Below, piece by piece: positions 1-64,000 of a DNA stretch of 64,000 nucleotides. Below the pieces are notes generated by a model. It searched no databases. It was not told the DNA's origin and saw nothing but the letters and a program-made list of their open reading frames with translations. Made by a program: the position numbers and the translations under genes. Every line of letters starts with the position of its first letter. Within the stretch, counting starts at the first letter, position 1. This DNA comes from Membranipora membranacea (Eukaryota > Bryozoa > Gymnolaemata > Cheilostomatida > Membraniporidae), in the NCBI GenBank assembly GCA_914767715.1, contig OU612074.1, positions 261,501-325,500 of the forward strand. Direction: 5' to 3'.

Positions 1-689
1 CCGGATACATTACTTTGGACAACATGTGATGATCCACAGACCCTATTATAAAGCAGAGCATTGTTAACGTTCAATTATCTGTTCACCTAAAGTTGAGATT
101 TCAAATTCTTCGTTTTGTGGCAAAATTAAAAATAAGCAAGGTCGGCTCAACCATCATGAGGGGTGTCACATATGCTGACAAAGTCTACTTACACTAAACA
201 CTTACCATCTCGAACAAATAAGTTATTTTTGTTAATTAAATAATTTGAGTTTTTTTCTCCCCTTAAACGTTTCTTATTTTCCTCATTCAATCCACAAGGT
301 TCAGTTGTTCTTGTGAAGCTTAAAGGACAAAATGTTGGTTCTGTTGTTCAGAAATATTTAGCTGGTTTACTTATTCCCAGTACCATACGCCCCTCATTGC
401 TTTCTATTGTCATTTGGGCCGAATATGTTGGCATTTATTCCTTCCACATCATTTCAAAAAACAAAAATATTTGGTTCTATAATTCAAAAGTTTTAAGCTG
501 ATTTACTAATTACCAGTAGACATAACGTATTCTTACTCACGCCAACAAATGGTAGCTGTTGTCATTGTGCCGAATATGGTGACTTTTTCCTCAGCCTTTG
601 GAGTGAGACAGACTTTGCAATTTTGACCAACATTTTGTGGAATTCATAATCGCAGTATGATAACTCGGAAACACACTTATTTGTTGCAG
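1..689. other. Left-edge intron or flank, degenerate tandem duplication
   Basis: No exon could be assigned with confidence before 690. Two diverged copies of a stretch of roughly 135-150 bases are visible, at about 348-435 and 483-583, sharing for example a phrase near 'gccgaatatg'. A short open frame at 313-501 has no ATG start and no recognisable domain. This stretch is probably intronic to the gene whose exons begin at 690. Confidence 0.4.
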
Positions 690-3600
690 ATACATTTTAT
701 GCAAGCTCACCAACCTATCATGATACCAGCCTCAGATCGATAGTATGGCTCATCCCAGATAAAGTGCTGCTCGTGGCTGATACTCTGGACAACTCACTGA
801 AGGTCGTCGATTTGGTTAAAGACTTAGTATCTACTGTCTGTGAGGGTGAGAGATATGGTTTAATACTTTATAATTGATATATTTGTTACATGATTCATCG
901 CTGTGATACTCAAACTAGTGCTGCCATTCAGAAGACAAGAAAACAGCTTCAATATTCTACGCTACTTAACCCTATTTCTTCATAACTATTGTCTCCAATT
1001 ATATTTCATATTAATCATTGTATAGCTGCCCCAATGTTACTGATTATTGTTGGCATATACACCAAGCAGTTTTCACACGACAAATATAATCTGTTTGTAA
1101 ATGTCTTTTCAAAAACTAACTCTTTTCCTTTTAATAGGATGCGGAAATGAACCAGTTCTTGGTAACTCCTCGGTCTGTATGGTCAGCCAGCCTGAGACTC
1201 TCAGTGTGATTGATGGTATCATATATGTAGGTAATACAGTGTCTGCTCAGGACTCCTCATCACATGGAGTCTATCTATCATTGAGTTACAGTAAGTTATT
1301 TGTTAAAGCTACCTTTTGCACTGGAATCAGAAATGATCTTTCTGCTCCCGAGGTCTGATCATAAATATACCATGCATCTGAAGAAATGTTCACCAACTGT
1401 AGCTGAAGAAAATTACAGTCAGAAGTGTTCGAAATTCTTTCCATGCATGTATGTACCTTTATCATTTGAAGGGGGTGTTTGAAATTTAAAAGCAGTAAAA
1501 ATTGTTAATTAAAATGCTGATGTCTAAAGCTGTTAATGAATGCATAAAAAACGATTTGTAGTTTACATAGAATATAAAATTACAAAAAGTTCATAGCAAA
1601 GTTTTTTTTAATAGTATGCTGAACATTCATGGTAGGGTCTTCCCTATGGGAATTTGGTTGAAGCCCACTGAAAATGACCTGCTACAGGGGAATTAGCAGT
1701 AAAACAAGATTTCGGATATTTATATCGTATAACAAACCTTCAGAAAATTAGCGGTTTCAGGATTTCAGAAAACCAACCTTTTGAGACATCAGGTCACATG
1801 GCGTTATGTCATCATTATACATATTATTTTGAAACAAAAAATTGTAGAATTACCATTTTTTTCTGCCTTAGCGTTCACACATCTCCTATGATCAGTTAAA
1901 CTTTATTCCACAAACCTCAGGTCATCAGGCCATCGTCCAAACTTTGATTACGTGATATTATCAAGCAGGTATCACAAAACGTGCTTGATCGTGTAGGCAT
2001 GGGAGAACAATTTTCTATCATGTGGAAAAAAAGAACAAAAAGAGACGATATTTTCTACCTCAAAATGATATCCATGGTGATTTTTAAAAAGGATAATCTA
2101 TTTCAATTACACCTTGTCAAAGTTAGGGTGACACAATTTAAATACTTTCCAAGGTCAATCATGCTACTAGTATATATATATATATATATATATACTTTTA
2201 TTGTCAGCAACAATTCATTATTTCAAATGTTTTTCATGATGTGACATAAATGGCAAAAAAAGAAAAATGATACAAACAAAGATTCAACAAAAAATAAGAC
2301 TATACCAATAAACTGAAAAAATGTTGCATTAGCCTTTTCTTAAACGTATTCAAAGTAAGAGTGCTTCTCAATGGAGAGGGTAAAATATTAAAGTTTGTTG
2401 CTATTTTGTGGTTTAAGTTGTCTAATGGAGGTTTAAGTAAGTGTGTATCTCTTCTTGGAAATCGGTGTGGTGTTGTAATAAAAAAATCAGAGATGTATGG
2501 AGGTGATAAATTATTCAGAGCCTTAAATCCCGTAATGCAATTAAAATAATTGCTCAGTATTGGAAGGGGTAAAATTTTAAGTGATGTACATAGGTCATTA
2601 GTAGGTGACAAATAAAAAGGTTTATGTTGAACATTGGCCACAATTCTCAAGGCTTTTTTTTGTTGAGTGAAAATAGGGTTTGTCATGACGCACATAAGTT
2701 GTAATATATATGGATACCATAAATGAGATAACAGTGAATAAATTGAAAATAAAATTGTTTAGCAGAATGCGTGGTCAAGTAGGGTCTGCATAGCTTAAGT
2801 AAGTTTGTATTTTTTGACACCTTATCCAAAACAGTCTCACAATGGCCATTCAATGAAAATGAGTCAGATATCTTAAAGCCAAGAAGTTCAGTTTCATGCC
2901 TTTGAAATATTTGGTTATTGTCAATTTTTAAATTTAATGATGAATCCTCCTCAAAGGAACTTAAAAAGTGTGATTTTTTTATAATTTATTCTCTCTCTTC
3001 TACCAAAGATTATTGAATGACTAATTTATTGTCATGTGATTATTTTTGCACCACTTGTTGATTGAAACAAAATCTCGATTACAAATATGAACTAACGTAG
3101 AGGGAACAGAATGGCTTGCTACAAAAACAGTGTCATCAGCATACGCATAAGAGTTCGAGGAGAGAGGTAGATTTAGTAGGTCATTTATATAAATCTGAAA
3201 TAAAGTTGGTGCCAGTATTGAACCTTGCGGAACCCCAATATTGATTTCAAGTATTGATGACACTGCACCATCAAAATGAACATACTGAGACCTGTCCTGT
3301 AGAAATGATGATAGCAACAAAACAACAAACTGGGCAGTTACTTATTGTAAGTACTGTTGAAGCTGAGCAATTCTGCTGTTATAGCAAACATTTACTGGTC
3401 CAAACAAGTACATCTCTGCTGCATGGATGACTATAGAAAGCGTGTTTTGGGTGCGTGTGTGTGAGGACGTTCTTGCAAAGTTCATGAAATACTTTTATCA
3501 AAATACTGTACTGATTAAGGGCCAAAAGATTTAATTAGAATTGGACATGGAAACTGCATTTGAATTCTCTCTCTTCTACCAAAGATTATTGAATGACTAA

Positions 3601-5053
3601 TTTATTGTCATGTGATTATTTTTGCACCACTTGTTGATTGAAACCAAATCTCGATTACAAATATGAACTAACGTAGAGGGAACAGAATGGCTTGCTACAA
3701 AAACAGTGTCATCAGCATACGCATAAGAGTTCGAGGAGAGAGGTAGATTTAGTAGGTCATCTATATAAATCTGAAATAAAGTCGGTGCCAGTATTGAACC
3801 TTGCGGAACCCCAATATTGATGTCAAGTATTGACGACACTGCACCATCAAAATGAATATACTGAGACCTGTCCTGTAGAAATGATGATAGCAACAAAACT
3901 GCCTTGTTCTCAAAATTAAAGTTCTGTAGTTTATTTTTTAATATTTGGTGATCAACACAATCAAATGCCTTGCAGAAATCAATAAACAGAAAAATACTCT
4001 TCCTTTGTTTGAGTTTCTCAGAAGAATAGTCAGAAATAATTTTGTGAACGGCGTCGCTGCATGAATGTGCAGTGCGAAAACCGGACTGTGATGAAGATAT
4101 TAGATGGTTTTCATTCAAAAATATCTGAATATTAATATTTAAATGTTTTTCAAATATCTTCGAAAGAACGGGTAAAACTGATATAGGTCTATAGTTTCCT
4201 GGGTCATCTTTTGACCCTGACTTAAAAATAGGGGTTACGCGAGCAATTTTCCAGACTTTTGGAAATACTCCTTCATCTAAAATTCTATTGAAAATATCTG
4301 TGATAGTATATCTGTGATAGTATCTGTGATAGTGAAAATATCTGTGATAGTAGCTGAGCATCTAAAAATAAATACACTCCATTCCGGAGATATCAACTTT
4401 GGATTATTTTATAATCAAACTAGACTAATAGCTAAAACTTGAATGAAACAGAACAATTCTCAATAGTTTCATATCATCATATCCTATTTTTTCCTGCTAT
4501 TTCATTATTCAGGTCAACCCATTTGCAAACTGCCCACACATGAGGATACAAACCTTCTGGTGATAGATACACAAATAGAGTATACGTATGGGGAGACTAT
4601 CCAGTACAGCTGTAAAGAAGGCTTTGAGTTATCAACTCTCTATGAGAGCAGCCGATGTGTGGAACAGAAAGATGTTAGCGAGAAACTAGCTGGAGTTTGG
4701 GAGAAGCCTATCCCGAAGTGTCAGGTAAGCGGTACACTAATTTTGTTTATCTCAGTAAAAAAGTATCAATAAGTTTTTTTCAATATTAATATCGACCATA
4801 GGCATTCAGCTAATTTACATTTCGACATTAACCGTGTTGTTCCTCTCCGTTGGAAGCTTACCCCACTTTGGTTGATCTGAAATAAATCATTATTATTTTG
4901 TAGCCGGGTCCTACTGATGAAATTATTCACAGAACTGGAGGGCATCCCGTGCTAACCGGAGCTGCTTCCAATGGTTTCCTGATAAGATTCGACCAGCTGT
5001 TGATAATCTGTGTTTTATTTATTTTATTTGTTTTCAAACCATTGTTTAAATAA
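690..5053 (+). CDS. Membrane protein with propeller-like segment and one CCP/sushi domain (3' part of gene)
   Basis: Four exons join in phase: 690-845, 1138-1290, 4513-4724 and 4904-5053 (stop TAA); all junctions are AG/GT. The first two encode a beta-rich segment with repeat-like strings (VWLIPDKVLLVADTLDNS, then TLSVIDGIIYVGNTVSA), reminiscent of a beta-propeller ectodomain; that assignment is inference. The third exon is a CCP (sushi) domain with four cysteines: PICKLP, IQYSCKEGF, SSRC and a closing GVWEKPIPKC. The last exon ends in about 17 hydrophobic residues (LLIICVLFILFVF) and a very short tail, so it is either a transmembrane anchor or a GPI signal. The 3.2 kb intron before the CCP exon has been invaded by LINE fragments. 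The 5' exons lie left of the window. A role in surface recognition or complement-like binding is inference from the domains and the neighbouring lectins. Confidence 0.65.
2275..3330 (-). mobile_element. Non-LTR retrotransposon fragment (RT C-terminal part and 3' end), disrupted
   Basis: On the minus strand, 3021-3320 encodes reverse transcriptase with GVPQGSILAPTLF and the catalytic YADD box (YAYADDTVF). Downstream, 2300-2695 encodes a typical LINE C-terminus (QQKKALRIVANVQ). A 31-bp foreign piece at about 2,994-3,024 separates the two and breaks the frame. The element is 5'-truncated and dead. It lies in the intron before the CCP exon and is absent from the sister unit, so it arrived after the duplication. 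Confidence 0.8.
3325..3599. repeat. Misplaced copy of host sequence from 5,525-5,812, wedged between two LINE pieces
   Basis: About 270 bases here match 5,525-5,812 almost base for base, including the tail 'accaaagattattgaatgac'. The version at 5.5 kb has a diverged homologue in unit 2 (13,490-13,735), so 5.5 kb is the original position and 3.3 kb the derived one. Both ends abut LINE reverse transcriptase sequence. Confidence 0.75.
3597..4350 (-). mobile_element. Non-LTR retrotransposon fragment (reverse transcriptase)
   Basis: The 254-codon minus frame carries reverse transcriptase blocks in order: YRPISVLPVLSKIFEK, a QSGFR motif, the FIDFCKAFDCVDH catalytic block, GVPQGSILAPTLF, and YADD. 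The 3' 300 bp duplicate 3021-3320 with only a few differences. The 5' end dissolves into short repeats of 'atatctgtgatagt' near 4,290-4,345. No endonuclease domain is present. The family looks jockey/CR1-like, but I cannot name the clade without a search. Confidence 0.85.
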
Positions 5054-6663
5054 TTTTGTTTGTAATGATGCTTAGCTCTAACCTGAAATATAGTTTTATT
5101 TCCAGCCTGTTCTACTGTGTTACAATCACTCTAGCTGCCTATAGCTGTTGTCAGATACTTGTATGACCAGCTTGTAATGTTATGAGATTCTAGGGATTCA
5201 GCATAATGCTTGGTATGCTAATAAAACAGGGTATGTTGGAGTTCAAAAGTTTTTTATAATTGCTGTGCCAAAATAGATGTAACTGTATCTGTGGCATTAT
5301 GAAACAGGTGTTTGTAGTTGTATAGTTCTGCAGCATGTATACTCCTAGGCATTTCATAATGGATTTCTCTGTCTGCATCAACTCACATTAATAAATCAGT
5401 GACCTATTACTAGTGTCATCATATCTTGGTGGACTCCAGGATCAGAATTAACTATAGACGTAACAAAAATGCAAGCAAACTTCTGTGTCACACTCTGCCG
5501 CCCTGACAGTAAGTTATAAAGAGACAACAAACTGGACAGTTACTTAACTATTACTCATTGTGAGTACTGTTGAAGCTGAGCAATTCTGCTGTTATAGCAA
5601 ACATTTACTGGTCCAAACAAGTACATCTCTGCTGCATGGATGACTATAGAAAGCGTGTTTTGGGTGCGTGTGTGTGAGGATGTTCTTGCAAAGTTCATGA
5701 AATACTTTTTTCAAAATATTGTACTGATTAAGGGCCAAAAGATTTAATTAGAATTGGACATGGAAACTGCATTTGAATTCTCTCTCTTCTACCAAAGATT
5801 ATTGAATGACTATTGTTTGATGTCTCATAGCCGAATGCACTTGAATTGCACGAAGTTTACTCAATGACTTTTCTATCATCACCAGTTTTCTAAGTGGACT
5901 TTTTTCTTTGTGGGAACTCTACTCTCTGGGTCGGCAGCAGCCAAAATGGCCACAATACAGCCGCAGGGAATTTTTTTGCAATATCTTATGTTAAATTATG
6001 CGAATCCATGCTGTTGAGCATAGCATATATGCAGATATATAGAACTGTATACGTATAATTTGTAATATGATTGAAATCTGGTCAAATTATTTCCACACTG
6101 TTTTAAGTACAGAGTTTAGTGGGGACTGTGTTCTAAGCGTTCCCCCTAAATATTTCTTTGTGGGAACTCTGTTCCTTGAAACTGTTCAATTTGGCGTATT
6201 CTGCTTTCTAATTTCCCGATGGATTGACAATAAAAGCAATCAGTAGCAGGCTTGTATCTCTAAAATCGAAGGCATCAGAAAAATCCAATTATTTTCCAGC
6301 AATGTAATCAACGAGGAATGTCACATTTAAGATTTTTATCTCAACATGTGATTTAAAACTACTCAGTGGCCACTCATAATGGCCGAGGTAGTGAAGCAAA
6401 AAAGAAACAGTTGTCAAGCTGCAAACTGCTGGCCTAACTTGTTTCAAAATCTCAAAGCAAATTGAAATTACTGAATAAATGTTTTATTGATTTCAATTTG
6501 AGCAAAGAACCACAAAAATTCAAAATCATTTATTTGGTAACTGATTGCGTTTATTTTCAAGGTACTTGCCTATCTAAGATGTTAAGACCTATATTGAATT
6601 TTGAGCTGTACAAGCCTGATTCATTAGCTTCAAAACCAGGTGATCAGGCAGTTCTAAAATGAT
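5054..6663. other. Convergent intergenic region between CCP gene and lectin 1
   Basis: This region holds the 3' flanks of two convergent genes. A plus-strand AATAAA lies near 5,219 and another near 5,391, either suitable for the CCP gene. A minus-strand polyadenylation signal (TTTATT on plus) lies near 6,483, about 180 bases past the lectin stop. Bases 5,525-5,812 are the source of the misplaced copy at 3,325-3,599. I see no further gene. Confidence 0.4.
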
Positions 6664-9600
6664 CTATGATCTACTGGAGTCTCTTGTGGCCCTGTGTCCA
6701 CTCCTCTTAATCTTGCCATAGGCTTTTAATGATCCCATACTGGCCCTAGACAGCTCCGGCCTCAGGCTAACCCCGGAGCAATTTGGGCTTGAAACTGGAT
6801 GACCCTTTTTCATTTTCACTGCAGAGTTTATTTTCCCCAAATTGTTGCCAATCAAACCATCCGGGACACCATAGGCTCTCAGATAATTCAAGTCATTGGA
6901 ATGTTTGTCCGAGGCATACTGCTGTATAGCAACACTCGGCATCGTGTTATTGTTATAAGGCAGCTGTGTGCTGGGTTGTTGATAGTCGAAGCGTGCAGAC
7001 TGCATGTTGCCATACTGATAGTGAGACCCTCCATATGGATATAGCTGCTGCGTGCTGAATGCGTAGTCAATTTGGGGAAGCCGGTATTTCAACTTTTGCT
7101 GTGTGCTTGTAATATCTTGCTTCGATGACCCACTAATTGCCAAAGATTGTGCATTGGGTTGAAGTGTTGTTCCAGGAACTGGCTGTGGTGTGGTTCTGTT
7201 TTCAGTTGATGATGTTTTAGCATTGGCTTGTTTCAATGACATGACTTTTGAGATTCTTCCCTTAGAGCCTTGGTGAGGATACGTAGCAGGAGATGTCACT
7301 CCACCTTTTGAAGTTGCGGCCCCACTTTTTCCACTAACCGATTCACCATATAACACATTAGTGTGTACTTGGTCTGTATAAAGAGTTTTGCAACTTATCC
7401 CTCGCATTATTGGATGGGATGAAAAGTCTGTCGTCAAAGATTGCCGGTTGTACTTATGGTGAATCAATCCAAACCAGCTACCTTCATGCCGTATTCCTGC
7501 TTTCTTTTGATGCCATGTGTAAACTGTGATTATCAATATAATAGATGTAATAGCGAAAAATGTTGTTAAAGCCAGAGCTATCACCTTTTTGTCTTGATTT
7601 TCTGGCCCAATTGTAGTTGTACTGTGCTTTCTGGTAGTTGTAGTTGAGGTAGTTGGAGTTCTTAGTTTTGTTGTGGGTAAAGTTGTGGTTGATGTGGTTG
7701 TGGATGTTGTTGTTGTGGGGGTTGTCGTTGTTGTGGGTGTGGTCGTTGTTGTGGGTGTTGTTGTTGTTGTGGGTGTTGTCGTTGTTGTGGGTGTTGTCGT
7801 TGTTGTGGGTGTTGTCGTTGTTGTGGGTGTTGTAGTTGTCGGATTTGGTTCTAAAAACATTTAATAAATTATCAAATGTGATAAGTCATAACAAGTGTAA
7901 CCAAATATTTCACTTCAACAGTGTCAGAGAACATCTCTGGCTCTGTAAAGCATATAAGTCAGCAAGAATTCGGGAATATTAGAAAGTGTCTGGTTCAATA
8001 CATTGGAAACATAAATTTACAATAGACATTTATTACAATTCAACATAGCCTCTGAAGCCTGAAATACTCTTATGCACACACACCAGAAAACAGCACAGTT
8101 GAAATGTGATGAATGCAATTTATTGTAAACCCACCTTGCTCACATCCAAACCTATATGAATTTACAATCGAACAATATTTCACATGCCATTTGTAGCCGG
8201 TGCTTTTATGCATGATCACACAATCTCCGGACGTAATCGACTCAAAATAACTCCAGCTGTATGATGCCCCTTGCGATAAAGAAAATATCAATCGTACTTT
8301 TCAATACACTTTAATATTCAAACTGTCAGACTGCGTCACGAGAATAAGTATTCAAGTTAAAGACTACCCAAAGACCAAAGCATGCTATAGTCAGGCAGTT
8401 ACTTATGATACAGTTTTGCCAGATTTGCATGGTAAAGATGTTAAATGCTCTACTTGACATGAATAATTGATGGTGGATCCATAAGGTAAGGTAACTCCCA
8501 TTCTCCGCATTATGATGTCACAAATGCCTGGAAGTTCTCGTTATTTGTATAACGCTTCCCAGATGCTGTGACATCATGCACAAACACAAGCAGAGACTGG
8601 GAGTTACCTTCCCTTATGGAAGGCACTTTTCGCCACCATCAATCATTCATGCCAAGTAGAGCATTGAATTTTTTTACCATGCAAATCGACAAAACTTCAT
8701 AATAAGTAACTGCCTGACTATAACATGCTTTGGTCTTTGGGTAGTCTTTAAGAAATAAAATTAGTTTAAGATGAGGCTGGCAATGGTGTTGACAGTCATT
8801 TGTCTGCCTTTGCAGAGGTGATTTTTAGAGTTATTCTTGTATGCTCAAGTTAGTATCTCCCTTAACAGGATATGTCTGGCTGGTCTTAACTCACACATGT
8901 TTCTCCCAACTGACCTGAATGCCATTGAAAGTGTCCCTCACTTTCCTTGTCATCGAGACCTATCCAGAAGCCATTATAGTGTGCAGAATGGATCCTATTA
9001 GATATAAAAGTCTGTGCAGCTGGGCTGTCTACCTGTAAATTGGTGTACCATAACAATGTTTATGTCAAATATAATATATTTGTATCCATTTCATACACAA
9101 AGATAGCGCTAACAATAGCAATTTTTTTTAATCAATAAAATAATGGCATACCACACTGCTCACAGATCAATTATGAGTCTATCTGTACCGTTTAGATAGT
9201 GCCACAAAGCAAATGGTAGTTTGGAAGCATAATCTTTTAGTTTAGTCTTTTAGTATGGTCAAGACCACAAACATTACGGTATCTTATTTTATTATTCATC
9301 ATCATATGAATCAATAAAACCTAATTTAAGATCCCAATCTACAGATTATGTCCAGCTGCGCATGATCGTATTATTTAATTATATTTTTTCCAATATATAA
9401 TTATTGAGTTACATAACTCACAAAATTTTACTGAATGTGAAATAATACCAGTCTAGAAGTTAAGAAGTTTGCTCTAACAACATGATCATCTTATATAGTG
9501 ATATATACAAAACTTACAGCGATGAGATATGCACTTTTTCGGGTACAGACATTCCGGGCTTTGTACCAGTTTAATTCCTCACTAAGCTGAAACCAGTAGC

Positions 9601-10087
9601 ATTTGTTCAGGCTTGCCTGATAGGTGAAATCACTTCCTGGACATCGACCAGCTGCAAAAGATTATAATAAGTTGATGTAGATAGCTGCTAGATAGTTGGT
9701 AATATCTTAAATGGTCGACAGATTCTTCTAAGTTGAATAAATACATGATTCCAAGCTTGAGGAAGGCATCCCAGTGTCAGGTTTTAGTAGTCTTGGTGCA
9801 TTCAAGCTCGTGGCTCTATGTACTAATATTGATCAAGGGCCATCCAATATATTGTATTGTATTTGGGATTGCTGTTTAGGCCTTCTATACTTAACTTACC
9901 AGTCCATAGTCACTGAAATTTACAACCTCATCACCAATATATTTGATCAATTTTGTAATGTACTCCTATGTTAATAGAATTCCTCGTCCTGATAAATTTG
10001 CTTTATTCTTTTCTGGCCCCTCATCAACTCACCTGATACAACCTGTATAATAGATATTGCAAGAAAAATTTGGTTTGCCACAAACAT
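6664..10087 (-). CDS. Membrane C-type lectin with Thr/Pro mucin stalk, paralog 1
   Basis: Five exons join in phase: 10087-10033, 9651-9518, 9032-8915, 8269-8135 and 7850-6664, giving 542 residues. Exon 1 encodes a signal peptide (MFVANQIFLAISIIQVVS). Exons 2-4 encode one C-type lectin domain: opening RCPG, ASLNKCYWF, FWIGLDDKESEG, then DCVIM and FGCEQ, with six cysteines as in long-form domains. The calcium and sugar motifs EPN/QPD and WND are absent, so calcium-dependent sugar binding is doubtful. Exon 5 encodes repeated TTTTP blocks (an O-glycosylation-type stalk), a transmembrane helix (ALTTFFAITSIILIITVY), and a cytoplasmic tail of about 240 residues with SWFGLIHHK and NDLNYLRAYGVPDGLIG. 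The predicted product is a type I surface receptor. Ligand and signalling role are unknown. Confidence 0.85.
8357..8751. mobile_element. 387-bp foldback MITE flanked by TTAA
   Basis: Bases 8361-8747 form one long inverted repeat. The left arm beginning AGACTACCCAAAGACC is mirrored at the right end over about 170 bases with few mismatches. TTAA lies at both borders (8357-8360 and 8748-8751), the target site used by piggyBac-type elements. There is no coding capacity. It sits in intron 3 of lectin 1, and the same intron of lectin 2 (16,045-16,374) has no copy. Confidence 0.8.
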
Positions 10088-10270
10088 TCTCCATACCAAA
10101 GAGCTTCTAGTTGACTTAGTCAGCTATTCATTCTGAGATGAATAATCTTTGCTCTCTGGATAACTCAACAGAAGGCTGACCGCTAACAGGAAGTTTGAGC
10201 AGCTTCATTGTGAAATAATACAGGTATGCACTCAGCTGTCTAGGAACACTGTTCACTTCATCACTGACTA
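10088..10270 (-). promoter_or_regulatory. Conserved 5' flank of lectin 1
   Basis: This flank is conserved with 23,941-24,120 upstream of lectin 2, including a block around 'ctgaccgctaacaggaa'. It lies directly upstream of the signal-peptide exon, so it probably holds the 5' UTR and core promoter. No clear TATA box was seen. Confidence 0.4.
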
Positions 10271-11964
10271 TCAAAACGGATACACAAATATGAGATTACA
10301 GCAACAACATACAGCAACAAGAATTGATGACTGTGAACCGAAATTCAGATGATGGAAAGAATCTAACATGATTACTAATTTTCTGAAATTGAAATTGAAA
10401 TTTGGCTTTCTGTGTCTGGCAATTAATTTGCAGCTTGCCTTTTATATATGCCTACCAAGCTTTGTTAACCAACATGTCAATGGTAATCCAGTCAACTGAG
10501 AGTGAGAAACAACGTGATTTTGAATTCAATTAATTCAGCAGAGTAAAATAAAATGAATTAACAGAATTATTGCAGTAAAATATTTCTTGATCCAACCCAT
10601 CAGTTCTCAGAACAGCCTTCCAAGGCTAAAATAAATTGGTACTTCTACTTGCTAATATTAATTTATGATATTGGCAATATGAACAAGATTACAGCAGAAA
10701 AATTTCAAGGAAGGTGGCTATAATTGATCTATCTTACATTCTGGACATTACAGTCGATACCCCCATCATTTACTTAGAATGTCTGAGAAAAATGTTGCTG
10801 GTACACATACTCTTCTTTTGTTCAAAAGTGAAGTTGCCTTGCATGATATAAAAAATAGTTTTGTTGACACAAATGCGCATCAAGATTCATGGTACTGCGG
10901 TATAAAAGTTTCATGATCGATATTGTAACTGCAATATCCAATTCTTTGTGTGAGTGTCAACTAGGGAGTCTATATCATATTTCAGTTCTATTGCTAGTGA
11001 ATATGCATCTCTAAATATATATATATATATATGCATACGTACACATCGACGCTCTTATCCCGTTGGTAAATGGCAGGATAAGAGAACTGGAAGAAGGTAC
11101 AGTACGCAATAAAAATTTTAAAAAGCATGCACCTTGAGGTTGGTACTAGGATACAAAAAGTTTTTAACTATGTTCATCCTTATGCAGCTAAATCTATGGA
11201 ACCCAAGTCAGACAATTCATATGAGCAACTAAATGCATTCAGGAACGAAGACATGCCAACAGCTGGACAAGGAAGTTTGCTATAATCGCTTTAATATTGA
11301 GATATTTATATATAACCAGCAACATTTTGTCATACACAGAACATTCATCAATTCAAATTCTTTATGGGAAATTATTTTAGGAATAACAAGGGTGTTGATG
11401 AGGTCACTAAGATGACAGTTCTCCTCAGAATGATTGCTTAGCGCTTGATAAAAGTTTAATCTTGATGGGAAGTGAACTTGCAGTGATACTTGTATCAGGT
11501 TATTGGACTTTCAGGTCATAGTTGCCATAGTAAGAATTTTGTTCACCTGATAAATACATTAGGGTAATTGGGTGATTCTCTGTACAAGATAGTGATGTTG
11601 ACGATTTTACTCCTATCTCTCACAACTTAAATGAACATTTGAATTATTGATCTTCACCTGAAACAGAATAATTCACTGACCGGGAAGTCTACGAAATACC
11701 TAGAGATTCTGGTATTATATCTTCCTCAGTGCACCTGCAAGTGAGTAGATCACAAAATCAATCTCTCATCTTTGATCCAAGTTAACACAAAATGCACTAA
11801 AATCAGGAATGACCGTTCTGTTGCTGGCTGCCTGATTATAATCTTATCTACACATTGTTCACAGTCTGCTGTTATAGAAGAGTGCAGACAGATGATTAAT
11901 ACCCCGAAAATTGATTGTGAGAGATGTCCGAAGCAAAAAAAAGGAATAAGTTTTTTTGGTTACA
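10271..11964. other. Intergenic spacer between duplication units
   Basis: This is AT-rich sequence with a short (TA)n run near 11,016-11,032. The short open frames have no recognisable domain, no good start context and no paralogous support. I see no gene. Confidence 0.45.
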
Positions 11965-12559
11965 GTATGCTAGGTATTTATAGTAGGCCCTTATGACCTG
12001 CTTATGGGATAGCAACAGTTAAACAAGACCTCAGTTATTCATTTTTGTTTTATAAACCCTCAGAAAACTCTTAGTGTCATGATTTAAAAATCCTCTCAAA
12101 GTAGACAGGTCACATTTTGTGTTTTCTTTCTGTTATCTCATATAATATGATCAATCAAATTTTGTATACTCAACAAAACTTGTTGATGAGCTGTTCAGGA
12201 TAATGTACAAAATTTACCGATTTGTTGCATGTTTAAAATTTGAGAAACTATTCAGTACCATAAATGCATTTTTGCTCAAATTTTAAAGTATCAAGCTGCC
12301 ATTAGAATATGTGCTTGATTGTGTAGACATGGGGAGTACGTCCTAAGCTATCATGTGAGAACAAAAAATGCCAAAAATACCAAAAACGGAGATATTTTCT
12401 CCCTCAATATGATATTGAGAGTTGCTTTTTAAGTGCATAATCTTAGCCAGTTAAGCCTTTTCATATTTTTAATAATTTTACATTTTATAGCAGCTGAGCA
12501 ACTCAAATGAAACAGAGTGATTCTCAATTGTTTTCGTGTCATGGTATCATAGATATTTC

Positions 12560-13019
12560 CTGATATAACAGCCTATCCATTAGGATACAAACCAGGTGAT
12601 GGTAGTGGAGGTGGACAACCAGAGTATAGATATGGGGAAACTATCAAGAGCAGCAGCAGGAAAGGCTTTGAGTTAACAACTCTCTACAGCAGCAGCCAAT
12701 GTGTGGTAGAGAAAGATGTTAGCAAAAAAATAGTTGGTGTTTGGGAGAAGTCCGCCCCAAAGTGTCAGGTAAGCGGTAGACTAATTTCTTTGTCTCAGTA
12801 AAATAACCTTGACAAGCATAGGCAATCCGGCTTATTTACAATTGAACTATTGATATATTAGTTATCCTCTACTCAGGTTTATCCTTAATATTTGTATAGC
12901 CAATACCTACTAATGAAATTATGCACAGAACTGGAAGGCACCCTGCACCTTCTGGGGCTTCTTCCAATGGTTTTCCAATAAGATTTTACCAGGATAATAT
13001 TGCAATATATTACTTGTGA
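12560..13019 (+). pseudogene. Degenerate copy of the CCP and C-terminal exons
   Basis: The CCP exon copy runs from about 12,562 to 12,772, still ends VWEKSAPKCQ followed by GTAAGC, and stays open. However, the first two CCP cysteines are gone (the YSC position reads as serines) and the N-terminal part is replaced by a Gly-rich string. The last-exon copy (from about 12,901) is open to TGA at about 13,019, but its membrane segment is lost. No copy of the upstream propeller exons (690-1290) was found in this unit. It is probably a relict, although splicing still looks possible. Confidence 0.6.
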
Positions 13020-14365
13020 TGATGCAAAGTTCTAACCTGTGATATAGCTTTATTTCCATCCTGTTCTAGTGTGTTAAAATCGCTCTAGCAGCTTCTAGCT
13101 GTTTTCGAACACTTGTGTGACTAGATTGTAATTCTAGCGCTTCTGCACAATACAATCAGCTCAAATATGATTGGCGTGTTGTTAAAACAGTGTATAAGGT
13201 GGAGTTCAATTTGTTTATAATTGCCGTGCCAAAACATATACAAGCTGCAACTTGTTCTAAAACATGTTCTGCAGGATGTATGGAGAGTAATAAAGATGGT
13301 AAAATAAAACTCCATTGGCCTTTTCGATATTTAATCTCTTGGTCTGTATAAGCTCACATTTACTTATCTGTAGCAATAATTATTGGTGTAAATATGTTTT
13401 GGATGACAGTATGGAAAGGGATAACCTTCTGAACCAATAATCCTGTCAATAAATGTCAGTGTCACTGTGCCCCTAAAAGCTTTATAGAGTCAGACAGTTA
13501 CCTAATAATGGCCTATTTTTAGTATAAACAATGCTAGCTGAGCGATTATGCTGTAATAGCAAGCATGCACTGGTCCAAACAAGAACATCTCTGTATTGAT
13601 AATGGTTATTTTATTTTTTTGCAAACTTCAGAGTTTGCTGTACTTCTTAAGAGCCAAATGATTGTAACAGAAATTTGCACGAAAACTCAGATTTGCGTTT
13701 TCCACCTTCTACCAAAGATTATTTTAGATTGTCAGAAGTTGCATAGCCTGTTGTTCTTTTTTGAACTGCGACGCGGGATTTCGCAATTACGATTTTATGA
13801 TCAACCTACCAAAAATATAATTTTGATCCATCAATTTTTAGTCGACAGTTTATAGCATTTGCTGAAATGAGATTAAATAATACAAAAAATCTTTGCAACT
13901 GTTCAATCTTTTTAATTCTGCATAAAATTTCCCTGTGAATGAGCGATAATAGGAATCAGTTGGAAGCTCATATTTCCTTAAATCAAAGACATCAGAAATT
14001 AAATTATGTTGGTTTTGCCAAGCTCTAGCCAATTCATCAGCGGGGAATAATGTTATTACATTTTAGATTTGTATAGCAAAGGAATGACAACTTGAATTGA
14101 AACTATTTGGAGGCCAAGTTTATTTTTATAGAACTACCTACACATAACTAAATGCAGTAAATGTAATGTTGAAATGACAGAATTTTTATTTTATTTATTT
14201 CTCTTTGAGTAAAGAAACAAAAGATGTTCGAAATTATTTTTTTTAGTAACCGTTCGTGTTTATTTTCAAGGAACAGATCTATACTTCTGAAGTAAAGATC
14301 TATGCTTGATTTCAAGTTTTAAAAGCTTCAAAACCAGGTGATCTGGTTGTTTTGTATCCAAACCT
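13020..14365. other. Convergent intergenic region, unit 2
   Basis: This is the homologue of 5,054-6,663 with lower identity. It contains the diverged counterpart of 5,525-5,812 at about 13,490-13,735. Minus-strand polyadenylation signals (TTTATT on plus) lie near 14,182-14,200, about 170 bases past the lectin 2 stop. I see no other gene. Confidence 0.4.
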
Positions 14366-17300
14366 CTAAATCTTGCTTTGGGCTTGAAGTGATCTCGTAC
14401 TGGCCCTAGACATCTTCAACCTCAGACTTAGCCTGGAGCGCTTTGAGCTTGCAACTGGAGGATCCTTTTTCATTTTCACTGCAGAACTTAGTTTCCCTAT
14501 ATTGCTGCCAATTAAACCATCAGGAACACCATAGGCTCTCAGATAATTCAAGTCATTGGAATGTTTGTCCGAGGCATACTGCTGTATAGCAACACTCGGC
14601 ATCGTGTTATTGTTATAAGGCAGCTGTGTGCTGGGTTGCTGATAGTTGAAGCGTGCAGGCTGCATGTGGCCATATTGATAGTAGGAGTGTCCAAATGGAT
14701 CAGGCTGCTGAGTGCTGTACCCGTAGTCATTTTGGGGAAATCTATGTTGCAAAGATTGATGTGTGTTTACAATATCGGGCTTTGATGACCCGCTAATTGC
14801 CATTAACTGGGCATTGGGTTGAAGCGTTGACCCGGGAACTGGCTGTGGTGCAATTTTGTTTTCATTGGACGTAGCTGATTGTTTCAATGACACACCTCGA
14901 GATTTTCTTCCTTTGGAGCCTTGGTGAGGATATGTAGCAGGTGAAGTCGCTCCACTTTTTGAAGTTACTGCAGATGCTAACTGGTTTCCTGTTTTTGTTA
15001 CTCCCCCACTTTTTTGAACACCGGACTCTCCATAAAGCGCAGTAGGTTGTACTTTATCGGTATAAAAAGTCTTGTAACTTATCTCTTGCATTATTGGATG
15101 TGTTGAAAAATCGGTTGTCAAAGCTTGCTGGTTGAACTTATGATGAATCAATCCAAACCAGCTACCTTCTTTCCGGATCCTAGCTTTCTTCTGAAGGAAT
15201 GTGTAAACCATCGATATCATTATTATTGTCATAATCGCGAAAAATGTTGTTAAGGCCAGAGCAATCACCTGTTTGTCCTGATTTTCTGGCCCAATTGGAG
15301 TTGTACTCTGGTGAGGCGACTTTGGTTTTTTGGTTTTTGGCTTTCTAGTTCTTGGCTTTCTGGATGGTTTTGGTGGTCTCGTAATTATTGAAGCAGCTGG
15401 TATTGTTTGTTTGGTAGTGGGTAAAGTTGTGGTTGGTGTGGTTGTAGTGGGTGTTGTCGTTGTTGTGGGTGTTGTTGTTGTTGTTGTGGGTGTTGTAGTT
15501 GTCTGGTTCGGATCTAAAATAATTTCATATCATTGCATGTGAAAAGTCATAATAAATGTAACCAATTATTTTATGCCAAATTGAAAAGGATATTTAAGAC
15601 TTTGTATAGTATTACGAATTGTTTCTTTTGTGGTTACTTTAATTTGTCGATCAAGATACAATCAAATGCATAAATTAGATCTGACAGTACATAAGACTGC
15701 AAGTCGACCTAGCAAGACTCTCAGAATAACAGCAACAATTAGAATCAACACATGGCAACAGGTGATAGTCAAGTGTGATGACTATTCGAAGAGGTCTTTA
15801 AAGCCTTAAATAATCATACAACTTATCATTTAGACAATTTTGAGTAAACACTACAGTCAATAATGGGAATGATGCTATTAATTTTATTGCACACCTTGCT
15901 GACATCCGAACCTATAGTGAAAAAAGAAATTGTTACAATCTTTCACTAGCCACTTGTAGTCCTCTTGCTTACGCATGATCACACAATCAGCACCACCCGT
16001 GTTTCCTTTATTCTTATAAAAATGACTCCAGCTGAAATGTGTACCTTTGGATAAAGAACGTGAACAGATTTTCAAACTTGCATTTCTGTTTCTTGTATGT
16101 TTTAATTTTCAAACTGTCACAGACTGCATTGAGCTCCGAAGTATTCAAGAAGAAAAAGGAATATGAGAAGGGTTATATCCTTTTATTATAAGGCTGGCCA
16201 TGATGTTTTCCCTTTGCAGAGTTGATGACTTATTTTATTCTTGCTTTGCAAGTGTCTTTTATTTTGTTATTATAGAATTTATTTATTATTTAGTATTTAT
16301 GCTTAACTAAGTGTTTCTAGTTTACAGGACATTAGTAGCTGGTTCTCCACCTACTCCTATAACTATCTACTGACCTGAGTGCCATTGAAATGTTCTCTCA
16401 ATTTTTCTGTCATTGAGACCGATCCAGAAGCCGTTAAAGTGTGCAGAGTGGATCCTATTCTTTATATAATCCTGTACCTGTAGGCTGTCTACCTGTAAAA
16501 TTGGTGTAGCAAAACAATTTTAAAATTGAATTTGCATTTAATATGGAAAAGAAAACATAAGCCTTAATAATATCAAAGCTCCTAATTTAACTTTCAGACT
16601 TGAAACCGATGGGAAAATAGTCATTACGCAATAGAAGTTGAGCAACTGGAGGTAACATCATAGAACAAATAGTTTGAGAGTTCAAAACGAGACCACCCTT
16701 TTTCTGCCAGGAAATACCACTGTATTTATCACTAGATATGTTTATCCACAACCGCTCTGGTGCCAATTAAATAGTGGAACAAACTCAAAGAACATTAATT
16801 GTTCTTGGAGTTTGCTTTTATCACTGACCATTATATGCTGGTTGTGTTCGCCTGCGAATAATCAGCTTTCAAATTCAATTTTGTTTGCGCAATATATAAT
16901 TCCGGAATTAAATATATCACCAAATAACAGAGGTTGTATATGATGACAGTATAGAAGTTGAGAATTATTGCTCAAACAGCATCATGATCACTCTTACAAA
17001 ACAATATGGAAAAAGGCAACTCACAGTAATGAGGTCTGCATCTTTTCCTTGACAGACTTTCAGAGCATGTTCCCAGTCAAGCTCAGCATTGAGATAAAAC
17101 CAGTAGCATCTGTTCAGGCTTGCCACATAGCTAAAATCACTCCTTGGACATCGACGAGCTACAAAAGATAATATTAGTATAATGGGGTTTGTCTTAAGTT
17201 TCTCAATGTTCTGATGAGTTCACTTGATAATTCTGAGTTTGATGAGGTTGACGTCTATCTCCGGTATCAGTTTTTAGCTTAGAGACTTTAAGTTGTTAAG

Positions 17301-20300
17301 TAACACCAGGTTGGGTATTGTAAGCTCATCCTGAGTCCTGAGTCCGATCCCCAGCCTCCAAAGCGGTTTAATGGTATAATTAGCATCGAAGTTCCAAATG
17401 AGCTGAATCTGACATGTGGAATACTCAACTATAGCATTTTTTTTGGCCATTCTATTGAGCAGGAACTACGTGGCAGCTAGGGGAGGCAGAGCGCCCCTGC
17501 CTCACCTAGAACTACGGGCCTGATTCCAACCAAGGCATTTTACATTGATAATGACCGAGTCACATCTATATGATTGCTGAAAGTTATTCTGAGCTTTATT
17601 TATTCCAGTAACCAACTCCTCTACCTAGAATATTAGCACAGGAGGCGGGCTCAAACTTTGAAAATTTTGGGTTGCAAACATTGAGCTTTGGAAACTTGCG
17701 CGTTCTGGGTTGTCGCTGGGATAGCCAGAGAACCTTGGCTAGTCTTAGGGAATGTCTCTGACTGGAAAACCCATCACAAGGTTGGAATTCCACTGCTATA
17801 CTCCAGCTCATACAGACATTACAAACTACCTCACTCTAAACTGACCTTAATAAGATTTCTAACTTGACCTCCTTCAGAACTCTTATAAATCTCACATTCA
17901 TGATATCCATTAGATTATTACTAATCAGCTCACTCTCACCAGACCGAATCCGCTACATTTCGCCAATGTACATTTTGCCAATGCTATGTTTTGCCAATCA
18001 CAAATCGCCAATCACATTTCGCCAAAGACATTTCGCCAATCTTATTTTGCCAATCACATTTCGCCAAAGATGTTTTGCCAATCTTATTTTGCCAATCACA
18101 TTTTGCCAAATACATTTTGCCAATCTCATTTTGCCAGTCACATTTTGCCAAAGACATTTTGCCAAATTCATTTTGCCAGTCACATTTTGCCAATCTCATT
18201 GTGCCAATCATATTTTGCCAAAGATATTTTGCCAATCATAAATTGCCAATGACATTTCGTCATCGCCAATTGCCAATTGAGGCGTACAAATATTCGTTCC
18301 AAAAAGGCTTCATGATGATGGTAAGGAATGCGTATCGGGTCAACTGTCGGGATGGGACGAATCCAATTGATTGTTCCCTTCTCATGGTTCTGGTTCTACT
18401 ATCCTCATCCCTTTTTGCTGTCACCATTACCATTACCGATATCAGCTCCTATATTTTATCCAAAAAATTCAGATTTCAGACTAGATCGTTGACCGCAAAT
18501 CTGGTTTTGTATTTGCTATCATCAAAAATGTGTAATGTCAGATGGTAAGCCCATTGAATTCCATATCTGGAATAGCATCATTAGCTTTCTTTTGCCAAAA
18601 AAAGGGCAAGCAAAAATAGCCAGTCCCTAGTAGCATTTTAGAAAAGCCCAAATCATTGACGTTAAAGGCATTTTATCACCATACTGACTCTCGTGATCTG
18701 ACTGGGCATGTAGATCACTGATAAACTAGGCTATCATTACCACAAAGCAGGTGTCGTAAGGCTAAGTATGCATCATGCGTGACTTGAATTTGCGCATGTG
18801 CAAGAACAATGAGTTTAGTTTGGGTTCTGATTGCAACTTTGGAAAGGGGAAATGGGATATCTCCTGCATAAACTGTCAATCAAAATCAACTAATAATGGC
18901 AAGAGAGGATAACTATTAATAACAATTCGCACGCTTTGGGGAATATGTCACCAGAGCAGGTAGCCAATCAGATGGCTTCGGAATTCCGAGACTCAATTTT
19001 GCAGAGATCAGCTCATGCCCAGAGCTGAGCATGCGCAGAATGTTTTATCACTGTTTGCAGTTTTGTAGACAAGTGAATTTCCCAGGCTATATTTTTCATG
19101 CCAGTAGGGACAGCCAATCAGATTAATGTCAGAGCAGTCCCTGTGTTGAGTGTTTCAACTGGATGATGTCATGATACTACTTCCATTTCATGAGAAGAAT
19201 TTAATTCAGTGGGTAAGCCATATAGTTTAGTAATGGCATCATATATATTCTGGAAATTACTCTTTATGTTTATTGTGCTGTCTGTTCATACATCAATTAG
19301 GAACCTATTGAAATCATTTCAATAATATGTTGAATGCACACATTTTTGTTTTAATACTTTATAGGAAGAATTTTCATTCTCAAAGAATGTTTTACAATAT
19401 AAGCCTTGAAAAGAAAAAAAATTGAATAGTAGATTGACAGAAAAAATATTATCATGTTATCTGTGAAAAATAATGTTTGGAAGAATGAATTTTGAATAAA
19501 CTGACGGCCGTGGTGGCAACCAAGGTTGAAGGTAAGCTGTTTTAACAGGACGCTATAATATTGTTTAAAAGATTATTTGTTGACATAACATTGACATAAC
19601 GTGTGAAGTCAATGGTTGCAGGCCAGAGGTCTAGCCTACAGAGGAAAGGAAAATCTATCATTTTTTTCCTGCAACAATTTATTGTATTTAAAATAAATGC
19701 ACTAAAATAGTGAAATAAAATAAAGCAGCGGCATGGTAGGATAAGTCCAGGAATAGTGAGGCGACCATGTCAGGACAATGAAGCCTACTTTCCACAAGGC
19801 TAGCCCAGACACGCAGCCTACTTGGCAAGATTCGACCCTTACCCCACAAACTCTCACGCAAGGCAAAAGGAGCCGCCCCCTCCTCCCCCAGATGGTATAA
19901 ATTCAACAGGTTTGCACCAAATGGCTGTTACGGCCGGGGTTTTGATTTCTAACTCGCAATTATTATTAAAAAGTAACAATTTACAATTTTCAATGGGCAC
20001 AATTTGATACACAGAAAAGAAAGAGGTCACATAGCTATGTGGGCGGATTTTTGAAGTGAATAGGTGTCATTTAGATGACAATAGGTGTCAATTTCCGAAA
20101 AACGTATTTGATTTCAAAACTATGCTCTCATCAAGGTGAATGCCGAGAAATGATGTGCTATTTTTTTGTCTTTAAAACCTGATTACCAAGTTTTATATGG
20201 TACTGTTCAGGATCTAAAATTTGTTTGTTTTTGTTTTTGTATAGTTTAAAATCAATTCATTACTCAAGCACCATCGTTCAATTTTATGAGCTTTTTTTTA

Positions 20301-23300
20301 ATTTTGTGATCATTGGAAGATATATTTGTGTCGTCGGCAAAGAGAATATATTTAAACATTGGCGCGGGTATAACCAAATCATTAATTAATATTAAATATA
20401 AAATTGGACCTAATACGGATCCCTGATCCGGACTCCTATATCGACCTATTTTATTGTATACTGAAATGATCGTTGATCTTGACGAATTGCTTTCCGTTTT
20501 CTAAATAAGATTTCAGCAAATTACATACATCATTTATAAAATTATAAAAAGGCAATCTTTTAATTAAAATATCATGGTTGATGGTGTCAAAGCCTTGCTG
20601 AAATCTAAAAAATATTCCTTGCGTAGTTTTACTGTTATTAAAACTGTCACACAGGTGCTCCATTACAATTATTATCTTTAATCTGACTATTGATTTTCAC
20701 AATGAGTGTTAAACCTTTAAAAGTCTCGTCATATAAAAAGTGACAACTAAAAAAGATCGTGTTTTAAAAATTTGTTAAAAGAATCTTAAAAAGAATTTAA
20801 AATTCCTGAAGAAGTTTGAATGTGAGTTCTTCATTGGCACTGAGTTTCATTTGCATTCATATGTACTGAGTGCAAAACAATTCTAATGAGATGACTTTCG
20901 TTGCCAGTAAAATTATATATATTGGTTCTACACTCGACCTTGCCTAGTTGTGTTGAGAAGATAACAACATTTTTTGTCAGTTTTCAACAGGGGAAAACCC
21001 ATCTACTCTCAACCCTTGATTGTCTTATTACCAGATCCCAAACAAGTTATCATATAGTACAAAGATACAGCCTTAAGGCAGGTTCTGCTAACTGGTGGCT
21101 AGGCGTAAAGACACTAGATCCAAACAAAAGGACAAAGACACCATCCCACTTTATGTTTTAGACGGATTGCTGCGTTCACCCCAGCAGTTTGTCGACAAAA
21201 TTAACTACTACTACACTACCATCACTGGAAAACCAGGTCCATCTCAAAATAACTTTACTCAACCACTCAGTACTGACATGACTAAGATCTCAATTGGCAA
21301 AAGAAAGGAAATACTCAAAACCAGCAACACATTGAAAGCTGTACGTAGCAATTACTACCCTGCGTGGAGGCAAAGACCTATGCGTTCCAGTAGCGCAGAT
21401 AATAAATCTTGCAGTGTAAACCTGTCGAAATCCACCATTGTACAAGACCAACCGCAGAAAAAACACCTATGGCCAAAATTTCATCACCAAGGAAAAGGTA
21501 GAATGTTTAGAATGTGAACAAAGAATATCAACTAAAAAAATTTCCTTTTTGAGATTTATACGTATATTATGAATTTGTAGAGATTATTATTATCATAAAA
21601 TTATTGGTAAATTAATATTGGTGATTATATCAGTACCACAATGCATAGATAGCCAGCACCTTCATGTTGCTGATGTTTTCCAGGTGCAACATTCGGCAAC
21701 CATTTTGCCTTAACCTATGCCTGCAAATGTTTTAAGCTCGAACTCTTTGGATGGACAATCTCAGCAAGAATTGCATGAACTAACCGGCAACAGTCAAGGA
21801 TGGATGTGAATAGGAAAGATATTTCTTTTCATATATTATAGACCTCTGATGTTCAACCATTCACATTATATTATATTATATTATATTATATTATATTATA
21901 TTATATTATATTATATTATATCATATCAGTGTGTGCTTATAACATATTATTATAATTATTCATGTAGGTGCTTAATTAATGTATGACTGAACAGCAGAAT
22001 AAACGTTCATAGTCTCTCCCCCCCCCCCCCGCCCTGAATAGATATGGCAGGGGTGCCCAACCTTTTCTCTCACATGAGCCATTTAAAAAATCAATCAAAC
22101 CAAATGAGCTGACCTCGTTGCGTCACGTGTAGACAACATGGAAACAGTCAGTGATATATATGTATCATATTCATTCATGTATAAGCGCTGGCAAAAATAC
22201 CAAAGCAAAGCATAGTCATTGTGTGAGATTATGCGCGTAGCGCAAACATTCTTTGAGGCAATTTCTGGTCATATGAGGCGCCCTGGAGTTTTGTAAGCAT
22301 TTTAAGCATTTTGCAAATTTTTATAAGCATTTTGGAAAATTTAGGTTGGCAAGTCTGCAAGAAGACAATTCTACACACATATGTACAATGTAGGCACCCA
22401 GTACAATGAACTTGTATACACTATACATACATTTAATGTACATTGTACATGCATGAATTGAATGCATGAAATTCACTCCGAAAAGCGCGTGAAATTTGCA
22501 AATATTAAAATGAGCCACCCAAAAAGCCGAAATGAGCCGAGATGGCTCATGAGCCATAGGTTGGGCACCCCTGAGATATGGTGTCTAATACCAAACTATA
22601 TTGCTTACTATCTGTCATTAAACTTTAGATCACAGCAAATACAAATCCAGTTTTGCGGTCGACAATCTAATCTGAAATCGGAATTTTTTGGAAAAAATAC
22701 GGGTGCTGATATCGGTAATTGTAACGGTCACAGCAAAAAGGGATCAGGATAGTAAAACCAGAACCATGAAGAGGGAACAGTCAATAAGTGCTGATTGCGC
22801 GTGCTCAAAAACAATTGGAGTCGTCCCATACCGACAGTTGACCCGGTACGCATTCCTTACCATCATCATGAAGCATTTATGGAATGAATGTTTCTACGCC
22901 TTAATTGGCAATTGGGTTGACGAAATGTTATTGGCAATTTATGATCGGCAAAATGAGATTGGCAAAATATCTTTGGCAAAATGAGATTGGCAAAATGAGA
23001 TTGGCAAAACATCTTTGGCGAAATGTGATTGGCAAAATAAAATTGGCAAAACATCTTTGGCGAAATGTGATTGGCAAAATAAAATTGGCAAAACATCTTT
23101 GGCGAAATGTGATTGGCAAAATAAAATTGGCAAAACATCTTTGGCGAAATGTCTTTGGCAAAATAAAATTGGCAAAACATCTTTGGCGAAATGTGATTGG
23201 CAAAATAAGATTGGCGAAATGTCTTTGGCAATGTATGATTGGCGAAATGTAATTGGCAAAACATAGCATTGGCAAAATGTACATTGGCGAAATGTCTGCC

Positions 23301-23940
23301 ACCCCACCAGACCTAAATCAAGGTTACTCACAACTCTCACATGGCATTTACTGACAGACATACTAGGCCTATATCTATCTAGAACAAATGTAATCCAATT
23401 GCCTACATTCCTGTTGCTCCCTTCCACTGGTCGCGCCGCAGTGACCAGTGACCAGTGACCTGTGGAATGCAGGCAAATGGACCAAACTTGGTCTAATATC
23501 TATCTGGGGATTATTAACATCTCAGCCTTGGTTGTATGCGTCTGAACCTCAGAATAGGGTAAAGTAAGTTGAATGACCATATGATTGCAATCACTCATTC
23601 ATCACATTATCAAAATGAACTAATTTCATCAATCACCAATAAATTTGATAAGTTATGTGCTGTACTCAATGATTGAGCATGTCTTTATTGAGAGGGGTGC
23701 ATTGCCTTCATATCAAAACTTCAAACAGAATCTATTAAGGTTTTGGAAGGAGTTTGGGTTTGCAAAACGCAGCAAACTTCAGTACCAATTGTGATACTTT
23801 TATATCCTCATTTTGCTGCCCTAATAACTTTGCCTTAAGACTTACTGATCCCTTCGCATCAACTCACCTGATACAACCAGATACAAGCCCACTGTAAGCA
23901 AAATTCTGATTCCAAATGAGTTGCCGAAAACATTCTCCAT
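14366..23940 (-). CDS. Membrane C-type lectin with Thr/Pro stalk, paralog 2
   Basis: Five exons match lectin 1 in phase: 23940-23868, 17158-17025, 16492-16375, 16044-15895 and 15513-14366, giving 540 residues. Exon 1 encodes a signal peptide (MENVFGNSFGIRILL, then VGLYLVVS) from an ATG seven bases upstream of the position used in lectin 1. The lectin domain has RRCPRSDF, ASLNRCYWF, NGFWIGLNDRK, ADCVIM and FGCQQ; EPN/QPD and WND are again missing. The stalk has fewer TTTTP units, then a strongly basic stretch (PKPSRKPRTRKPKTKKPKSP) before the helix (ALTTFFAIMTIIMISMVY). The tail keeps SWFGLIHHK and NDLNYLRAYGVPDGLIG. Intron 1 is 6.7 kb and crowded with repeats. Divergence from lectin 1 is about 20 percent outside one identical tract in the tail. 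Confidence 0.82.
17281..17530. repeat. Dispersed repeat X, copy 1
   Basis: About 250 bases match the reverse complement of 38,490-38,760. Shared landmarks include 'gtaacaccaggttgggt', 'aatactcaa.tatagcat' and the terminal 'ctagaactacgggcctg'. No coding capacity or diagnostic ends were recognised. It may be a SINE or MITE. Confidence 0.7.
17950..18545 (+). repeat. Minisatellite-bearing dispersed element, left copy
   Basis: Bases 17,953-18,260 are a variable array of 14-bp units built on TTGGCAAAAT/TTGGCGAAAT (seen here as the complement, e.g. 'attttgccaatcac'). They are followed by about 280 bases of single-copy sequence (18,268-18,545). The whole structure recurs inverted at 22,643-23,300 with the same outer end. 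Open frames in the array on both strands are artefacts of the 42-bp higher-order period. Confidence 0.8.
18676..19043 (+). repeat. Dispersed repeat Y, copy 1
   Basis: About 368 bases are nearly identical to 62,067-62,433 in the same orientation, from 'catactgactctcgtgatc' to 'gagcatgcgcagaatg'. There is no coding capacity. It is probably a short nonautonomous transposon. Confidence 0.75.
20230..20670 (-). mobile_element. LINE reverse transcriptase remnant
   Basis: On the minus strand, FRFQQGFDTINHDILIKRL (RT block around the first catalytic Asp, here degraded) is followed across a stop or frameshift by GSVLGPILYLILINDL and a FADDT box near 20,325. It is a different family from the element at 2.3-4.3 kb and is decayed. 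Confidence 0.65.
21070..21515 (+). mobile_element. LINE ORF2 remnant (linker before RT)
   Basis: The plus-strand frame reads NWWLGVKTLDPNKR and then QFVDKINYYYTTITG, a pattern typical of the region between endonuclease and reverse transcriptase in non-LTR elements. It then degenerates. This is judged by pattern only. Confidence 0.45.
21868..21921. repeat. (TTATA)n microsatellite
   Basis: About ten consecutive copies of a 5-base TTATA unit. Confidence 0.9.
22048..22573. mobile_element. Nonautonomous hAT-type DNA transposon
   Basis: The terminal inverted repeats CAGGGGTGCCCAACC and GGTTGGGCACCCCTG bound a 526-bp element. It is flanked by a perfect 8-bp target-site duplication AGATATGG (22040-22047 and 22574-22581). 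An 8-bp duplication with CAGGGG ends is the hAT signature. No transposase is encoded. Confidence 0.9.
22643..23300 (-). repeat. Minisatellite-bearing dispersed element, right (inverted) copy
   Basis: This is the reverse complement of 17,950-18,545. About 280 bases of shared sequence (22,643-22,920) are followed by the array (22,921-23,290). The array repeats a 42-bp higher-order unit made of three 14-mers: TTGGCGAAATGTGA, TTGGCAAAATAAAA and TTGGCAAAACATCT. The outer ends of both copies share the order of the 'catagcattggcaaaatgta' block. Confidence 0.85.
23382..23495 (-). mobile_element. Short palindromic MITE, copy 1
   Basis: About 114 bases form an imperfect palindrome whose ends read 'agaacaaatgtaatccaatt' and 'aaatggaccaaacttggtct'. 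It matches 56,755-56,870 in reverse orientation. The centre has expanded into 'gaccagt' repeats. Confidence 0.7.
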
Positions 23941-24120
23941 ATTTTACAGCTTCTAGTTAAATATGTTAGTTAGTTAGCTAGTGTTATGCATTCTGATTAG
24001 AATTGAATTTGCTTTCTGGTTAACTCAACAGAAAGCTGACCGCTAACAGGAACTTTAAGCAGCTCCATTGTGAAATGTTAAAAGTAAACACTCAGCTTTC
24101 TGGAACCACATTTCACTTCA

Positions 24121-26080
24121 CCACTGCAATCCAAACAGATCAAAAAATTCAAGAATACAGCAATAAAATACAGCAACTCAGAAAAAGCAAACATTGCTTT
24201 TTTTTGCTGACAATATTATTTTTAAAATGTAATGTTGTGTAAACCAACTACCAATGGTAAAGTGAACTGAGATTGTAATGTATTTTTGAATGCAATGAAT
24301 TCAGCTGAGTTAAGAAAAAAAATTAACAGCTTATGATTTTTCCCAAGCCAACCCATCGATCCTCACAAACGGCTTCTCTATGTCATCAATGAGACAATCA
24401 TCAGCGACTTCATGGAAAGCATTCGGGTGTAACATTTAAAAATTAAATATGTAATCTGTAGTTGCAGTCATCTCAATAAGCCAGTGGCTCTGGAATTACT
24501 TGAGGAATGGCCAAAGCTTTACTTATGAGGAAGCATTTTTATTTTCTTAAAACGTTATTATTTGGAGTCTATTTCATTTATTGGCTTAGATAGCGATCAC
24601 AATGATAAGATTTCCTTATTTTACCTACAAGCTGTCAATCATCACCATTTTATACCAGCTGTCTAAACTACTTCTACAGGTACCAGGAAATATTTCCCCA
24701 TGAAATGTCAACTCAACCTCATGTTAATCACCTCATTATGAAGCTGCAGTACACACTTGCGACATTTTTTTGATAACAGATTAAATAATTCTTCAGTCAA
24801 GAAAATACCAACAGCGGCTCTCCGTTAAATTTTTATCAGTTTCAGCACAGTTATTTTCCCTGTGAAGCAGGTCACTTGGCTAATTGTATTATCGTCCATA
24901 CACCATAAATAAAACACTTATGATAAATATAAAAAGTATCTGGTAAAATGTTTCTTTCAGTGCACCTGCTGGTGGGTAGGTTACAAAACTCTCAGGGGTG
25001 ATGAAATAAATATCTCACAAAAAACAACAATCTCAGTGTGCCGAAATTAATGGTGGCTGGTCATTTCTAATCAAAAACAGACGAACCGGTCAAATCCCAG
25101 CAATGGCCTTTAGGGAGAAGACCAAATTGGATATCTGGGAAAGATCTGGTCAGACCTCATGTTACAAAATCATGCTGTGATATTTATTGACCGTTGAATC
25201 GACCATCTCTAATTGTGGTTTGTAAACTACATAACAAAGCCTCTAATGGATCTAGATAAGAGTGTCAGTAGATAACATGTATATAGGCTGGAAGTCTTCA
25301 AAGTGAAGTAATTATGATTACAAAGAAGATTAAACGAAGAATCTCCATAAATGGTTCCATTTGCTTGGCATATAATGATCTATAGTCTATAGTGCTCGGA
25401 CGGCTCCTATGCGAGTTAGTGGCATTACATTATCAACCAAACCATTTCCACCTGGGCGCAGTTTCATTAAAGATCATAATGTGGTATTTAGGAAAATCAA
25501 GCAGTTTGATGGCTCAAGAGATTGAATAGAAGATGTGTGTGAAGGGACAACTTGTACAACATTGACGGGTTTTCTTAGCACTGAGCATTTAGACTAAATA
25601 TAGTATGACAAATCAGTTGGTTGAGGAGTTACGAGATGCTTCCACAGAAGCCACAATGAACAGTGCAAATAGGTATTATTTTTCTTCACACTGCTTGAGT
25701 CACAGCGATTTCTGGAAAATTTCTGTTATACAACTAAGATTCAACATGTGTGGCGAAAAGTCAATGGCTATATACTACAATTATTGGTTCATTTCATGAA
25801 GGAAGAAGGAATAAGGAAGACATCAATCATCATCTTTCTCTGATAAGTCAATGGTATTTCCTTATATACAATATATATACACAGAGTAAGGATATATATC
25901 CTTACTCTGTGATGTCAACCTGCCGTGATCAGTATTTGATAACCAAAATGACAATTTTGCACTCGATCCCATAACCATCCATCACTATTAAATCTATTTT
26001 ATAGGTAGCCAACCTGGTGGTATAATAGGCAGTGACACCTGTCTCTCTTGACTTAAGTCACAGGTCACGGCACGGCACAC
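24121..26080. other. Intergenic region
   Basis: This is AT-rich sequence between lectin 2 and the cysteine-rich gene. It contains a perfect palindrome at 25,880-25,911, listed separately. The short open frames lack domains and paralogous support. Confidence 0.4.
25880..25911. repeat. Perfect 32-bp palindrome, copy 1
   Basis: The half-site CACAGAGTAAGGATAT is followed by its exact reverse complement. Almost the same palindrome occurs at 50,361-50,394. It may be a collapsed foldback element. Confidence 0.85.
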
Positions 26081-26094
26081 CATCATATAAGGAT

Positions 26095-26102
26095 CATATA
26101 AA
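26095..26102 (+). promoter_or_regulatory. TATA box of the cysteine-rich gene
   Basis: 'catataaata' lies about 65-70 bases upstream of the ATG at 26,167, which would leave a 5' UTR of roughly 40 bases. Confidence 0.5.
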
Positions 26103-26166
26103 TAACGGATGACAGTTCATGTGTACATCAGTATTTTGTTAGATTTTCACAAAGGAACAACAGAAC

Positions 26167-27795
26167 ATGTTTACCACTAGGTAGGTTTTATGGACATAGA
26201 ATTCTATATAATATAGTATATTCGTTTCATGGTTTGTGATTATTGGACACGCTTATATATGGAAAATATACCTTTATCATGTATTTATTGTTAAATCGGC
26301 TTTCTCATAAGATATCATGTGACCCTATAATACAGAATAGATATGTATGGCGTTTTGACATTGCCTCTCTGTGCAATAGAGTAGGCCTATGTATCAAATT
26401 CTAGCTGTCAGAATGGAACCGGGGAGGTGTGCTGTAACAAAAGAATTTAGAAATATATCTGTCTTAAAAAATACCTTTTCACCTAGGATGAGGAAGGAAA
26501 AGCGCAAAAGATAAATTGTTTTTACACTTCCAGTAGTGGAAGATTTGCTGCTAAAACGACATCAACAGAGATACATATTGATTTTGCACTTATTACCTAG
26601 ATCGTGTGAGAGCTTCAATAAAGGAGTAGAATAAGGCTTTTCTGTCGATAGAGCATGGCTGTTTTCCATCATTGCATGATGTTAAAGAGGATTTTTTATT
26701 TCAAATTACCGACATGTTTTGTTGATGTTGTTTTGTTGTGTAGACTCGGGTCTTTGCACATTTACATTTACAAGTTTAGTTGTTAATAGCACATGTATAA
26801 AAAGAAGGCCTCAAATGCTAAATTCCATCTAAAAGCTTATCCGACGACTATGTCAAGAAGGACTTGGAGTATGAACTCAAGTTTGGAAATTTCAATATCA
26901 AAATAATTTTTGAAATTATCAAATAAGTGGTAAATGATCAAAAACATCCCCATCTTGTGATGATCATAATCAGGAAACTTTGAAAACTTGATCCCCCCAT
27001 AGACTCACCCATAGACTCACCCATAGACTCACCCATAGACTCACCCATAGACTCACCCTAAACTAGTTTTAATCACAGGGACCCTTGTGAACGCAGCCAC
27101 AGTTTTAAAACAGAGCCCAATAGAGCCGGGTAAGCAAATCGAATCCACATCATCTCCCGGAGGTCAGATAGATATGACCTGAGGAAGACCTACCTGAATC
27201 TAGTGTATACTCAGGTCTGGCCGGAGTTACGAATACTCGTGTTTGTTTTACATCATTTTTATTTAGTGTCAAGTTAAAGGTCAAGTTGATGATTAACACC
27301 TAGAAGCGTCTCACTCACTAATAGTTATTTTTGTTCTGTTTCAGGTTACAAGCTGTTGCTGTTGTGATACTGGGACTGGCAGCACTACTGAACCTAACAG
27401 AAGCGCTTTTTACACCTGAGTACTGTCCTTACCCCTACACCTTCTATGCAGATGGTTCAGAACCTCTGATACCATGCTGTAAAGCTTGTAGCTGTTTCTG
27501 TCCCAAAAGTAAAGAGTACTTCTGGACGCAAGGAGGCAAATGCTGGGCGAAATGTAACTGTCAGAAAGAATGTAAACCTATAGTGAAGCCACCACCCACC
27601 TGCCCTTATCCCTATAAGTTTTATGCTGATGGAGAGGAGCCTTCTGTTGTCTGCTGTAAGGCATGTCACTGCAAGTGTGCAAAAAGTAAAGTACTGGATC
27701 CCCCAACGCCAGGAGGAAAATGCTGGGCAAAATGTGACTGCTTAAATAATTGTGATGCTATATCTGATAATATCTTAACTTGGTGGCAAAAATGA
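26167..27795 (+). CDS. Secreted protein with two tandem 10-cysteine repeats
   Basis: Two exons: 26167-26180 (ATG TTT ACC ACT AG) and 27345-27795, joined by GT-AG and giving 154 residues. The start gives a clear signal peptide (MFTTRLQAVAVVILGLAALL) that is incomplete without exon 1. The mature part is two repeats of about 55 residues. Each opens CPYPY.FYADG, then has a CC pair with KAC, two further C-x-C-type cysteines, and closes GGKCWAKC-x-C plus one more cysteine, ten per repeat. The repeats are joined by a Pro-rich linker (IVKPPP). AATAAA at about 27,860 follows the stop by 65 bases. I do not recognise the family. It could be a small disulfide-rich extracellular factor or matrix protein; function is unknown. 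Confidence 0.85.
27000..27060. repeat. 12-bp tandem repeat in intron
   Basis: Five copies of a 'cccatagactca' unit, inside the intron of the cysteine-rich gene. Confidence 0.9.
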
Positions 27796-27869
27796 TTTCT
27801 GTTTCTCCATCCTTGTATTGTATAATTCTTTAAAATGTTATAAAAATTTACAGTTGAAGAATAAAAACT

Positions 27870-28893
27870 TTAGTGTTAAACAATGAAATTCTGCCTACTC
27901 TGAACCAAAATATAAAGTTAAACTTCAGACTACAAAATTTCTTGCAACACTGTCAGATCAGCTTACATACTTTGATATTACTGTCGCCAATCATTTTTAT
28001 ATCGGATCAATCAAGATATCCACAACCCCTGGTGTTGTCAGTTGGGTTGTACATGCTTTAACCAGAGCCATAATAAACAGCACAAACAGTCATTCATTCC
28101 ATCCGCGCTCAGAATGGGATGCCTCGATTTCATAATAAATTATACTTAAAATGTGCGATGGAAGGAAAATCTCATTATACAGCTGAGATGTAGACACAGA
28201 TGTATGTTGTAACATCTGAGGACACAAAGCGCAGCAGTCTCTAGCAATCACTTACTTATGTTGTTCTGTTGTGGCAAACTCTAATATCCTGATAAGCATT
28301 TCACAAAAATTTGCTAAAAATGGCACAACCACGTCACATTATGTTCTACCCATCGCAGGAGTGAAGAGTGAGTATGATTGTAAGATTCTCTACGCAAACC
28401 CTTCTTCTGGTACTGAACTGAACAATAACATCAGACACACCATCTCACCATCTCACCATCTCACCATCTCACCATCTCACCATCTCACCATCTCACCTTC
28501 ATTGATCATATAAATGAAAGGTGTAAGGTAATGTACACAGGTGTATCATGGCAGGTTTTGGTAAACAGCTGAACATATTCACTGATCAGGTAATAATGAG
28601 GTCTCCCTCTGTAATTTATGATTCATGTAAAACTTATGCTTACATGCAATGAATTTACTTCAAGTTTATTTATTGTTAATTACAGACATTTCGTAAATAA
28701 TGTAAAATTGATATTGCTGATAAAACGTTAGCCATTCTTTTTGGCTCTCGGAAGAAGGGGGATAAATACACTAGATTAATACTGTAATATCTAGCCACTA
28801 GATATTACAGTATTTATCTAAGTTTTGTTGTCAGAATTGGACTGGGGAGGAGAATCTGAGTAATTAAACAATGAATAAATGCATACTGTCTCA
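27870..28893. other. Intergenic region with short tandem repeat
   Basis: No gene was seen. An 8-bp repeat (ccatctca) runs from about 28,438 to 28,497. A hairpin with arms 'actgtaatatctag' and 'ctagatattacagt' lies at 28,781-28,811. Confidence 0.5.
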
Positions 28894-29979
28894 AACTATA
28901 TCTTGACTTTGGTCGAGGAAGTGAAGAAGAGAATATGATAAGTAACTGACCTGAATATATCTTCAGAAAAAACAGAATCTAGCAAACTCAAGCAAATGCG
29001 CTAGCTGTTCTTTTGTGGGGCTTGTTAATTATGTAGATCTAAGGATTTTTGTCAGCATCGAATTCAGAATTTGCCACCCGGCGAATGATGAGTAATCACC
29101 TCAGTTGTCTCAATGACAGGTACAGCAATATAATCACAGAACGGTGGTGGTGTTTAGGTGCGGGAAACATGGCTGGCATTCTGATGATGGCACGGTTGCT
29201 TGGCACCTGTCCAATATCTATCTGGAAGTTGGTTCTCAGAGTGTTGGTACCCTAGATGCTCAACATTTTTAAACATGAACAGATATACCTGAGAGTTATT
29301 AGGACAGTTTGCCTTGTAATAATGCTAGTGAGACGGTTATGTACATATCTGAATTATCAAGCTATGTATGAGCGGAGTAATTGGTTGAAGTTAGGTCGGT
29401 TTGAGCAACATTCTGTTGTAGTTTCAATTATAAGCTAAGTTGATTAGAATCAATGCTGTCAACAGAAACTCGTTAAATGGTCGCTCCACATGGACAAGAT
29501 AACAACTGAGATTTGATAGGGAGGACAGCCCAGGTTCTGTCTAGCAAAACTCTGCTGGCTTGGTTGATCGCATGGGAAAATATTCCACACATTCCAATTT
29601 ATAAAAACTAAATTTGTAACATCCAGATGCCTCATAGATTAATCGACTACCATCATGATTACAGACTTTGTAAGGTGCAAAACTTCTTCAGCATTTGAAC
29701 TAATTTGGCCTGAACATGAATTTGCAAAATTAGGCATTTGAAGCAAAGGAGCTGAACACCGAATAATTTTTTTATGACTATCTCAACAAACATCTGCTTC
29801 AGAAAAGTTCACTCTACGCCATAGACTTTATAATTATTAAGTCTATGCTCGACCCTAATGATAAACTTTAGAAATTTGCAGTTTGTTATCTTTGGCGACA
29901 TGGATTATAAATGATTTTTGGTAATGTTTGCGATTTATAAGTTAGTTGGTCGTTCTGCTGAGCTCACTGTACTTATCAG

Positions 29980-32900
29980 TTATAGCTCATCATGTCCGCC
30001 GGTTCTATCTGTTTCTACTGAAAAAATAAGTAAATATTATTAATATCTGTCAGATTTGTTCATAGTGTTATATGAACTTGAGCGAGTCAATGATAGATGG
30101 TAAGAATGACTAAGAAAGCCAAGCAGGTGAGTAAATGATGGCTCTTCATTGCTAAAACAGTCACATAACCACCCCTTTTGACCACGATTCAGATTGAATC
30201 TTATCACATCTGGTACTGGAATAATTCAAAATAAGCCCATACTATTTAACTGTTGAGTTGAGTGAAGCCAGAGCCGGGCAATCGACCAGACCGAACCTGA
30301 AAGCTAACTAGAGAAAACCTTGTCAGGTCTGTGTGTATAATCATACCTAAATACTAACCAACAGATGAACTATTAGAATTCTCTCTACACCCATTAGTAC
30401 CAGAGTTATAGTTACCTGGACCAGAAGATGGTCTGTCAGCATTAACCATCCTCCTTCTAGCTGTCATGATATGGTTCTTATATGAATGCAGTCTCTCTCT
30501 GTGGGGCGTGTCTATCACATGAGGGTTGTTTAGATTTAACTCCATAAATTTAGCTTCCTCATTAGTAAACTGTGGCCACTCCTCGGCTATGTCCAGTGCT
30601 ACTGGCTTGTTCGGATTACTGCATAGAGAAATAAGAATAGATTAATCATTAATTGTTAGGATTACTGATGGCGTATCAAGGCCGGAATATTTTGCTTGTC
30701 TTCTCAGTGAAAGGGGCAGCTGCATACAAATGTCCGGGTAGAATGTTTTGCAATGTTACCAAGCGCTTCCACTATATTCTCAGCCCTTGCAAATGGGCTA
30801 GATGGATTGGGATAGAAAGGATTGTTACACAGATGCCCATTCCGGAAACTCTGAGGCAAATCAGAATGGAGAGAGCATTCATTGGCACAAATCTCAACTC
30901 CGATTTTTAAAGTTCAATAGTGAACATCTATTGTTTGAGCTGCAATGCAGATGCAGATTAGTCTTGTCACGCGACTTCAGGTTCCACAAACCCAAAAATT
31001 AGCCTGGAGACAAAACTACATGCAGAGACCTAAATCCGTGCAATGTGAAACTAAAGGTTAGTTTACCCAGTCTTAGCAAAGTTAGTCCAGGCTGTCATCA
31101 TTCTCCGACTCAGCGCCTCGTATTCTATCTCTTTATCTTTATTCTTATCAGAATCCCAGTTACCAACAAACATATCAGCATAGGCAGCATCAGAGTTCAT
31201 TATTCCTGTACACAACAAGATAATAAGATAAACGACAATGAAACTTTGAACGGTAATAATGAGATGGCATCAGAGTTGTCCTCTCTTTGTGTACAACAAG
31301 ATAACTCCTAAAAATCATCGGCTATTTTACCAAACACAATTATTGTCAAAGGATTACTGTTTTCCCACATGGCGTACAATATTATGATGAACGGCAGGAA
31401 ACAGCTAATAAGGGATAAATATCAAGATTGACAATAAAACTCACTCTCCCACAACTCATCCTTCCTCGCTCTCCCACTTTTGAAGAGAGTCGCACCGAAA
31501 ACAAAAGCCAGCTCATCTCCGTGGTCTGCTTGAGTTTTGAGCCAATCAGGCATAGTCCACAGCGGGTTCGGTGGGTCTGGTTGGTAGTTCTCAGTGAATA
31601 AGTAAGCGTAGGTGGATTTATCACTGGAGGAATGCTGCTCGAGCTGGTTCAGGGTGTCAAAGTTAAACAGAGTCTCTCCTGTAACAGGATCAGATGTTAT
31701 ATACATAACAAGTCACATGGCAAGAAAGAACATTGGTGTCATAGTTCCATCGAAAGAGTACAGGTGGTAGGTGTGAGTAAAAACCTTAGTTTTTTATATA
31801 TTTTAGATATAATCCGTGTAACAAAACAAAAACTGTTAAAACTTGACCTGGCACAATGAGGTCATTGATGAGGCGAGATCACATACAACAATAACGAGTT
31901 CCAAACACATGATCAGTCACAGGAGATATTGGAGGTAGGTTCTATGTTCTATGGTTCTATGCGAGGTGAAGTTTAGAAATGTAAAGAGGGAAACTTTACT
32001 GATCACAATTAACATATTTGGCTTGTTTTATGATTGACGACTTTCTCGTATATATATTAGTGATGCTACCTTGTAGTTCACAGAGTCTCCTAGCTCTCTC
32101 CTTATCACAGGTAGGCTCCTCAAGCTTATACAGATTCTTCATAAAAGTGGCGCACAACTCCGGGGATAGGGGGGTGACGATCGAACATTTAAAGTTCAGT
32201 AGGGTATCAATAATTTCCATATCCACTCCATTCTCAGCTGACTTGTTCAGCATACCGGCTATCATTGGTACCTCCATACTATACAAAAGTCCTCCCTCCT
32301 GGCCGTTCACCCCGGCCATCAGGTCAAACCTACAAAGATGTCAAACCCACAACGTAACGGATGTGTGTCAAATAGTGGGAAAGCCCAAACCTACAAAGAG
32401 GTAAAGAGTGATGTGCTTGATAGCAAACATGTGGTGGGGAAGCCAGTACAACCATACTACAGTAAGAAAGAGCTTATTAATCATGCTTAGGTCCGGCCAG
32501 TATCACAGGGTCTCGCATCGTCCCGGAGACGTTGTGCACTTGTACCCTATTCAGCTTATTCAATTCCACCACTGCTGCCCTCTGTGACTTAACGTATATA
32601 AGGGAATATCACACTGACCTGTGAGCGAGATCATAAGACTCTGTCTCTACACTATCAGGAAAGAAATCCCCATCAGCTATCGGCACCATATACAGTCCTT
32701 GCATGTTTAGTGTGTTAGTCAAATTCATCATCTGATCGAGTCCGACGTCTCTGAAGCAGTCATAGACAGAAGCGACAGTGTCTGGGCAGTTCACCACTTC
32801 ACGCCACGCTTTGATTATCTTTGTCTGTGTGTTCTTAGAGTGATCGAACATCATATACAGAGATCCTGACTGTGAATCAGATCATACAAAATGTGTAAAC

Positions 32901-35900
32901 AAATATAATATATTTATTTACATTATGTTATCTGTGGAGTACATTTTGAAATGGTAATGTGTGTACCTCCATTATTCACACCGCCAATAACATACGGGCT
33001 TTCTACTATGAAAACCGCTCTCATGAAAGAACAGAAAAAAACGGACAGTAAGACATCCAGCCTGCTGCAGATGTTACCACATACAGTAATATCCTTGCCT
33101 GAGTAATGGCTCGCTTAAACAGCCCATTGTTGTGTTTTCCCATAGTCTGAGCTGAGACGCTGCCGGCTCCTGCTGACTCTCCAAATATGGTAACGCTGTC
33201 TGGATCTCCTCCAAAGGCAGCGATATTCTTCTGTACCCAGATAAATGCCTCTCGCTGATCCCACATACCCATGTTACCTCCACCTGTGTACATACAATAT
33301 CAGACATATCGAAGATTTGATCACGCATTAATCACAAAGCTTTGTAGAAGGACTGAACCCTACCTGCAAGATAAAATATTTATCGAATCCACTTCATCAT
33401 TCTTAAAAAAATCCTCAAATACACGGACCTTTTATCTCATTTTTAAATGACTATTGCGGATGAACTAGCAAAAGCTGATGATACATTTGTGTATATCAAT
33501 CAATCCATTTTGGGACATTTAAATTCCAGCTAAATTTTATGTTTTGAAGGATAATTTGCAGTAGGCAACACAAGCTGACCCATCAATTTCTGTAAGCAGG
33601 AAGTATATTTCGGCAGATACGCTTCTGTCTCAGGAACTGGGCTGAGGGATTCTTACCAAATGTTCTGCCAAAAAACTAGAACCATTAACCTGGTCAGCAA
33701 TACTTATTTCTATTCAATCTCAGTAACTAAAATTTCGTTGATCAAAGAGGTTCAACCTGATGACTCACCGGACTCATCCCAGAGAAGTCCTAGTATACCC
33801 AGTCTGTAGTTTATAGAGACTACTATAACATCACCATGTGTAGCTAGTCCTGCTCCAATATAAATACTACGAGATCCTATAGAGTAACCTCCTCCGTGTA
33901 TAAACACCATCACTGATTTCTTATCTCCGAGCTCTGTACCAGAAGGTAAAGTGATGTCCAGAAATAGACAGTCCTCCTGTCCGGAGACTCCCTCTGTGTG
34001 AAAAGTGAGGAAATACGAGATTAAAATTTGGTAAAGCAGAAAAATTGGGTAAAATACTCAACACATTATCAAGACAGGCTAGCCGATTGTTAGGTAGCCT
34101 TAATAAACTGACTTATTAGATCCCTGTCAATGCCTAAATCAAATTTGAACCATTTGCTGCATTTAAACCTGCTGCAAGCCCCTGGCAGATTAACAGTATA
34201 ATGGAGGGGGAGCAATTCAAAATGCAGACAAATTTGTCAACCAGCTATTACTACAAAAATGTCATCTTGTCAAACCTCATCAACAAACTTGCAAACTCGA
34301 TTGTGTAAAACAACGTAAGGGTGCTAAAGATAAAGCTCAAATCACACATTCAAAGACAAGGCCAGCAGTGCGCACTTCATAGATTAGCAACCCATCTTAT
34401 CTATTTTAGTGCTACCATACTCAGACTCACATATGAGTGCTCCGGCTCATGTTAGATGTTTACTATCTAATGACTAGTCAGCTGACAGCTTAGTTGTTTA
34501 GTCACCAAGCAGACTGTGATTTATAAAATATTGCATAAATTGATCCTCAAACTCCAAACTTGCTCAGTCAATGTCTAATGTAAACTAAAACTAATAAACC
34601 CATACCATCTGGTTTGATATGTTTCTCAGGACATACCTAAGCTTTGTAAGTTACTCACGTACCTTCTGGTTTGATTGGGTTACTCTGTGGACAGTTCTGT
34701 CCGACTTCTGTAGCGTCGATAGTTCCAGTCCATACAGGAGCAGCCACAGGCTTCCTGAACCTCAACTCGTCCACAGGGGCCTGAGCATATCTTATACCTG
34801 TAACAATAACAACGAGACTATACCACTGGGGTCTGAGCATATCTTATACCTGTAACAATAACAACGAGACTATATCACTCGGGCCTGAGCATATCTTATA
34901 CCTGTAACAATAACAATGAGACTATACCACTGGGGCCTGAGCATATATTATACCTGTAACAATAACAACGAGACTATATCACTGGGGCCTGAGCATATCT
35001 TATACCTGTAACAATAACAACGAGACTATACCACTGGGGCCTGAGCATATCTTATACCTGTAACAATAACAACGAGACTATACCACTGGGGCCTGAGCAT
35101 ATCTTATACCTGTAACAATAACAATGAGACTATACCACTGGGTCCTGAGTATATCTTATACCTGTAACAATAACAACGAGACTATATCACTGGGGCCTGA
35201 GCATATCTTATACCTGTAACAATAACAACGAGACTATACCACTGGGGCCTGAGCATATCTTATACCTGTAACAATAACAACTAGACTATACCACTGGGGC
35301 CTGAGCATATCTTATACCTGTAACAATAACAACGAGACTATATCACTGGGGCCTGAGCATATCTTATACCTGTAACAATAACAACTAGACTATACCACTG
35401 GGGCCTGAGCATATCTTATACCTGTAACAATAACAACGAGACTATATCACTGGGTCCTGAGCATATCTTATACCTGTAACAATAACAACGAGACTATACC
35501 ACTGGGGCCTGAGCATATCTTATACCTGTAACAATAACAACGAGACTATATCACTGGGGCCTGAGCATATCTTATACCTGTAACAATAACAATGAGACTA
35601 TACCAATGGGGCCTGAGCATATCTTATACCTGTAATAATAACAACGAGACTATACCACTCGGTCCTGAGCATATCTTATACCTGTAACAATAACAATGAG
35701 ACTATACCACTGGGGCCTGAGCATATCTTATACCTGTAACAATAACAACGAGACTATATCACTGGGGCCTGAGCATATCTTATACCTGTAACAATAACAA
35801 TGAGACTATACCACTGGGGCCTGAGCATATCTTATACCTGTAATAATAACAACGAGACTATACCACTCGGTCCTGAGCATATCTTATACCTGTAACAATA

Positions 35901-38900
35901 ACAACGAGACTATACCACTGGGTCCTGAGCATATCTTATACCTGTAACAGTAACAACGAGACTATACCACTGGGTCCTGAGCATATCTTATACCTGTAAC
36001 AGTAACAACGAGACTATACCACTGGGGCCTGAGCATATCTTATACCTGTAACAGTAACAACGAGACTATACCACTGGGTCCTGAGCATATCTTATACCTG
36101 TAACAGTAACAACGAGACTATACCACTGGGTCCTGAGCATATCTTATACCTGTAACAGTAACAACGAGACTATACCACTGGGTCCTGAGTATATCTTATA
36201 CCTGTAACAATAACAACGAGACTATACCACTGGGTCCTGAGCATATCTTATACCTGTAACAGTAACAACGAGACTATACCACTGGGTCCTGAGTATATCT
36301 TATACCTGTAACAATAACAACGAGACTATACCACTGGGTCCTGAGCATATCTTATACCTGTAACAATAACAACTAGACTATACCACTGGGGCCTGAGCAT
36401 ATCTTATACCTGTAACAATAACAACGAGACTATATCACTGGGTCCTGAGCATATCTTATACCTGTAACAGTAACAACGAGACTATACCACTGGGTCCTGA
36501 GCATATCTTATACCTGTAACAATAACAACGAGACTATACCACTGGGGCCTGAGCATATCTTATACCTGTAACAATAACAACGAGACTATATCACTGGGGC
36601 CTGAGCATATCTTATACCTGTAACAATAACAATGAGACTATACCACTGGGGCCTGAGCATATCTTATACCTGTAACAATAACAACGAGACTATATCACTG
36701 GGGCCTGAGCATATCTTATACCTGTAACAATAACAATGAGACTATACCACTGGGGCCTGAGCATATCTTATACCTGTAACAATAACAACGAGACTATATC
36801 ACTGGGGCCTGAGCATATCTTATACCTGTAACAATAACAACGAGACTATATCACTGGGGCCTGAGCATATCTTATACCTGTAACAATAACAACGAGACTA
36901 TATCACTGGGGCCTGAGCATATCTTATACCTGTAACAATAACAATGAGACTATACCACTGGGGCCTGAGCATATCTTATACCTGTAACAATAACAACGAG
37001 ACTATATCACTGGGGCCTGAGCATATCTTATACCTGTAACAATAACAACGAGACTATATCACTGGGGCCTGAGCATATCTTATACCTGTAACAATAACAA
37101 CTAGACCATATCACTGGGGCCTGAGCATATCATATACCTGTAACAATAACAACGAGACTATACCACTGGGTCCTGAGCATATCTTATACCTGTAACAATA
37201 ACAACGAGACTATACCACTGGGTCCTGAGCATATCTTATACCTGTAACAATAACAACGAGACTATACCACTGGGGCCTGAGCATATCTTATACCTGTAAC
37301 AATAACAATGAGACTATACCACTGGGGCCTGAGCATATCTTATACCTGTAACAATAACAACTAGACTATATCACTGGGGCCTGAGCATATCATATACCTG
37401 TAACAATAACAACGAGACTATACCACTGGGTCCTGAGCATATCTTATACCTGTAACAATAACAATGAGACTATACCACTGGGGCCTGAGCATATCTTATA
37501 CCTGTAACAATAACAATGAGACTATACCACTGGGGCCTGAGCATATCTTATACCTGTAACAATAACAACTAGACTATATCACTGGGGCCTGAGCATATCA
37601 TATACCTGTAACAATAACAACGAGACTATACCACTGGGTCCTGAGCATATCTTATACCTGTAACAATAACAACGAGACTATATCACTGGGTCCTGAGCAT
37701 ATCTTATACCTGTAACAATAACAACGAGACTATATCACTGGGGCCTGAGCATATCTTATACCTGTAACAAAGGTAACAGAGATGGGATGATGTAACCATA
37801 AAAGAGATAATCCTGAATATTGCTACGGTTGCTGCTGTCATGCCAGTTAGTCTTTGATCATAATCGGCTGAGATTTAGTTACGGAGACCCCCCCCCCCCC
37901 ACTACTCGTACCTCTTACTGTGAACAACACCCCCTCTCTGCAAAAAGACACTGATATCATATCAATAAGCCTTTAAACTTTAAAGCTTTGCATGCAATTT
38001 TTTTTTCAACATGGACAGATATAGAATAGAATTGTCAAGGACTTAGTCATCATAACTCAGTCATAATAACTGTCTATCATGGCAGTTATCAGTAGGCTGT
38101 CATTTCAAAGTTAATGCAAAGTATGCAAAGTATGCAAATCAGATTTCATCACTGTGACCAATAAGAGGGATGGATTTCATTGCCTTGACAAATGTTTGCA
38201 CAGCATTGCAAACTATCTATTGCCTTATATGAAGAGTGGTTTGCAAAAAAAACTGCAGCACTTAAATTTTGTCAAGTCATGCTGTGGGGTTGTGGGCCTA
38301 ATGAACTTAGAAACTTCTATATTTAAGGTGGAAATAAGTGTACATAACCGGGATGTGGTTAGTTGTTGAGGTAAAGATTACAAATTGAGGACAACAAAAT
38401 ACATAAGTTGATGATGTGGAAGCCTTCAATGTTGAGATAATTAACTCCTTTTTCATGATGTTCTCTGTATAGCCCATGTACCATATACAGGCCCGGAGTT
38501 CTAGGGGAGGCAGGGACGCTCTACCTCCCTAGACTGCTCAATGGAGTGGCCTAAAAATGCTATAATTGAGTATTCCAGGTCAGAATCGGCTCATTTGGGA
38601 CTTCATTAATTATCACTATCACTATCATCAAAATACAGTGGAGGCTGGGGATTACCCTAGACTCCACAGGAGGAGCTTACAAAACCCAACCTGGTGTTAC
38701 TTCACACCCTCAAGGATTTTTGCTTCCCCTACCATTTTTCCTTAACTAGGGTCCTGATAGAAAATGATTGGTGGAAATAATGTGTGCCCCTATACTAGCT
38801 GTGAAGTGGGTATAATAAAATTAGCCATAGCCACAAGGCTTTGTCTTCATTTTCATGCAAATCTATGTGAGACATTACATCCCTGTATCTACCCCAAATG

Positions 38901-39161
38901 ACAAGCAGAAATTTATGACCCTTTGAAAACACAGCCAACTCCAATCATTGCTCGCTAAACTTGGCAGCATCGTCCAGCCTTATACAATCTAGTGAAATGC
39001 ATTTTCAACTCACCCAAGTATACATCAACTTCTTTGTCAGCGAATGCATTCCTGATACCTCTGAGAGATCCACCATGACTGAGTGTAACCTCCGGTCTCT
39101 CGTCAGCAGAGAGAACCAGCTGCAGCATCAAACAGCTCACTATAGCTACTCTCCAGCACAT
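29980..39161 (-). CDS. Carboxylesterase A, ER-retained (HDEL)
   Basis: Ten exons: 39161-39014, 34797-34663, 33993-33769, 33283-33099, 32869-32619, 32329-32070, 31678-31445, 31205-31067, 30618-30416 and 30017-29980, giving 605 residues. The signal peptide begins [19 protein letters not shown]. Domain landmarks are [12 protein letters not shown], the Cys-loop (QNCPQ and EDCLFLD), the oxyanion-hole HGGGY, the nucleophile elbow GESAG in exon 4, the acid Glu of QEGG in exon 6, and the catalytic His of ADHGDE in exon 7. The family hydrolyses carboxylic esters of lipids or xenobiotics. The last exon adds GGHDEL and stop, predicting ER-lumen retention as in vertebrate liver carboxylesterases. Exon 4 ends in a GC donor. 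Exon 2 is preceded by a 57-period splice-acceptor minisatellite. All exon lengths except the last equal those of esterase C. Confidence 0.88.
34797..37761 (-). repeat. 52-bp minisatellite carrying a 3' splice site, 57 periods
   Basis: The distance between the first and last acceptor is 2,964 bases, exactly 57 x 52. Read on the minus strand, each period has 'gttgttattgttacag' followed by the first 22 bases of esterase A exon 2 (GTATAAGATATGCTCAGG and CCCC), then 'agtggtatagtctc'. Variable positions are CG/TG/CT in 'aacaaCGag' (plus strand), C/T in 'ataCcac', G/T in 'gggGcc', and aataac/agtaac. The intron sequence beyond the last unit matches the intron of B ('aaggtaacagagatgggatg'), so the array is a local expansion at the intron-exon border. 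Confidence 0.95.
38490..38760 (-). repeat. Dispersed repeat X, copy 2, inserted in esterase A intron 1
   Basis: This is the reverse complement of 17,281-17,530. Esterase B has the uninterrupted site near 47,960 ('gcccatgtaccat' joined to 'gaaaaatgattggt'), so the insertion followed the A/B duplication. Confidence 0.75.
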
Positions 39162-39286
39162 CTTATCTATATCTGTGTATGTACCAGTAAGTCTCAGTGT
39201 ATCAGTCTGCAGTATACGACTAGCTCCAGCACAATTAATACACCGCTATGTGTGTACTATAGTCACTCCTCTCACTTATATGACAC

Positions 39287-39293
39287 TTATATA
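39287..39293 (-). promoter_or_regulatory. TATA box of esterase A
   Basis: TATATAA on the minus strand lies about 126 bases upstream of the ATG and is conserved in context with 48,565-48,571 upstream of esterase B. Confidence 0.55.
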
Positions 39294-39479
39294 GAGCTGG
39301 CTGCATAAGTCTGACTAATCTCTGAACTACAGCTTACACTATTATCAGTGTTCAAACAAAGTCTGGGAGAGTAAACAATGAATGAATCTTATTACACAGT
39401 CTGATTAGAGATCAAGCACCTTTACAAGGAGCTCTGCAGCCTGCAGTAAATTTGCAATGATGAGAAATATATTTTGACG

Positions 39480-40860
39480 AGAACTTTATTACAAATGATG
39501 GCTCATCTTATTTTGTCATGATTACTCATACTCTTGGCTGAGTCTGACTGTCCTGTATTTTAACTTTGACATTGATTGACACTCAGACTGCATTAGAACA
39601 CGTTTGTTCTCCCTCTGTGGTGGCCGAGTGATACTACGAATGTCAGATATTGAGGCTGGACGCCAGAGGCGATGGCTTGATACACAACTTTTTAGGTATT
39701 CCTCCGCATTCACGGAGGTAACAATCTTTTTTCTAGTCTGCATCAGCTGTCAACAACAATTCACACATAATTAATTCAACGGTTTTTTTTCCACAGAAAA
39801 AAAAACGAGAAATGACATGAATTGTCCTAAAACAGCTTAATTCATCTGAGTCTTAAATTGAGAAGGTTACTGCATGATGCAATATTGTCGGTAATAAATT
39901 GTAAATATCTGGCCGGATGGTGAAAGGTTTTGCCTCCGATATAGGAAATTGATTCAAGATAAGCAGCAAAAGTGTTACATCAGTACAAGGGTAATTTTCA
40001 ATCATCAGGATGAAAAACTATCATCATCACCGCATAATATGTGGTAAACATATTATTATTATCTGACAGAGAAAAAGATAACCATGACTCAATATCCATG
40101 TTTCCATGTGAATTTTGAGGTCGGCCTAGATCGAGCTGAGATGTCACCTCTTGGCTCGCCCTCCAGATACGCAAAATTCCAATTATAGAGAGCTGAGATG
40201 AAAACATCGAAAGCATTCTGCCACCACCGTCCCCGGCCACGCCGGTCAAATTCACTGATGCTGACCGCTCAGCCACGCCAGCCGGTTGTACCTTGCACAG
40301 CTCAGTGCAAACTGATCCTCCGGGCTCAGTGCGAACCATGAGTCATCTCCAATGACTTGATGAGTTCTGATAATAGCGTCAGGTCGATCCATTGAACTGC
40401 AGTGGATATCCAAGTCCCGTCTGGATATCAGGTACACAATGTTAGGCGATATGTAAATTTCAAGAGTTTTCTACCAAACACAGAATATATTAATTCACAT
40501 CATTACAACTCAGACAGGCTTTTTTTGTTCATCTCTTTTATGGTCATCAATTATAAATTCAAGTGTAAGTATAGATAACTAGATTTCCTTATTGTTATTA
40601 CGATATCACCTCTCTGGTATAGAGTTACTGTTATGTTATATGTGTTGGCAACGAATCTGTCATGATTATGTAATGCTGAGTAGATGTTTTGTGATCCACT
40701 CATTGTGTTTGTAAGTCATGCACAGTCAGACAATGTTGATGTTACCATCGTGACCATATATGGAAACCAATATTCTTCACCACTCAAAAAAATGATTAAA
40801 ATTTTGAATGTGTTGAAAATGAACCAAATGCAATAAGGCTATATTTATACCTTGATTTTA
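39480..40860. repeat. Highly similar upstream block, copy A
   Basis: This block aligns with 48,755-50,140 at a fixed offset (9,279-9,280) for more than 1.2 kb. There are only a few substitutions, against about 10 percent in some esterase exons. Two minus-strand frames (ending LSQEYE at 39,522 and containing DLDIHCSSMDRPDAI at 40,252-40,437) stay open in both copies. At this identity openness is weak evidence of coding. Confidence 0.6.
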
Positions 40861-42053
40861 AGGTAAGGAATTGGCTGTAACGGAAACTATATCTTGACTT
40901 TGGTCGAGGAAGTGAAGAAGTGAATATGATAAGTAACTGACCTGAATTTATCTTCAGAAAAACAGAATCTAGCAAACTCAAGCAAATGCGCTAGCCATTC
41001 TTTTGTGGGGGCTTGTTTATTATGTAGATCTAAGGATTTTTGTCAGCATCGAATTCAGAATTTGCAACCTGGCAAATGATGAGTAATCACCTCAGTTGTC
41101 GCAATGACAGGTACAGCAATATAATCACAGAACGGTGGTGGTGTTTAGGTGCGGGTAACATGGCTGGCATTCTGATGATGGCACGGTTGCTTGGCACCTG
41201 TCCAATATCTATCTGGAAGTTGGTTCTCAGAGTGTTGGTACCCTAGATGCTCAACAGTTTTAAACATGAACAGATTCACCTGAGAGTTATTAGGACAGTT
41301 TGCCTTGTAATAATGCTAGTGAGACAGTTATGTACATATCCGAATTATCAAGCTATGTATGAGCGGAGTAATTGGTTGAAGTTAGGTCGGTTTGAGCAAC
41401 ATTCTGTTGTAGTTTCAATTATAAGCTAAGTTGATTAGAATCATTGCTGTCAACAGAAACTCGTTAAATGGTCGCTCCACATGGACAAGATAACAACTGA
41501 GATTTGATAGGGAGAACAGTCCAGGTTCTGTCCAATTAAACTCTGCTGGCTTGGTTGATTGGATGGGAAAATATTCCACACATTCCAATTTATCAAAACT
41601 AAATTTGTAACATCCAGATATCTCATAGTTTACTCGACTACCATCATGATTACAGACTTTGTAAGGTACAAAACTTCTTCAGCATTCGGACTAAATTGAC
41701 CTCTACATGATTTTTTCAACATTAGGTATTTTGAAGCAAAGGAGCTGAACGCCGAATGTTGATTTATGACCATCTCAACAAATATCTGCTTCAGAAAAGT
41801 TCACTCAACGCCATAGACTTAATAATTATTAAGTCTATGCTCGGCCCTAATGATAAACTTTAGAAATTTGCTGTTTGTTATGATTGCTTATTGCATTTAG
41901 GTATTACTCAAAATAAAAACAGAATCTTAACAGGTTTACAAAAAAAATTAGAAATAAATTTGGCGACATTAAGAATGGATTGTAAAATATTTTTGGTAAT
42001 GTTTGATTTGATAAGATAGTTGATCATTCTGCTGAGCTCTTATGACTCATACG

Positions 42054-45000
42054 TTATAGCTCATCATGTCCGCCAGTTTTATCTGTCTCTGCTGAAAAAA
42101 AAATTAAATATCATTAATATCTATCAAATCTTCTCTTAAGGAGTAATGAATATATGTGTGCAAGTCAACTGTTTTTCTCATAGAGCTTTCAGACGAGCTA
42201 GCAGATTTGACATTGACACAAAATATCACTTTGTATCATCAGAATGTGGGAGGTGAAAATGACTAGATGGCTCTTCATTTCTAAAACAGTCAATAACCAC
42301 GCCTTTTTTGTCAATGGTTCAGATTATAATGTATCACATCTAGTACTGTAGTAATTCATAAAAAGCCCATATTACATTACTGTTGACTTGACAGCTTGGC
42401 TTTGGAGAGGTCACCTGGTAAGGCCCTGTGTGTATAATCAGACCAACAGATGAAATATTAGAACTCTCTCTCTCTCTCTACAACCATTAGTACCAGAGTT
42501 ATAGTTACCTGGACCAGAAGATGGTCTGTCAGCATCAACCATCCTCCTTCTAGCTGTCATGATATGGTTCTTATAAGAATGCAGTCTCTCTCTGTGGGGC
42601 GTGTCTATCACATGAGGGTTGTTTAGATTTAACTCCATAAACTTAGCTTCCTCATTAGTAAACTGAGGCCACTCCTCGGCTATGTCCAGTGCTACTGGCT
42701 TGTTCGGATTACTGCATAGAGAAATAAGAATAGATTAATCATTAATTGTTAGGATTATTGATGGCGTAGCAAGGCCGGAATATTTTGCTTGTCTTCTCAG
42801 TGAGAGGGGCAGCTGCATACAAACATTCGGGTAGAATGTTTTGCAATGTTATCAAGCGCTTCCACTATACTCTCAGCCCTTGCAAATGGGCTAGATGGAT
42901 TGGGATAGAAAGGGTTGTTCCACGGATGTCCATTCCGGAAAGTCTGAGGCAAATCAGAATGGAGAGAGCATTCATTGGCACAAATCTCAACTCCGATTTT
43001 TAAAGTTTAATAGTGAACATCTAATTTTTGAGCTGCAATGCAGATGCAGATTAGTCTTGCCACGCTGCTAATTATTCCACAAACCAAAAAATTAGCCTGG
43101 AGACAAAACTACATGCAGAGACCTAAATCCGTGCAGTGTGAAACTAAAGGTTAGTTTACCCAGTCTTAGCAAAGTTAGTCCAGGCTGTCATCATTCTCCG
43201 ACTCAGCGCCTCGTATTCTATCTCTTTATCTTTATTCTTATCAGAATCCCAGTTACCAACAAACATATCAGCAAAGGCAGCATCAGAGTTCATTATTCCT
43301 GTACACAACATAATAATAAGATAAACGACCGTGAAACTTTGAACGGTACTAATGAGATGGTATCAGAGTTGTCCTCTCTTTGTGTACAACAAGATAACTC
43401 CTAAATAACGTCGGCTATTTTACCAAACACTGTTATTGTCAAAGGATTACTAAATTAAGGTTAATGTTTGCCACATGGCGCACAATATTATTATGATAAA
43501 TGACAGGAAACAGCTAATAATGGTATATCAAGATTGACAATAAAACTCACTCTCCCAAAGATCATCTTTCTTTGCCCTGCCACTTTTGAAGAGAGTAGCG
43601 CCGAAAACAAAAGCCAGCTCATCCCCGTGGTCAGCTTGTGTTTTGAGCCAATCAGGGACCGTCCACAGAGGGTTCGGTGGGTCTGGTTGGTAGTTCTCAG
43701 TGAATAAATAACCGTATGTAGATTTATCACTGGAGGAGTGCTGCTCCAGCTGGTGCAGGGTGTCAAAGTTAAACAGGGTCTCTCCTGTAACAGAAGATAA
43801 TAAATACATAACAAGCCCACGACAAGAAGGAACATAAGTTTTACAATTCTATTGAATGAGTAAACTTCATACTGATCTGGATTTGCTGTAGTAGGTGAGA
43901 GTGTAAACAAGCGATCAATTTGATAGAAGTCAACCACCTTTTTAACACTTCCTTCAAACCTTGTTGTTTTAATTTGTGTAAAATAAACTGTTTGAATTTG
44001 ACCTGGTAGAGTAAGTATCAAATACAACATTATCGATTTCCAAAAACATGATCAGTCACAGTGGAGATTGGAGATGTGAGGACAAAGCGGGAAATGTAAA
44101 GAGGGAAACTTTTCTGATCAATATCAAAACCTATTTGGCTTGTTTTATGATTGACGACTTTCTCATATATATATTAGTGATGCTACCTTGTAGTTCACAG
44201 AGTCTCCTAGCTCTCTCCTTATCACAGGTAGGCTCCTCAAGCTTATACAGATTCTTCATAAAAGTGGCGCACAACTCCGGGGATAGGGGGGTGACGATCG
44301 AACATTTAAAGTTCAGTAGGGTATCAATAATTTCCATATCCACTCCGTTCTCCGTTGACTTGTTTAGCATACCGGCGATCATTGGTACCTCCATACCGTA
44401 CATAAGTCCTCCCTCCTGTCCGTTTACTCCCGCCATCAGGTCAAACCTACAATGAGGTCAAGAGTGAGTTAGATAGTAAACCTGTGGTGGGAAAGTCAGT
44501 TCAGTGATCTTACAGTAAGTGAGAGCATGTTGATCATGCTTGGGTATCGAAGGGTCTGTGATCGCCTCAGAGAAGTCGTGCACTCGTGTCCTATACAGCT
44601 CATTTTTTTCACCACTGCTGCCTTCTTCGACACAGCGTATATAAGGGAATATCACACTGACCTGTGAGCGAGATCATAAGACTCTGTCTCTACACTATCA
44701 GGAAAGAAATCCCCATCAGCTATCGGCAGCATGTACAGTCCCTGCATGTTTAGTGTGTTAGTCAGATTCATCATCTGATCGAGTCCGACGTCTCTGAAGC
44801 AGTCATAGACAGAGGCGACAGTGTCTGGGCAGTTCACCACTTCACGCCACGCTTTGATTATCTTTGTCTGTGTGTTCTTAGAGTGATCGAACATCATATA
44901 CAGAGAACCTGACTATAAATCAATCATACAAAATGTGTAAACAATGGTGGTTTATTTATATAATGCTATCTGAGGAGAAAACTTTGAAATGGTAATGTAT

Positions 45001-48000
45001 GACCCTCCTTCATTCACATCGTCGATAACATAGGGCTTTCCTCTATGATATAAGCACGTGCGAATGAACAGAAATGGAAATGAAAAGTACTGCATCCTAT
45101 TGTCAAGGTAAGTCCCCACATCATGTCCTTGCCTGAGTAATGGCTCGCTTAAACAGCCCATTGTTGTGTTTTCCCATAGTCTGAGCTGAGACGCTGCCGG
45201 CTCCTGCTGACTCTCCAAATATGGTCACACTGTCTGGGTCTCCTCCAAAGGCAGCAATATTCTTCTGTACCCAGATAAAGGCCTCTCTCTGATCCCACAT
45301 GCCCATATTACCTCCACCTGTGTACATACAATATCAGACATATCGAAAATTTGATCATGCATTAATCACAAAGCTTTGTAGAAGGACTGAACCCTACCTG
45401 CAAGATGAAATATTTATCGAATCCGCTTCATCATTCTTGGAATAATCATCAAATACACGGCTGACTTGTTATCTTGTTTTCGGATGACTGTTACGGATGT
45501 ACTAATAAAAGCTGATGATACATTTGTGTATATCAATCAATCCATGTAGCAATATTTAATTTAATTTCTTGTAAGATATTTAAAGTAGGCAACACAAGCT
45601 GACCCATCAATTTTTGGTAACAGGATGTATATTTTGGCAAAATCGACTTCTTCCTCAGGTACTGGGCTGATGGATGTCAGAATACTAGAGCTGCAAACTT
45701 AGTACTAATTTATAGTATATATCAGTAACTAAAATTTCGTTGATCAAAGAGGCTTGATCTGATGACTCACCGAACTCATCCCAGAGAAGTCCTAGTATAC
45801 CCAGTCTGTAGTTTATAGAGACTACTATAACATCACCATGTGTAGCTAGTCCTGCTCCTATATAAATACTACGTGATCCTATAGAGTAACCTCCTCCGTG
45901 TATAAACACCATCACTGATTTCTTATCTCCCACCTTAGTACCAGATGGTAGAGTGATGTCGAGAAACAGGCAGTCTTCCTGCCCTGAGACTCCCTCTGTG
46001 CGACAAGTGATTAAATACGAGCTTAATTTTGGTAACAGCAGAAAAATGGGGTAAATATACTCAACCATTGTCAAGACAGGCTAGCCAATGTCAGCTCGCC
46101 TTAATAAATGACTTATTAGATTCCTGCCAATACTTTACTCTAAGACCTAGGTTATGTATTTATATTCATATTTATATATGAAACAAACATGCCATATAAA
46201 ATATATTACATACACTTTTTGCTACTCCGTTGGCTATTATATAATGATCATCAATAAAAATACATACTAGTGTCAGCAGGTAGCAAAAAGAAATCTATGT
46301 AACCTATGGCCATTTTGATAGTGGCCTTATGGGTAGTGGCCTTATGACCAGTTACCTTTCTGGTAGTGTCATTTTGGGTGACCACCTTGTTCGCAGGGAA
46401 AAAGGAAAGGCGAGCAAAGCAGCTAGTGTGATTGTATACGCAGTTTTTTTTTATGTTCAGATTATGTGGAGGCAACAATATATATCAACTCATATGCCGT
46501 AAATAAGTGTGAATGTTTGACTGATAAATCAGATTATTACTCCTCACAACTAAAGAAGACAATTGCAATAATGACGCGCAAATAACTTGCAGCCACTCCC
46601 TGACCCTTTCTCTATAAATATCTAGATCAACCATTTTGCCTGCATCTGAACTAGCATCTTACTATTAGAATTGGGAGGGCGGTGGGGGGACAATTTGAGC
46701 TGCAGACAAATCTTGAAATTTCGTCTTGTCAAACCTCATCAACAAACTTGCAAACTCGATTGTGTAAAACAACGTAAGGGTGCTAAAGATAAAGCTCAAA
46801 TCACACATTCAACGACAAGGCCTGTAGTGCGGACTTCATAGATTAGCAACCCATCTTATCTATTTTAGAGCTACCATACTCAGACTCACATATGAGTGCT
46901 CCGGCTCATGTTAGATGTGTACAATCTAATGACTAGTCAGCTGACAGCTTAGTCATTTAGTCACCAAGCAGACTGTGATTCATAAAATATTCCATAAATT
47001 GATCCTCAAACTCCAAACTTGCTCAGTCAATGTCTAATGTAAACTAAAACTAATAAACCCATACCATCTGGTTTGATATGTTTCTCAGGACATACCTAAG
47101 CTTTGTAAGTTACTCACGTACCTTCTGGTTTGATTGGGTTACTCTGTGGACAGTTCTGTCCGACTTCTGTAGCGTCGATAGTTCCAGTCCATACAGGAGC
47201 AGCCACAGGCTTCCTGAACCTCAACTCGTCCACAGGGGCCTGAGCATATCTTATACCTGTAACAAAGATAACAGAGATGGGATGATGTAACCGGGAGCAG
47301 TGTGGGGTCCAAAGAAGAGACAACCCTGAAAGTTACTACGGTTGCTGCTGATGCTTGCATCGCCAAGTCATTCTGTGATCATTACATTACTGTACTATTA
47401 CTGTAACAATAATAGCTAACCCCCCCCCCCCCCCTTACAGCATGGACAGATAGAATGGTCAATCAAGGACTTAGTCATCATTACTTATCATAACTGTCTA
47501 TCATGAGACGTCTAGCTGTCATTTCAAAGTTCAGGGAATGGGACATTTTATATTGACATGTATGCAAATCAGGTTTCGTCACTGTGACCAATGAGAGGGA
47601 GCGCTCATTGCCGTGACTAGACTAATGTTTACACAGCTTTGCAAACCATCCATTGCCTTATATGAAGAGTGTTTTACAAAAAACTGCAGAACTTAAATTT
47701 CGTCAAGTCACTACACAGCATGCTGTGGTTTGTCGGCCTAATGAACTTAACAACTTCTATATTTAAGGGGGAAATAAGTGTACATAACCGGGATGTGGTT
47801 AGTTGTTGAGGTAAAGATTACAAATTGAGGACAACAAAATACATCAGTTGATGATGTTGAAGCCTTCAATGCGATGAGACATAAACGCCTTGAGATAATA
47901 AACTCCTTGTTCATGGAGTTTTTTGTATAGCCCATGGAATTTTTTGTATAGCCCATGTACCATGAAAAATGATTGGTTGTCAAATATGTGTACCTACTTT

Positions 48001-48417
48001 GGTACTAGCCCCTAATAACAGGTGCCCCTGTACTAGCTGTGAAATGAGTATAAACAAATTAGCCATAGCTACTGGCCTCGTCTTTATCTGCATGTATATC
48101 TATGTGAGACTTTACATCCCTGTATATACCCCAAATAACAAGCTGAAAATTAAGACGAACAGAGAGCCAGCCAATTCAGAACACTGCTTTGCTAAACTTA
48201 TCAGTAACGCCCGTGCACCCTAATAATACCAAATTTGATCTATAGTGCTTTGCATTCATTACTTACCCAAGTAAACATCAACTTCTTTGTCAGCAAATGC
48301 ATTCCTGATACCTCTGAGAGATCCACCATGACTGAGTGTCACCTCTGGCCTCTCCTCATCAGCAGACAGAACAAGCTGCAGCAACAGACAGCTCACTATA
48401 ACTACTCTCCACCACAT
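42054..48417 (-). CDS. Carboxylesterase B, ER-retained (HDEL)
   Basis: Ten exons: 48417-48267, 47256-47122, 45995-45771, 45317-45133, 44912-44662, 44446-44187, 43784-43551, 43298-43160, 42711-42509 and 42091-42054, giving 606 residues. It matches A exon for exon with one extra Glu codon after the signal peptide (SADEERPEV). Landmarks are HGGGY, GESAG (Ser nucleophile), QEGG (Glu) and ADHGDE (His). The last exon encodes [12 protein letters not shown] and stop, the ER-retention signal. Exon 4 again ends in a GC donor. Intron 1 has a single 3' splice site, showing the state before the expansion seen in A. Identity to A is patchy: exon 7 differs at about 10 percent, while part of exon 6 is identical. 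Esterase C lies head-to-head 2.5 kb away. Confidence 0.88.
46128..46640. repeat. Extra sequence in esterase B intron 2
   Basis: About 500 bases absent from the matching intron of A (33,994-34,662). It contains imperfect repeats of 'gtggccttatg' near 46,318-46,375. It is an insertion in B or a deletion in A, and no ends were recognised. Confidence 0.5.
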
Positions 48418-48564
48418 CTTATGTATATATGTGTATGTGTGTGTACCAGTAAGTCTCTGATGTATATCTGTGTATCAGTTAGTCTCCAGTATACGAATAA
48501 CTCCAGCACACTCAATACACCGGCTGTGTGCGTACTATAGTCACTCCTCTCACTTATGTAACAC

Positions 48565-48571
48565 TTATATA
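48565..48571 (-). promoter_or_regulatory. TATA box of esterase B
   Basis: TATATAA on the minus strand lies about 148 bases upstream of the ATG, in the same local context as in A. Confidence 0.55.
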
Positions 48572-48754
48572 GAGCTGTCTGTATAAGTCTGACTAATCTC
48601 TGAACTACAGCTTATATTATTATCGGTGTTTAAACAAAGTCTATAGAGTAAACAATAAGTGAATATTATTACAGGTCTGATTAGAGATCCCTAAGGCACC
48701 TTTATAAGGAGCTCTGCAGCCTGCAGTAAAGTTGTAATGATGAGAAATATATTT

Positions 48755-50140
48755 TGACGAGAACTTTATTACAAATGATGGCTCATCTTATTTGTCATGA
48801 TTACTCATACTCTTGGCTGAGTCTGACTGTCCTGTATTTTAACTTTGTCATTGATTGATACTCAGACTGCATTAGAACACGTTTGTTCTCCCTCTGTGGT
48901 GGCGGAGTGATACTACGAATGTCAGATATTGAGGCTGGACGCCAGAGGCGATGGCTTGATACACAACTTTTTAGGTATTCCTCCGCATTCACGGAGGTAA
49001 AAATCTTTTTTTCTAGTCTGCATCAGCTGTCAACAGCAATTCACACATAATTAATTCAACGGTTTCTTTTTCCACCGAAAAAACACAAGAAATGACATAA
49101 ATTGTACTAAAACAGCTTAATTCATCTGAGTCTTAAATTGAGAAGGTTACTGAATGATGCAATATTGTCGGTAATAAATTGTAAATATCTGGCCGAATGG
49201 TGAAAGGTTTTGCCTCCGATATAAAAAATTGATTCAAGATAAGCAGGAAAAGTGTTACATCAGTACAAGGGTAATTTTCAATCATCAGGATGAAAAACTA
49301 TCATCATCACCGCATAATATGTGGTAAACATATTATTATTATCTGACAGAGAAAAAGATAACCATGACTCAATATCCATGTTTCCATGTGAATTTTGAGG
49401 TCGGCCTAGATCGAGCTGAGATGTCACCTCTTGGCTCGCCCTCGAGATACGCAAAATTCCAATTATAGAGAGCTGAGATGAAAACATCGAAAGCATTCTG
49501 CCACCACCGTCCCCGGCCACGCGGGTCAAATTCACTGATGCTGACCGCTCAGCCACGCCAGCCGGTTGTACCTTGCACAGCTCAGTGCAAACTGATCCTC
49601 TGGGCTCAGTGCGAACCATGAGTCATCTCCAATGACTTGATGAGCTCTGATAATAGCGTCAGGTCGATCCATTGAACTGCAGTGGATATCCAAGTCCCGT
49701 CTGGATATCAGGTACACAATGTTAGGCGATATGTAAATTTCAAGAGTTTTCTACCAAACACAGAATATATTAATTCACATCATTACAACTCAGACAGGCT
49801 TTTTTTGTTCATCTCTTTTATGGTCATCAATTATAAATTCAAGTGTAAGTATAGATAACTAGATTTCCTTATTGTTATTACGATATCACCTCTCTGGTAT
49901 AGAGTTACTGTTATGTTATATGTGTTGGCAACAAATCTGTCATGATTATGTAATGCTGAGTAGATGTTTTGTGATCCACTCATTGTGTTTGTAAGTCATG
50001 CACAGTCAGACAATGTTGATGTTACCATCGTGACCATATATGGAAACCAATATTCTTCACCACTCAAAAAAATGATTAAAATTTCGAATGTTTTGAGAAT
50101 GAACCATATGCAATAAGGCTATAGCTATAACATTATTTTT
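48755..50140. repeat. Highly similar upstream block, copy B
   Basis: This is the partner of 39,480-40,860. It occupies most of the 2.5 kb between the start codons of the divergent esterases B and C, so in B it could act as shared upstream sequence. Confidence 0.6.
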
Positions 50141-50360
50141 ACATGCCTTTACCTTACCATCAGGTAAGGAATTGGCTGTGAAGTAAAATTTGACAAGGTC
50201 TCTTTTGTATTAGCATGTCCTATATCCATCAAATATAATACATTAATTTACATGATTTCCATGAGAAACCTTCACACTTCCTCCTATAAAACTACCAATA
50301 AGATTGTGCAGGTATGCGAGGATAGGCAAAATACCATCTAATCTTCTGCTAAAACATTTC

Positions 50361-50394
50361 ATCACAGAGTAAGGATATATCCTTACTCTGTGAT
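50361..50394. repeat. Perfect 34-bp palindrome, copy 2
   Basis: ATCACAGAGTAAGGATA is followed by its exact reverse complement, nearly the same palindrome as at 25,880-25,911. It lies upstream of esterase C. Confidence 0.85.
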
Positions 50395-50902
50395 TTCATC
50401 TATGCCAAGCCAATAATTGTTATAGCCAAATACTTACTACAATATTACTTCCACAAACCTGATCTTACTGGAATGGCTTTGTTATTATATCAATAAACAT
50501 TACATAATAATGGTGCCTGGACAAGCTTTTCACTGAAGATATAAAAATATCATAATAAGTAACTACGCTAGTCACAGGCTCAAGGGATCGTTGTATGTCA
50601 GTATAACTTAGCCTGTCCTAGATAATGTCATCGTACTCGTCTCCTGATCAGCTGCGATGTGATTATTTACTGTCTAGACAATTTCAATCACAGTGACTAT
50701 GATTGATGATAGTTATAGGAGCCATCATTTAATCCCTTGGTTTATCGTAGCGCATGATAACACTGAATAACTTATCAGACGGTTGGTAATAACTTCAGTA
50801 ACAGTGAGACCTACGCTACACACAGAGTCTTACTGTTACACATAGACCTACCGATTCACAGAGACTTACTCATACACACAGATATACAGGGCGAGACATA
50901 AG

Positions 50903-51903
50903 ATGTGGTGGAGAGTAGTTATAGTGAGCTGTTTGATGCTGCAGCTGGTTCTCTCTGCTGGCGAGAGACCGGAGGTTACACTCAGTCATGGTGGATCTCT
51001 CAGAGGTATCAGACATCCATTCGGAGATAAGGACGTCGATATGTATCTAGGTGAGTAAGAGCAGCGTATCGTTTATCTCATCTATTGGCTGAGGAGTGTC
51101 TGTAAGAATCCACAACAAAGTAGTACCTAGTATGTTATTATCAAATTATACTCTTGCCAATTATGTAAAAAAAATACCTAAACTGCGATTCTCGTTTATG
51201 GCTTCCAAAAAATCTATCATGCTGCTGCAAAAGTAATTAAAAACCCAACTTAGCACTCACAAATTTCTAATCTGAACTCTCGCTGAACTTCTGCCTCTAA
51301 ATATGGACCAAAATTAATGGGGTTTACAGGTCAACCTGCACCTAACACAACAGGATTGAACGGTCATTTTTTACCACTTAGTATTCAAAACATCAAAACA
51401 TAAAAGATCAAGTGAACGTCATCTGGCTCTATCGATTCAGTTATGTGTAGAAAACCATAGAGTCAAGATGTGAAAACCAATATTAACTAGGAATACACCA
51501 GAGGTATGTCAATTTTAACTTTTAATTCTGATTTAAACTGTAATTTTTCAATGGTATACATAATTTGAAGCTTATTGTTTTATAACTACATTGTAAATGA
51601 ATATTCTTGGAAAAACCATTTTAATTTCGTATTTGATAATTTGATCATAATTTGATTAGTGTTACTCATGTTTTTTAAACAACAGGTTTCACGGACTTTA
51701 AATGGAATATCAAATATTATGGATAACAGACAAAATAAAGAAATCGTAGTTCAGTGAACTTTGTCTAGATAATTCTAGTTATAAGAGTTCTACACCTAAC
51801 CCGAACGGCTAAAGTTCATAGATAACTTTATAGTGTCTGTGCTGACCTTCTTTATCAGCTTACTCGCTGCACACATAAGGAGGTCGTATATGTATACGTA
51901 TAC

Positions 51904-51989
<86 letters not shown>

Positions 51990-54900
51990 CCCTAGTTTAA
52001 GTGCTGAAACTCTGCCCAGTTTGCTGGTATTAGTATTCCGTTCACTACCACTTCTGATGGTTGGGAGGTGGTGGTTGATGATAGCAACTGACACATCCCG
52101 GGCTCAAGCTTCTATGACCCAGATGTTTTATTTGCACCTAACTCTATGAACATCAGCATAAGTGCATCGGGCACCTTGTGACCCTTTATGGCCCAAATCT
52201 CCCAAATCTTTTCTTTCTGTACTGTTGATGGTGGTCCCCTTAATATTTGTAGTTGACTCAAATATGGCTCAAAGTTTGAGTGGTGTGGTCTGAATGGGAT
52301 TGAGTAGCCTCGTCACAAGGCCAAAACAATAAAAGTGGTTTATAGCAAAGGAGACAAGGTACGCACGAGAAAGTTGTAGAGCATGGCGATGAGTATCCCA
52401 CAACGCAATGTTCTGGGATTCCGAGCTAGGAATCCTAGAATATTGCATTGTGGGATACTCATTGCAGTGAGATCAGATCAACACATAATATTAAATTATC
52501 CGTGCAGGCATTTCCGGGCATAAGTTGTGTTATGGGTATCATGTAATCATGTCCTATAACAAAAATGGATCGCAGACAATATCTAAGCGGTGTCAATCAT
52601 ATACATCCCCACATATTAGATGTGGCCGCAGCAGTGCAGCAGCGCAGCAGCGCAGCAGCGCAGCAGCACAGCAGAGCCTGGTTATTCAATGTTCCTATAC
52701 ACAAACTCATTTGGCAATTTGGAGCACACAACAAATGGCTACAACATTTCAACCAGGATTTTATACAATTATTAAATAGAACAATATGGTTATAAACCAG
52801 CAAAAAATAACATTCTTGGGTAATTTGAGAGCAATTTTATCATCCCTGGATAAGTTAAACACCAGTTTTGGATAGCGACAGTGACACTCAACATTTCATT
52901 ATTAGCTTTTCAGCTTAGAACCATCATCTTAGTGACCTCTTCATAGATGTTTATCTGTTGACAGTTAATATTATCGGTCTACTGATATTATAAAACTATA
53001 CGATGAAGACCGACACCTTTGAGGAATTCACCAATTCAATAATATGTCTGCTTCAATTAGCTTCATATCACACTTAATAAGTTAATCGCCAGGTTACAGG
53101 AATAAAAACGCACATTCAGAGTAACATCCATATGCAATGACTGAGGGTATACTCTCCATTAATCTTTGTTACAGGTATAAGATATGCACAGGCCCCTGTG
53201 GATGAGTTGAGGTTTAGGAAGCCTGCGGCTGCTCCTGGATGGACTGGAACTATCGACGCTACAGAAGTCGGTCAGAACTGTCCGCAGACAAACCCTAACA
53301 AACCTGAAGGTTTGTGTGTTTCTTTCAAATCTTAGGGATGTCCTGAGTGCCCTAGACAAATCAAACTCACTTTTGTGATCAAAACGAACTATCTTCATGT
53401 TGTACGCTGTTTGTATGTTGTCACTATCAGTTTACAAATAATTGAAAGGTAGCCTACAGTTTACTCGAATTTGTCTTCCTTAATTGCCTTGGGCAAACAT
53501 CTGGCACATTTTTAGCGTACAGTTTCGCATGATAATGTGTAAGATTTATAATGACTGAATGGAGTCAGGTCAGAAGTTATCATCTTTGTTGGTAAAAGCA
53601 GACTCATTCTCAAGTTCTAAGTTCCACAATCACCAATCCTTCCATTGCCTCTCACTAAATACCAACATATTGTACAATTGTTGATTACTCTTGTAACACA
53701 GAGGGCGTATCTGGACAGGAGGACTGTCTATTTCTGGACATCACCGTACCATCTGGTACTAAACCAGCAGATAAGAAAGCGGTGATGGTGTTTATACACG
53801 GAGGAGGTTACTCTATAGGATCACGTAGTATTTATATAGGAGCAGGACTAGCTACACATGGTGATGTTATAGTAGTCTCTATAAACTACAGACTGGGTAT
53901 ACTAGGACTTCTCTGGGATGAGTTCGGTGAGTGATCAGATTGAGCTACTGAATCATCTTCAATTATTTGTGCCTTCACAAAACTTAACCTCAGAGTGGAT
54001 ATTTTGGATGTAGGGTTACTCGGTCTTATCTCAAAGACCCAATTCTTGAGATAAGGCTGCATGTTACTGATAATAACACAAATTTGATACTGACGAGAAA
54101 TAAGCCTCCATAAGCTGCTGGATGAAAGACACTGTTGATATTATCAAAATGTTGACTGAGTTTACTGCTCCTGTACTGTCATAGAACAAAAATCTATGAT
54201 TGTTATAATGTGACCGATTCTGAAGAGCTTAGAGTCGTGTCTAGCCTGGGCAGGCTGCAAACGGCCGGCCCAGGCTATGCAGCGTCCAGAGAGTTGGATA
54301 AATTACTGGTGCACAGTTGCTGCTCGTAGTGTTACAATGTTAGATTTGTTAATTTACCTGTACAGGTGGAGGCAATATGGCCTTATGGGATCAGAGAGAG
54401 GCTCTTATCTGGGTACAGAAGAATATCGCTGCCTTTGGAGGAGATCCGGACAGTGTTACCATATTTGGAGAGTCAGCAGGAGCCGGCAGCGTCTCAGCTC
54501 AGACTATGGGCAAACATAACGATGGGCTGTTTAAGCGAGCCATCACCGAAGTAAGATAATGAACATTATATCAGTACATCTGTGTGGTTGCAGGAATATT
54601 CTTTGTTTTTCAAAATTCCAGTTGCTTTATACAACATTCAGATGTTTTGTGGTTCTACATTTTATAAATTCACATTGCAGTCGGGGTCGCTGTACATACA
54701 TTTTGACCACTCGGAGAACTCAAAGAGGAAGATCGTCAAAGCTTGGCGTGAGTCTGTGAACTGCCCAGAAACCGTCGCCTCTGTCTATGACTGCTTCAAA
54801 GATGTCGGACTCGATAGAATGATGGACCTCACCTCTACACTCAACCTGCAGGGCCTATATATGCTGCCGATAGCTGACGGGGACTTCTTCTCAGACAGCG

Positions 54901-56268
54901 TAGCGGAGGGAGTATACGATCTAGCTCACAGGTCAGGGTAACTCATCTTTATGTAGAGAGGAGGGAGCAGCTGTGAGACAGTTTATGTTTCAGACCTCTT
55001 AACCTTAGCTAGAGTATTGACTTCACACATTAATCAGTTCTGTAAGCGAAACCTCAGGATGGTTGCAAAACATACAGCCAGTTTATGGCAGCAGAACTGA
55101 GAGTTGAAATTATCACCAGCACACAGATAAATTTCGATGTCTATGTCCCCGTGCTCTACTCTCACCACAGGACAAATTTCTCACATGTTCACATTTTACA
55201 GATTCGATCTGATGTCTGGTATTAACAATCAGGAAGGAGGTATAATGTACGGGTTTGAGGTGCCGATGTTCGCTGGAATGTTAAACAAAACTGGAGAGAA
55301 TGGAGTAGATATGGAAATTATTAACGCTATACTTAACTTCAAGTGTACCACCATCACCCCCTTAGCTGTGGCGTTATGTGACAGCTTCCTGAAGTGTCTG
55401 TATAAGTTTGAGGAGCAGCCCAGTGACAGGCAGAGAGCCAAACGACTCATCGATATGGAAGGTTAATCACACAATCATTTCTATAGTGCCACAGTTTTAC
55501 CTCTTGAGTGAAAATCTTTGCATTTATTGAGGACTATCATTTGGCCACCTCCAACCTCTCTTAAAATTAAATAATAGAAACATGTCAGATTTTGAAGAAT
55601 TTCAAGAACTTACCATTGAAGTTTTAGTGGATAACCAAACCATGCTGGACTGTTTGGTTGTCTTTGATAAATTCAGTATCTTTTAGCGTAGAGCATATCA
55701 AATCATTATCATTGTCAATCAAATGACAGACTGTGACCCTAAACTTACCACCTGAAGTGTAGGAGCTCAGTCTATTGTGTAACTCACAAAGTCTGTCTGC
55801 GCTAATAAACATAAAATTATAATTGAGGTTGGTACTAGAAAGGTATTGAAAACTACAAACTTTCACTATTAGCCGCAGATTAGAATTAGCTCATTATGGT
55901 ACTTCCTATTCAGGTGAGATGTACTTCAACCATGATACAGTTTACCAGTTGGAACAGCATTCTTCTAGCAAAAAATCGACCTATGCATATTACTTCACTG
56001 AGAATTATAAATCAGACTCACCCAAACTAGTTTGGTCTCTGCCAGACTGGCTCAAGACTGGAGCAGACCACGGGGATGAGGTGCCCTTTGTCTTCGGTAC
56101 GACTTACTTTAAAAGTGGAAAAGTGCGCAAGGATGAACTGTGGGAAAGTAAGTTTAATCAATTACCAAGTTACCAAATTTATATAAATTTTCACTGAAAG
56201 AGAGCATGAACCTTAACTGGGGATTTGTCCAAAACTCCAGCCTTGACCACCAAGAGACAATTGGGGAC

Positions 56269-56301
<33 letters not shown>

Positions 56302-57780
56302 AGACTCAGATCACGCTACACAACTTAAAATATGACTTGATATAATTATTTTGAGGTTCAACAGTATCCCCTTAGCTATAGAGTCTTGAGATGCTGTCAT
56401 TCATTGAGCTTGACCAGATAGTTCTCACCATCCATTCTCAAATAATTGAATCACTAATACATAAGTGAGCAAAGCAATATATATATATATATATGTGTGT
56501 GTGTGTTTTGTACTTTACAGGACTCATGCAGACCGACCCATCAGTCTCAGCGACACTAACTGGTGACTGGGATACTCTGAACAATGTAGATAAAGAAGTA
56601 AAGTATGAGACATTGAGTAAAAGAATGATGACTGCCTGGACAAACTTCGCTAAGACTGGGTGAGTTAACTAGTGGCTGTAATGTAACAGTAGACAGATGA
56701 TCACTTCTCTGTCTGTCTGTCGAGATTTAAGATAGCAGATCAAGTATTTTTCTTAGACCAAGTTTGGTCCATTTGCCTGCATTCAGAGTCGCTCCCGATC
56801 CACTGGTCACGCCGCAGTGGGAGGGAGCAACAGGAATGCAGGCAATTGGATTAAACTTGTTCTATATTTTTCTCAACCTAAATGACAGATTAGTATCAAC
56901 CTGACCACAAACTGTACAGCACGCTTATTTCCCACCACAGCCAACTAGTCGGTCAACCAATTTCCACCTCAGCCGATTCACTAACAGGACTGTGTTTGCC
57001 ATGTCAGATTGTAAAGATCATCAAAAGGCTACAGACCACAATGGTATCTACCAATGTAGAAACTGATGATAGACAAAACTTCCTGTATATTAGATGTAGG
57101 TTCATAGTATTGATTCTTATTTCTTTCCGCAGTAATCCGAACAAGCCAGTACCTCTAGACATAGCCGAGGAATGGCCACAGTTTACTAATAAGGAAGCCA
57201 AATTTATGGAGTTAAATCTAGACAACCCTCATGTGATAGACACGCCCCACAGAGAGAGACTGCATACATTTAGGAGACATATTATGACAGCTAAGAGAAG
57301 GATGATTAACGCTGACAAACTAAGACCAGCTCAAGGTGAGATGTTTGTACACATATAATTTGTGAACTTTGGATCCTTGCTTTTCTAACCGAGAGGAGTG
57401 AAGTTCTCGCAGCAGGATAAGTCACAGGTTTTGAATAGCAAACTTTAGCACTAACTTAATTTACATCCCTACTCTATATAAAGTCCCAAGTATTAGAGCT
57501 AGCTAACATCCATTCACCCAAAACAAGCTCAAATTTATAATATTTACCCCTTTCTACAGCGAGCATGTCACGTCACGTCACGTCACAGCGAGAAAGGCTG
57601 CCAGTTTACAGCATTGCCTGAGAACAGTAGGCTTAGGTTGTCTTAACCGACATGTATTAGGTGTGAATATCACATCACCAGATGTGACAGTGTAAATACC
57701 AGATCGTTAGTCTAACTAGACTTTAAGTCAGTGATTCCCTGTTTTATGTTTTAGTTGTTGACCCAATGAGCTGCAGCTAA
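50903..57780 (+). CDS. Carboxylesterase C, no HDEL (probably secreted)
   Basis: Exons: 50903-51050, 53175-53309, 53702-53926, 54366-54550, 54681-54931, 55202-55461, 55914-56147, 56521-56659, 57133-57335 and a probable last exon 57755-57780, giving 601 residues. The signal peptide is [19 protein letters not shown]. The enzyme is complete: HGGGY, GESAG, QEGG and ADHGDE. Exons 2-9 match A and B in length. Exon 4 ends in a normal GT donor. The last exon is placed by a good acceptor and by intron length (419 bases, against 398 and 417 in A and B). It encodes VVDPMSCS and stop, so the ER-retention signal is missing. An alternative terminal exon at 57,560-57,621 also has a fair acceptor and also lacks HDEL. 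Confidence 0.85.
51888..51990. repeat. (TATGTA)n microsatellite in esterase C intron 1
   Basis: About sixteen copies of a 6-base unit. The open frame reading Tyr-Thr repeats on the minus strand is an artefact. Confidence 0.95.
52389..52462. repeat. 74-bp hairpin, probable foldback MITE
   Basis: The arm 'atgagtatcccacaacgcaa' is mirrored by 'ttgcattgtgggatactcat' with one mismatch, around a smaller inner inverted repeat ('ggattcc' and 'ggaatcc'). It is in esterase C intron 1. Confidence 0.75.
52627..52676. repeat. CAG-rich tandem repeat
   Basis: Reiterated 'gcagcagc' units in esterase C intron 1. They create Gln/Ala runs in the plus frames and are not coding. Confidence 0.8.
56262..56506. 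repeat. (GA)n and (AT)n(GT)n microsatellites in esterase C intron 7
   Basis: A GA run lies near 56,268-56,300. An AT run passing into a GT run lies near 56,478-56,506, directly upstream of the exon 8 acceptor. Confidence 0.85.
56755..56870 (+). mobile_element. Short palindromic MITE, copy 2
   Basis: This is the reverse orientation of 23,382-23,495, with the same ends ('agaccaagtttggtccattt' and 'attggattaaacttgttcta') and a different centre. It lies in esterase C intron 8. Confidence 0.7.
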
Positions 57781-59130
57781 GCTGACTCTCCTCTGCAGAA
57801 CGCTCAACTATAATTGAACTTTCACCTGTTTGCCAAAACATCAATTCATAAAATCTTTTGACACCCTTTCCATACCAGTTCTATATTTTATATGTGTCAG
57901 TGAAAACTGAGAATAAATCAAGCGTCAGTTAAATGATAATAGAATTAAAACATCATATTGATAATACTACTAATAACTAATTTGTCGATGTCACGGAAAG
58001 TCATAACATGCTCTCTGACTTTGAAGGAGGATGTTGTATTCAGATTCTGAAATACCAGATATCATAGAAATACAAACAACTGTCATGCAATGTTTACAAT
58101 GTGTCATTATAATAATTTGTTTATTATAGTATCCGTGTTTCCAAGTTATTTGTGTAAGATAATGTTGTTTAAAGTGGGGGGTTGTATCACTCGGCATATC
58201 TAAATGATCGGGCAGCAAATAAGTGGTTGTCAAAATATAATTATTATCAAGAGATATATTTTAGGTGGCCCCATTATTATTACATCAGACATATTCTGGT
58301 AACCTAGTAACTAGTAAGTAAGTAAAAGTACAAATATGTAGGCCCGTAGGTTGTTTGACAATTGGACACACTAACATGTTGTTATCCAAGTTGTTGTTTA
58401 TTTGATTTTTGGAATTGACAATTCAATTGGAGTTACTCCTCCTTACTCAAAGAGGACACAACTTGAGCTCAATACCCCACAATGCATTTTTCTTAAATCT
58501 TTTTTTTTTGGGAATTCTGGGTTTTGGTTGTGTTGGGGACTGTGTTTTATCCGCCCTGTGTTGAAGGTTGTTTATGTGTGCACTCTTCTTGCTTGTACTA
58601 TTGTACTAACTATCCTGACATGCTAAGTCAGAAGTTGGAAAATGAATAAAACAAGTCTAGTTCTGAAAATAGGTATAATGATTTATTGCACAAGTGTAAG
58701 GTGATTGAAGTGCACATGAAAAAGATCAACATTTCTGATAAAACTAGCGTGTTACTGGGGTAAAGAGAATAAAGGAAGAAAAAGCTCCTTTGCTTTGGTT
58801 GTATATTCCTGCCTATTGCACAACCCTTCAAACCAGTAAAAGTCTTCTCAATGTTACTGATGCTGTCATACAATCACATATCAATGAAGGGAAAAATTGT
58901 GGAAGCAGATATCTATGTGTCCAGGGAATTACAAAACTCATCAGCATTTCCTATCAGCTGAGGTTGCATAAAGATACGAGTGCCCAAGTTAGGATTTTCT
59001 GTGTTTAACATAATAATATCCAATCACAAAGTGATAATTACCATAAACTGTCTTTGACAGCTCGATTTACTCTCAAATAAATATTATACCTCATAGTGAT
59101 AGGAATAATAAATAATTCATTTACTGAAAG
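57781..59130. other. Intergenic region 3' of esterase C
   Basis: AT-rich sequence with no recognised gene. The short open frames have no domain features. Confidence 0.4.
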
Positions 59131-59135
59131 GTAAG

Positions 59136-59272
59136 TGATCAGTGCAAAGATCTATGAGAGCGAAGAGTAGTGCAAAGATCTATGAGAGCGAAGAGTAGTG
59201 CAGAGTGATCTATGAGAGCGAAGAGTAGTGCAGAGTGATCTATGAGAGCGAAGAGTAGTGCAGAGTGTTCTA
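59136..59272. repeat. 28-30 bp tandem repeat, about 5 copies
   Basis: The unit contains 'tctatgagagcgaagagtag'. Later copies are two bases longer ('gcagagtgatc' against 'gcaaagatc'). Confidence 0.9.
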
Positions 59273-59825
59273 TGGAGGTCAAATAGGAGTTATTCTGCCG
59301 TCCTCTGTGTTATCCTTTGATTAGATTTGTGTTTAATAGTAGATCAGTATCCGCTTACTGTGCCTGCTTGGCTGAGAGTATTATTTCTTAGGTCTTAGTT
59401 TCTACCTCTCGATCCGAGTTCCTGTTGTAGGAGCGTTTAGTAATATCTTCTCTATCGACGCTCCTACTGCTGGAGTGATGCGCTCTACAACCTGGTAACA
59501 GAATCAGTCAGTAAGAACCTGAACTGTGTGTATATGATAAGGATCTAGTCACACCTACTGAAGTATGGAAAGAATATGTCAGGTGCTTGACAGGTAGATT
59601 CTACTATTGTTAATGTGAAAGAGAGAAGCAGCCGGTGAACATCAACTCTGGTTAGACTGAAATGATTGTACATCATTTCAGTTTAGGAACTGTGTGCATA
59701 CTCGGTCTAAGAATGTAGTAATTTAGTTGGATATAATAATCTTGAAAACATACTGAACTCATTACAGCGAGTGAAACAGGCAAAGAACCGAAGATTTAAA
59801 ACACTGCAGGTTGTCAATTTATTTT

Positions 59826-59922
59826 AAATATGTCAGGACAAATCTATACTCTTAGCCTATCTTACAATCAGTTGTTTCAACAGATGGTAAGATAGGCTAA
59901 GAGATTTGTCATGACATATTTA
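59826..59922. repeat. 97-bp hairpin, probable foldback MITE
   Basis: The arms include 'cttagcctatcttac' and 'gtaagataggctaag', and outer parts 'aatatgtcaggacaaat' and 'atttgtcatgacatatt'. The loop is about 20 bases. Confidence 0.75.
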
Positions 59923-60020
59923 GAAGGCATAACAAACCAAGGTAGCATTATAGACATATAAATAACACATACCACACACAAATAGTCTAAGACGATAGAT
60001 AGCAGGTGTTAGTAAGAAGG

Positions 60021-63000
60021 TCAGTTGCTACATGCTTGCTTTGTGCTAGATTTCCCAGCAGCAGCTTTGCGTGCGTCCTCTGTACCCAGTCTACACTGAG
60101 ATTTCAGTATAGATAGGTTGATAAACTCTTCAGGTAGTGCTTGTAACTGGAACGGCTCAATGATTGGACCAATAATCTCAGAAATTTCAAGCATGATTCT
60201 AGTGGTTAGTAGAGACACCAGCTACAGAATGATACATAGATCCATACATAGAAACATAGATAGACAAGCAAACATAAAACAGAAACTCTGCAGCCGTAAG
60301 AGGCTATCTAGTCTAGGAAAATAGCATTTATGGACTAAGAACACAGCATTCTAGACTAAGAACAAAGCATATGTATAAAGAGAACATAGCATTCTAGACT
60401 TAGTGAAAGCATTACTAGACTAGGCTCGTAGCATGTCTAGACAGTGTAAAAGAAATTTGAAAGAGGAGACAATAATTGTCTACAGACAGCTCAAAAAGAT
60501 TGAGTATCTGATTTGTGATCTATACTCAACACTTGAGGAGGCTAGTCCTCTCTCAGGTTTGAAAATAGACACAAAATCATCTGGTCAATCTTTGAAGAAA
60601 AAACTGCCGTCATCTAATTATGACAGAAAACATTGCATGAAGGATAAACTAAAAATGAAATCTACATAGCTGCCGTACATTTATCACTCTGCTATCTCCT
60701 ACCTTTAGTGCTTGCATGTCCTGAAAAAGTTGATCTGAGTTTGAAACTCCGAGTACGACGCATTGTATGTTCTCATTCTTTAAACACCAAGCTGTAGAAT
60801 AAAAGAGAAATAAGGGGTTTAAATCAGGTGGAAACTGGACACGATAGCAAATGGTGAGATAGTTCTGTTTTTTTTTCTGTTCATCGACATCACCGCGGAC
60901 CATCTAGTGTAGAAAGGTGCGACACCAAACTAATCTGTTGACTGTTGGTTTAGTATTGACTCAAATTTCTGCAAGGTATTCTAAAGGTGTCTAAAGTCGG
61001 GGTGAAGTGTCTGTTAGTGACAGCTGGCATTTTAGTCATGGTTACAAAAGAGCTTTTAGCTTGAAAGTTGTAAAATAGCTGAGACACAACAGTGCAGAAG
61101 TCTGCAGATAACGTTCAGATGCAAACTGATTCGGACCGATCATCAACTTGGTAACAGAAGGCAATGAATATAATACCAATGGCGAGCTGTGCTAGGGAGC
61201 ACTTTAGTTTAGCGGCTATCTTTGCCAGCTCTCTCAGCTTTTGTTGTCCTCTCTTTCCATCTTCACTGAGAATCTTCTCTTTGAGCCACAGGCAGTGCTG
61301 GAAATAATCAAGTAACTCGATCTGTTAAGTTATGGAGAACACAGAGATTGACACGCCAGCGTTTGTTGGGGTTTGAGGTTCGTCTGGGTACTAGCCGGCC
61401 TTTAACAGTGTAAAAACCCTTTCAGCAACAATATTGAGTGTTGAGATGCGATTGGTGTGTTTATATTTAAGCCTTACAGAGCTCATGCTAACCAGAAGTC
61501 TGCCCCCCAAAGACTGCAATCTCTACTACATCTTTGAACAGATCTGTAAGCAAGCATTCCCTTTCTAACGCTAATGCAAATTGTCATAAATTAATCCCAA
61601 ACTAGTGCTTTGCTTGTAAGGAAATTTGCAAATCCTGGGGATGGCCACTAACACAAGATACTTTTTATCAGTTGAGCGTGTGATCAATGTTGGGTTACCT
61701 TTAGAGCAGCTCTTGAGTGACAAGGTATTCCATCTTCATATTTACCAGTGAGAATGCCGCACGCCAAAGGAGACCAAGTCATTGTGCCCAGTCCTGGAGA
61801 ACACAGACAGCAAAGACATTAACACTCAAACTAGAGAAAATACCGTAGCCTGCGGGTTCTTTCCATATCGAGTTTTGTGTAGGAACGTTTCACCGCATGT
61901 TGGGACTTCTAAATTCTCAATGAACGGCAGATAGAAGAGCCAGACATTTGAGAAAAGTGCGTTCATGGATTCAGCTAACATGACATCAGGGAGAACTCTC
62001 CCTGATGTCATGTTCAAGCCAATTAAACAGTTGAAGTCTGAGAACTTAGACTAAGGTTTGCCGTGAAAACATACTGACTCTCGTGATCTGACTGGGCATG
62101 TAGATCACTGATAAACTAGGCTATCATTACCACAAAGCAGGTGTCGTAAGGCTGAGTATGCATCATGCGTGACTTGAATTTGCGCATGTGCAAGAACAAT
62201 GAGTTTAGTTTGGGTTCTGATTGCAACTTTGGAAAGGGGATATGAGACATCCCCTGCAAAAACTGTCAATCAAAATCAGCTAATAATGACAAGAGAGGAT
62301 AACTATCAATAACAAATCCGCACGCTTTGGGGAGTATGTCACCAGAGCAGGTAGCCAATCAGATGGCTTCGGAATTCCGAGACTCAATTTTGCAGAGATC
62401 AGCTTATGCCCAGAGCTGAGCATGCGCAGAATGACGTGAAAAGCAGTTCATCACATTATTCGATTCGACCTACAGCAAATAATGATATATCAATCTATGA
62501 CGCCAACCTATTTTATGATAAAGTTCAGGTAGCTGACATTCCACTTTCTCTCTGGTAAAGAAGTTATATTCTGCCTGCTCGACGATCGGAGGTATTAGAT
62601 TAAACTGTCGAGCCACTGAGTAAGCCTCCTACAAAACAATAATAATAATATATATATAATGACATTCACTTTATTTGCTATTCAGTGCCCCTTTGGGGGG
62701 GGGGGGCAATGAGAGTATGCTTACATAAGATCAATGATACATGATATGGTTCACAATAATATGCTATAAAATAACATCTGTATTTGTGACTTGGTGAGAG
62801 GTAGAAGAATTATTCCTATTCTGTCAGTACCTGGGATTAGATAACGTAGATCAACAGTCTGCTAGGGCAACACCTGAATAAAGCATAAGCAACCTAAACT
62901 GTTTGGGAGGTTTCTGAATAATGTTTATGTATTTATTTAGGACATGAAATAGAAGCACTGACCATGATTTCAGTAGATGACCACCTGGAGGTGCCCCAGT

Positions 63001-63048
63001 ACATGGCCCAGCCCTGATTGATGACGTATGTGAAAGCTCTCACTATCT
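60021..63048 (-). CDS. KCNAB-like: Voltage-gated potassium channel beta subunit (3' part of gene)
   Basis: Six exons in phase: 63048-62963, 62628-62508, 61793-61699, 61297-61177, 60791-60703 and 60221-60021 (stop). They encode the C-terminal half of the aldo-keto reductase fold of Kv-beta: [69 protein letters not shown] joined to [11 protein letters not shown], and the nucleotide-binding VLGVSNSDQ. Kv-beta proteins bind the T1 domain of Kv1-type channels in the cytoplasm and couple gating to NADPH. The C-terminus runs about 30 residues beyond the usual vertebrate end, closing on a Lys/Ala/Ser-rich tail. The donor after the 62,508 exon is weak (GTTGGC), but the phase and protein fit. The 5' exons, with most catalytic residues, lie right of the window. 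Confidence 0.9.
60300..60430. repeat. Degenerate tandem repeat in Kv-beta intron
   Basis: Irregular repeats of a roughly 20-base 'ctagactaagaacaaagcat' motif in the last intron. Confidence 0.55.
62067..62433 (+). repeat. Dispersed repeat Y, copy 2
   Basis: Nearly identical to 18,676-19,043 in the same orientation. It lies in the Kv-beta intron between exons 61,793 and 62,508. Confidence 0.75.
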
Positions 63049-64000
63049 CTATAATACAAACAACCAACGGTCAAGGTCACTACAACAACCATCCAGGGCA
63101 AACAATTTACTACGGAAAGGGTGAGCTTCATCGCAATATAGTGAAGGCGCTGAAAAACAAATTATGCCTTGAGAAGCTTATTTATTCAGTTACCATATTC
63201 AATTAAAATGAATAAAAATTGAACTTCAATATGAATGCTCTGGTTCTATTCGGGAAGGTAAGACTAGGACAGCATGACAAATGCAATGGGGGATGATCAG
63301 AAACACAAAACTCTGCAGATCTGCAGATCCGCTCTATCTATACCGGTCCATCACTCTCTAAACTATACTACATACTTCAGTCCAAACTATCTCGTGCATC
63401 TAGCAAATAAATAGGGGAAGATTTAGTATTCGTAGCCAATCTCGGCACTGATTGGCCGGTGTGTTGCCAACCAGCCAATCAGAGCCAACACATTGGCTGA
63501 GTATTGGGTTCTTATTGTGAGGAAGGGGCACCCGATTCTTTTTTTGATAATATCGGCAGAGTAGAGGCAGCACTGCATAAACAGACCCATTCCATATATT
63601 CGATTGATGCTTCCACACTTTCCATGCAGGCGTGATAGATTCAGCCGAAATGTGAATAATTCATCACATACAGAATTAACTCATCACAGCTGCCGTATGC
63701 CATTGGCTCATTAAAAGACCCTTCGCCAAATAATCAATATTAACTATCCATCTCAACCAAAGCTGGTTAATTCAAACGAACAGTTTGCATGCATGTAAAT
63801 AAATTTACATCAAAGTTGCACCTCCCCCGAGAGTAAAGTGCAACTTCGAAAGTAAAATCTTTAGTTTAAAGAGAAACACAATAACAAAGGGGTGAGGGGG
63901 TTTTACGCTCCTTCGCTGTTGTACCAGCAAAGGCCCATCAATAAACTTGCAAAACTGAAAACAAGAAAAGCAAAAAAGCAATGTTTATGTGAAGTATGTG
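63049..64000. other. Kv-beta intron reaching the right edge
   Basis: No exon matching the upstream Kv-beta coding sequence was found before the window ends, so this is probably intron. The short open frames on both strands have no recognisable features. Confidence 0.5.

Follow-up and report, generated by a model that had tools for sequence, protein, structure and literature searches.

A mirage-like 52-bp minisatellite repeats the exon 2 acceptor of a bryozoan carboxylesterase gene

Splice-junction minisatellites and the esterase A array

Minisatellite-like tandem repeats that span exon-intron boundaries have been described in lancelets, where they were named "mirages" in the Adh3 gene (PMC3087553). 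Mirages are also present in troponin C and PGBD5 (PMC3902484) and in the globin genes BflGb6 and BflGb9 (PMC3087553), and they are described as not disturbing splicing (PMC3087553, PMC3902484). The reported unit lengths are 10 to 72 bp for Adh3 and 150 to 160 bp for globin (PMC3087553). BflGb6 carries three to six units in which the 3' end of the intron and the 5' part of exon 2 are duplicated, and the PGBD5 mirage is given as three units, 108 bp (both PMC3087553, PMC3902484). Two further systems are related. The minisatellite of human IFI6 (6-16) reportedly supplies several splice donors (cited in PMC4526556), and the Rogers model, as outlined in PMC4974935, derives new introns from tandem duplication of AGGT.

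We analyzed a 64,000-nucleotide stretch of bryozoan DNA (here called the window) in which a gene, esterase A, occupies the minus strand between position 39,161 and roughly 30,000 and carries a tandem array between exons 1 and 2. The parts of the array are as follows (in motifs, a slash marks the splice joint).

34771..37770, minus strand: 52-bp minisatellite identified by Tandem Repeats Finder; its full units run GT...AG on the minus strand
34798..37761, minus strand: 57 complete 52-bp units, each with 27 exon-2-like bases, an 18-base filler, and a TTACAG-type intron end
37762..37769, minus strand: outermost (intron-side) acceptor, TGTTACAG, preceded by unique intron sequence that resembles the intron end of paralog B
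34798..34805, minus strand: exon-proximal acceptor, the sole open-frame acceptor among 58

Tandem Repeats Finder assigned the array a period of 52, 57.7 copies, 96% matches, 0% indels, and a score of 5447, which is far beyond chance for a tandem repeat. On the minus strand, the TTACAG/GTATA core is identical in all 58 copies. The first exon-type base lies at 37,761 for the first acceptor and at 34,797 for the last, a distance of 2,964 bases, or 57 x 52; since each of the 57 spacings is exactly 52 and the register is perfect, the originally predicted span without net indel was borne out. The 58 tandem copies that had been predicted hold for acceptors (58) but not for complete units, of which there are 57, because the 58th acceptor is exon 2's own. 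Similarly, the 22 bases of real exon claimed for every unit are exact in only 32 of the 57 units, and a better description is 27 bases with one fixed difference: the exon part matches exon 2 at 24 to 26 of 27 bases in every unit (one to three mismatches), and base 23 is A in 57/57 units and T in exon 2. Every unit starts with GT and ends with AG. The units fall into 17 distinct sequences that vary at 13 of 52 columns; pairwise differences average 2.16 bases and reach at most 7.

The array has several of the features by which mirages are recognized. The exon-intron boundary lies inside the unit (58/58 TTACAG/GTATA joints, each unit with 27 exon-like bases), the gene retains an intact 605-amino-acid frame with one authentic boundary (only acceptor 58 is open), and the 52-bp unit falls inside the reported range of mirage lengths. 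Like BflGb6, the array repeats a 3' intron end together with the 5' part of exon 2, and like lancelet mirages, its units carry AG/GT signals (PMC3087553, PMC3902484). It differs from them in occurring in a bryozoan rather than a cephalochordate, in having one unit length throughout, and in comprising 57 units, compared with the 3 to 6 given for BflGb6 and the 3 given for PGBD5. Moreover, splicing and instability of lancelet mirages were tested by their authors, whereas the esterase A array is known from the sequence of one haplotype. On these sequence features, we regard the array as a mirage in a new phylum, of a kind already known and with far more units than the 3 to 6 of lancelet globin. 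The original prediction had called such a minisatellite unusual, which needs correction, since boundary-spanning minisatellites are known as lancelet mirages and a donor-side example is described in human IFI6. We found no earlier bryozoan or other non-lancelet acceptor-side case in the literature searched, which included few subscription papers.

The resemblance to the other two systems is partial. In IFI6, too, a minisatellite repeats a splice site at the edge of an exon, but the repeat is on the donor side and its units are used as alternative donors (PMC4526556). In the Rogers model, too, AG/GT joints are copied in tandem, and the GT...AG stretches between them are potential introns (PMC4974935), but the copies in esterase A sit inside an existing intron beside its acceptor, and no new intron is seen; the position of intron 1 is common to esterase A and its paralogs B and C. 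The array extends mirages from lancelets to a bryozoan and suggests that splice junctions can seed repeats in distantly related animals and that coding exons tolerate such repeats beside them. It offers a natural test of spliceosomal choice among 58 nearly identical acceptors, for which paralog B, which has the same exon 2 without the array, is a built-in control. Intron gain by tandem duplication might also start from such an array.

Esterase A and its paralogs

The gene and the corresponding sites in its paralogs comprise the following features.

39014..39161, minus strand: exon 1 of esterase A, with start codon, signal-peptide-like start, and donor GTGAGT
34663..34797, minus strand: exon 2 of esterase A; it has 135 nt, is in phase 1 on either side, and shows 0/135 differences from exon 2 of B
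30000..34662, minus strand: introns 2 to 9 and exons 3 to 10 of esterase A; exon 10 was placed by B transcript P0002
47122..47295, minus strand: empty site in paralog B, comprising exon 2, its one acceptor, and the end of the intron before it
53150..53309, plus strand: the same junction in paralog C, with one acceptor and exon 2
34534..34806 in A and 46993-47265 in B: 273-base tract in exon 2 and intron 2 that is identical in A and B and stops at the exon side of the array

The esterase identity proposed at the outset was right (Pfam COesterase, E = 5e-120). The model of esterase A has 605 amino acids and ends in HDEL, the first base of exon 10 being at 30,017; esterase B has 606 amino acids. 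Because the proteins of A and B share 97% identity and the genes have diverged with a dN of 0.013 and a dS of 0.189 over 590 codons (dN/dS well below 1), esterase A looks like an intact, constrained, working gene. A, B, and C have a common exon-intron structure over nine exons, and A and B have a tenth exon (30017 and 42091, minus strand), which encodes the C-terminal HDEL. HDEL is an endoplasmic reticulum retention signal, and its presence in A and B suggests that the enzyme would be kept in that compartment. We also noted that exon 4 of A and B (33099 and 45133) ends at a GC donor, CAG/GCAAGG, where C has GT. The closest named proteins among the matches listed were those of Watersipora subatra and Bugula neritina, both cheilostome bryozoans, with 37 to 54% identity; the next named proteins among those matches were near 30%, with a lancelet match at 29%. 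A lancelet source for the window was rejected on these matches.

Sequence at both paralogs agreed with the expectation of only one acceptor at this junction in B and C, and the array is, as had been claimed, restricted to one paralog, being in A and in neither B nor C. To either side of the array, the flanking sequence of A matches B, where the junction is array-free. Outside the 273-base identical tract, A and B are less alike, and the tract probably reflects recent gene conversion.

Transcript evidence came from two JGI proteins of the same or nearly identical species. P0002, which spans exons 4 to 10, agrees with B at 418/419 residues. P0123 joins B exon 1 (one residue, Leu) to exon 2 (GIRYAQ) and then to B exon 3, and thus the equivalent acceptor of B is used in a transcript. 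P0123 also has an odd joint when compared with 45996-45228, passing from inside exon 3 to exon 4 in another frame, which is either an odd isoform or an assembly error. In three protein searches, whose scope did not extend to the nine members of the P0002 cluster, none of the matches listed was an A transcript across exons 1 and 2, the interval that holds the array, so we infer the use of acceptor 58 in A.

Origin and growth of the array

The array would have begun when a stretch made up of the very end of intron 1 and the initial 27 bases of exon 2 was duplicated in tandem; its units point to later expansion to 57, partly in multiunit blocks. Identical units four apart occur in 14 of 53 pairs compared with 5.2 expected, a count reached by 2 of 5,000 shuffles (this lag was one of eight tested). 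Exact blocks of three units are also in excess (5 versus 1.26 expected; 19 of 2,000 shuffles), the excess of four-unit blocks is weak (1; 227 of 2,000 shuffles), and no exact five-unit block was found among the 57 units. Together, the lag-4 identity and the recurring three-unit blocks argue for block expansion and against a simple error of assembly. Because assembly of tandem repeats is difficult, a contig could in principle have inflated a few real units, but we consider this highly improbable, given that 17 unit types with excess identity at lag 4 form the pattern expected of real block expansion and that the register is perfect across 2,964 bases, although the count itself may be inflated. 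The observation is confirmed as sequence, with an assembled copy number that may be affected by assembly. In a mirage, units inside the cluster would be homogenized and those at its edges left out of this process; in esterase A, there is block structure at lag 4, and the three exon-side units 55 to 57 are unique types, but the intron-side unit is of the commonest type.

If mutation rates were alike, the array may predate the A/B gene conversion, since its units differ by 4% on average among themselves. The founder of the 18-base filler was sought in the intron ends, whose best alignments to it were reached by 51 (B), 720 (A's own flank), and 123 (C) of 3,000 shuffles; with these values, an intron end was not traceable as the founder with confidence. 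No second copy of the full 18-mer was found elsewhere in the window at up to three mismatches.

Predicted consequences for splicing

When exon 1 was spliced in silico to each acceptor, all 57 upstream choices produced a stop within about 10 codons, 54 of them at residue 59 and three at residue 51; acceptor 58 was the only one of 58 to give an open frame and the 605-residue enzyme. Since every upstream acceptor leads to an early stop, the array could lower output but could not make new proteins in that way. The acceptors themselves were scored with a small matrix built from the same three esterase genes, with real acceptors scored left-one-out. By this same-gene matrix, the 58 array acceptors scored 12.4 to 14.2 and real acceptors -2.3 to 17.3, which supports the original description of the array acceptors as working type; the exon-proximal acceptor ranked second of 24 real acceptors, and 0.8% of the 7,894 AGs in the window, array copies included, scored as high.

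Our preferred reading is that the array is a mostly passive minisatellite of the mirage type, with exon 1 probably spliced to the exon-proximal 58th acceptor and the remaining array removed as intron. Exon definition favors the acceptor adjoining an exon with a good donor and would lead to the choice of acceptor 58, which alone adjoins exon 2 and has a good donor 135 nt away. With any other acceptor of the array, a stop would follow within about ten codons, and the message would presumably be degraded; mis-spliced RNA of this sort would be noncoding, and the cost to output would be modest at most.

A more active role, with the effect on splice choice or expression suggested at the outset, is conceivable. 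The 57 upstream acceptors may act as poison sites, with a contest setting A output between the first AG, at the outermost copy with its ancestral-looking branch region, and exon definition, which acts at the innermost copy. Array length would then differ from colony to colony and serve as a rapidly evolving dial of expression, perhaps combined with repeated-step splicing through the GT...AG units; taken as a whole, we think this unlikely. The narrower proposal that upstream acceptors compete with the real one, so that copy number sets esterase A output through the share of premature stops, seems to us quite unlikely as well. It gains from the near-equal matrix scores of the 58 acceptors (12.4 to 14.2), from the stop that follows every one of the 57 upstream choices, and from the outermost acceptor, whose intron end looks ancestral and whose AG-free stretch is longer. 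That stretch is 49 nt, the longest of the array acceptors looked at, compared with 18 nt upstream of the exon-proximal acceptor, which is below all 23 other introns measured (20 to 104 nt), and this difference, which counts against the preferred reading, could favor the wrong end of the array. However, the A protein is under constraint like that of B, which makes a heavy cost of the array unlikely, and the splice-signal columns are conserved no more than expected. The longest invariant run within units covers 11 of 52 columns, and 43% of random placements were as long; selection on the splice signal inside the units is thus unsupported. A 261-nt stretch of the array folded worse than its shuffles (z = +2.17; 200/200 shuffles at least as stable), showing no notable RNA structure, and Rfam gave no match within the window.

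The units could also be removed stepwise as 52-nt mini-introns through their AG/GT joints, such that a misplaced first splice is corrected. GT at the start and AG at the end of 57/57 units would allow this, and, as follows from the sequence, each unit step would bring back the normal junction of exons 1 and 2. As donors, however, the joints are weak: the unit joint scores 3.32 and the exon 1-unit hybrid 2.75, compared with 4.60 to 12.13 for 24 real donors on which the donor matrix was trained, and 11 to 13% of the GTs in the window score as high as these joints. Recursive splice sites join an acceptor to a good 5' splice site, and here 3.32 lies below the lowest real donor (4.60). Recursive splicing is accordingly not favored, and we consider it very improbable. 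Finally, the array might disturb exon 2 so that it is often left out. Exon 2, with 135 nt and phase 1 on both sides, could be skipped with the frame kept and 45 residues lost, but the lost part holds the beginning of the carboxylesterase core, which is conserved and does not differ between A and B, and no such transcript was among the matches listed; we consider skipping very improbable.

By eye, other tandem arrays at eight places in the window, which has few gene models outside the esterases, showed none on a splice joint. A 14/42-bp repeat of the TTTTGCCAATC type forms two arrays about 5 kb apart in opposite orientation (17955-18259 and 22942-23293). The window further contains a retroelement reverse transcriptase fragment at 3600-4361 (RVT_1, E = 1.1e-31). 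Its minus strand encodes, at 6667-7860 and at 14369-15529, a pair of similar proteins that have Thr/Pro-rich repeats and no Pfam match.
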